Virus record (IMG/VR): IMGVR_UViG_3300047548_000560
Span: 1 to 23,294 of that record
Length of the DNA stretch: 23,294 nucleotides
Origin: a virus
Direction: 5' to 3' (one strand)
Below, in pieces: positions 1 through 23,294 of this stretch. The notes under the pieces are model-generated. The model was not told the origin of the DNA and searched no databases. It was given only the letters and a program-made list of their open reading frames with translations. The translations under genes were made by a program, and so were the position numbers. Every line of letters begins with the position of its first letter. Position 1 is the first letter of the stretch.

Positions 1-2
1 GA

Positions 3-668
3 CTATTAACTGAGTACAGAAGTCATCATCAAGTCACACTTCATACAGAAGAACAAATAGACTCTTTACAGAGAGACATAAACACTGCTAAGAAAGAGAT
101 AGAGTCTATCAGTACTTCACAGGTCGCTGACCTAGAACAGAAGAGACAGACTCTAATAGAAGAGTACAATGAGCTACAAGATAATAAGAAAACTCTCTCA
201 GTAGCTTCTTCTTTACTCAAAGACGGAGGTATTAAGACCAAGATCATAAATCAATATGTACCAATCATTAATAAGCTAATTAATAAGTATCTTTCGGCAA
301 TGGATTTTTTCGTTGATTTTCAACTCAACTCACAGTTTGAAGAGACTATCAAGTCTAGACACAGGGATGAGTTTAGTTACGCTTCCTTCTCTGAGGGAGA
401 GAAACAAAAAATTGACTTAGCGTTGTTGTTTACTTGGAGAGCCGTCGCTAAGCTTCGTAACTCCATGTCTACTAATCTACTGATACTAGATGAAGTACTC
501 GACGGGAGTTTAGATACCAATGCACTAGATATGTTAATGACTATCCTAGATTCAGTATCAGAAAGTACTTCTCTGTTTGTTATATCTCACAGAGAAAATA
601 TGAGTGAAAAGTTCCCCAACGTGATAAAGTTTGTAAAACATAAAAACTTTAGTCACATTGAAACATAA
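3..668 (+). CDS. gp46: Recombination endonuclease/ATPase subunit gp46 (SbcC/Rad50-like), C-terminal part
   Basis: The reading frame is open from the left edge, so this is the 3' part of a longer gene; an internal ATG at 300 is not the true start. The first ~70 visible residues are Glu/Lys/Gln-rich and look like the end of a coiled coil. The ABC ATPase C-terminal half follows: signature-like FSEGEKQKIDLALL, Walker B LLILDEVLDGSLD and an H-loop VISHRE. In T4, gp46 pairs with gp47 to process DNA ends for recombination-dependent replication, the equivalent of Rad50/Mre11. The N-terminal Walker A lobe and gene 47 would lie upstream of the window. The identification is firm; only the truncation by the window is unusual. 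Confidence 0.93.
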   Translation, partial: LLTEYRSHHQVTLHTEEQIDSLQRDINTAKKEIESISTSQVADLEQKRQTLIEEYNELQDNKKTLSVASSLLKDGGIKTKIINQYVPIINKLINKYLSAMDFFVDFQLNSQFEETIKSRHRDEFSYASFSEGEKQKIDLALLFTWRAVAKLRNSMSTNLLILDEVLDGSLDTNALDMLMTILDSVSESTSLFVISHRENMSEKFPNVIKFVKHKNFSHIET

Positions 669-679
669 AGGATTATATA

Positions 680-955
680 ATGACTGATAATAAAAATATC
701 ATCACCGAAGTACTAGAAGACGGAACAGAAATCAAAATTGATCTTGATCTTTGTAATGATGTTGCTGATCAAATTATGATGAAAATCTTTGAAACAGAAA
801 ATGATCAGAATCTTGAAAACTATGATGTCATTGCAACCTGTTTTAATGTATTCATCAATACTTACCATGCTCTTCTTGTTGCCGGCTGGACTAAAGAAGA
901 ACTTAAAAATGAATTAGATGAACATTTTATCAATCATAAAAATTCTATGAATTAA
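680..955 (+). CDS. Small acidic protein of unknown function
   Basis: A 91-residue acidic protein starting 11 bases after the gp46 stop, behind AAAGGA at 667-672. It stops one base before the next gene's ATG, so it is probably cotranscribed with gp46 and the deformylase-like gene. No signal peptide, membrane segment or catalytic motif is visible; the C-terminal half looks helical. I do not recognise the family. Position and start signal make it a real gene. Confidence 0.75.
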   Translation: MTDNKNIITEVLEDGTEIKIDLDLCNDVADQIMMKIFETENDQNLENYDVIATCFNVFINTYHALLVAGWTKEELKNELDEHFINHKNSMN

Positions 956-956
956 T

Positions 957-1445
957 ATGTATATCTTAAAACATACTGATAAGATCTTAAAAGAAGTCAG
1001 TCAGACTTTTGACTTCCGAGAACCACCGTTTGACCCAGTCGAATTTGCTCAGCAACTAGTAAAGACTATGTATGATAACAACGGGATATGCTTAGCAGCA
1101 ATTCAGGTGGGTATACCATACAGAGTCTTTGCTATGCGTGGCTCACCCGAAAATTTTGTCTGTTTCAATCCACGAGTCGTTCAGCCATCGGAACAGATGA
1201 TTCGTCTCGAAGAAACGTCGTTGACATACCCAGGATTGTGTGTTAAAGTAAACCGACCGCAGCATTGTCGTGTACGTTTTGCTACACCCAATGGAGAGGT
1301 CAGGACAGAAACTTTTACAGGAATGACAGCTCGTGTATTTCAACAATCCATGGACTTTCTTGATGGCAGGCTATTCTATTCAGCTGCTAATCCTATTCAT
1401 CGTCAGCAAGCTTTGAGAAAGTGGAAAAATAATGGCAATTTTTAA
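957..1445 (+). CDS. Peptide deformylase-like protein lacking all metal ligands (probable pseudoenzyme)
   Basis: A 162-residue protein that follows peptide deformylase along its length. Motif 1 (GxGLAAxQ) appears as GICLAAIQ at 43-50. Motif 2 (EGCLS) is ETSLT at 86-90, so the metal-binding Cys is Ser88. Motif 3 (QHExDHLxG) is QQSMDFLDG at 129-137, so the two His ligands are Gln130 and Phe134 and the catalytic Glu is Ser131. Deformylase removes the N-formyl group from new proteins using a metal held by Cys-His-His; none of these ligands remains here, although the frame, the LAAxQ strand and the FLDG turn are kept. Deformylation is therefore unlikely. A binding or regulatory role on ribosomes or nascent chains is possible but is inference. 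The next gene overlaps its 3' end. Confidence 0.85.
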   Translation: MYILKHTDKILKEVSQTFDFREPPFDPVEFAQQLVKTMYDNNGICLAAIQVGIPYRVFAMRGSPENFVCFNPRVVQPSEQMIRLEETSLTYPGLCVKVNRPQHCRVRFATPNGEVRTETFTGMTARVFQQSMDFLDGRLFYSAANPIHRQQALRKWKNNGNF

Positions 1446-1608
1446 TTGGACATTAGGCTTAGTAGCATCTTTGCTATTTACAGCTTTCTGTATTAGTGGT
1501 ATACTATCTGCACCAGCGGTGGTTGTTTTATATGCTTTTGGTTTGAGTCTAGGACTAATCGCTACCGGTGTTTGCGCTATTACACTTATATTTGGCATAA
1601 GTTATTAA
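1432..1608 (+). CDS. Small two-helix membrane protein, unknown function
   Basis: A 58-residue frame beginning MAIFNWTLGL that overlaps the end of the deformylase-like gene by 14 bases and stops one base before the next ATG. Nearly the whole protein is hydrophobic, with two likely membrane helices at about 8-34 and 37-56 and few charges. Exact tiling between its neighbours supports a real gene. The family is not recognised. Small phage membrane proteins can be holin-like or inner-membrane effectors, but nothing here points to lysis. Confidence 0.65.
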   Translation: MAIFNWTLGLVASLLFTAFCISGILSAPAVVVLYAFGLSLGLIATGVCAITLIFGISY

Positions 1609-1609
1609 A

Positions 1610-2158
1610 ATGAATATTTTTTATCTATCGACTGATCCAGCACAAGCTGCCGGATGGATGGTGGATAAGCACGTAGTCAAGATGATTCTTGAAAGCGCGC
1701 AACTACTATCTACCGCGCACCGAATCATTGACGGTGTCGAAGTAGCCGGTAAATCTAAGACCGGTCGAAATGTTAAGCGTTGGGTATTGAATGACGCTCG
1801 AGATTCAGTCATCTACACAGCGACACATGTCAATCATCCGAGCGCAGTGTGGTGTCGTCAATCTGTTGAGAATTACAATTGGCTCGTGGATCACTTTCAT
1901 GCGCTCGGTAAAGAATATACTTATCGCTACGGTAAGACACATAAGTGCTTTGAGGGTGATTTAGCTTATATGCTATCTTCTCCACCAAACAACCTTCGTA
2001 AGTACGAATGGACCGAGATGCCATCAGCCATGGCTGATGAGTATAAGATTAGTAATGACCCATTGACAAACTACCGACACTATTATAAAGTGGCAAAAGC
2101 ACGTATGCATGCCTGGAAAAACAGGCAGCCACCAGAATGGATCTTTTCAGGAGTATAG
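1610..2158 (+). CDS. Conserved phage protein, MNIFYL..DKHVVKM type
   Basis: A 182-residue protein whose N-terminus, MNIFYLSTDP followed by DKHVVKMILESAQLLSTAH, is a pattern I associate with a conserved family of T4-like and cyanophage proteins of unproven function. The helical N-terminal half carries conserved-looking His residues (DKHVVKM, TAHR, HVNHPSAVW), which could be an active or metal site. The C-terminus is rich in Trp and Tyr. It starts one base after the small membrane gene and sits just upstream of the MazG-like gene, so it belongs to the same operon. I give no function. Confidence 0.75.
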   Translation: MNIFYLSTDPAQAAGWMVDKHVVKMILESAQLLSTAHRIIDGVEVAGKSKTGRNVKRWVLNDARDSVIYTATHVNHPSAVWCRQSVENYNWLVDHFHALGKEYTYRYGKTHKCFEGDLAYMLSSPPNNLRKYEWTEMPSAMADEYKISNDPLTNYRHYYKVAKARMHAWKNRQPPEWIFSGV

Positions 2159-2159
2159 T

Positions 2160-2558
2160 ATGAGTACAAATTGGTCAAAAGACATTAACGAGATGCATGA
2201 ACACTACGGTGTTCCACGGGTTGTCAAAACTATGAGTCCAGAGAAACTCAAGCAGTTCCTAGAGTTTAGGATCAACTTCATTCGCGAAGAACTAAATGAA
2301 CTAGCGACTGCTGAGACGGCAGAAGACGTAGTAGACGCCCTAATTGATCTATGTGTGGTAGCTATCGGTACACTAGATTCTTTTGAAGTAGACGCTAATG
2401 AAGCATGGGACGAAGTATTAGTAGCTAACATGAATAAGAAGACTGGCGTAAATGCTTCACGCCCGAATCCCATGGGATTACCAGACCTTATCAAGCCAGA
2501 GGGATGGAAAGCACCGTCACACGAGGGTAACCACGGGCTTCTATCTAAGGTGTTCTGA
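2160..2558 (+). CDS. MazG-like nucleoside triphosphate pyrophosphohydrolase
   Basis: A 132-residue protein. The start at 2160 is chosen because AGGAG lies about 6 bases upstream and the ATG follows the previous stop by one base; an upstream in-frame ATG at 2109 would run deep into the preceding gene. The central helices carry the all-alpha NTP pyrophosphatase signature: REELNELA, then ETAEDVVDALIDL, matching the EExxE and ExxD metal-binding pattern. Members hydrolyse (d)NTPs to monophosphates. Four genes downstream is a dCMP hydroxymethylase; phages that replace cytosine must remove dCTP, as T4 gp56 does. This gene could be the functional substitute for gp56, but that is inference. It overlaps the next gene by one base (TGATG). 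Confidence 0.78.
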   Translation: MSTNWSKDINEMHEHYGVPRVVKTMSPEKLKQFLEFRINFIREELNELATAETAEDVVDALIDLCVVAIGTLDSFEVDANEAWDEVLVANMNKKTGVNASRPNPMGLPDLIKPEGWKAPSHEGNHGLLSKVF

Positions 2559-3004
2559 TGTTTATGAATAACTGGCGTGCTGCTCTCGGCAAGTCCGGCG
2601 AGGATCTAGTACGTAGAGTCTTACAGAGTAAACATGACTTAGTAGAAGAAACTGTTTGGTATGACTCTCAGAAAGACGGCGTCGTTGACTTAAAGCAGTA
2701 TGAAGTCAAGACACTCATGGAGAACTACGCTCATCGTGCTTTCATACTTGGTTCTTCACAGTGGGCTAAGTGTGAGAACGTAGATAGACTGTTCTTCGTT
2801 CGTATTCCAGAAGTAGAAGCACCCATTCGTATCTATGAATGCCCAAAGAGTTACAGACGACCAACACATGTGTTCATGAACGGCGACAACTGTCGTGTCT
2901 TTAGGTTGACGAAACTCAACTTGTATGATACTATACACGATGAGAAGCTGGGTGAGTACTGGCGTTCTCTAACTAAAACAAAGTACATGAGGAACAAGTC
3001 ATGA
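2558..3004 (+). CDS. PD-(D/E)XK-type nuclease
   Basis: A 148-residue basic protein with the core of the PD-(D/E)XK nuclease fold: Glu15 in a leading helix (GKSGEDLVRRVL), then Asp44 and Glu49-x-Lys51 on adjacent strands (DGVVDL, YEVKT). This is the arrangement in VRR_NUC/Mrr-like and restriction-type nucleases. It starts on the stop of the MazG-like gene and overlaps the next gene by four bases. In a phage likely to carry modified cytosine, a nuclease that spares its own DNA and degrades unmodified host DNA would fit, in the way T4 endonucleases II and IV work. The fold call is motif-based; the substrate is unknown. Confidence 0.72.
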   Translation: MFMNNWRAALGKSGEDLVRRVLQSKHDLVEETVWYDSQKDGVVDLKQYEVKTLMENYAHRAFILGSSQWAKCENVDRLFFVRIPEVEAPIRIYECPKSYRRPTHVFMNGDNCRVFRLTKLNLYDTIHDEKLGEYWRSLTKTKYMRNKS

Positions 3005-3336
3005 ATGAAGATAGAGAATCAGTCAAAGTTCTCAGAGAATGTATCGAGCTTCAGAACAAGAAGTCTCAGGACTATCAAAACCCTAACTCAAATGTAACTC
3101 AAGCAATGCATTATCGTCGTGGTGTAGATACTATCCATGACACCCTACAAGGAAAGCTATACCGAGCCCAGTCTCTTTTAGAATCCGGTACTTACAATCA
3201 AGCTAACTTTGAGTCACTTGAAGATACATATAAAGACTTAATTAATTATGCTTCTTTTGCAGTAGCTTGGCTACGTGGTGGCGTACCGGGCCAAGATACA
3301 ACTAGAGACATTTTCAACCGAAAGGTCTCTGAGTGA
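3001..3336 (+). CDS. Nucleotide-modification-associated domain protein (DUF1599/Nmad1-like)
   Basis: A 111-residue helical protein. KKSQDYQNP near 20-28, then DTIHDTLQGKLYRAQSLL and ESLEDTYKDLINYASFAVAWL, resembles the small phage family annotated as DUF1599 or nucleotide modification associated domain 1. That family was named for its frequent position beside base-modification enzymes, which is where this gene sits: directly before the dCMP hydroxymethylase, overlapping it by four bases (GTGA). Its biochemical role is not established. Family assignment is from memory of the pattern, so moderate. Confidence 0.65.
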   Translation: MNEDRESVKVLRECIELQNKKSQDYQNPNSNVTQAMHYRRGVDTIHDTLQGKLYRAQSLLESGTYNQANFESLEDTYKDLINYASFAVAWLRGGVPGQDTTRDIFNRKVSE

Positions 3337-3989
3337 TAGTCCGTAATAACGTAAACACTATTCGCGAGGAGTTTAAGTGGCTCCTCGCGAATGAATTTTA
3401 TGAAGAAGATAAATCTGGTGTTAAGCTACTAGAGATAGTAAATGCTTCTTTCGTGGCAGACGAACCTTCTATCTTTGGTAAACCTAATCATTCTTACATT
3501 GAGCGTGAGATTGAGTGGTACAAATCAATGTCCCTCAATGTCAACGATATCCCGGGCGAGACACCAGCTGTCTGGAAACAAGTTGCTACACCGGATGGAC
3601 GCATTAACTCTAACTACGGGTGGTGTATCTGGTCACGAGAAAACGGTGAGCAATACAACAACGTCTTACGTGAACTCAGACAGAAGCCTACTTCTAGACG
3701 AGCCACTATGATCTATACACGACCAAGTATGTGGGTAGACTATAGTCGCGACGGTATGTCTGATTTTATGTGTACAAACGCGGTACAATATGTTATAAGA
3801 GATCAAGCATTACACGCTATCGTTCAGATGCGTAGTAACGATGTTTTCTATGGTTACAGGAATGACTTCGCTTGGAATGAATACGTACTAAAGATACTAG
3901 CGTCAGACTTAGACGTCTCTCCGGGTCTTATTCACTGGAACGTCGGGTCCCTTCACGTCTATGAACGAAACTTTAACCTGGTGAAATGA
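3333..3989 (+). CDS. gp42: Deoxycytidylate 5-hydroxymethylase (T4 gp42-like)
   Basis: A 218-residue protein that follows T4 gp42 closely: IVNASFVADEPSIFG, DIPGETPAVWKQVA, INSNYGWCIWS, SRRATMIYTRPSMWVDY, DGMSDFMCTNAVQYVIRD and HWNVGSLHVYERNF all have direct T4 counterparts. gp42 belongs to the thymidylate synthase family and uses methylene-tetrahydrofolate to make 5-hydroxymethyl-dCMP. The nucleophile is Cys147. Asp178 stands where thymidylate synthases have Asn, the residue that gives cytosine rather than uracil preference in T4. The C-terminus is about 28 residues shorter than T4 gp42. The start is GTG (3333-3335), overlapping the preceding stop. The protein predicts hydroxymethylcytosine-containing phage DNA. 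Confidence 0.93.
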   Translation: MIVRNNVNTIREEFKWLLANEFYEEDKSGVKLLEIVNASFVADEPSIFGKPNHSYIEREIEWYKSMSLNVNDIPGETPAVWKQVATPDGRINSNYGWCIWSRENGEQYNNVLRELRQKPTSRRATMIYTRPSMWVDYSRDGMSDFMCTNAVQYVIRDQALHAIVQMRSNDVFYGYRNDFAWNEYVLKILASDLDVSPGLIHWNVGSLHVYERNFNLVK

Positions 3990-4429
3990 TGAGCGACAAG
4001 TGGCACGATAATTTCTTGAAGATGGCTGAGCATATTTCCGGTTGGTCTAAAGATCCTTCTACAAAGATCGGAGCAGTGGCAGTCGGTGATCGTCGACAGA
4101 TACTAGCCACCGGTTACAATGGTTTCCCACGTGGGATCAAAGACTATCGAGACAGGCTAGAGACTCGTGAGACCAAGTATAAGTTCATGGTTCATGGTGA
4201 GATGAATTGTATTTATAACGCGACTCTCAACGGTGTCAGTCTCAACGGTGCTGACTTATACGTTCACGGTCTGCCCGTTTGTTCTGAGTGTGCGAAGGGT
4301 ATCATCCAAGTCGGTATTAAGCGTGTATTCATGCGTTACCCCGATGAAGTCTCTCAGAAGTGGCTAGGCATGGGCCTAGAGACTAAGGAGATGTTCGCAG
4401 AAGCTGGTGTAGAGTTAAATAAACTATGA
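3986..4429 (+). CDS. cd: dCMP deaminase
   Basis: A 147-residue zinc-dependent deaminase. His70 and Glu72 (VHGEMN) with Cys99 and Cys102 (PVCSEC) form the zinc site and proton shuttle; SKDPSTKIGAVAVG and ATGYNGFPRG are the substrate-side motifs of dCMP deaminases. It converts dCMP to dUMP, balancing pyrimidine pools for dTTP synthesis, and so competes with the hydroxymethylase next door for dCMP. It overlaps the hydroxymethylase by four bases (ATGA) and the next gene by four, so translation is probably coupled. Two ATGs in tandem are available for the start. Confidence 0.93.
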   Translation: MMSDKWHDNFLKMAEHISGWSKDPSTKIGAVAVGDRRQILATGYNGFPRGIKDYRDRLETRETKYKFMVHGEMNCIYNATLNGVSLNGADLYVHGLPVCSECAKGIIQVGIKRVFMRYPDEVSQKWLGMGLETKEMFAEAGVELNKL

Positions 4430-5634
4430 AAAAAGTTATAGTAATAGATAGTTTAACAGAAACTTTTAATGGGCCAATCGTCAGGAGCGGCTTACAGAAG
4501 AGCGCTAAGCTAGACGCTCGTGCTTTTGCTAAAATGGGTTATGATACAACATTTTTATATTGTGGTGTTATTGATGATCATTACCCATACGAAAAGATCT
4601 GTCTGAACGACATCGGTGCTAAAGAAGACGTAGCTCGCCATGGAAAGCATATGCGTGCTTCTGGTAACTACGTCAAGTCTTACTTGAACAGATCTAGTAA
4701 TACGCTGTTAGAAGCTGACTACATTGTGGCTCATTGTCACTCAGTGGGTATGATGACTGGCATCAACGCGATGGTAAAAGATAAGAAGATACTCTTCATC
4801 ATTCATGATGTGATAGATCTTACTTGGGCGTGTGGTTTTACCAATGCTGTAAATAACATGCGAGCGACAGGAAGAAACTACACGCACATAGCTACTAACT
4901 CTCAGTATAGTATCGCGAGACTAGATTATATCTACTCTAGAGCTAAAGATAGGTTTGAATTATTGAGTGGTAATGAAGCTTTTGATAGTTTCATACGTCA
5001 CTTTGTCTGGTCTGACGTGAATCCCACTAGAGAAGAAATTATTCAGCATGAAAAAAAGTCTGCCGTCATAGGCAGGTATGAACCAGCTAAATATCATCAC
5101 AAGTTGTATAAGTACAAAAACCCAGAAAACATCATAGTTCATTACGGGATCAAGGATCCTCGTCGTGACGAGGGTCTGAAGTATTACGAGAACTTAAAGA
5201 TTAAAGCAAATGCTTACTCCGAGAACCTGTCTGATGAAGATCTGTGGGAGTCTATAAAGACTAGTCAGTCCATTATACTACCATGTTATCACGAAGGGTT
5301 TGGATTCACAGCTTTTGAAGCTGGTATATTTGGTGTAGCCCCAGTCATACTAGTTCATGACCAAGGGTTACACAAGGGTCAGCACGCTCACGCGACTGTT
5401 CAATACTTGACTAGGGCTGGGACTAAACACTTTACCGCCGACTTCAACGATGAAGATTCGATCATTCGAGCGATCGATGATTCTTTACAAATCACGGAAC
5501 AAGATAGGATCGACATCTCTAGTAGCCTATTATCGTACTTCACTGTTGAGAATTATGTTAACGAGAGGATAGAGTTACTTGAGTCTGCTAAAAAAATTAA
5601 CATTGAATCTAGCTTAGAGAGTTTTTTTGAATGA
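4426..5634 (+). CDS. GT-B glycosyltransferase (GT4-like), candidate DNA hydroxymethylcytosine glycosyltransferase
   Basis: A 402-residue two-domain protein. The N-terminal half alternates strands and helices (KKVIVIDSL, DYIVAHCHSVG, KILFIIHDV), as in a GT-B fold. The C-terminal half has strands VIGRYEP and IIVHYGI, then CYHEGFGFTAFEAG, where Glu290 and Glu298 make the E-x7-E motif that contacts the nucleotide sugar in GT4 enzymes. No signal peptide is present, so it is cytoplasmic. Overlap with dCMP deaminase upstream and the methyltransferase homologue downstream, in a run that starts with dCMP hydroxymethylase, suggests that it glycosylates hydroxymethylcytosine in DNA, as T4 AGT/BGT do. 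I see no close resemblance to either T4 enzyme; the DNA role is inference. Confidence 0.8.
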   Translation: MKKVIVIDSLTETFNGPIVRSGLQKSAKLDARAFAKMGYDTTFLYCGVIDDHYPYEKICLNDIGAKEDVARHGKHMRASGNYVKSYLNRSSNTLLEADYIVAHCHSVGMMTGINAMVKDKKILFIIHDVIDLTWACGFTNAVNNMRATGRNYTHIATNSQYSIARLDYIYSRAKDRFELLSGNEAFDSFIRHFVWSDVNPTREEIIQHEKKSAVIGRYEPAKYHHKLYKYKNPENIIVHYGIKDPRRDEGLKYYENLKIKANAYSENLSDEDLWESIKTSQSIILPCYHEGFGFTAFEAGIFGVAPVILVHDQGLHKGQHAHATVQYLTRAGTKHFTADFNDEDSIIRAIDDSLQITEQDRIDISSSLLSYFTVENYVNERIELLESAKKINIESSLESFFE

Positions 5635-6827
5635 AACACGCTACCATAGTACCACTCATCGGTGGTATGACACTTGGTGCTGAAAAGTCTTTCGGTGAAA
5701 GACCATCATATCTGATGTCATACAAGCCGTTTTATTTTAATGATCGTCACCTACTCAATCATTACGATAACGAAGTTCCTTACCATGTGCTAGATGACGG
5801 CCAGAAACCAAATAACAAAGTAGAAGTAGTATCCTCTGTTTGTCCATGCGCAGGGCTATCACAGCTCTCACACGGCTTCGGTGATCATAACGAGAACAAC
5901 AAGTGGATGGTCACCACTACTAAGTATGTGTTAGAAGACCTGAAGCCCAGCGTCCTGTACGGTGAAAACGCACCAGGATTCGCCGGTAAGATCGGTCAGA
6001 CTGTTCGTGAACAACTACGCGCTATTGCGTCCGACGCTGGTTACACCATGAGCGTCTATCGAACCAAGTCACTGTTTCACGGCGTCCCACAGATCCGGGA
6101 ACGTTCTTTTTACTTTTTCTGGCGTGGTGACAAGACACCCGTGTTTAACTATTACCGTCGTGATAGGTTAAGTATTGAAGACACCATTCGCTCAGCTTTT
6201 GGCAACACCCAGCGTGAAGTTATTAATAAGAAGACACCGAGTAAAGACGATCCGTACTATCGTTACATACTAGAAGTCATTCATAAGGGTGTGACTCACA
6301 AAGAGTTCTGTTCTATGATTGAACCAATGAAAGCGCGTGGTAATGATGTTCTGTCTTACATCGAGCTAATGGGACATAGCTACACAACTGTTGGTGAATG
6401 GATGCACAAAAACGGGTATGACAAAGAAGTGCAGAAGTGTGAGTACCGAGTAAAGAAAGTAGCCGAGGGTGGAAACTTGATGCGCCGCGGCACTGTCATA
6501 CCAAAAGATTACATCGGTGCTTTCGTCGGTCATTATCCCATGATGTTGACACACCCAGACGAAGACCGTTATATCAATTATCGCGAAGCCATGACTATTA
6601 TGGGTATGCCACAGAATTTTGAGCTCCTGGATCAAAACAAGACTACTAATCATATTTGTCAGAACGTGCCCGTACAGACAGCTGCCGACATGGCCACTGA
6701 AGTGATGGCTTCTCTAAACGGAGAGAGGGAGTGGATTGACTCTTCATACGTCTTTCAATACAGTCATACTCAGAAGCACGAAGTAGCAGACACACGCACA
6801 AAGACTCTAGTTGACTTTTTGAATTAA
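5631..6827 (+). CDS. C5-cytosine DNA methyltransferase homologue in a hydroxymethylation cassette
   Basis: A 398-residue protein with the ordered motifs of C5-cytosine methyltransferases. Motif I-like PLIGGMTLGAEKSFG near the N-terminus; motif IV CPCAGLS with nucleophile Cys73 after Pro72; motif VI GENAPG with Glu112-Asn113; motif VIII GVPQIRER (154-158, QxRxR); and a C-terminal block INYREAMTIMGMPQNF then QNVPVQTAADMA resembling motifs IX-X, with QN in place of the usual GN. The segment between VIII and IX is the place of the target-recognition domain. The catalytic residues are intact. It overlaps the glycosyltransferase by four bases. If cytosine is already replaced by hydroxymethylcytosine, ordinary C5 methylation is blocked, so its substrate is a puzzle. 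Confidence 0.85.
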   Translation: MKHATIVPLIGGMTLGAEKSFGERPSYLMSYKPFYFNDRHLLNHYDNEVPYHVLDDGQKPNNKVEVVSSVCPCAGLSQLSHGFGDHNENNKWMVTTTKYVLEDLKPSVLYGENAPGFAGKIGQTVREQLRAIASDAGYTMSVYRTKSLFHGVPQIRERSFYFFWRGDKTPVFNYYRRDRLSIEDTIRSAFGNTQREVINKKTPSKDDPYYRYILEVIHKGVTHKEFCSMIEPMKARGNDVLSYIELMGHSYTTVGEWMHKNGYDKEVQKCEYRVKKVAEGGNLMRRGTVIPKDYIGAFVGHYPMMLTHPDEDRYINYREAMTIMGMPQNFELLDQNKTTNHICQNVPVQTAADMATEVMASLNGEREWIDSSYVFQYSHTQKHEVADTRTKTLVDFLN

Positions 6828-6834
6828 GGTGATG

Positions 6835-7131
6835 ATGATTGACATGAGTAATAAAATAGTGTATAAATATAATGAGGATCAGATTATTGCTGACTTTAAA
6901 GCCTATATTGATAGGACATATGGTGAGCATTACAAGGCTGAAGACCTAGAGACATTTGATGTCTGGGAAGCCATGGGCACTGCTTCTACTACTTGCAGAG
7001 ACACAGCTATCAAGTATCTCATGCGTTACGGCAAAAAGAACGGTAAGAATAAAGATGACTTGATGAAGACTCTTCATTACGTTCTTCTTTGTCTTCATAT
7101 TGAACATTACAAGAACAAGGTAAATACATAA
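6835..7131 (+). CDS. DUF3310-like small protein
   Basis: A helical protein of about 98 residues. TYGEHYK, then DVWEAMG, then AIKYLMRYGKKNGKNKDDLMKTLHYVLL matches the pattern of phage DUF3310 (SaV-like) proteins, sometimes loosely annotated as nucleotide kinases without proof. Possible starts are GTG 6829, ATG 6832, 6835 and 6844; I prefer 6835 because AAGG at 6826-6829 is then five bases away. It ends with TAATG, sharing a base with the next start. Its function is unknown; it lies at the end of the modification run. Confidence 0.65.
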   Translation: MIDMSNKIVYKYNEDQIIADFKAYIDRTYGEHYKAEDLETFDVWEAMGTASTTCRDTAIKYLMRYGKKNGKNKDDLMKTLHYVLLCLHIEHYKNKVNT

Positions 7132-7976
7132 TGGAAATTAAAATTGAAATGGATGTACTAAGGAAGCGTAAGCTCTTCCTTGCAGCCCCAATGTATGGCG
7201 GGATGTGTGCAGGTATGTTTGCCAAGTCAACTGCCGATCTAACAGCAATGTTTGCAGCAAATGGTCTAGAACTTCGATCATATTTTCTTTTTAACGAGTC
7301 TCTCATTACTCGTGCTAGAAACTATTGCGTTGATGAGTTTATGCGATCTGATTGCACTCATATGATGTTTATCGATTCAGACATTGGGTTTGATCCACGA
7401 GACATCGTCGCCATGATGGCACTCATGTCAGATGACTCTGAGTATGATGTACTAGCAGGACCATATCCAAAGAAGACTATTTCTTGGGAAAAGATTAAAC
7501 TAGCAGTCGATAAGGGTATTGCAGACGACGACGCTAACGTGCTTGAAAAGTACGTTGGGGATTATGTCTTTAATCCTAAAGCTGGTAACGGAACTATTCG
7601 TATCGATGAACCAGTTGAGGTGTCTGAAGTTGGTACTGGTTTCATGATGACACGACGTTCTGCTTTCGAAAAGTTTGCGGTCGCTTACCCAGAATATTCT
7701 TATAAGCCAGACCATGTTCGAACAGAACATTTTGATGGTTCACGCGAGATCATGCAATACTTCCAGGCTGAGATTGACCCAGTATCTAAGCGGTATCTCT
7801 CGGAAGACTATTGGTTCTGTCAAAAGCTAAGTCAAGCCGGTGGAAAGATTTGGTATTGCCCTTGGATGCGTCTGCAGCATGTTGGTACCTATATCTTTGG
7901 TGGATCACTAGCGGATCTAGCATCAATCGGTGCCCCTGCTACTGCAGACCCAGCGATGTTAAAGAAGAATAAGTAA
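7131..7976 (+). CDS. GT-A glycosyltransferase (GT2-like)
   Basis: A 281-residue protein of the phage GT-A glycosyltransferase type: a first strand KLFLAAPMYGG, an LITRARNYCVDEF helix, the metal- and sugar-nucleotide-binding DxD at Asp82-Asp84 (FIDSDIGFDP), the acceptor-side VGTGFMMTRR, and SEDYWFCQKLSQAGGKIW, where Glu-Asp supplies the usual catalytic base. It starts on the stop of the preceding gene (TAATG). It is the second glycosyltransferase within 3 kb of the dCMP hydroxymethylase. It might extend or replace the sugar on modified bases, or act on a phage structural protein or host glycan; the sequence does not decide. Confidence 0.82.
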   Translation: MEIKIEMDVLRKRKLFLAAPMYGGMCAGMFAKSTADLTAMFAANGLELRSYFLFNESLITRARNYCVDEFMRSDCTHMMFIDSDIGFDPRDIVAMMALMSDDSEYDVLAGPYPKKTISWEKIKLAVDKGIADDDANVLEKYVGDYVFNPKAGNGTIRIDEPVEVSEVGTGFMMTRRSAFEKFAVAYPEYSYKPDHVRTEHFDGSREIMQYFQAEIDPVSKRYLSEDYWFCQKLSQAGGKIWYCPWMRLQHVGTYIFGGSLADLASIGAPATADPAMLKKNK

Positions 7977-7990
7977 AATAAAGGAATTAT

Positions 7991-8590
7991 ATGATGAATA
8001 AAGTTTTTATACTATTAGATCGTTCAGGCTCAATGGCTTCTATGTGGAAAGAAGCTATTGATGGGATTAATAATTATGTAAAAAAGTTAGTAGAATCAGA
8101 GGTCATGTTAGTGGCTTTTGATACAGGAAGTTATGAAGTAGTTCGTAATTGCTCCACTACTATCTGGGAACCACTCTCTTATAATGAAATTAGCCCACGA
8201 GGTGGTACTCCTCTTTTAGACGCAGCTGGTCGTATTATGTGGTCTATGCATGACTCTGGTGCTAAACAAGCCATGCTTGTTATTATTACAGATGGACATG
8301 AAAATTCATCTACAAAGTTTAATGCCGATGAAATTAAGAAGATGACAAATGAGTTGACTATCAATAAAAATTATGATATTGTATTCCTCGGAGCTAATTT
8401 TGATGGTATCGGCCGGGTAGCAAAAAGTAATTTTGGTTGGAATGATTCTTCACGCATGGTACAAACATCTGTTAAAGGTTTTGAAACCACTATGGATTTT
8501 CTATCAGCAAAGACTTCTAATTACTTTACAACTGGTGCTAAAGCGGCTGCTCTTTATAATCAAGATGAACTAAACAAAGCAAAGTCATAA
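7991..8590 (+). CDS. VWA-domain protein with intact MIDAS
   Basis: A 199-residue single von Willebrand factor A domain. The metal-ion-dependent adhesion site is complete: DRSGS (Asp10, Ser12, Ser14), the Thr in RGGTPLLDA, and Asp in ITDGHEN. No signal peptide or membrane segment is present, so it should act in the cytoplasm, probably as a protein-binding module. Start: tandem ATGs behind AAGGA at 7979-7983. It sits between the GT-A glycosyltransferase and the sliding clamp. VWA proteins in other systems often work with MoxR-type AAA ATPases, but none lies next to it; a partner may be elsewhere in the genome. Confidence 0.85.
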   Translation: MMNKVFILLDRSGSMASMWKEAIDGINNYVKKLVESEVMLVAFDTGSYEVVRNCSTTIWEPLSYNEISPRGGTPLLDAAGRIMWSMHDSGAKQAMLVIITDGHENSSTKFNADEIKKMTNELTINKNYDIVFLGANFDGIGRVAKSNFGWNDSSRMVQTSVKGFETTMDFLSAKTSNYFTTGAKAAALYNQDELNKAKS

Positions 8591-8608
8591 AGGAGACTAT
8601 CTTATATC

Positions 8609-9262
8609 ATGAAGCTAAGTGCACGGACTATCAATATTCTAAAGAACTTCAGTACAATCAACCCATCGATCGTACTGAAGCCAGGTAACACGGTAGCGAC
8701 TATTTCTACCAACAAAACTATCATGGCTCGAGCCACAGTCCCCGATGAGTTTACTAACGTTATCGCGATCTATAACCTAGCGCGATTCATCTCGACTATG
8801 TCTCTCTTTCAAGACCCGGAACTCGATTTTGGTACTAATGCGGTTCGTATCTCGTCTGGTAACAAGAGCAACACGTATCACTACGCGGATCCGTCAGTCA
8901 TTCTCGCTCCACCCGAGAAAGAAATCAAGCTACCGACCATCGACGTCGATTGCTTCTTGACTAACAAGGACATCCAAGACGTGACTAAGGCTATGAACGT
9001 CCTTGGTCTGCCAGAACTAGCTGTAGTCGGTGACGGCACTAACGTCATGCTTCAGGCCATCGACGTTAAGAACCCATCTGCGGATGAATATAGCATCGTT
9101 GTGGCTGAGACTGATAAGACTTTCCGCGCGGTGTTCCGTGCCGAGAACCTCAAGCTAATGGATGGTGACTATCAGCTTACTATTTCTTCTAAGGGTATCT
9201 CTCAGTTTACCGGCACTGAAGCCACGTATTGGATCGCGGTGGAAGCTTCTTCTACTTTTTGA
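8609..9262 (+). CDS. gp45: DNA polymerase sliding clamp gp45
   Basis: A 217-residue protein that matches T4 gp45 (228 residues). The start MKLSARTINILKNFSTINPS parallels T4 MKLSKDTTALLKNFATINSG, and AIYNLARFISTMSL, ADPSVILAPP and the C-terminal EATYWIAVEASS have direct counterparts. gp45 forms the trimeric processivity ring and in T4 also activates late transcription. AAAGGAG at 8589-8595 is 13 bases from the ATG, an unusually long gap; in T4 the gp45 start region is a RegA operator, and regA is present in this cluster, so the initiation region may be regulated. It heads the replisome block 45-44-62-regA. Confidence 0.92.
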   Translation: MKLSARTINILKNFSTINPSIVLKPGNTVATISTNKTIMARATVPDEFTNVIAIYNLARFISTMSLFQDPELDFGTNAVRISSGNKSNTYHYADPSVILAPPEKEIKLPTIDVDCFLTNKDIQDVTKAMNVLGLPELAVVGDGTNVMLQAIDVKNPSADEYSIVVAETDKTFRAVFRAENLKLMDGDYQLTISSKGISQFTGTEATYWIAVEASSTF

Positions 9263-9274
9263 GTCTAGTTTGTG

Positions 9275-9311
9275 TTGACAACCACTCTGGTGTGTGTTAT
9301 ACTACCAGAGT
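9275..9311 (+). promoter_or_regulatory. Sigma70-like promoter with a palindrome around the -10 element
   Basis: TTGACA at 9275-9280, a 17-base spacer and TATACT at 9298-9303. A perfect 8-base inverted repeat, ACTCTGGT (9284-9291) and ACCAGAGT (9304-9311), brackets the -10. It is well placed to be a repressor or activator operator, or to form a hairpin at the transcript start. It would drive the 109-residue gene and gp44-gp62-regA. Confidence 0.75.
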
Positions 9312-9337
9312 AGTTATTTTTTATCATGGAGGTCTAA

Positions 9338-9667
9338 ATGGCTAAGACAAAGAATACTCTAGTGCATGAAGCATTTACTAATGAGATTGGACAGACAATT
9401 AATCCAGGTGACCGAGTAGCTTATGTAAGTCATGGATATAGCGTTAGTCAAAATACTGGCTACTTTGATGGTGTTTACAAGGATAATCGAGGTAATATTG
9501 TATTCACACGTATTAGTGGTATTCATACTACTAAAATGGTTGATAACGGTCGTACTTCAGAATATACATATAACGGTAAAGTTCGAACATATAAAGTATA
9601 TGATAAAGTAGAATGTGCACCGCACGGATCTACAGTACTACAACGTCATCGTATCTTTAAGATCTAA
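9338..9667 (+). CDS. Protein of unknown function, beta-rich
   Basis: A 109-residue protein behind GGAGG about five bases from its ATG and directly downstream of the 9275-9303 promoter. Predicted mostly strands, with GDRVAYVSHG and a YFDGVYKDNRGNIVFTRI hairpin that recall small SH3/KOW-like barrels, though this is only an impression. It is basic overall. It lies between gp45 and gp44, where T4 has no equivalent, and is probably cotranscribed with gp44 (12-base gap). No family recognised. Confidence 0.75.
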   Translation: MAKTKNTLVHEAFTNEIGQTINPGDRVAYVSHGYSVSQNTGYFDGVYKDNRGNIVFTRISGIHTTKMVDNGRTSEYTYNGKVRTYKVYDKVECAPHGSTVLQRHRIFKI

Positions 9668-9679
9668 AGGATCAATAAA

Positions 9680-10618
9680 GTGCTAGAAGATTATCTCTGG
9701 GTCGAAAAGTATCGTCCAAAGCGTGTGGTCGATACTATCTTACCGTGTGACCTAAAGAACACGTTTCAGGGATTTGTCGACACCGGTAACATCCCAAACC
9801 TGACTCTTGCTGGTAACGCTGGTGTGGGTAAGACTACAGTAGCACGTGCTATGCTTGAAGAACTTGGGTGTGACTACATCATCATCAACGGATCAATGAA
9901 TGGTAACATCGATACTCTTCGTAACGAAATCTTACAGTTTGCTTCTTCTGTCTCTTTGACTGGCGGTAGGAAGTATGTCATCCTTGATGAGGCTGACTAT
10001 CTAAACCCAAACTCCACGCAACCCAGTCTCCGTAACTTCATGGAGGAGTTTTCTAAGAACTGTGGGTTTATCCTTACTTGCAACTACAAGAATAGGATCA
10101 TTCCGCCACTTCAGTCTCGTGCTCTAGTCATTGACTTCAATATCCCTAAGAAAGAAATGGCAAAGCTAGCGGCGCAATTCATGAAGCGTGTAGATGTTAT
10201 CCTGAAAGCTGAGAACATCGAGTGCGACAAGCACGCTGTGGCTGCAGTCATTCAAAAGTTCTTTCCTGACTGGCGACGCGTACTCAATGAGCTGCAACGG
10301 TACTCGGTCAACGGAAAGATTGACACCGGTATTCTGACTAACTTTGAGACTGTGTCAGTTAAAGAAGTACTGCAGTACTGCAAGGATAAGAACCTAGAGG
10401 GTATCCGCAAGTGGATCCACGAGAATTCTGACTCCGATACAGTCACCATCTTTCGTACTATCTATGATAACGCGAATGACTTCTTCACTAAGCGTTCGAT
10501 TCCAGCCCTCATTTTAAAGATCTCAGAGTATCAATACAAGGCAGCTTTTGTGGCTGACGCTGAGATCAACCTGATGGCTTTCTTCATCGAAGTGACTATG
10601 GAGTGTGAATTTGCATGA
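9680..10618 (+). CDS. gp44: Clamp loader large subunit gp44 (AAA+ ATPase)
   Basis: A 312-residue AAA+ protein close in length to T4 gp44 (319). It opens with the clamp-loader motif VEKYRPKRVVDTILP, then Walker A GNAGVGKT (45-52), Walker B and sensor region ILDEADYLN (101-109), a sensor-1-type FILTCNYKNRIIPPLQSRA, and FPDWRRVLNEL around sensor 2. Four gp44 copies with one gp62 open the gp45 ring on primed DNA. The start is GTG at 9680 behind AAAGG (9666-9670). It overlaps the next gene by four bases (ATGA), as in T4. Confidence 0.93.
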   Translation: MLEDYLWVEKYRPKRVVDTILPCDLKNTFQGFVDTGNIPNLTLAGNAGVGKTTVARAMLEELGCDYIIINGSMNGNIDTLRNEILQFASSVSLTGGRKYVILDEADYLNPNSTQPSLRNFMEEFSKNCGFILTCNYKNRIIPPLQSRALVIDFNIPKKEMAKLAAQFMKRVDVILKAENIECDKHAVAAVIQKFFPDWRRVLNELQRYSVNGKIDTGILTNFETVSVKEVLQYCKDKNLEGIRKWIHENSDSDTVTIFRTIYDNANDFFTKRSIPALILKISEYQYKAAFVADAEINLMAFFIEVTMECEFA

Positions 10619-11103
10619 CGGAAGTAAGTACACTCTTTGGAGTCAAGCACGTAAAAGAGGAGCTTATTGAAAAGAAAGACGAGGTGCATGTATGGACTTT
10701 CATCTCTGACATTTCAAAGACTAAGAAGTATCTCTTCTCTGAAGAAACAGCTCGAGCGTACGAACCATGGATCGTCAATAAGTCTTTCGCCTCACACGTC
10801 GACACGCTAGCCGCGGCTGAAGCGGCCAACCGCATGCATCACATCGATAAGAAGATGCAGCACGACTTCATGTTCTATTCTGTGACTGCTCACCCAAAGC
10901 GCTACAAGCCATGGCTAAAAAAATCAGAAGCAGATAAAAAAGAACAAAAGATGTTTGAAGATATTGGTACTATAGTCAATCTAAACCTAGACAGAGTCAA
11001 GAGTTTCTGGAGAATTTTGACTTCCGAGCAACGCGAAGACTTTCTGTCTAGGTATGTTTATCCAGATACAAAAAATAACCTAAAACAAAGAAAAAATAAA
11101 TAA
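10615..11103 (+). CDS. gp62: Clamp loader small subunit gp62-like
   Basis: A 162-residue protein immediately after and overlapping gp44, in the conserved position of gp62 before regA. The centre, PWIVNKSFASHVDTLAAAEAANRM followed by HHIDKKMQHDFMFYSV and KRYKPWLKK, resembles the gp62 of marine T4-like phages more than T4 gp62 itself. gp62 is the non-ATPase subunit that joins the gp44 tetramer to the clamp. Sequence similarity in this family is weak, so the call leans on order, size and the KRYxxW block. Confidence 0.8.
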   Translation: MTEVSTLFGVKHVKEELIEKKDEVHVWTFISDISKTKKYLFSEETARAYEPWIVNKSFASHVDTLAAAEAANRMHHIDKKMQHDFMFYSVTAHPKRYKPWLKKSEADKKEQKMFEDIGTIVNLNLDRVKSFWRILTSEQREDFLSRYVYPDTKNNLKQRKNK

Positions 11104-11130
11104 AAGGATTTTGTATCTTGGAGTATAACT

Positions 11131-11520
11131 ATGACTATAGAAACGTTGTTGGAGGTGAGATTAACTGAGGATCAAGACTTCCTAAAGATAAAAGAAACAC
11201 TCACTAGGATAGGTGTGGCCTCAAAGAAAGACAAGACGTTGTTTCAGTCTTGTCACATACTACACAAGCAGGGCAAGTACTTCATAGTACATTTCAAGGA
11301 GATGTTTGCCCTCGATGGTAAAGAGACTAACTTCTCAGACGATGACAGAGCCAGAAGAAACACCATAGCACTCTTGCTAGAAGAATGGGGTCTGTTTAAG
11401 ATCCTGAATCAAGACATGATAACTAACAAAGCGCCGCTCAACCAGATAAAGATCCTTTCGTATAAAGAAAAGAGTGGCTGGGTACTAGAAGCAAAATATA
11501 GTATAGGAAAGAAGCGATAA
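11131..11520 (+). CDS. regA: Translational repressor RegA
   Basis: A 129-residue protein with clear T4 RegA identity: EDQDFLKIKETLTRIGVASKKDKTLFQSCHIL, YFIVHFKEMFALDG, DDDRARRNTIALLLEEWGL and LEAKYSIG each match T4 segments. RegA binds the initiation regions of many early phage mRNAs (in T4 including genes 44, 45 and rIIB) and blocks ribosome binding. The basic motif and the VHFKEM strand are kept. It starts 27 bases after gp62 with GGAG seven bases upstream of the ATG. This cluster should therefore be self-limiting early in infection. Confidence 0.95.
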   Translation: MTIETLLEVRLTEDQDFLKIKETLTRIGVASKKDKTLFQSCHILHKQGKYFIVHFKEMFALDGKETNFSDDDRARRNTIALLLEEWGLFKILNQDMITNKAPLNQIKILSYKEKSGWVLEAKYSIGKKR

Positions 11521-11526
11521 TATTTT

Positions 11527-11826
11527 ATGTTTGGTATGTTTAAGACTAAAAAGATCGAACGTGACCCGGTGTTACAACAAGTCGTAGACCTGTTATTTCC
11601 TAGCATCGAGCTGACTAAGGATGAAGGCGGTGAGTACTACATAGATCGATCAGTAGACTCAAACTTATTTGCAGCTCTTGTTGATCTTCAAGAGGGTACG
11701 AACGATGAAGTAGTTCATACCACTATTAGAGCTGTTATCAATAAACTTCAGATAGCTCGAAAACTTTTAGACTCTGAAGAAGAAAAAGTGGGTGACAAGA
11801 GTAATATGCTCATGATTAATACATGA
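11527..11826 (+). CDS. Small protein of unknown function downstream of regA
   Basis: A 99-residue protein beginning MFGMFKTKKIERDP, six bases after the regA stop. It is acidic and helical, with a middle segment YYIDRSVDSNLFAALVDLQEG and a charged tail. I have the impression that marine T4-like phages carry a similar small gene after regA, but cannot name a family. No weak or strong Shine-Dalgarno beyond AT-rich sequence is obvious, so translation may be coupled to regA. Confidence 0.72.
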   Translation: MFGMFKTKKIERDPVLQQVVDLLFPSIELTKDEGGEYYIDRSVDSNLFAALVDLQEGTNDEVVHTTIRAVINKLQIARKLLDSEEEKVGDKSNMLMINT

Positions 11827-11830
11827 TTGG

Positions 11831-11859
11831 TTGACTAATCTGGATTCGTGTGATATAAC
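11831..11859 (+). promoter_or_regulatory. Sigma70-like promoter for rpiB-pstS
   Basis: TTGACT at 11831-11836, a 17-base spacer and TATAAC at 11854-11859, about 25 bases before the rpiB ATG, which has GGGG at 11875-11878. It gives the metabolic gene pair its own transcription start, separate from the replication genes. Confidence 0.7.
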
Positions 11860-11883
11860 TCATACATACATCATGGGGTTGAC

Positions 11884-12339
11884 ATGACTAAGCAGTACGA
11901 AATCTCTATCGGTTGTGACCACGCCGGGCTTGAACTAGCTAGACAGCTATCAGCTTGGCTCTTTGACGTGGGTCACACTATCTATACTTTCTTTCCAGAA
12001 GAAAAGTCTAAAGTGGACTATCCCGATTACGCTTACAAGACGTGTTCATCCGTGACACTGAGTTCACATACGGTGTCTCGTGGTATCTTGGTCTGCGGGT
12101 CCGGCGTGGGTATGTCTATCGCTGCGAATCGATTCAAGGGCATCCGGTGTGTACTGGCTTCTGATCCTTATGTAGCTGAGATGTCTCGTCGACACAATGA
12201 CACTAATGTCATCGCTCTCGGTGCTAGAGTCATCGGTTCAGACATGGCGGTAGCTTGTATAGAATCGTTCTTAAACACTTCTTACGAGGGTGGTCGCCAC
12301 GAGCAACGAGTGATGAAACTATTTAACATGAAAGATTGA
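11884..12339 (+). CDS. rpiB: Ribose-5-phosphate isomerase B
   Basis: A 151-residue protein of the RpiB/LacAB family, near full length. Seen: GCDHAG near the N-terminus (catalytic-site Asp-His), YPDYA, ILVCGSGVGMSIAANR with the active-site Cys, SRRHNDTNVIALGARVIG with the phosphate/ring-opening His, and YEGGRHEQRV. All key residues of E. coli RpiB are present, apart from a conservative Thr-to-Ser in CGTG. It interconverts ribose-5-phosphate and ribulose-5-phosphate, supplying ribose for nucleotide synthesis. In a phage this is an auxiliary metabolic gene, plausibly boosting dNTP supply. It overlaps pstS by one base. Confidence 0.93.
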   Translation: MTKQYEISIGCDHAGLELARQLSAWLFDVGHTIYTFFPEEKSKVDYPDYAYKTCSSVTLSSHTVSRGILVCGSGVGMSIAANRFKGIRCVLASDPYVAEMSRRHNDTNVIALGARVIGSDMAVACIESFLNTSYEGGRHEQRVMKLFNMKD

Positions 12340-13310
12340 TGATGAAATTTGTATACGGACTACTAGCAGCTACTATCTTTACTTCTGTGTCTCAAGCACA
12401 GACCATCACCGGGGCGGGTGCTACTTTTCCAGCACCAGTCTATAGCAAGTGGGCAGAAGCGTCTAAGAAAGATGGGTTCTCTGTAAACTACCAATCGGTG
12501 GGATCTGGTGCTGGACAGACACAGATCATCAATCGAACCGTTGACTTTGGTGCTTCTGACGCTCCACTCGATAAGAACAGGCTAGATACTAACAAGCTGA
12601 TTCAGGTGCCATCAGTTATGGGGTCTATCACCATCGTAGTAAACATCCCGGGTGTAACTAGTGATAAGCTAAATCTCTCTGGTCCTGTCATCGTAGACAT
12701 CTTTAGGGGCGTTATTAATAGGTGGAATCATCCTGCTATCGCGGCCGATAACCCTGGCTTGACTCTCCCAAACATCGCCATCAGTCCCATCTATCGCGCC
12801 GATGGTTCTGGTACGACGCATGTCTTTACTAGTTGGTTAGCTACACAGAGTCAAGAGTGGAAAGATGTTGGCACTTCAGTAAAATGGTCTGCCGGTATGG
12901 GTGCTAGGGGTAACGAGGGAATCTCGGCTTTTGTTAAGCGAGTTAATGGTTCCATTGGCTATGTGGAAAGTGCTTATGTAAAAGCAAATGGTCTAACATC
13001 AACTAATCTTAAAACATCTACAGGCAAGTGGGTATCGGCAAATCCTAATAATTTTGCTGCAGCTGCAGCAAAAACCGAATGGACTGAAAATAACGAATCA
13101 CTTGGACTAAACACCAGTTGTGATACGTGTTATCCGATCTTATCAGCCACTTACGTCCTCATCCCTAGGGACGGAAAGAATAAGAACAATGTAGAAAAGT
13201 GGCTAAAGTGGGCATATGATAACGGAGACGAGATTGCGTCTTCTTTACATTACGTTCCTCTTCCTCGAGGAGTCAAAGATCGAGTGATCAAGACACTCAA
13301 TACTGATTGA
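12339..13310 (+). CDS. pstS: PstS-like periplasmic phosphate-binding protein
   Basis: About 323 residues. Start at ATG 12339 (TGATG overlap with rpiB); ATG 12342 and TTG 12336 are alternatives. A signal peptide (MMKFVYGLLAATIFTSVSQAQ, cleavage near AQA) is followed by ITGAGATFPAPVYSKW, YQSVGSGAGQTQI, DFGASDAPL, YRADGSGTTHVFTSWL and MGARGNEGISAFV, the ordered phosphate-contact motifs of PstS. It would work in the host periplasm with the host PstCAB importer; no permease is encoded nearby. Marine phages often carry pstS, where it is thought to relieve phosphate limitation during DNA synthesis. The last codon's stop is part of the next promoter's -35. Confidence 0.93.
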   Translation: MMKFVYGLLAATIFTSVSQAQTITGAGATFPAPVYSKWAEASKKDGFSVNYQSVGSGAGQTQIINRTVDFGASDAPLDKNRLDTNKLIQVPSVMGSITIVVNIPGVTSDKLNLSGPVIVDIFRGVINRWNHPAIAADNPGLTLPNIAISPIYRADGSGTTHVFTSWLATQSQEWKDVGTSVKWSAGMGARGNEGISAFVKRVNGSIGYVESAYVKANGLTSTNLKTSTGKWVSANPNNFAAAAAKTEWTENNESLGLNTSCDTCYPILSATYVLIPRDGKNKNNVEKWLKWAYDNGDEIASSLHYVPLPRGVKDRVIKTLNTD

Positions 13311-13335
13311 CATCCCAACAAACTTATGGTATAAA
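13307..13335 (+). promoter_or_regulatory. Sigma70-like promoter for the tRNA cluster
   Basis: TTGACA at 13307-13312, a 17-base spacer and TATAAA at 13330-13335. The -35 overlaps the pstS stop codon (TGA 13308-13310). The predicted start lies a few bases before the tRNA at 13349. Confidence 0.8.
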
Positions 13336-13348
13336 GTACATATATGTT

Positions 13349-13425
13349 GCGCCTATAGCTTAGCGGTCTAAAGCTGCCAGCTCATAACTGGCCGATCCCC
13401 TGTTCAAATCAGGGTGGGCGCACCA
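13349..13425 (+). tRNA. tRNA with CAT anticodon (Met, or Ile2 if lysidine-modified)
   Basis: A full cloverleaf: acceptor GCGCCTA with TGGGCGC, anticodon stem GCCAG/CTGGC with loop CTCATAA, T stem CCCTG/CAGGG with loop TTCAAAT, and an encoded CCA end. The first pair is G1-C72, so it is not a typical bacterial initiator tRNA. Elongator Met and Ile2 cannot be told apart by eye. Confidence 0.93.
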
Positions 13426-13442
13426 ACCCTGGAGTTACTTCT

Positions 13443-13667
13443 ATGTTACTTAAAGACTTCATCCAAATGCTTCAATCTAAATACGATGAAGCTACTAGAG
13501 ATAAAGAATATCTTGATATGATGGGTGAACCCGAGATCTATGTTGACGTATTTGAACCACTCGATGAACACCGGTTTCAATACGTTGGTTACTCTAAGGA
13601 CATAGAAGTAGACTTGAATCCTTCTAATGGAGATTATATCATCTCTGCTTTTGCTAAGATTAAATAG
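13443..13667 (+). CDS. Small acidic protein between tRNA genes
   Basis: A 74-residue protein with TGGAG about eight bases before its ATG. Its stop codon (TAG, 13665-13667) directly abuts the first base of the tRNA-Leu at 13668. The sequence is acidic, with LQSKYDEATRDKEYLDMMGEPEIYVDVFEP and a likely C-terminal strand pair. No family recognised. The strong start signal and placement support a real gene. Confidence 0.7.
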   Translation: MLLKDFIQMLQSKYDEATRDKEYLDMMGEPEIYVDVFEPLDEHRFQYVGYSKDIEVDLNPSNGDYIISAFAKIK

Positions 13668-13753
13668 GGGAGCATGCTGGAACTGGCATACAGGACGGTC
13701 TCAAAAACCGTTGCCCACGTGGCTTGAGGGTTCAAATCCCTCTGCTCCTACCA
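13668..13753 (+). tRNA. tRNA-Leu (CAA)
   Basis: A class II tRNA of 86 bases including CCA. Acceptor GGGAGCA pairs with TGCTCCT (one G-U); anticodon stem ACGGT/ACCGT with loop CTCAAAA gives CAA; a long variable arm follows (GCCCACGTGGC); T stem GAGGG/CCCTC with loop TTCAAAT. Confidence 0.93.
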
Positions 13754-13755
13754 GA

Positions 13756-13840
13756 GCGGGCTTGACGTAATTGGTAGCCGTGACGTGCTTAAACCTCGTT
13801 GGAGAAATCCGTGCCGGTTCGAGTCCGGCAGCCCGTACCA
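13756..13840 (+). tRNA. tRNA-Leu (TAA)
   Basis: A class II tRNA of 85 bases, two bases after the previous one. Acceptor GCGGGCT pairs with AGCCCGT; loop CTTAAAC gives TAA; variable arm follows; T stem GCCGG/CCGGC with loop TTCGAGT; CCA encoded. The anticodon stem ACGTG/CTCGT has one T-T mismatch. Together with the CAA isoacceptor it covers both UUR leucine codons. Confidence 0.9.
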
Positions 13841-13852
13841 AGGAATTTTAAT

Positions 13853-14068
13853 ATGATTGATGATTCTCATTTACCTGCAATTCAAAGAAAAAACTGGGGT
13901 TATTCAGAATGGGTAATTGATAGTTGGCAAGCCTGTTTAGATAATATTGAATATACTAAAGAAAAACATCAACAGTTTATTGATAATAAAAACAGACAAA
14001 TATTAATAGCAAATGATGTTAATCTAACAACTTATGAAAAAATTAAACTCTTAACTAAGAAAAAATAA
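13853..14068 (+). CDS. Small protein of unknown function after the tRNAs
   Basis: A 71-residue protein. The start at 13853 is preferred because AAGGAA (13840-13845) lies seven bases upstream; the frame is open further up but would run into the tRNA. It contains QRKNWGYSEWVIDSWQACLDNIEYTKEKHQQ and a Lys-rich end. AT-rich, like the next two genes and the minus-strand operon beyond. No family recognised. Confidence 0.65.
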   Translation: MIDDSHLPAIQRKNWGYSEWVIDSWQACLDNIEYTKEKHQQFIDNKNRQILIANDVNLTTYEKIKLLTKKK

Positions 14069-14069
14069 A

Positions 14070-14246
14070 ATGAATCTCACATCTGTTACAAAAGAAGAAT
14101 TTTTTGCTAAAATTGGTCCAATGAATGTTCATCCAAGATCAATGCCTGAAGCAACATATTGGGAAACACCTAATCACATTCTTATTGGCAAATCCACACC
14201 AGGTTGGAAATGTATTGGTGTAAAAGAATATTTTTTAGTACAATAA
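14070..14246 (+). CDS. Tiny protein of unknown function
   Basis: A 58-residue frame (begins MNLTSVTKEEFFAKIGPMNV, ends KEYFLVQ) that fills the gap between its neighbours, one base after the previous stop and nine bases before the next gene. ATG is at 14070. It has no signal or membrane segment. Codon use resembles its neighbours. Support is from tiling only. Confidence 0.55.
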   Translation: MNLTSVTKEEFFAKIGPMNVHPRSMPEATYWETPNHILIGKSTPGWKCIGVKEYFLVQ

Positions 14247-14255
14247 GGATATAAA

Positions 14256-14663
14256 ATGTCAGATTCAGATGATATTCCTACTTATGAAGACTTAGTAGAA
14301 AGATGTGATCCTGAGACAAAACTAGCAGTAGCAGCTTGGACAGTATCTAAAATTGTTGAACACGGTAGAAATCCTGGTTCATTTCGTCATCTTATCTATG
14401 GTCTTATGGGTTTTGGACCAGAAGCATATGTACCGATGTACTATGCCGGTGGTATGGATATTACTAATGAGTTTGACCTAAATATTCGTGATAACCTAAA
14501 AGAAGTCATTTGCAATGAAAAGATCGAGAATACAAACTTAAAAAAGTTTGCCGGTCTTTGTGATGAGCCTAATTGCTTTGAGTCTGCTTCATGTGGTTCC
14601 CCAACAGATTCTGGTTATCGTTGGACTTGCCATGAACATTCAAATTTCAAACACTCTTTCTAG
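14256..14663 (+). CDS. Protein of unknown function with a Cys/His-rich tail
   Basis: A 135-residue protein with AAGGA about eight bases before the ATG. The N-terminal ~95 residues are helical (DPETKLAVAAWTVSKIVEH, FRHLIYGLMGFGPEAYVPMYY). The tail has CDEPNC, then C in ESASCGS, then CHEH, which could bind zinc. No family recognised. It is in the same AT-rich run as the two preceding genes. Confidence 0.65.
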   Translation: MSDSDDIPTYEDLVERCDPETKLAVAAWTVSKIVEHGRNPGSFRHLIYGLMGFGPEAYVPMYYAGGMDITNEFDLNIRDNLKEVICNEKIENTNLKKFAGLCDEPNCFESASCGSPTDSGYRWTCHEHSNFKHSF

Positions 14664-14678
14664 AGAAAGAAACAAATA

Positions 14679-14864
14679 ATGGGTAACGTTCTTTTAGTCA
14701 TGATCATGCTAAACGGTATTCCAGTTGGTTCGCCATTTGTCATCAAGGCTTCAGAATCAGGTTGTACTACTGAGTTAGCTACTATTCGTGGCATCAACAA
14801 GAGTCTGCTTGAACTGGGTTCAACTCTAAAGTATAACGCTATTTGTAGCAGTGCTCCAGAATAA
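14679..14864 (+). CDS. Small protein with hydrophobic N-terminus
   Basis: A 61-residue protein with AGAAAG-type weak start signal and a stop that overlaps the next ATG (TAATG). The N-terminus (MGNVLLVMIMLNGIPVG) is hydrophobic but lacks the basic residues of a good signal peptide. Two Cys (TTELA region and near the C-terminus) could form a disulfide if exported. Overlap with the VWA gene suggests coupled translation and a shared job. Unknown function. Confidence 0.55.
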   Translation: MGNVLLVMIMLNGIPVGSPFVIKASESGCTTELATIRGINKSLLELGSTLKYNAICSSAPE

Positions 14865-15463
14865 TGTTATCTTGTGCTGTAGCTCTTATATTGTTAGTAG
14901 ATGTTTCTGGTTCTATATCAGATGAAAATTACAAGTTACAGAGACAAGGTATAGTACAAGCATTTGAAGATCAATCAGTGAGAAATACTATTAAAGCGCA
15001 ACCTGGTGGGGTTGCGCTTTCTTTGTTAGAATGGTCGAGTAATGTTAGGGTAACTGTACCATGGAGAGTGGTTAAGACAAACTCTGATATAGAAAAATTC
15101 TCTCAAGACATATTAGAAGCTCCAAGATCATCATCTAATCTGACTGCTTTAGGACACGCTTTGAATAAAGCTATAGAATACATGGAAGAAGTTCCATGTG
15201 ATCCAGAGTCAAAAATTATTGATGTATCAGGTGATGGTCCATCTAATGAAAAAGAAGAACCTGATGAACCAAGAAATAAAGCTATAACAGAAGGTATAGT
15301 TATCAATGGTTTACCAATCATAACAATTGTTTATCCAGAAATAGTAGATTACTATAAAGAAAAAGTCATAACACCAAATGGCTTCTTAGTAGAAGCCACC
15401 GATTTTGAAGATTTTGCAAAAGCTATAAGAAGAAAAATAATACTAGAGATAGCTAAGTACTAA
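14864..15463 (+). CDS. DUF1194-like VWA protein
   Basis: A 199-residue VWA domain of the DUF1194 kind. Pattern seen: LLVDVSGSISDENYKLQRQG, VALSLLEWSSNVRVTVPW, SSNLTALGHALNKAIEYM, IIDVSGDGPSNE, ITEGIVINGLPI, and a tail FEDFAKAIRRKIILEIA. The MIDAS residues DxSxS, Thr and Asp are kept. The family is, to my knowledge, mainly alphaproteobacterial and usually has a signal peptide; here only a short hydrophobic start (MLSCAVALILL) precedes the domain, merging with its first strand. Function of the family is unknown. The gene is AT-rich and ends beside a convergent operon. A phage copy probably came from a host. Confidence 0.82.
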   Translation: MLSCAVALILLVDVSGSISDENYKLQRQGIVQAFEDQSVRNTIKAQPGGVALSLLEWSSNVRVTVPWRVVKTNSDIEKFSQDILEAPRSSSNLTALGHALNKAIEYMEEVPCDPESKIIDVSGDGPSNEKEEPDEPRNKAITEGIVINGLPIITIVYPEIVDYYKEKVITPNGFLVEATDFEDFAKAIRRKIILEIAKY

Positions 15464-15467
15464 TCAA

Positions 15468-16067
15468 TTATTTCTTTTCTGTATATAACATCTCTGATGC
15501 TATTTTGATAAGTGTTTTGGCTGCTTCTTCATCTTCTGGTTTTTCTTTCCAACCTATAGATATTTGTCCTATGAACTTAGAAGGTTCAGGTGGTACACTT
15601 ATTCTACACATATAAGTGACTCCTTTTTCTTTATATATAAATCCTAAAAAGCTTTGTGGACTAGCATAACTAGAGCACGGCAAATCACCAGCCATAAGAC
15701 TAATTACGTCTGAATTATTAGCATGGTTTGAGGTAAAGAGTTTAACATCGTATCCATCATGTGTCTTTACTCTTCCTTCACCTCTAACATATAGATAAGC
15801 TAATTTTCTACTGTTTAGTAAACTGTTTACTTCAAATATAGCTATTAGATCAGCATTAGACCTTTTCATAATAAAAGCTACAGCTTCTTCATACTTACCA
15901 TTCATTTTTGGTAAAGCTTGTTGGGCTCTGTAAGACGCCATGAAAGTATCTTTTTCAGTATAAAAAAACCATCCCGCAGCACTCAAGATTGATATGATAC
16001 ATAATGTAAAAAGCCTGAAAGGACTATTGCCGATCCACTCAAGGATCTTTACGAATGTATCTTTCAT
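15468..16067 (-). CDS. Membrane-anchored protein of unknown function
   Basis: A 199-residue protein, last gene of the minus-strand transporter operon, starting 13 bases after the symporter stop. A single membrane helix at about 17-36 (FRLFTLCIISILSAAGWFFY) after a short basic-acidic cytoplasmic lead leaves ~160 residues probably in the periplasm. That domain has alternating strands (DLIAIFEVNSLLNSRKLAYLYV, FLGFIYKEKGVTYMCRISV, FIGQISIGWKE), a little like a GAF/PAS sensor, which is only an impression. It could be a partner of the binding protein or symporter. It converges on the DUF1194 gene with a 4-base gap. Confidence 0.7.
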   Translation of the reverse strand: MKDTFVKILEWIGNSPFRLFTLCIISILSAAGWFFYTEKDTFMASYRAQQALPKMNGKYEEAVAFIMKRSNADLIAIFEVNSLLNSRKLAYLYVRGEGRVKTHDGYDVKLFTSNHANNSDVISLMAGDLPCSSYASPQSFLGFIYKEKGVTYMCRISVPPEPSKFIGQISIGWKEKPEDEEAAKTLIKIASEMLYTEKK

Positions 16068-16080
16068 TTATTTTTTCTTT

Positions 16081-17346
16081 CTATGTCTCCATGTTTTCTC
16101 TGTCACAAACGAAAGCAGTGACTGCTACGTTTCCATAAACATGACTAGCGGTACGAATCATATCCATTATAGGATCTACAGCTATTAATAATACAATAAT
16201 AGCTTCATGTGGTAGTTGCAACAAGTCACACACTATACTCACTGTAGCCACCGTTAATACACCAGTAGTGCCAGCACTAGCTAAACCAGCTAGTATGGCA
16301 CCAAATAACACCATTGATAGAGCTATCCATGTTAAACTTATCCCATAGATGTTTGCTATGAATAATGTAGCTATGGCATAATAAGTTATAGATCCAATCC
16401 TATTAACTGTAAAGCTTAATGGAACCATTAATTCGACAGAACCTCTGTCGAACTTAAGCTTAGTCAATGCTTCTTGCGCATATGGTATGCACGCAAGACT
16501 ACTTCTAGATGATATAGCTACTATTACTGTGTCTTTTACTGATAAGAGTATAGAAAATATAGATGTTCCTCTGCATCTTAATGCAATGACAATAGTAGCT
16601 ATAATCAATATAGCTAAACCGCCAAGAGCTTGTTGAATTATAAATTCAAGCAAAGTTTCAAAAATAGATAAACCAACTTTACCAACTTGACTTGAAATCA
16701 TAGCTAATAAAGCAAATGGTAAAAAGTAATTTAAAAATTTAAATATGCTTATTGAAGCATTTTGTATAGCTTGCAGAGCACTGACTATAATAGTCATACC
16801 TTCATTTTTTAGTTGCCCGAGGGCAATGCCAAAGATTAAGCAGAATACAACTACCTTTAAACTCTCTCCAGTATTCAGACTCTGAAAGATATTTTCTGGT
16901 ATGAATTTAGTGTAGATAGAAGGACCATCATCTTTCTTTTCTTCTTTATCTTTATGTAATGCAATTTCTAAATCGACTGCTCCTTGGTCTCTGTCAGTGA
17001 CTAGAGATCCCATTTTTGCTTGTTTTTCTGGTGTCATATCTGATGAAGTCAACATCACTGTTCCAACACCAACGCTTGAAGCTAAAATCATAGATAATAT
17101 GAAACCAAATATGATCCGCTTAATCATTCCAGCGGCATCATCTTTTTGTAGTAAACTTATGATGCCAACAAGTATAGTGGCTAATAAGAATGGTAAGACT
17201 ACTACTTTTAATAGACTAAGGTAAATTAAACCGACATCTTCAAATTCTATGCTTTCAGCAGGAAAATAAAATCCAAATGCTACACCAGCTACTATAGCAC
17301 TTAATACAGTAAACGGATTAGTCAGAATTTTTTTTAACATATTCAT
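16081..17346 (-). CDS. SDF-family (dicarboxylate/amino acid:cation) symporter with altered cation sites
   Basis: A 421-residue multi-spanning inner-membrane protein. Start at 17346 because AAGGAA sits seven bases upstream; it lies four bases after the binding protein's stop. The SDF signature is clear: a Ser-rich ISSRSSLACIP hairpin, TVNRIGS where the family has NMDGT, the AGLASAGTTGV hairpin, and DPIMDMIRTASHVYGN. By GltPh numbering, D394, R397 and T398, which hold the substrate, are kept, while D312 is Ile, M311 Arg, N401 His and D405 Asn, removing sodium ligands. It should import an acidic amino acid or dicarboxylate with changed coupling. Such a transporter in a phage is unusual. Confidence 0.88.
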   Translation of the reverse strand: MNMLKKILTNPFTVLSAIVAGVAFGFYFPAESIEFEDVGLIYLSLLKVVVLPFLLATILVGIISLLQKDDAAGMIKRIIFGFILSMILASSVGVGTVMLTSSDMTPEKQAKMGSLVTDRDQGAVDLEIALHKDKEEKKDDGPSIYTKFIPENIFQSLNTGESLKVVVFCLIFGIALGQLKNEGMTIIVSALQAIQNASISIFKFLNYFLPFALLAMISSQVGKVGLSIFETLLEFIIQQALGGLAILIIATIVIALRCRGTSIFSILLSVKDTVIVAISSRSSLACIPYAQEALTKLKFDRGSVELMVPLSFTVNRIGSITYYAIATLFIANIYGISLTWIALSMVLFGAILAGLASAGTTGVLTVATVSIVCDLLQLPHEAIIVLLIAVDPIMDMIRTASHVYGNVAVTAFVCDRENMET

Positions 17347-17350
17347 CTGA

Positions 17351-18166
17351 CTATTCCTTGTTATTATCATAATATTTCTTTAACATAGAAAGAAGATTCT
17401 TAACTTCTATGTTATTATAGTCATTTTTTATAACATGATCTATTATAGTGAGTAAATGTGTGCTATTTGGAGGAACAGCTGCAGCTATATTATCTACAGA
17501 ATCGGTAAACACGACTGTTTTAGTATGAATGGATGCTGTTGGTTTTTCCATAGTTAAACGTTTTATTTCAAATTCATCTCTAAAACCAGCTGAGTATTTT
17601 CCCGATATAACACCATTAACTATGTTATCCCAACTAGTCTCTGGACTGTATATTGCTCTAGGAAAAGAAGTACGAGCAAACGTATCATAACTAGAATTAG
17701 CTATAAAAGATATTGATCCATTAAAAGTTTTTATAGTAGTTTCTTGATCACCATTCTTGGTGTTTTGGCTTAACCATAGACGATTAACTATCATTGCCTG
17801 ATGTAGTCTTACGTATGGTGTAGAAAACTTGACTACATTCATTCTTGGACCAGTTATTGACAATTTGCTAATAGCCATGTCAGCTTTGCCAGATACTATT
17901 TGATCTATAACACCTGCAAACGAAGTAGCGTCCCTGTTAAACACAACAGGGACGCCAAGAATCTTAGCTACTTTTTTAGCAATATCAACATCTAAGCCAG
18001 TCATATTATTGATAGTCCCGCCATAAAATGGTGGTGTATCAAAAGCAGTCATGGCTACTATAAGCTTATCTCTCTGTTTTATTTCTGCTATATCTGGTGG
18101 ATACACAGTTTGTGCATGCGCTTTAAAGCAGAATAAAAAGAGTATAAGAAACAAAAAAGCTTTCAT
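17351..18166 (-). CDS. Periplasmic amino-acid-binding protein (SBP family 3)
   Basis: A 271-residue family 3 solute-binding protein. A signal peptide (MKAFLFLILFLFCFKAHAQ) precedes two lobes: KLIVAMTAFDTPPFYGG, GLDVDIAKKVAKILGVPVVF, SGKADMAISKLSITGPRMNVVKFSTPYV with the ligand-carboxylate Arg108, and in lobe 2 SGKYSAGFRDEFEIKR with an Asp at the usual amino-group position. It should bind an amino acid in the host periplasm. No ABC permease is present; instead it is cotranscribed with an SDF symporter. Its start codon lies in the stem of the hairpin at 18152-18223, and its first codons (ATG AAA GCT TTT TTG) form that hairpin's T-run. Confidence 0.92.
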   Translation of the reverse strand: MKAFLFLILFLFCFKAHAQTVYPPDIAEIKQRDKLIVAMTAFDTPPFYGGTINNMTGLDVDIAKKVAKILGVPVVFNRDATSFAGVIDQIVSGKADMAISKLSITGPRMNVVKFSTPYVRLHQAMIVNRLWLSQNTKNGDQETTIKTFNGSISFIANSSYDTFARTSFPRAIYSPETSWDNIVNGVISGKYSAGFRDEFEIKRLTMEKPTASIHTKTVVFTDSVDNIAAAVPPNSTHLLTIIDHVIKNDYNNIEVKNLLSMLKKYYDNNKE

Positions 18167-18223
18167 CTCTCTGTATACCCTTGTTGTTTAGGGTATTTAT
18201 TAACAGAGAGATGAAAGTTTTTT
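18154..18223. terminator. Bidirectional terminator-like hairpin overlapping a start codon
   Basis: Left arm CTTTCATCTCTCTGT (18160-18174) pairs with ACAGAGAGATGAAAG (18203-18217); inside it ATACCC (18175-18180) pairs with GGGTAT (18191-18196) around a 10-base loop, leaving TTATTA as a bulge. It is flanked by AAAAAA (left) and TTTTTT (right), so either strand ends in a T-run. It serves the 18222-18503 gene on the minus strand and includes the ATG and ribosome-binding region of the downstream binding-protein gene. Confidence 0.85.
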
Positions 18224-18503
18224 AGTACTCAGAAATATGATAATTAATCATAATGTTAGTATCATTTGGATACTTAGCTAGAATTTCTTTACGCAAGTCA
18301 CTCTTAGCTTGTTCTACTTCACGACTAGTAGACTTTGATGCATACACACTTGTCTTTAACTGTGGGTAAGTAGTCTTTTTATAAGGGATAGCTGTGACTT
18401 CAAACTTTTTAAGATTCTTTGAGTTCTTACGAAGCTGCGTGAAGTAACCGTATGGCTTATTGTTCCAGATGTCTTCTAGTTCTTCTCTAGATAGTTTGAG
18501 CAT
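18222..18503 (-). CDS. Small basic protein of unknown function
   Basis: A 93-residue Lys-rich protein (MLKLSREELEDIWNNKPYGY start, then KNSKNLKKFEVTAIPYKK). It starts 11 bases after the SWIM protein's stop, with AAGGAAA upstream of the ATG. Its TAA stop lies in the T-run of the hairpin at 18154-18223, so the transcript probably ends there. No family recognised. The two Lys/Arg-rich patches suggest nucleic-acid binding, which is inference. Confidence 0.72.
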   Translation of the reverse strand: MLKLSREELEDIWNNKPYGYFTQLRKNSKNLKKFEVTAIPYKKTTYPQLKTSVYASKSTSREVEQAKSDLRKEILAKYPNDTNIMINYHISEY

Positions 18504-18514
18504 GTAAGTTTTCC

Positions 18515-18880
18515 TTATACATTAATGACGTGTTTACAGCTACGACGAAAAGAGAAGCCCGCACAGGTACACGTCTTCTTAGCACCGTCAATAGTCACGG
18601 TGTATGAAGCACCCTTCGAGCCTGGGACTCGAATGACTCGAGGAGAGTCAGCTAACTTCTGCTTAAACTCTACGCTCTTATCGTCAATCTTCACGACGTG
18701 ATGCTTGGGGAATATACGCATCTTTGCTGGCAGTTCGGGCGCCGAGATGCAGACTGAGTCCCGTTCTACCCAGGAGGGTAGTGGGAGAGGGTCACCATAG
18801 AACACGTCGAACTCATCTATGTGAAACTGATAGATGTGTCGCTTGTCGTACATCGGGTTACGCACTACGTAACGCATCAT
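18515..18880 (-). CDS. SWIM zinc-finger protein
   Basis: A 121-residue protein whose C-terminus has the SWIM motif CxC-xn-CxH: CTCAGFSFRRSCKH (near 105-118), preceded by the usual strand pair SYTVTIDGAKKT. SWIM domains bind zinc and mediate DNA or protein contacts. The N-terminal ~80 residues (RHIYQFHIDEFDVFYGDPLPLPSW, KMRIFPKHHVVKID) are not recognised. The start overlaps the stop of the tiny membrane gene upstream (ATGA); a second ATG follows directly. Confidence 0.82.
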   Translation of the reverse strand: MMRYVVRNPMYDKRHIYQFHIDEFDVFYGDPLPLPSWVERDSVCISAPELPAKMRIFPKHHVVKIDDKSVEFKQKLADSPRVIRVPGSKGASYTVTIDGAKKTCTCAGFSFRRSCKHVINV

Positions 18881-18975
18881 AACACCAACAACAAGTATAT
18901 CGTCATGAAAATGATAGCTAAGATCACAGCGTCGACTATGATCTTAACGACTTTCTTGCTAGAAGTCGTAGGCAT
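18877..18975 (-). CDS. Tiny single-helix membrane protein
   Basis: A 32-residue frame: a short polar lead (MPTTSSKKVVK), then one hydrophobic helix (IIVDAVILAIIFMTIYLLLVL). It overlaps the end of the preceding gene and shares ATGA with the SWIM gene. GGAG lies about ten bases upstream of the ATG. Overlap on both sides and a clean transmembrane pattern favour a real gene, but the size keeps confidence moderate. Confidence 0.5.
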   Translation of the reverse strand: MPTTSSKKVVKIIVDAVILAIIFMTIYLLLVL

Positions 18976-19132
18976 GCTTGATGCACTCCATCTCAGCCAG
19001 CTGTCGGTCCTGCCGATCCAGGTAGTCGTTGTACTCCGTCACGATCTCAGCGACTTCGGCGTTGGTCAGACGGCGACCAGCAACGGTCTCGGCCCAACGG
19101 CGTTCCAGGTTAGAGATTTGGTAGGTACCCAT
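18959..19132 (-). CDS. Small acidic helical protein, first gene of the leftward operon
   Basis: A 57-residue protein (MGTYQISNLERRWAETVAGR start, then LTNAEVAEIVTEYNDYLDR), probably a helical pair. GAGG lies about seven bases upstream of the ATG and a TTGACA/TATAAG promoter sits 30 bases further out, so this is the first gene of the leftward transcript that runs on into the SWIM gene. Family not recognised. Confidence 0.7.
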   Translation of the reverse strand: MGTYQISNLERRWAETVAGRRLTNAEVAEIVTEYNDYLDRQDRQLAEMECIKHAYDF

Positions 19133-19161
19133 GGGTTGTCCTCACGATTGGTTATATCTAT

Positions 19162-19190
19162 CTTATACCCCATCTCGAAAAATATGTCAA
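19162..19190 (-). promoter_or_regulatory. Leftward sigma70-like promoter
   Basis: On the minus strand: TTGACA (19190-19185), a 17-base spacer and TATAAG (19167-19162), about 30 bases before the 57-residue gene. It is the mirror partner of the rightward promoter at 19478-19506. Confidence 0.78.
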
Positions 19191-19202
19191 CCACCTTATG
19201 CG

Positions 19203-19213
19203 TCAATGGGTTA
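19203..19213 (-). repeat. Inverted partial copy of the 19.3-kb repeat
   Basis: TCAATGGGTTA is the reverse complement of TAACCCATTGA, the core of the repeats at 19306, 19341 and 19456. It sits just outside the leftward promoter. Confidence 0.6.
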
Positions 19214-19305
19214 CGTCAGAAGTGGCCAGAAACCACCCTAGGCTTTGCTGGTCATAGGGAAACCCAGCGATCGTGGCTTAGGCTGCCCAGAAGCCCCGTC
19301 TCGGC

Positions 19306-19328
19306 CTAACCCATTGATATGATTGAGT
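19306..19328 (+). repeat. Repeat copy 1 (CTAACCCATTGATATGATTG + AGT)
   Basis: A 23-base unit identical to copy 3 at 19456-19478. Copy 2 starts 35 bases later. The unit with its left neighbour (TCGGC) also has an exact inverted match at 19431-19447. Confidence 0.85.
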
Positions 19329-19340
19329 CTGGTCAGAAGC

Positions 19341-19363
19341 CCAACCCATTGATATGATTCAGT
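19341..19363 (+). repeat. Repeat copy 2
   Basis: CCAACCCATTGATATGATTC followed by AGT: the same unit with two changes relative to copies 1 and 3. Confidence 0.82.
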
Positions 19364-19430
19364 TTGTACGTTAAATCAGCCACGGGACGAAAAAAGTTTG
19401 ACCACCATCAAAAAAATTTTGTGTTTGGAA

Positions 19431-19447
19431 TCAATGGGTTAGGCCGA
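19431..19447 (-). repeat. Inverted repeat copy
   Basis: TCAATGGGTTAGGCCGA is the exact reverse complement of 19301-19317, giving a 17-base inverted pair separated by 113 bases. Confidence 0.82.
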
Positions 19448-19455
19448 CTAATACC

Positions 19456-19478
19456 CTAACCCATTGATATGATTGAGT
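19456..19478 (+). repeat. Repeat copy 3, abutting the rightward promoter
   Basis: Identical to copy 1. Its last base is the first T of the TTGACA at 19478-19483, so a protein bound here would contact RNA polymerase. Confidence 0.85.
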
Positions 19479-19506
19479 TGACATTTTTATGATAGTGAGA
19501 TATATA
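19478..19506 (+). promoter_or_regulatory. Rightward sigma70-like promoter
   Basis: TTGACA (19478-19483), a 17-base spacer and TATATA (19501-19506), about 30 bases before the SprT-like gene, whose ATG has GAGGAG seven bases upstream. The rest of the gene-free stretch 19133-19535 holds only the leftward promoter and the repeats listed here; I see no gene in it. Confidence 0.8.
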
Positions 19507-19535
19507 TATCTTACGATGAATGACTGAGGAGTCTG

Positions 19536-19991
19536 ATGCGAGTCAGCGTACACAAACCACCCCCGTGGCTAGACCGAGCTGAGCTCGTGGCAGCGGCGAA
19601 GTTCTACGCTTCGGTGCTTATATCGTCGCGGTTGGCTAAAAACATCGAGGTCAAGATCTGTTTCGAGAAAACGAGCCTGGACGGTTCGTGTGCTGCGGAA
19701 GAGTTCGATAGACCACGTGAGTTCACGATCTATCTGAACGTGAAACATAAGACGCGTAAGACACTCATCTCTCTCGCTCACGAGATGGTTCACGTCAAGC
19801 AGTACGCCACGGGCGAGCTCCGTGACTACGTACGCTCGACGTCACTGAACCGTTGGCGTGGCGAGATGATCGACGAGGAGAAGATCAGTTACTGGGATCG
19901 ACCCTGGGAGGTCGAGGCGTTCGGACGCGAGTTCGGTCTCTACGCCAGGTTCAAGGAGAGCACACATGAAAAGAAAGCCCGTAAGACGTAA
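19536..19991 (+). CDS. SprT-like zinc metalloprotease
   Basis: A 151-residue protein with the SprT/SprT-like signature: SLAHEMVHVKQY, HExxH at 82-86, followed by a later acidic segment (PWEVEAFGREFGLY) that can supply the third zinc ligand. EFTIYLNV is the strand before the active-site helix. SprT-like domains in eukaryotes (Spartan) cut DNA-protein crosslinks; the phage role is unknown. The gene is GC-richer than the AT-rich region to its left. It opens the rightward operon behind the repeat-flanked promoter. Confidence 0.85.
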   Translation: MRVSVHKPPPWLDRAELVAAAKFYASVLISSRLAKNIEVKICFEKTSLDGSCAAEEFDRPREFTIYLNVKHKTRKTLISLAHEMVHVKQYATGELRDYVRSTSLNRWRGEMIDEEKISYWDRPWEVEAFGREFGLYARFKESTHEKKARKT

Positions 19992-20118
19992 CCCCGTGGC
20001 CAGGGCTCTCGCTCAGGGACAGTTTCGTAAGAAGACTGTTAAGAGCAAGAAGCTCTACACACGAAAAGGAGTCAAGGTGACGAAAGAACCCTTGACTTTT
20101 TTTCTGGGTATGATATAA
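19966..20118 (+). CDS. Small strongly basic protein
   Basis: A 50-residue frame that overlaps the SprT 3' end by 26 bases. AAGGAGAG at 19953-19960 is five bases before the ATG, an excellent start signal. About a third of the residues are Lys or Arg (MKRKPVRRNPVARALAQGQF start, then RKKTVKSKK), suggesting RNA or DNA binding. Its stop codon lies in the -10 box of the next promoter. Family not recognised. Confidence 0.65.
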   Translation: MKRKPVRRNPVARALAQGQFRKKTVKSKKLYTRKGVKVTKEPLTFFLGMI

Positions 20119-20119
20119 T
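20092..20119 (+). promoter_or_regulatory. Extended -10 promoter
   Basis: TTGACT (20092-20097), a 16-base spacer and a perfect TATAAT (20114-20119) preceded by TGA, an extended -10. It overlaps the end of the 50-residue gene and drives the Lys-rich gene that follows. Confidence 0.8.
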
Positions 20120-20145
20120 GGCTTTCATAACGTATGGAGACTGAG

Positions 20146-20577
20146 ATGCCGCGTGGAGTTTACGAGCGCAAGCCGCGTCAGCCCAAGGCGACTAAGGAAG
20201 TGACTAAGACCGTTAAAGTTAAAAAGGATAAGGTGACTAAGCCTGAGAAGGTGAAGAAGATTAAGGAGCCCAGAGTCAAGAAGGAAAAGCTTCCGAAGAT
20301 CAAGCCTGAAGTAGTCACCATCGAGCCGGCAAAGCGTAGCTGGCTACAGCCGTTGCCGCTCCCTAAGGAGATCGAGATCGTATCTGTCAGCGACATTGAC
20401 CCAGAGCTGCGTGCCGAGGTCTCCGTCTTCCATGAAGACGGAGTTGCTCAGTTTGCGCGTATGATGTATAAGAATTACGGCATCAAGAAATTTACTCAGG
20501 CCACGTTTAAGAACAGCAAGTACTACTTCTTTTACGAAGAGCCCATGTTGGCTGGTCGTTTTAATCGAAAGAAGTGA
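20146..20577 (+). CDS. Protein with a Lys/Pro-rich N-terminal tail
   Basis: A 143-residue protein. ATG 20146 is preferred to 20134 because GGAG (20136-20139) is six bases upstream of it. The first ~55 residues are a low-complexity basic tail of repeated KVKK/KEPRVKK/PK pieces; the rest is a compact domain (EIEIVSVSDIDPELRAEVSV, GVAQFARMMYKNYGIKKF, KYYFFYEEPM). The tail suggests binding to nucleic acid, the host nucleoid or ribosome. I do not recognise the folded domain. One base separates it from the next gene. Confidence 0.75.
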   Translation: MPRGVYERKPRQPKATKEVTKTVKVKKDKVTKPEKVKKIKEPRVKKEKLPKIKPEVVTIEPAKRSWLQPLPLPKEIEIVSVSDIDPELRAEVSVFHEDGVAQFARMMYKNYGIKKFTQATFKNSKYYFFYEEPMLAGRFNRKK

Positions 20578-20578
20578 G

Positions 20579-20980
20579 ATGAGTCGAGACCACTCGTATT
20601 ACATGAACACCCTCGAGAAGCTAGCCATTGCTTCCGAGGGTGCGGCTAACGCTAAGTTGGCTGCGTGTATCGTTGCTAAGAACCAAGTAGTAAGTTTTGG
20701 TTTCAATAGACTCAAGTCACATCCATTTCAAAAGAAGTTTGGGCGTAATGCTGACTCTATTTTTCTTCACGCCGAGACTGACGCTATTCGTAATGCATTA
20801 AAGTGTGTAGACGTCGAAGACCTTAAGAAGTCCACGATGTACGTCTGTAGAGTCAAGAAGATCAATAAAAAGTTTTGTTGGGGTCTCGCCAAGCCGTGCG
20901 AGGGTTGTACCAGGGCCATAGCGACCTTCAACATACGAAACGTCATCTACACGGATGATGATGGATTGAAGTCACTATAA
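20579..20980 (+). CDS. Cytidine/deoxycytidylate deaminase-family protein
   Basis: A 133-residue zinc deaminase-fold protein: LAACIVAKNQVVSFGFNRLKS, then HAETDAI (His64, Glu66) and PCEGCTRAI (Cys107, Cys110). All zinc ligands and the catalytic Glu are kept. It is shorter than, and clearly different from, the dCMP deaminase at 3986-4429, so its substrate may be a different free nucleotide, nucleoside, or modified base. The KSHPFQKKFGRNADSIFLHAE loop is typical of a group of phage deaminase-like proteins of unclear substrate. Confidence 0.85.
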   Translation: MSRDHSYYMNTLEKLAIASEGAANAKLAACIVAKNQVVSFGFNRLKSHPFQKKFGRNADSIFLHAETDAIRNALKCVDVEDLKKSTMYVCRVKKINKKFCWGLAKPCEGCTRAIATFNIRNVIYTDDDGLKSL

Positions 20981-20984
20981 ACGG

Positions 20985-21012
20985 TTGACATCTATCTAGA
21001 TTAGTATATAAT
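20985..21012 (+). promoter_or_regulatory. Sigma70-like promoter
   Basis: TTGACA (20985-20990), a 16-base spacer and TATAAT (21007-21012), just after the deaminase stop and about 30 bases before the 94-residue gene. Confidence 0.83.
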
Positions 21013-21043
21013 ATGACTATCGACAACCATACAAAGAGGTTAC

Positions 21044-21328
21044 ATGACTCGCACTGATGCATACGTTACCACTATCTATCCTGACACCGACGGTGATAAC
21101 GAACTTCGTATCATTCGTAACACGGTCTCACGAGTCAACAAACGGCTCAAGCTAGAGGGTAGTAGCAAGCGTTTTCGAGTTAATGTTCGTGGTCGACTCG
21201 GGGAACATAACCCATACGCGCGTCACTACAAGCGTGGTGGTAAGCATTGGCGTCCTTCTTCTATCGATATTCGTCTTGAGCATGCGGCTCACTTTGACAT
21301 TTACATTCATCGGCGTTACATGTACTAG
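21044..21328 (+). CDS. Small basic protein of unknown function
   Basis: A 94-residue Arg/His/Tyr-rich protein (RIIRNTVSRVNKRLKLEG, KRFRVNVRGRLGEHNPYARHY, HFDIYIHRRYMY) with GAGG seven bases before the ATG. It is strongly basic, so nucleic-acid binding is possible. First gene after the 20985 promoter; ten bases separate it from the next. No family recognised. Confidence 0.75.
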   Translation: MTRTDAYVTTIYPDTDGDNELRIIRNTVSRVNKRLKLEGSSKRFRVNVRGRLGEHNPYARHYKRGGKHWRPSSIDIRLEHAAHFDIYIHRRYMY

Positions 21329-21338
21329 GAGAAGCTAA

Positions 21339-21638
21339 ATGTACACTCGACGAGATTATCTCTATAAGAGGTGTGATCATGATCAGTACTATTCTCAGTT
21401 TGTGACTGACTCAATCCTAGCTCTCGTCGAGCGTCGCATCGGTCTAGATAATATCCTAGACTCGACTGATGAGTGGTTCAATGATATTCAACTAGCTCGT
21501 TGGGATGAGCTATCTTTCTATATCAAGTCACTAGTCGATCCACAGATCATCATCCAGACTCAAGAGGGTTGGTCTATGTCTACTGGTGTGTGTATAGGTA
21601 AACAAGCTGCTAAGATGATTCGAGAGAGACATTCATAA
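21339..21638 (+). CDS. Protein of unknown function
   Basis: A 99-residue helical protein (RRIGLDNILDSTDEWFNDIQLARWDEL in the middle) with AGGAG eight bases before its ATG. It is the last gene of the rightward operon and is followed by a strong terminator. No signal peptide, membrane segment or known motif seen. Confidence 0.75.
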   Translation: MYTRRDYLYKRCDHDQYYSQFVTDSILALVERRIGLDNILDSTDEWFNDIQLARWDELSFYIKSLVDPQIIIQTQEGWSMSTGVCIGKQAAKMIRERHS

Positions 21639-21642
21639 TACT

Positions 21643-21669
21643 AAAAGGAGCCAAACGGCTCCTTTTTTT
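21643..21669. terminator. Rho-independent terminator, two-way
   Basis: AAAAGGAGCC, loop AAAC, GGCTCC then seven T. The A-run on the left makes it work for the convergent speD transcript too; the last bases overlap the speD stop. Confidence 0.92.
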
Positions 21670-22054
21670 ATGTCATTTCTAGTGTATGAATAACACCTCT
21701 GAGTCTTAAATCTGTTTTAACGTGTGTCGGATTAAAAAATTTATTCAAAGAAAGTATAGCATCTTCAGGGTTACACGTCCCACATACAAAAATATCAAGT
21801 GCGATGAAACCTTCTTCTACCCAATGATGCCATGTACAATGAGATTCAGCCAAAATAACTGCGCCACTAGAACCACCATTATTAAATTCATGAGCATGAG
21901 AAAATAATACTGTAGCTCCTATATCAGTACAGACTTGCTCCAGTCTAGTTCTTATAGACTCTGTAGTGTGCACATTTAGGCATCCATATAAGTCAATTAA
22001 TAGATGTCTACCGGCATAAGTCATATCATTTTCTTGAATGAATCCAACCATCAC
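21668..22054 (-). CDS. speD: S-adenosylmethionine decarboxylase proenzyme
   Basis: A 128-residue class 1b SpeD. Seen: GRHLLIDLYGC, GATVLFSHAHEF, GSSGAVILAESHCTWHHW, GFIALDIFVCGTC. The self-cleavage site is Glu70-Ser71, Ser71 becoming the pyruvoyl group; His76 and Cys91 keep the spacing of the processing and catalytic residues in the T. maritima enzyme. It makes decarboxylated S-adenosylmethionine for spermidine synthesis; polyamines help neutralise packaged DNA. Start: GTG 22054 is eight bases from AGGGGA (22068-22063); ATG 22051 is the alternative. A spermidine synthase is not in the window, so host SpeE or a distant gene is needed. Convergent with the upstream operon. Confidence 0.93.
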   Translation of the reverse strand: MMVGFIQENDMTYAGRHLLIDLYGCLNVHTTESIRTRLEQVCTDIGATVLFSHAHEFNNGGSSGAVILAESHCTWHHWVEEGFIALDIFVCGTCNPEDAILSLNKFFNPTHVKTDLRLRGVIHTLEMT

Positions 22055-22068
22055 ATTTAACTTCCCCT

Positions 22069-22118
22069 AATAACACTCACTTATAAGTAAAGGCGCCGAA
22101 GCGCCTATTGGTGTTATT
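22069..22118 (-). promoter_or_regulatory. Structured speD leader
   Basis: Arms AATAACAC (22069-22076) and GTGTTATT (22111-22118) enclose a tight GC hairpin, AGGCGC/GCGCCT with a TTCG loop on the minus strand. The outer arm directly abuts the ribosome-binding site at 22068-22063. It could control translation or act as a weak terminator for the tRNA-Pro transcript. Confidence 0.6.
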
Positions 22119-22122
22119 TATA
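22115..22122 (-). promoter_or_regulatory. T4-type late promoter element (TATAAATA)
   Basis: TATAAATA on the minus strand matches the T4 late promoter consensus, which has no -35 element. It is about 60 bases upstream of the speD start and would place the transcript start in the structured leader. Sequence match only. Confidence 0.5.
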
Positions 22123-22124
22123 TA

Positions 22125-22230
22125 TTTGGAATCCAGCGCCTGTTCTGTGGTAAACCATTCTTCCTAGCAATTCTCTTATTGTCCGGAACTAAAGAGTGTA
22201 TTGTGCTCTAGTGTAGTTTATGATTCCAAA
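22125..22230. other. Gene-free 106-base segment closed by a 9-base inverted repeat
   Basis: TTTGGAATC (22125-22133) and GATTCCAAA (22222-22230) bracket a segment between speD and tRNA-Pro with no open frame. It may be a structured RNA or the folded tail of the tRNA transcript. I could not fit a tRNA cloverleaf to either strand. Confidence 0.4.
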
Positions 22231-22235
22231 AAATA

Positions 22236-22310
22236 TCAGGATGGTTGGATTCGAACCAACAATTTCCAGTTCCCAAAACTGGCGGAATAGCCAGATTATC
22301 CTACACCCTG
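22236..22310 (-). tRNA. tRNA-Pro (TGG)
   Basis: Acceptor CAGGGTG pairs with CATCCTG, giving the C1-G72 start typical of bacterial tRNA-Pro; anticodon stem CCAGT/ACTGG with loop TTTGGGA gives TGG; T stem TTGGT-type with loop TTCGAAT. CCA is not encoded, unlike in the other four tRNAs. A T-run follows four bases downstream. Confidence 0.9.
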
Positions 22311-22465
22311 TTAGATTTAAGCTCTTCTATTCTTTTAGTCAAGTAGTTCTTTACATTTACTATCTCTTCGTCATATTGATCGAGCGGTAGCATATCAATA
22401 ACATTTAAGATTTCATGCTCAAATGCAGACTTTTTGAGCATACGAATAGAATAACTCTCACTCAT
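22301..22465 (-). CDS. Tiny protein whose stop lies inside tRNA-Pro
   Basis: A 54-residue frame (MSESYSIRMLKKSAFEHEIL start, then NVIDMLPLDQYDEEIVNVKN). The start follows the nuclease's TAA directly, sharing its last base (TAAATG), and the stop TAG (22303-22301) falls ten bases into the tRNA-Pro gene, so mRNA and tRNA compete for the same transcript. The protein is acidic and helical. Support is from tight spacing; no family recognised. Confidence 0.6.
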   Translation of the reverse strand: MSESYSIRMLKKSAFEHEILNVIDMLPLDQYDEEIVNVKNYLTKRIEELKSNRV

Positions 22466-22888
22466 TTAACTACACCAACTAGCTTTTTTACCGCCGTCAT
22501 ATGGTCTAGCATGACCGGTTTTTAGTAGCATATCTTTTAGACTCTTACCATCTAGGTATAAGTCACCCAGTACACGCCCACCATATTTATCCCAACCAAC
22601 TAACTTCACCTGATGTCTAGTAGCAGAAGCTACTACTCTTTGTGTAAACCTAGTAGCTGCTAAAGCCAGTTCAGCTTCTTTTTGACACTTAGCTAAACTA
22701 CCTTTTTCGGGTGTATCAACTTCAATGATTCTAAGCTTTAAGACTTGTTTTAGTTCAATTGGTAGAAATGGTGCATCTATTTCTACCGTGTCTCCATCTA
22801 AGACTCGAATGACTCTATAATCATAGAGAGATTGTGCTTGAGATACTACTGGAAAAAGTAGTAAAAATGCTAGTAATAGTTTATGCAT
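22466..22888 (-). CDS. Secreted thermonuclease-like (SNase) protein
   Basis: A 140-residue staphylococcal-nuclease domain behind a signal peptide (MHKLLLAFLLLFPVVSQAQS). The active-site pattern is intact: VLDGDT with Asp33, KLRIIEVDTPE with Arg53, Asp58 and Glu61, and DKYGGR with Arg105, matching D21, R35, D40, E43 and R87 of the S. aureus enzyme. It should be a calcium-dependent nuclease in the periplasm or outside the cell. AAGGG lies seven bases before the ATG. It is cotranscribed with tRNA-Ser and tRNA-Pro. Role (superinfection barrier or nutrient scavenging) is inference. Confidence 0.9.
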   Translation of the reverse strand: MHKLLLAFLLLFPVVSQAQSLYDYRVIRVLDGDTVEIDAPFLPIELKQVLKLRIIEVDTPEKGSLAKCQKEAELALAATRFTQRVVASATRHQVKLVGWDKYGGRVLGDLYLDGKSLKDMLLKTGHARPYDGGKKASWCS

Positions 22889-22906
22889 AATATACCCTTA
22901 ATGATG

Positions 22907-22999
22907 TGGCGGAGGGCAGGTATACTCGAAATCCAAACCTATCTCTAGGTTCCAGCCGCTTTCAAGGCGGTGACGGCACGCCTGTCCGTTTTACCCTCC
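22907..22999 (-). tRNA. tRNA-Ser (TGA), weak T arm
   Basis: A class II tRNA with acceptor GGAGGGT/GCCCTCC, D stem ACGG/CCGT, anticodon loop CTTGAAA (TGA), a long variable arm AACCTA/TAGGTT, discriminator G (usual for Ser) and encoded CCA. The T loop is TTCGAGT, but the flanking T stem pairs poorly: about three of five pairs in the standard register. Confidence 0.85.
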
Positions 23000-23006
23000 A
23001 AAAATA

Positions 23007-23035
23007 TTTATACCATAATACTTGGATTCTGTCAA
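23007..23035 (-). promoter_or_regulatory. Sigma70-like promoter for tRNA-Ser and the nuclease operon
   Basis: On the minus strand: TTGACA (23035-23030), a 17-base spacer and TATAAA (23012-23007), the latter within TATAAATA, which also matches the T4 late element. The start would fall at the first base of tRNA-Ser. Confidence 0.78.
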
Positions 23036-23036
23036 T

Positions 23037-23063
23037 AAAAAACCCACCGGTTAGGGTGGGTTT
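23037..23063 (-). terminator. Rho-independent terminator of the outer-membrane protein gene
   Basis: AAACCCACC (23040-23048) pairs with GGTGGGTTT (23055-23063) around a 6-base loop; on the minus strand it is followed by a run of six T. It separates the beta-barrel gene from the next promoter. Confidence 0.9.
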
Positions 23064-23083
23064 CTCAATATAAAGCTCTATTA

Positions 23084-23294
23084 TTAGAACTTATAAGCAG
23101 CACCCACGGTGAATAGATTAGTACTACGATTATGTGGTGTACGAGAGTTGAAAGCTTCAATGTATCGGTAACGAGCATCTAGATCAACTCGTTCTGAGAC
23201 TGCGACTCGCATACCAGCACCAACATTCCATTGAGGAACACCAATACCCTTACGTACTGAGCCTAGAGAATCAAAACCATAACCCATACCAACT
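23084..23294 (-). CDS. Outer-membrane beta-barrel protein, C-terminal part
   Basis: The frame stays open to the window edge, so only the last ~70 residues are visible; the ATG at 23287 is internal. Alternating polar/apolar strands (WNVGAGMRVAVSERVDLDARYRYIEAF, NLFTVGAAYKF) and a C-terminal Phe, the sorting signal for outer-membrane barrels, are seen. It resembles the end of small porin/OMP_b-brl proteins common in alphaproteobacteria. In a phage it could replace or mask a receptor after infection, or alter permeability; both are inference. Convergent terminator follows. Confidence 0.78.
   Translation of the reverse strand, partial: VGMGYGFDSLGSVRKGIGVPQWNVGAGMRVAVSERVDLDARYRYIEAFNSRTPHNRSTNLFTVGAAYKF

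Follow-up and report, generated by a model that had tools for sequence, protein, structure and literature searches.

A probable cytosine-hypermodification operon with an exchangeable sugar-transfer slot and a constant C5-methyltransferase homologue in a marine T4-like myovirus

In a 23-kb viral fragment (IMG/VR record IMGVR_UViG_3300047548_000560, 23,294 nucleotides, hereafter the window), a locus of a marine T4-like myovirus was found that is probably an operon for cytosine hypermodification, operating by the full pathway proposed below, and the cytosine of the viral DNA is very probably replaced by a sugar-bearing form. Five genes at 3001-6827, encoding a DUF1599 protein, a hydroxymethylase, a deaminase, a glycosyltransferase (GT402) and a C5-methyltransferase (C5-MTase) homologue, are chained by 4-bp overlaps (GTGA at 3333-3336; ATGA at 3986, 4426 and 5631), and the nuclease-like gene upstream shares a further ATGA overlap with the DUF1599 gene at 3001. 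The last four genes had been predicted to overlap by four bases each, and all of these open reading frames and overlaps proved exact. The same gene order was found in dozens of independent viral contigs, indicating that the arrangement is not due to chance. The features of the locus are as follows:

2109..2558, + strand: MazG-like nucleotide pyrophosphohydrolase (PF01503, E=1.7e-7; phrog_671, E=4e-22)
2558..3004, + strand: PD-(D/E)XK nuclease-like protein, putative role (motif GVVDLKQYEVK only)
3001..3336, + strand: DUF1599 / nucleotide modification associated domain 1 protein (PF07659, E=4e-5; phrog_1485, E=2e-13)
3333..3989, + strand: predicted dCMP hydroxymethylase, T4 gp42 type (GTG start; Cys147, Asp178)
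3986..4429, + strand: dCMP deaminase (PF00383, E=8e-18; phrog_174, E=4e-43; HGE at 70, CxxC at 99)
4426..5634, + strand: GT402, retaining-type GT4-like glycosyltransferase, 402 aa (PF00534, E=4e-7; slot position; motifs)
5631..6827, + strand: C5-MTase homologue (PF00145, E=6e-18; catalytic Cys73, Glu112, Arg156/Arg158; V7, L9, Y31, Q344)
7131..7976, + strand: GT-A-like protein, phrog_1574 (neighbour, judged to lie outside the cassette)

Judged from its sequence, the 3333..3989 product is a dCMP hydroxymethylase of the T4 gp42 type, as the original prediction had it. It matched the solved T4 gp42 (PDB 1b49/1b5e) over residues 10-217 with E=5e-82 and shared 60-62% identity with annotated gp42 genes. 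Its Asp178 aligned to Asn177 of E. coli ThyA, with residue 147 as the catalytic Cys, and an Asp occupies this position in all 46 hydroxymethylase family sequences (46/46), in which Glu58, Cys146 and Arg166 are retained; ThyA genes from database records likewise have the Asn. The predicted dCMP deaminase was likewise confirmed, with its zinc motifs HGE at 70 and CSEC at 99 (PF00383, E=8e-18).

Upstream of these genes, the predicted MazG-like protein was recovered (PF01503, 2e-7), and a MazG-like gene is often found upstream of the hydroxymethylase in relatives. The other two upstream assignments stood in part. The DUF1599-like protein matched PF07659 (E=4e-5) but fell slightly below the Pfam cut-off (24.2 versus 25 bits), and its adjoining position to the hydroxymethylase is kept in relatives. 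The proposed PD-(D/E)XK nuclease carries a D-x(n)-ExK motif and has relatives (30-37%) similarly placed in some loci, but no family was matched among Pfam and PHROG. The description of the locus as a "complete system" went too far: searches of six hydroxymethylase-type records yielded no dNMP kinase of the PF21448 (DNMK) family, the counterpart that T4 gp1 would lead one to expect, a dCTP-removing role (dCTPase) of the MazG-like protein is only a guess, and the window is itself a fragment.

Across phages, four lineages, Bacillus phage G and S-TIM5-type cyanophages among them, carry the C5-MTase homologue together with a thymidylate-synthase homologue of the dCMP (Asp177) type. A gp42-type enzyme was found on 26 of the 33 contigs bearing the C5-MTase homologue, and the remaining 7 stop just upstream of the position expected for it. 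The pairing also holds in Pseudoalteromonas phage XG4. S-TIM61 carries an Asp177-type ThyA near the C5-MTase homologue and a relative of the T4-type alpha-glucosyltransferase (AGT) elsewhere in its genome. In Bacillus phage G, gp301 is the C5-MTase homologue, a distant member whose motif I-II alignment is uncertain, and gp319 is the Asp177-type enzyme, gp317 a deaminase, and gp306 and gp313 are AGTs. In contrast, the Klebsiella T4-like phage phiKp_19 encodes a canonical SAM-type C5-MTase and only an Asn177 ThyA.

The prediction of a C5-methyltransferase homologue was supported by PF00145 (6e-18), and its catalytic motifs are present, namely the Cys (PC), the ENx Glu and the QxRxR Arg. The catalytic Cys, Glu and Arg are unchanged in all 30 aligned members; S-TIM61 and XG4 retain them too. 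At the SAM-contact positions, however, the family is substituted throughout: relative to M.HhaI, F18 is V/I, G20 is L, E40 is Y and N304 is Q in all listed members of the window's subfamily, whereas in seven canonical MTase controls G20 and N304 are retained and position 40 is acidic. The M.HhaI reference sequence matches the PDB alignment in its catalytic region and database phage C5-MTases in its SAM motifs. Thus the features of a SAM-dependent C5-MTase (motif I FxGxGG, an acidic motif II and the motif X Asn) are lacking, although motif I retains its GG. Alignment to Pfam, NCBIfam and PDB profiles begins only at about residue 55-64, that is, at motif IV. The predicted fold is still that of a C5-MTase (pLDDT 91; best Foldseek matches M.HaeIII and M.HhaI); in it, a helical segment separates motifs VIII and IX. 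The cofactor pocket is conserved though altered, and could bind SAM differently or accommodate another cofactor.

From these sequence features and its genomic partner, we infer that the C5-MTase homologue may be a SAM-independent enzyme acting on hydroxymethylcytosine. A more specific proposal, which we put forward tentatively but regard as a serious possibility, is that it is a natural SAM-independent enzyme on 5-hydroxymethylcytosine (5hmC) already in DNA, whose covalent Cys mechanism would, at chosen sites, take off the hydroxymethyl group or exchange the hydroxyl for another group. To our knowledge, such removal or exchange by C5-MTases is known so far solely as an in vitro side reaction. 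M.MpeI releases formaldehyde from 5hmC, which thereby loses its hydroxymethyl group (PMC11347137), and C5-MTases can couple 5hmC with thiols and cytosine with formaldehyde (PMC7176277).

It is less likely that the homologue is still SAM-dependent with a diverged pocket, targeting residual unmodified cytosine or serving anti-restriction in an otherwise T4-like cassette. The high-confidence fold prediction with canonical enzymes as best Foldseek matches, the retained motif I GG and a conserved pocket, which implies that something is bound, would fit this reading, but the substitutions at F18, G20, E40 and N304, of which seven canonical controls keep the G20, acid 40 and N304 positions, and the failure of domain profiles to recognise the protein before motif IV argue against it; moreover, strict pairing with 5hmC synthesis would leave little unmodified C5 for methylation. 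A role for the protein as a non-catalytic helper that binds DNA or flips bases, offering 5hmC to the glycosyltransferase, is improbable: the loss of SAM-site residues and a helical segment that could read sequence would suit such a role, but a pure scaffold would not need the invariant Cys, Glu and Arg.

A C5-MTase fold re-used for hypermodification is also seen in CmoX, a DNA cytosine C5-carboxymethyltransferase of marine phages, which retains the ribose-binding Glu47 and the adenine-binding Asp69/Phe25 and employs Arg350 for Cx-SAM (PMC12783734). The homologue differs from CmoX in having Tyr for the Glu, Val/Ile for the Phe and Gln at the Arg350 position, and in being partnered by a hydroxymethylase. 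It was rejected as a CmoX on the basis of the Gln, rather than Arg, at the HhaI Asn304 position and the Tyr in place of the SAM-site Glu. With M.HhaI and M.HaeIII it shares the fold, the catalytic Cys and the ENx and QxRxR motifs, and is set apart from them by the SAM-contact substitutions described above.

In about 60 IMG/VR relatives, the hydroxymethylase is usually followed by the deaminase, then by a variable slot and then by the C5-MTase homologue. The commonest slot gene is a T4-type AGT (PF11440), a relative of which was found at 24 loci; two of these scored E=3e-75 and 2e-79 against PF11440, and the set matched T4 AGT structures at 3e-122 and annotated AGTs at 42% identity. Further slot contents are the TET-associated glycosyltransferase TAGT (PF20691), a 365-aa protein (phrog_14998) and the nucleotide-sugar genes UDP-galactopyranose mutase, epimerase, UDP-glucose dehydrogenase and cytidylyltransferase. 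The 365-aa protein seemed by eye a plausible BGT relative, but a PDB-sequence profile search gave no BGT, and this assignment was dropped. The C5-MTase homologue is the constant partner and the slot glycosyltransferase the variable one; the original prediction had missed both this constancy and the retention of catalytic but not SAM-binding residues. The window's homologue clusters with those of two loci, L007 and L008 (support 100/99), which both carry an AGT in the slot, and GT402 lies in exactly this position between the deaminase and the C5-MTase homologue.

GT402 was predicted to be a GT4-like enzyme unlike T4 AGT, and by sequence this is correct: it matches the Glycos_transf_1 domain (PF00534, E=4e-7) of the broad GT4 family only, with EX7E at 290-298 and IGRxEPxK (GRxxPxK type) at 215-222, and gave no PF11440 match in the Pfam search. 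It was also rejected as a diverged AGT, the hhalign comparison with the AGT set being not significant. No relatives were found among 50,697 phage records, and two IMG/VR scans returned one identical contig and one partial relative (48%, L005). The earlier statement of a "new type of DNA glycosyltransferase" is too strong as fact, as the AlphaFold model, built on a two-sequence alignment, has a pLDDT of 40 and the DNA role is deduced from genomic position. Nevertheless, the true T4-type AGT at the same position in relatives makes a much stronger case for a DNA substrate than was available before, and we propose GT402 as a putative DNA 5hmC glycosyltransferase. There is little likelihood that GT402 is a surface (LPS/O-antigen) or protein glycosyltransferase, in the operon by happenstance. 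Pathways for surface polysaccharides often contain GT4 enzymes, the similarity of GT402 reaches only that broad family, and pelagimyophage glycosyltransferases have been interpreted as host-surface enzymes (PMC7029224). Against this, GT402 overlaps the deaminase and C5-MTase homologue genes by four bases each and exactly replaces the genuine DNA alpha-glucosyltransferase of its closest relatives, and many of the other slot genes belong to the DNA-glycosylation or nucleotide-sugar types.

The GT-A gene at 7131-7976 was rejected as a cassette member. It is an older gp45 neighbour: the phrog_1574 gene lies upstream of gp45 in Cr30, phiM12, DLP6, OC and RHph_I1_18, and no match to a gp42-type hydroxymethylase was obtained in the records of these phages.

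T4 is not known to encode a C5-MTase homologue, and no T4 record was among the phage-record matches to it. With the T4 gp42-AGT/BGT pathway, the cassette shares a hydroxymethylase with a cytosine-selecting Asp, a dCMP deaminase and, as proposed, post-replicative sugar transfer, and the window's relatives share a true AGT. It differs in that its genes are packed into a single tight operon, always with the C5-MTase homologue, and that the glycosyltransferase slot is exchangeable; the window's own glycosyltransferase is a GT4 enzyme outside PF11440. The RB69 arabinosyl-hmC and Thanatos pentose-C pathways, which yield non-glucose decoration, also comprise a hydroxymethylase, a diverged glycosyltransferase and sugar-nucleotide genes (PMC6024577, PMC12838424); their glycosyltransferases are different, and neither pathway is known to include a C5-MTase homologue. 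Neither phage appeared among the phage-record matches to the homologue.

In the pathway that we propose, the gp42-type enzyme would make 5-hydroxymethyl-dCMP, while the deaminase, perhaps with the MazG-like protein, would deplete ordinary dCMP/dCTP, so that replication would insert 5hmC into the phage DNA. GT402 would then transfer a sugar onto 5hmC already in DNA, filling an exchangeable slot that in relatives is occupied by T4-type AGT or other sugar-transfer or nucleotide-sugar enzymes. The C5-MTase homologue would probably flip the base out and engage it covalently via Cys73, as C5-MTases do, and, without the usual use of SAM, most likely act at some of the sites by removing, exchanging or derivatising the hydroxymethyl group.

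With this locus, 5hmC glycosylation in the manner of T4 would reach uncultivated marine T4-like phages, in the form of a modular cassette whose sugar slot is swappable, which is useful for predicting phage DNA modifications and the evasion of restriction and CRISPR. The larger find is the conserved C5-MTase homologue, with its rebuilt cofactor site and its link to 5hmC in four lineages of phages; it may perform chemistry new to nature and could supply a new enzyme for 5hmC reading or editing. Isolates that carry it exist (Bacillus phage G, S-TIM61 and XG4), making the question directly testable. If its SAM-independent 5hmC chemistry is true, phages would have a second, conserved branch of cytosine hypermodification beside the exchangeable sugar branch.

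The window, a 23,294-base IMG/VR fragment, is from a T4-like myovirus: homologues of gp46, gp45, gp44/62 and RegA flank the cassette, and the core gene order is common to close relatives. Four cassette genes with 4-bp overlaps, as described in the original prediction, were confirmed at the window ORFs, and the overlapping run continues upstream past the DUF1599 gene to reach a nuclease-like gene. The hydroxymethylase matched T4 gp42 structures (E=5e-82), shared 60-62% identity with annotated gp42 genes and carries Asp178 in place of the Asn by which thymidylate synthase selects dUMP, making it, by sequence, an unmistakable gp42-type enzyme. The deaminase contains zinc motifs. The glycosyltransferase GT402 is a GT4-type protein (PF00534, 4e-7) with both GRxxPxK and EX7E motifs; a domain scan found no signature of the T4-type alpha-glucosyltransferase (AGT), and a test for AGT homology found none. 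The fourth protein matched PF00145 (6e-18) and is a C5-methyltransferase (C5-MTase) homologue. The parent kind of this cassette is the T4 pathway.

Elsewhere in the window, genes at 11884-13310 and 16081-18166 were called by reading translations, as was a second deaminase-like protein (20579-20980). RpiB-like and PstS-like genes adjoin the replication genes, and the minus strand carries dicarboxylate-symporter-like and solute-binding-protein-like genes; these four kinds of gene may be host-derived metabolic genes. The tRNA genes are:
13349-13840 and 22236-22310, tRNA-Met, tRNA-Leu (two genes) and, on the minus strand, tRNA-Pro

The AlphaFold model of the C5-MTase homologue was good (pLDDT 91), with M.HaeIII and M.HhaI as best Foldseek matches and Bacillus phage G gp301 as best viral match, so that the predicted fold is that of a C5-MTase. 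Cys73, Glu112, Gln154, Arg156 and Arg158 are unchanged throughout 30 homologue sequences. In C5-MTases the N-terminal half holds SAM, and it is this half that departs from them: FxGxGG is replaced by PLIGG, the motif X Asn by Gln, and the acidic SAM-ribose-binding residue by Tyr. Gly20, acidic residue 40 and Asn304 (M.HhaI numbering) were retained in 7/7 canonical enzymes co-aligned as controls, and Pfam, NCBIfam and PDB profile matches to the homologue start only near residue 55-64. Since the replaced residues are conserved in turn (Pro8, Leu9, Ile10, Gly11 and Gly12 invariant among the 30 homologues, Tyr31 in 29/30), the cofactor pocket is rebuilt, not decayed.

A gp42-type gene was present in 26/33 contigs carrying this C5-MTase homologue subfamily; the other 7 contigs end within ~6 kb upstream of the homologue, before the place of the gp42-type gene in close relatives. 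Three isolates with distant homologues fit the linkage. A gp42-type gene is present in Pseudoalteromonas phage XG4. In cyanophage S-TIM61 an Asp177 thymidylate-synthase homologue lies 2.4 kb away from its C5-MTase homologue, and an AGT relative is encoded at another place in the genome. Bacillus phage G encodes, within 15 kb:
gp301, C5-MTase homologue
gp319, Asp177-type thymidylate-synthase homologue
gp317, deaminase
gp306 and gp313, AGT relatives
gp309, sugar-nucleotide enzyme
The other thymidylate synthase of phage G retains Asn. Its two diverged AGT homologues are noted in an earlier study (PMC6024577), and a literature search found no report connecting them with gp301. In contrast, the C5-MTase of the Klebsiella T4-like phage phiKp_19 is canonical and its ThyA is of the normal Asn177 type, with no second thymidylate-synthase family match in its record, in agreement with a Tevenvirinae survey (PMC8056088).

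Scanning with the C5-MTase homologue retrieved 64 IMG/VR loci, onto which the window genes were mapped to read gene order. The kept order is hydroxymethylase, usually deaminase, a variable stretch (the slot, ~1.1-5.5 kb), C5-MTase homologue, followed by gp45 and gp44. The C5-MTase homologue is a more constant cassette member than any glycosyltransferase. Slot ORFs were clustered and representatives scanned for families:
AGT-like genes, 24 loci (representatives match PF11440, down to 2e-79)
phrog_14998, a 365-aa family of unknown function, 17 loci
NAD-dependent epimerase, 9 loci
UDP-galactopyranose mutase, 8 loci
TET-associated glycosyltransferase PF20691, 6 loci
cytidylyltransferase, 6 loci
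UDP-glucose dehydrogenase, 4 loci
A profile of the slot AGT set matched T4 AGT structures at 3e-122. On the C5-MTase homologue tree, slot content changed at least 11 times (least possible 6), and AGT alone at least 4 times when only well-supported branches were counted. The window's homologue clusters with those of L007 and L008 (support 100/99), each with AGT in its slot, indicating that GT402 occupies the place of its nearest kin's DNA alpha-glucosyltransferase. A DNA acceptor for GT402 is supported mainly by this position.

The phrog_14998 family (L041:883-1974 plus 16 more loci), which has further members in some Aeromonas, Erwinia and Gordonia phages, is a candidate new DNA glycosyltransferase family. 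The slot of the L047 lineage (L047:1645-5998; also L048, L056 and L067) contains phrog_7093, an enzyme resembling threonine dehydratase, together with phrog_13881 and unassigned proteins; a recognised glycosyltransferase is missing, which suggests modification of 5-hydroxymethylcytosine (5hmC) by a non-sugar group. Between deaminase and glycosyltransferase, 16 relatives' cassettes, but not the window's, encode a small protein (~120-134 aa) with the uracil-DNA-glycosylase-superfamily motifs GxNP and PHPSxxNR and a weak PF03167 match (E=0.0045), a putative base-excision enzyme within a 5hmC cassette:
L008:1691-2068, L009:4371-4772, L013:4363-4752, L024:2659-3021 and ~12 other loci, small protein with these motifs

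A further gene was considered as a cassette member:
7131-7976, GT-A-like protein of unknown function (phrog_1574), upstream of gp45
It was rejected, as counterparts lie upstream of gp45 in Cr30, phiM12, DLP6, OC and RHph_I1_18, and searching these five records gave no gp42-type match (the weak match in phiM12 is an Asn177 thymidylate synthase). The gene is therefore probably older than the cassette at this locus. Conservation of phrog_1574 upstream of gp45 is seen in T4-superfamily phages of alphaproteobacteria and in the Stenotrophomonas phage DLP6.

A non-exhaustive literature search found no prior report of the cassette, nor of any C5-MTase homologue linked to a hydroxymethylase. Non-glucose sugars in phage DNA are exemplified by RB69 and Thanatos (PMC6024577, PMC12838424). 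CmoX is a C5-MTase fold redirected into hypermodification (PMC12783734); unlike it, the window's homologue lacks the CmoX SAM site and Arg350. From gene content, residues, synteny and co-occurrence, all read directly, we infer that the viral DNA contains 5hmC, which GT402 would glycosylate and on which the C5-MTase homologue would act without SAM. Its route may be removal, exchange or a different cofactor. Precedent for the proposed SAM-independent chemistry on 5hmC comes from M.MpeI, which takes the hydroxymethyl group off as formaldehyde (PMC11347137), and from C5-MTases, which can both add formaldehyde to cytosine and join thiols to 5hmC (PMC7176277).

Follow-up and report, generated by a model that had tools for sequence, protein, structure and literature searches.

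A C5-methyltransferase-like protein with an altered cofactor pocket beside the hydroxymethylcytosine genes of T4-like phages

DNA cytosine C5-methyltransferases (C5-MTases, PF00145), such as M.HhaI, M.HaeIII, Dcm and DNMT1, share a fold and a set of catalytic Cys, Glu-Asn and Arg residues, and a phage relative of these enzymes can serve DNA hypermodification. A described example is CmoX, the DNA cytosine C5-carboxymethyltransferase of Synechococcus phage S-B43 (8YF3; PMC12783734), in which Asp69 holds the adenine of the cofactor, Phe25 and Phe48 stack on it, Glu47 holds the ribose hydroxyls, and Arg350 replaces HhaI Asn304 and contacts the carboxymethyl group. Q82A/N304A opens M.HhaI to bulky groups (PMC10666283). 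C5-MTases also act on hydroxymethylcytosine (hmC), or make it, without ordinary methyl transfer in vitro (PMC11347137; PMC7176277): M.HhaI makes hmC from formaldehyde, and M.SssI couples a thiol to hmC (PMC7176277). T4, on the other hand, has a pathway of dCMP hydroxymethylase (HMase) and alpha-glucosyltransferase, and has no C5-MTase homologue in this pathway. Here, we describe a C5-MTase-like protein found in a widespread group of marine and freshwater viruses of bacteria, which in the DNA analysed here lies beside a T4-type HMase and a glycosyltransferase (GT). The DNA analysed (the window) is the stretch of 23,294 nucleotides given by positions 1 to 23,294 of the IMG/VR record IMGVR_UViG_3300047548_000560, and its relevant features are collected in the table.

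Features of the window that bear on the C5-MTase-like gene
Position	Strand	Feature	Support
2109..2558	+	MazG-like nucleotide pyrophosphohydrolase	profile matches
3001..3336	+	DUF1599-like (nucleotide modification associated) protein, overlaps the hydroxymethylase by 4 bases	24.2 bits, just under the cut-off of 25
3333..3989	+	dCMP 5-hydroxymethylase (T4 gp42 family), Cys147 and Asp178	profile and sequence matches, aligned residues
3986..4429	+	dCMP deaminase	profile matches
4426..5634	+	glycosyltransferase (402 aa; PF00534), overlaps the subject gene by 4 bases; ends in SSLESFFE	profile match, tail comparison
5631..6827	+	C5-methyltransferase-like protein (398 aa), the subject	PF00145 match, predicted structure, conserved residues
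5652..5666	+	altered motif I: residues 8-12 P-L-I-G-G in place of A-G-x-G-G (HhaI Gly20 -> Leu9)	hhalign mapping, conservation
5718..5720	+	Ser30, aligned with the ribose-binding Glu of motif II (HhaI Glu40)	hhalign mapping, conservation; role of that Glu from CmoX Glu47 (PMC12783734)
5847..5852	+	Cys73 (nucleophile) and Ala74 (HhaI Gln82)	hhalign mapping, conservation
5964..5972	+	Glu112-Asn113-Ala114 (HhaI Glu119-Asn120-Val121)	hhalign mapping, conservation
6660..6665	+	Gln344-Asn345 of motif X (HhaI Asn304-Ser305)	hhalign mapping, conservation
6804..6824	+	C-terminal tail TLVDFLN, polymerase-like, probable sliding-clamp-binding motif	tail comparison
8609..9262	+	sliding clamp (T4 gp45 family), the proposed tether	phrog_223, E 6.5e-74
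9680..11103	+	clamp loader genes (gp44 and gp62 families)	profile matches

A preliminary description of this DNA, made from the sequence alone, had pointed to a C5-MTase homologue with an intact nucleophile in a genome expected to lack free cytosine C5, and our analysis confirms this observation. The ORF is intact and starts with ATG. PF00145 matches it with E 5.9e-18 and 65.8 bits against a cut-off of 22, but only profile positions 48-321 are covered, and the N-terminal (motif I) part does not match; the dcm superfamily model of NCBIfam gives only 29.7 bits, far under its cut-off of 100.65. PADLOC matches are to type II and other C5-MTases in general and add nothing specific. An AlphaFold2 model from 36 window and IMG/VR sequences has a mean pLDDT of 90.8, and solved C5-MTases fill the list of its structural matches: M.HaeIII (1dct, Z 26.7, rmsd 2.9 over 274), DNMT1 (Z 25.7), M.HhaI (2uyc, Z 25.0, rmsd 3.3 over 292) and CmoX (Z 23.2). 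Pro72-Cys73, Glu112-Asn113 and Q-I-R-E-R (Gln154, Arg156, Arg158) are where they had been placed. One point needs refinement: the motif X Asn had been described as preceded by Gln rather than Gly, whereas in our alignments HhaI Asn304 aligns with Gln344 and HhaI Ser305 with Asn345, so that it is the motif X Asn itself that is replaced by Gln. The premise that the genome lacks free cytosine C5 is supported by the neighbouring HMase but is not proven, because no T4-type dCTPase was found in the window or in the 11 other IMG/VR records searched, and thus complete replacement of cytosine is not shown. The dCTPase was also examined as an explanation for presence or absence of the gene, but no gp56 homologue was seen in 11 IMG/VR records, 6 with and 5 without the gene, which is uninformative, and Pseudoalteromonas phage vB_Psh_XG4 (XG4) has both.

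The DUF1599-like, HMase, dCMP deaminase, GT and subject genes follow one another with four-base overlaps in a translationally coupled operon. The best solved matches of the HMase are T4 gp42 (E 5.1e-82), and T4-type phages match it at about 59% identity. It carries Ser93, Tyr95, Asp144, Cys147 and Asp178, equivalents of T4 Ser94, Tyr96, Asp145, Cys148 and Asp179, which are reported as important, Asp179 being the determinant for dCMP against dUMP (PMC6400193); 107 of 110 aligned HMase rows carry this S-Y-D-C-D set, the other 3 being gapped. Thymidylate-synthase (TS) homologues of environmental contigs with modified cytosine mostly carry Asp at this place, and co-occur with the deaminase and pyrophosphohydrolase domains (PF00383, PF14437, PF01503) that this window also has (PMC8670742). 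Farther on lie the sliding clamp, clamp loader genes and RegA, showing that this is a T4-like phage.

How common is such a protein? Only 8 of 50,697 phage records match it by tblastn, namely cyanophage S-TIM5 and relatives, XG4 and Bacillus phage G, but 64 IMG/VR loci were found with the single sequence, and at least 590 stretches with an alignment, of which the best 80 were kept. Eleven contigs labelled as bacterial MAGs also carry it; 8 of the 11 show the HMase too, and we infer that they are probably binned phage contigs. Each of 14 records searched has exactly one PF00145 gene. The homologues S-TIM5 gp080, phage G gp301 and that of XG4 are 24-31% identical and share the Gln344, Ala/Ser74 and Ala114 signature, together with a TS homologue bearing the dCMP-type Asp and an AGT-type GT (S-TIM5 and phage G) or other GT-like genes (XG4). 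No paper describing this family was found in full-text searches, although these mostly did not cover subscription papers and absence from print is therefore not shown. C5-methylases are mentioned in T4-type groups without known non-canonical-base genes (PMC8056088), and PMC12838424 and PMC13390438 added no C5-MTase of this kind.

The cofactor pocket of the family is rebuilt. Profile-profile alignment with ordinary C5-MTases (98% probability) pairs Val7 and Leu9 with HhaI Phe18 and Gly20, Ser30 with Glu40, Ala74 with Gln82, Ala114 with Val121, and Gln344 with Asn304, the HhaI numbering being consistent with the alignment. The register was the same over five hhalign settings for motifs I, II, IV, VI and VIII, while the motif X pair comes from three of the five, because the other two end before it. 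The family was defined by an HMM (E 1e-8, 300 aa or more), and 5 ordinary enzymes that passed were set aside as comparators. In the resulting 117 unique members Cys73, Glu112, Asn113, Arg156, Arg158 and Gln344 are invariant; position 7 is Val in 75, Ile in 38 and Phe in 2 (2 gaps), position 9 is Leu in 113 and Phe in 2 (2 gaps), position 30 is Ser in 107, Thr in 6 and Glu in 2 (2 gaps), position 74 is Ala in 113 and Ser in 4, and position 114 is Ala in 115 and Ser in 2. In 79 ordinary viral C5-MTases fetched as a control, leaving gapped rows out of each count, these places are Phe in 72 of 76, Gly in 76 of 76, Glu/Asp in 76 of 77, Gln in 74 of 78, Val in 79 of 79, and, for Asn304, Asn in 72 of 77 with 4 Arg and 1 Asp. 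Thus, the family changes two known gate positions and also loses the ribose-binding Glu, and by its motif I and motif II residues it does not have the SAM site of an ordinary C5-MTase. It is to be noted, however, that the protein of phage G and one relative keep the motif II Glu and the motif I Phe while sharing Gln344, Ser74 and Ala114, so that the signature does not by itself exclude an adenosyl cofactor, and that Asp55 may keep the adenine-binding role, its register being unsettled. SAM binding and 5-methylcytosine formation were not measured here.

The gene is almost always accompanied by an HMase. Of loci with at least 7 kb upstream, 71 of 73 contain a TS homologue with the dCMP-type Asp; the two misses are phage G's own IMG/VR copy and its relative, and phage G has such a TS elsewhere. 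With 4-7 kb the number is 19 of 22, and with less than 4 kb 23 of 72. All 123 TS hits in the loci have Asp, though the search model was itself built from Asp-type sequences. In S-TIM5 the TS homologue has Asp but not the equivalents of T4 Ser94 and Asp145, and the phage has a separate ThyX-like protein (identified by eye), an annotated alpha-glucosyltransferase and a dCMP deaminase, all dispersed; the genes are dispersed in phage G as well. Two T4-type phages with ordinary C5-MTases, GAP161 and Olmo, have no HMase match.

In contrast to the HMase, the GT cassette between the HMase and the subject has been swapped repeatedly. It consists of an AGT-type GT (PF11440; the sole gene in 20 loci), an unnamed 365-aa family (GT365) with or without UDP-galactopyranose mutase and epimerase, the window's GT type, a TET-associated GT with epimerase and UDP-glucose dehydrogenase, a kinase/cytidylyltransferase set, or a family (K56a) related to proteins of Aeromonas T4-like phages. 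GT365 and K56a are called GTs by context, and a K56a member has only a weak beta-GT match (E 0.036). The GT cassettes here are more varied than in the T4 pathway. A model of the window's GT reached a pLDDT of only 59.2 from 7 rows, too poor for a fold search, and none was made with it. A GT-family gene was counted in 73 of 76 loci, and the other three (loci L049, L050 and L054) do show a TAGT-family ORF that the end-coordinate limit of the count dropped. On a FastTree of 132 unique proteins, 110 of them with a label, GT type changes 21 times, against 51-62 in 20 shuffles. Whether the GT and the subject are always adjacent in related phages had been proposed beforehand as a check, and in the narrow sense of the same GT family they are not: 13 different gene combinations lie between HMase and subject, and the neighbour is often another GT family or a sugar-nucleotide enzyme. 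Conversely, of the best 80 HMase loci 49 have the subject, and with at least 7 kb downstream 31 of 40; several of the 9 that lack it have the same GT families. Two contigs of 198,633 and 167,756 bases that lack it have no PF00145 gene at all. Loci were not dereplicated in the counts of HMase partners, cassettes and HMase loci, while protein counts for the pocket, the tree and the tail are on unique sequences. So the gene goes with hmC synthesis but not with a given sugar, the sugar genes do not depend on it, and whatever it does is dispensable.

Another feature is found at the C-terminus. The subject ends in TKTLVDFLN, the adjacent GT ends alike, and none of the other 27 window ORFs tested ends so. 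The pattern holds in 103 of 120 unique subject proteins of the window's clade, many misses being one residue off, against 1.6% of shuffled tails, 64 of 2072 non-family ORFs and 1 of 79 ordinary viral C5-MTases. On unique tails and with a slightly narrower pattern, it is present in K56a 29 of 32, the window's GT type 5 of 5, TAGT 4 of 4 and AGT 8 of 30, but in HMase 0 of 107, GT365 0 of 36, the downstream GT-like gene 0 of 92 and dCMP deaminase 2 of 96. Family-B DNA polymerases of eight related records end the same way, 8 of 8 (TLEDFFS, TLESFFG, TIEDFFT and so on), a ninth record having no polymerase hit, and T4 gp43 ends in SLDFLFG. This end of gp43 binds gp45. T4 alpha-GT is reported to pull down gp45 (PMC13216743), though it has no such tail. 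Homologues of S-TIM5 type (0 of 14), XG4 and phage G lack the tail, and the DNA polymerase of S-TIM5 does not end like its MTase homologue, so the tail argument is limited to the window's clade. We infer that the subject and several partner GTs are clamp clients acting on new DNA; binding to gp45 was not assayed.

What does such a protein do? Of the explanations offered in the preliminary description, only a part is supported by our results. The active-site residues are intact and strongly conserved, the genome type makes hydroxymethyl-dCMP, and use of another cofactor fits the systematically altered SAM pocket. Guidance of the neighbouring GT by base flipping is less supported, and action on host DNA is disfavoured in the window's clade by the polymerase-like tail, while action on residual cytosine, removal or exchange of the hydroxymethyl group, or ordinary methylation is not excluded. 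The explanation we favour, although we consider it only about as likely as not, is that the protein is a repurposed C5-MTase working on phage DNA at the replication fork. The analysis itself shows the intact covalent-catalysis residues, the rebuilt pocket, the near-constant company of an HMase, the place beside a swappable hmC-glycosylation cassette and, in the window's clade, the tail of the phages' own DNA polymerases. The rest is inference: the protein would be held on the gp45-type clamp, flip out a (hydroxymethyl)cytosine in freshly made DNA, attach Cys73 to C6 with Glu112 at N3, and carry out a reaction at C5 that needs more room than a methyl transfer and does not use S-adenosylmethionine in the ordinary way. 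Candidates for that reaction are exchange, removal or addition of the hydroxymethyl group, or replacement of its hydroxyl by another nucleophile at some sites. The smaller side chains at the Gln82 and Val121 places and the altered donor site suit such chemistry, but no cofactor, substrate or product was observed, and the reaction is not established. As a tentative extension, it is possible, though less likely than not, that this is a natural, SAM-independent DNA C5 enzyme, which uses the Cys-C6 mechanism on hmC in nascent DNA as a clamp-bound replisome client to swap, add or remove the C5 substituent, being the biological counterpart of the hmC/formaldehyde and hmC/thiol reactions described for C5-MTases in vitro.

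Another possibility, which seems unlikely but survives best among the alternatives, is an ordinary SAM-dependent C5-MTase with a divergent pocket that methylates residual or host cytosine, for example to escape restriction before or beside hydroxymethylation. The fold of the model and the catalytic residues are those of C5-MTases, some cytosine could remain as no T4-type dCTPase was found in the records searched, and the phage G homologue keeps the motif II Glu and motif I Phe. However, pocket positions conserved in ordinary viral C5-MTases are replaced by other conserved residues, the score to the dcm superfamily is low, and the two T4-type phages with ordinary C5-MTases lack an HMase match. 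Moreover, the target-recognition part is conserved, unlike in restriction-driven enzymes: mean pairwise identity over residues 170-300 is 0.52, against 0.19 in 11 ordinary enzymes, though the two sets differ in depth. It is more doubtful that a donor other than SAM but built on it, as carboxy-SAM in CmoX, puts a larger group on free cytosine or on hmC. In its favour, the Asn304 position is changed as in CmoX and Ala stands at the Gln82 position, and among ordinary viral C5-MTases 4 have Ala at Gln82 and 4 have Arg at Asn304. However, the residue at Asn304 is Gln, not Arg, in 117 of 117, and SPPC is absent, the window having V-C-P-C and the residue before Pro72 being Cys in 37 of 39 and Pro in 2. 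In addition, the ribose-binding Glu is gone in 113 of 115, and the companion is a hydroxymethylase-GT cassette. A CmoA-type synthase (TIGR00740) was found in 0 of 14 records, but most of these are fragments, and its presence in the same genomes is left undecided. A TET pathway, 5-methylcytosine followed by oxidation, was also considered: the Tet_JBP dioxygenase (PF12851) was found in 0 of 13 records, but no control genome gave a signal in this search, so that this is weak evidence and does not settle the matter. Slightly less likely still than a donor built on SAM is a catalytically silent base-flipping helper or hmC reader for the neighbouring GT, which the four-base overlap and the shared tail might suggest, because the catalytic Cys, Glu and Arg are invariant, the GT partner is exchanged among unrelated families, GT cassettes exist without it, and T4 GTs work without it.

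If the favoured explanation is true, it adds a new chemistry to the C5-MTase fold and a natural precedent for SAM-free reactions of hmC that are used in epigenome mapping as in vitro tricks. It would also suggest that base-modifying enzymes of T4-like phages are steered to new DNA by the polymerase's own tail motif, and would explain a gene that is common in environmental phage DNA but carries the possibly misleading label 'DNA methyltransferase'.

A cassette of up to four genes (K56a-d) stands in place of a known GT at the locus L056, and also at the loci L117, L118 and L138. It includes a PLP-type gene, which matches the PHROG 'threonine dehydratase' (phrog_7093, E 9.5e-35). Loci of this type that lack the MTase-like gene often lack K56c as well, and the cassette may mark an amino-type hypermodification of hmC. 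A conserved small gene of about 120-130 aa, as in the locus L054, recurs between the genes for dCMP deaminase and GT in the GT cassette, and shows a weak uracil-DNA-glycosylase superfamily / DUF1643 match (E 7.4e-5).

Other genes were found in the window. A symporter-like protein and an adjacent periplasmic-binding-like protein, both recognized by eye, lie in a stretch of lower G+C (about 0.34). Only PHROGs of unknown function matched there, and these genes are possibly acquired from a host. An RpiB-like gene, again recognized by eye, is followed by a gene for a PstS-type phosphate-binding protein (phrog_5385, E 1e-62). A second protein looks like a deaminase of the dCMP type, although this was read by eye and not searched, and its position is listed with those of the other features below.

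Positions of additional features in the window and in related loci and phage records
Record or locus	Positions	Strand	Feature
L056	5645-9998		K56a-d cassette
L117, L118, L138			K56-type cassette
L054	6182-6559		small gene between dCMP deaminase and GT; similar small genes elsewhere
L003 and PP712099.1 (XG4)	100-7549		HMase, nucleotidyltransferase/kinase fusion, two GT-like genes, MTase-like gene, T4-type dCTPase
JN638751.1 (phage G)	219417-234164		MTase-like gp301, two AGT-type GTs, TS homologue
window	16081-18166	-	symporter-like and periplasmic-binding-like proteins
window	11884-13310		RpiB-like gene, then PstS-type protein
window	20579-20980		second deaminase-like protein
L177-L190			S-TIM5-like loci with MTase-like proteins

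MTase-like proteins of the S-TIM5-like clade end in their own conserved tail (MEPIW and variants), which is different from the polymerase tail. The record of Pseudoalteromonas phage vB_Psh_XG4, which is unannotated, holds HMase, a nucleotidyltransferase/kinase fusion, two GT-like genes, the MTase-like gene and a T4-type dCTPase in one stretch. In phage G, the MTase-like gp301, the two AGT-type GTs and the TS homologue, which has Asp at the dCMP position, are located within about 15 kb, and this arrangement suggests modified cytosine in the DNA of phage G.

Follow-up and report, generated by a model that had tools for sequence, protein, structure and literature searches.

A gene-free stretch of 403 bp (19133-19535) in the window, which is the whole 23,294-bp virus record analysed here, is probably a cis-regulatory module in which two strong outward sigma70-type promoters share boxes for one sequence-specific DNA-binding protein and are folded together, as judged from the sequence. 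Five copies of one asymmetric 21-bp box were found in it (19196-19506 including promoters). The boxes hold a fixed place relative to the -35 elements and their spacings are helically quantised. The spacing steps, mostly whole turns, point to a putative folded protein-DNA switch and not to a chance repeat.

The five-box array and the phage that carries it

From left to right the elements are the leftward promoter, box a (-), box b (+), box c (+), box d (-), box e (+) and the rightward promoter. The intervals are 35 bp between b and c, 88 bp between c and d, which holds two A-tracts, and 27 bp between d and e. The elements and the first gene of each operon are as follows.

18959-19132, minus strand: 57-aa hypothetical gene, first of the leftward operon (ORF; no family above cut-off)
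19162-19167, minus strand: -10 of the leftward promoter, TATAAG (sequence)
19185-19190, minus strand: -35 of the leftward promoter, TTGACA, 17-bp spacer (sequence; scored strong via the near-identical contig G009)
19196-19216, minus strand: box a, ACGTAACCCATTGACGCATAA, 3' half degenerate, core 12 bp upstream of the leftward -35 (pattern search)
19305-19325, plus strand: box b (R1), CCTAACCCATTGATATGATTG (repeat search, matrix scan)
19340-19360, plus strand: box c (R2), CCCAACCCATTGATATGATTC, 35 bp from box b (repeat search, matrix scan)
19385-19423, no strand: A-tract stretch between the inner pair and the promoter pair, with counterpart A-tracts in other arrays (sequence, alignment)
19424-19444, minus strand: box d (R3), GCCTAACCCATTGATTCCAAA, inverted, 88 bp from box c (repeat search, spacings)
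19455-19475, plus strand: box e (R4), CCTAACCCATTGATATGATTG, 27 bp from box d, core end 10 bp before the rightward -35 (repeat search, spacings)
19478-19483, plus strand: -35 of the rightward promoter, TTGACA (sequence)
19501-19506, plus strand: -10 of the rightward promoter, TATATA, 17-bp spacer (sequence)
19536-19991, plus strand: 151-aa metalloprotease-like gene (HEMVH), first of the rightward operon (phrog_10499, 2.2e-23)

The three direct copies described in the earlier note were located at 19304-19331, 19339-19366 and 19454-19481, as were its exact inverted copy, seen as an 18-nt inverted pair (19301-19318/19430-19447), and its second, shorter inverted copy, which is the fifth box (core 19203-19212). 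Two of the direct copies had been given as identical; plus-strand copies 1 and 3 are the same over 21 bp and copy 2 deviates at both ends. Flanking pieces common to copies 1 and 2 were also recovered, with CAGAAGCC preceding both, and copy 3, said to touch the rightward -35, abuts it. We add that the left inverted copy adjoins the leftward -35 with a 12-bp gap. A credible gene is absent from 19133-19535, where the overlapping ORF 18821-19309 looks spurious, in agreement with the gene-free 400 bases first described. The opposite TTGACA promoters were found as claimed (leftward 19190-19185 with TATAAG at 19167-19162; rightward 19478-19483 with TATATA at 19501-19506), both with 17-bp spacers. These two promoters, and those across the module family, have the sigma70 features of TTGACA, a spacer of 16-18 bp and a TATAAT-like -10.

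The repeat was observed far more often than in shuffled sequence. With up to 3 mismatches AACCCATTGATATGATT has 4 matches in the window, one of which (15316) is a 3-mismatch match within a gene, against a shuffle mean of 0.09, and 0 of 100 shuffles reach 4. With up to 1 mismatch AACCCATTGA has 9 matches against a shuffle mean of 1.52, a count reached by no shuffle; five of the nine are exact and every one of these lies inside 19203-19467. A box-like pair (TATCAATGGTTTA and its neighbour; matrix scores 13.6 and 12.6) was also noticed within a gene at 15301-15332 and is probably due to chance.

The window encodes relatives of gp45, gp44 and RegA; of the T4 replication core, family matches cover RegA, the lid of gp44 and the C-terminal domain of gp45. 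Judged by gp44, its closest relatives in culture are Stenotrophomonas phage DLP6 (59.5%) and Methylophilales phage Melnitz (57%). These families and relatives assign the window to the T4 superfamily, as part of a phage genome. Megablast of the window against the phage collection gave no matching record, and a distant search of that collection with the array gave only six weak matches (E about 5). Over its last 5.7 kb the window is 99.98-100% identical to the 44.3-kb contig G009, which carries exactly the same array. The HEMVH gene is a homologue of DLP6 AAY80_057 (36.6% identity), and its Pfam metallopeptidase matches are below cut-off.

Other features were noticed around the array. A conserved, ACTATGATGAATGAGG-like leader lies beside the start sites at 19507-19535 and in other modules, and several DLP6 leaders are similar (GTGATGAATGAGG). 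A sodium:dicarboxylate symporter (PF00375) adjoins a solute-binding protein (PF00497) at 16081-18166 (-) in this phage, and further host-like metabolic genes are a PBP_like_2 protein (12336-13310), RpiB (11884-12339) and a SAM decarboxylase (21668-22054). Between two leftward genes, 18151-18226 holds a 24-bp inverted repeat (92% complementary, 28-bp loop) that is a possible terminator or processing hairpin.

Recurrence, common plan and spacing of the module

Exact copies of the 17-base core were found in 32 viral-contig stretches, and copies with up to 3 mismatches in 26 of the 30 records tested, many of which were picked for having the core. In 25 records picked for the box or the array, AACCCATTGA was found 108 times and the backward pattern 0 times. 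A matrix scan of all records gave 283 sites, training arrays and near-duplicates counted in, against 35 in the reversed-sequence control. A chance repeat was ruled out by the shuffles together with these reversed-pattern and reversed-sequence controls. The module is about 300-400 bp in size and recurs within genomes, with two to three full modules per 44-61 kb. There are three in G003 (60.9 kb; at 8.6, 24.7 and 41.7 kb), two in G009 (33.8 and 42.5 kb), two in G011 (9.5 and 17.7 kb) and two in G041 (8.6 and 23.8 kb). The three modules of G003 share only 60-68% identity. The earlier note had named units scattered without link to promoters as the outcome that would speak against its reading; searched for in the contigs of relatives, such scatter was not observed and the boxes were promoter-linked. 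Greedy ORF calls, which are unreliable and missed the window's own junction, placed the array at 4 of 86 divergent junctions, a count left out of the assessment. A subgroup, G004/L126 and G016/L127, with 12 exact cores per 20 kb, is characterised by lone boxes dispersed among single promoters, each immediately ahead of the -35; G004 and G016 are without the full module layout.

Occurrence in bacteria or prophages was rejected on a single scan of genome contigs, which gave 15 stretches that, by spacing, are mostly tandem repeats of period 12, 18 or 36; two of them with spacing 34 (L175 and L177) were read by eye and contain no promoter module, and the other 13 were judged by spacing alone. Nine viral contigs with similar cores (L145, L147, L155, L156 and L158-L162, of which L147 and L155 were read) were set aside as outside the box family. 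Some of these hold arrays of their own. Dense arrays of a different repeat, TCAATGGGTT, with 16 and 14 cores (up to 1 mismatch) in about 550 bp, occur at L155 6431-6980 and L158 4822-5387; these viral contigs have a GC content of 57%, and the arrays, outside the box family, look like an iteron or repressor array. In the AT-rich viral contigs L145, L147 and L161 (e.g. L147 10274-10375) three direct AACCCATTGA repeats are spaced 43 and 34 bp; the L147 repeat is TAACCCATTGATTCACCG, and this kind of array, too, is unrelated to the box family.

The consensus of 96 collected sites is SCTAACCCATTGAwawsATT, in which the TTGA and AA columns are partly forced because relaxed sites had to contain them. 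Fifteen distinct arrays, aligned with near-identical copies left out, follow a common plan of L1(-), L2(+), A-tracts, L3(-), a centre of about 100 bp, R1(+), R2(+), A-tracts, R3(-) and R4(+), where L1 and R4 abut the outward -35 boxes. Inspection by eye shows a canonical TTGAC box facing outward on the left of all arrays but one, which has the variant TTTACT (14 of 15), and on the right of all but L136, which has none (14 of 15). In L121 and L123:9699 the right promoter is without R3/R4, and the window array is a reduced version without L1 and L2.

Spacings were measured in 18 arrays, where the boxes of an inverted pair stand 16 or 27 bp from each other, the R2-R3 gap is 88/89, 99-101 or 109/110, and the L2-L3 gap is 63-65 or 53/56. 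The phase coherence at 10.5-11 bp was matched by 0 or 1 of 2000 jittered sets, and the L3-R1 spacing (97/98 or 104-106) was observed not to be quantised. The test covered arrays other than near-identical duplicates, those with 45-bp pairs (G012/G015, G058/G055, G024) and those whose boxes are weak (G051/G046/G057, G053). A direct pair of 35 bp is present in 18 of 18 by construction, because the arrays were picked by it; the pair measures 45 bp in the diverged G012/G015 and G058/G055 and 25-26 bp in DLP6, and these spacings differ by steps of about one helical turn. Without selection for the face of the helix it would be difficult to account for one-turn gaps across poorly conserved DNA.

A proximal box was found at 26 of the 184 distinct strong promoters of the array contigs, in a single orientation throughout. 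Its core ends 10 bp (15 promoters) or 11 bp (11 promoters) before the -35 in 26 of 26, and 23 second boxes, inverted, end 26/27 bp (11) or 37/38 bp (12) before it; these spacing counts are not independent events because the sequences are related. The leftward promoter of the window is not among the 26 because box a falls below the score threshold. Since the other 158 of the 184 strong promoters are without a proximal box, the box is not required for promoter strength.

The boxes of phage DLP6 and the candidate binders

The window-family matrix detects 18 sites in 150 kb of DLP6 and 0 in the reversed sequence, compared with 2 and 5 in Melnitz-3. The DLP6 box reads AATCAACGACTTA on the coding strand and occurs mostly in pairs 25-26 bp apart. 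At 13 DLP6 promoters the end of the proximal box lies 33/34, 43/44 or 54 bp before a TATAAT-like -10, with a coherence of 0.975 at 10.5 bp that was reached by 0 of 5000 nulls. As in the window, the promoter at boxes 34653-34727 has the opposite box orientation, directly before the -35. The DLP6 paper lists 25 repeated motifs obtained via PHIRE, 22 of them in pairs before gene clusters, and calls them 'phage promoters' (PMC5349666, main text). The gene clusters named there for the motifs largely fit the places of the boxes. Therefore, as far as these named clusters allow, the published logo being a figure, the 25 'phage promoters' are probably these boxes.

Two kinds of binder were considered. 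The reverse complement of every box family reads ATCAA-N4-TTR or nearly so, where most boxes of the window family have TGGG as N4, diverged arrays TGGT, secondary boxes CCAC or TCAC and DLP6 CGAC. The boxes may be bound, as the asymmetric stoperators of mycobacteriophages are, by an activator or repressor that the phage encodes or brings in its virion, or by a host factor other than IHF, and this binder would co-evolve with N4; we see this as a serious possibility, somewhat short of an even chance. A factor of this kind would fit a constraint that spans the whole box, N4 included, a box sequence that varies among phage lineages, and boxes that are carried by only some promoters. Against it, a search for a phage-encoded regulator among genes common to DLP6 and the array contigs gave no obvious candidate: when ORFs from 150 of the 168 kb of DLP6 were compared with these contigs, which as fragments make the comparison weak, no common gene was an obvious DNA-binding regulator.

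The other candidate is host IHF, an architectural protein that the phage would borrow for bending its divergent promoters upon DNA entry. The IHF consensus given in PMC8942017 is WATCAANNNNTTR; a table in PMC6907758 lists WATCAANNNNTTR under H-NS and a different motif under IHF, and we take these rows as swapped. Four of the five window boxes match this consensus and box a misses it. The whole window has 5 matches, a count reached by 3 of 100 shuffles. IHF would account for an ATCAA-N4-TTR frame that is constant although N4 varies between families (TGGG, TGGT, CCAC, CGAC). A T-run at box positions 20-22 (52, 61 and 50 of 96 sites) sits where the lambda H' site has its A-tract. DLP6 is enriched 32 to 1 for WATCAANNNNTTR over the reversed pattern, compared with 11 to 13 in Melnitz-3. 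However, the bare consensus is also mildly enriched in Cr30 (28 to 11), C48C1 (21 to 5) and S-SSM4 (20 to 5), phages not scanned for a box family, so counts of the bare consensus are a weak test. A phage HU/IHF gene (PF00216) was found over cut-off in 0 of 29 and 0 of 20 phage records, where DLP6 is complete and the metagenomic ones are fragments; the single match below cut-off is in G044.

Several observations do not suit IHF. An IHF site should not need a constrained N4, yet N4 shows a base preference: it is CCCA in 122 of 224 distinct matches and, in DLP6, CGAC, CCAC or GGAC (NNAC) in 30 of the 32 matches. About a third of the boxes have TTTCAA and not WATCAA (A at position 10 in 31 of 96). 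An IHF footprint is about 35 bp, and a DLP6 pair spaced by 25 bp seems to leave too little room for two of them. IHF is thus the best single named candidate, because its frame is found in every family and no phage HU/IHF gene was found over cut-off, and it is a candidate rather than an established binder because N4 is constrained. Given an N4 that is restricted inside each phage, TTTCAA in one box of three and closely set pairs in DLP6, we consider IHF about as likely as a dedicated phage or host factor, both somewhat short of an even chance.

Function and comparison with known systems

Strong sigma70 promoters, boxes fixed on both sides, their single reuse in G004/G016 and their pairing in DLP6 argue for a role of the boxes in the control of (probably early) transcription; activation, repression and timing would look alike in sequence. 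In the mechanism that we propose, the candidate binder would sit on the boxes at a fixed face of the helix and bend the DNA jointly with the A-tracts, the module would fold into one nucleoprotein complex, and this complex would activate, or time, both promoters early in infection. More tentatively, phages of the lineage may set up, at several loci of each genome, a phase-locked hub with at most 7-8 boxes. Host IHF, or an IHF-like protein of added specificity, would there fold a pair of divergent early promoters, and the hub may also serve as a transcription-primed origin.

The earlier note had read the binding-site array as either a transcription switch or a replication origin. The switch was favoured by the box fixed to the -35 in 26 of 26 promoters and by the quantised spacings, and the origin gained no positive support. 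As an origin, or a promoter combined with one, the module would use the boxes as initiator sites, the A-tracts as an unwinding element and the divergent transcripts as primers, in line with boxes in both orientations, A-tracts and helical phasing. A strong central dyad was also found in 4 of 21 module centres folded (L117, L137, G051 and G024; z -4.6 to -6.0, with shuffles that preserve single-base and not dinucleotide content). In the window itself the centre is without a dyad (z 0.1), and with 4 of 21 strong the dyad was rejected as a general feature of the module. T4-like phages can use several origins. Even so, we regard an origin as unlikely, because in relatives the boxes occur singly or in pairs at many promoters, namely the solo boxes at single promoters of G004/G016 and more than a dozen unidirectional DLP6 promoters, and modules occur several times per genome. 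The GC skew of the window, a check suggested by the earlier note, tracks gene strand. A selfish repeat or functionless duplication by chance, which similar copies at several loci might suggest, is hardly credible: at a median identity of 60% between arrays, the box cores and their phase are still conserved, and the place relative to the -35 is fixed.

Near-perfect dyads with arms of about 18-24 bp were noticed mid-module in L117 (about 8705-8790), L240 (about 3935-4020) and L141 (about 7088-7160), and are decayed or missing in other modules, the window included. Such a dyad would act as DNA because the transcripts run outward.

Early promoters of T4-type phages are usually presented as strong sigma70 promoters that stand alone. 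In the literature on T4-like early promoters and their motifs across the T4 superfamily, IHF in lytic phages, UP elements, the IHF consensus, and IHF spacing and footprint, most subscription journals lying outside the search, we found no such module described. The present lineage, found in many metagenomes, appears to equip some of these promoters with a phase-locked control module of several sites. The module offers an explanation for the motif published for the cultured phage DLP6, and it would be an in-vitro-testable case of phage promoter geometry that evolves mostly by whole helical turns.

The DLP6 motif is the closest likeness, as a repeated asymmetric box, mostly paired, upstream of gene clusters in a T4-superfamily relative, with an ATCAA-N4-TTA frame as in the window family and a quantised distance to the promoter. 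It differs in its N4 (CGAC) and in having direct pairs on one side of single promoters, without a divergent 400-bp array. Its authors took the motif itself as the promoter, and 'IHF' occurs 0 times in the main text (PMC5349666). Mycobacteriophage operators and stoperators are likewise many genome-wide copies of an asymmetric site, bound at early promoters, and PMC9283540 describes stoperators as also stopping elongation and serving the immunity of temperate phages. In contrast, the boxes described here are promoter-bound and phased, and without a known repressor. IHF-dependent phage control regions, such as lambda attP and pL and the Mu early promoter/enhancer, share an IHF-type consensus, bending, several sites and an A-tract, whereas the present boxes have a constrained N4, stricter spacing and a place directly at the -35. 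Iteron and palindrome origins have direct and inverted repeats, A/T-rich tracts and sometimes a central dyad, all of which recall the present arrays, but the modules here are multi-copy per genome and tied to promoter geometry.
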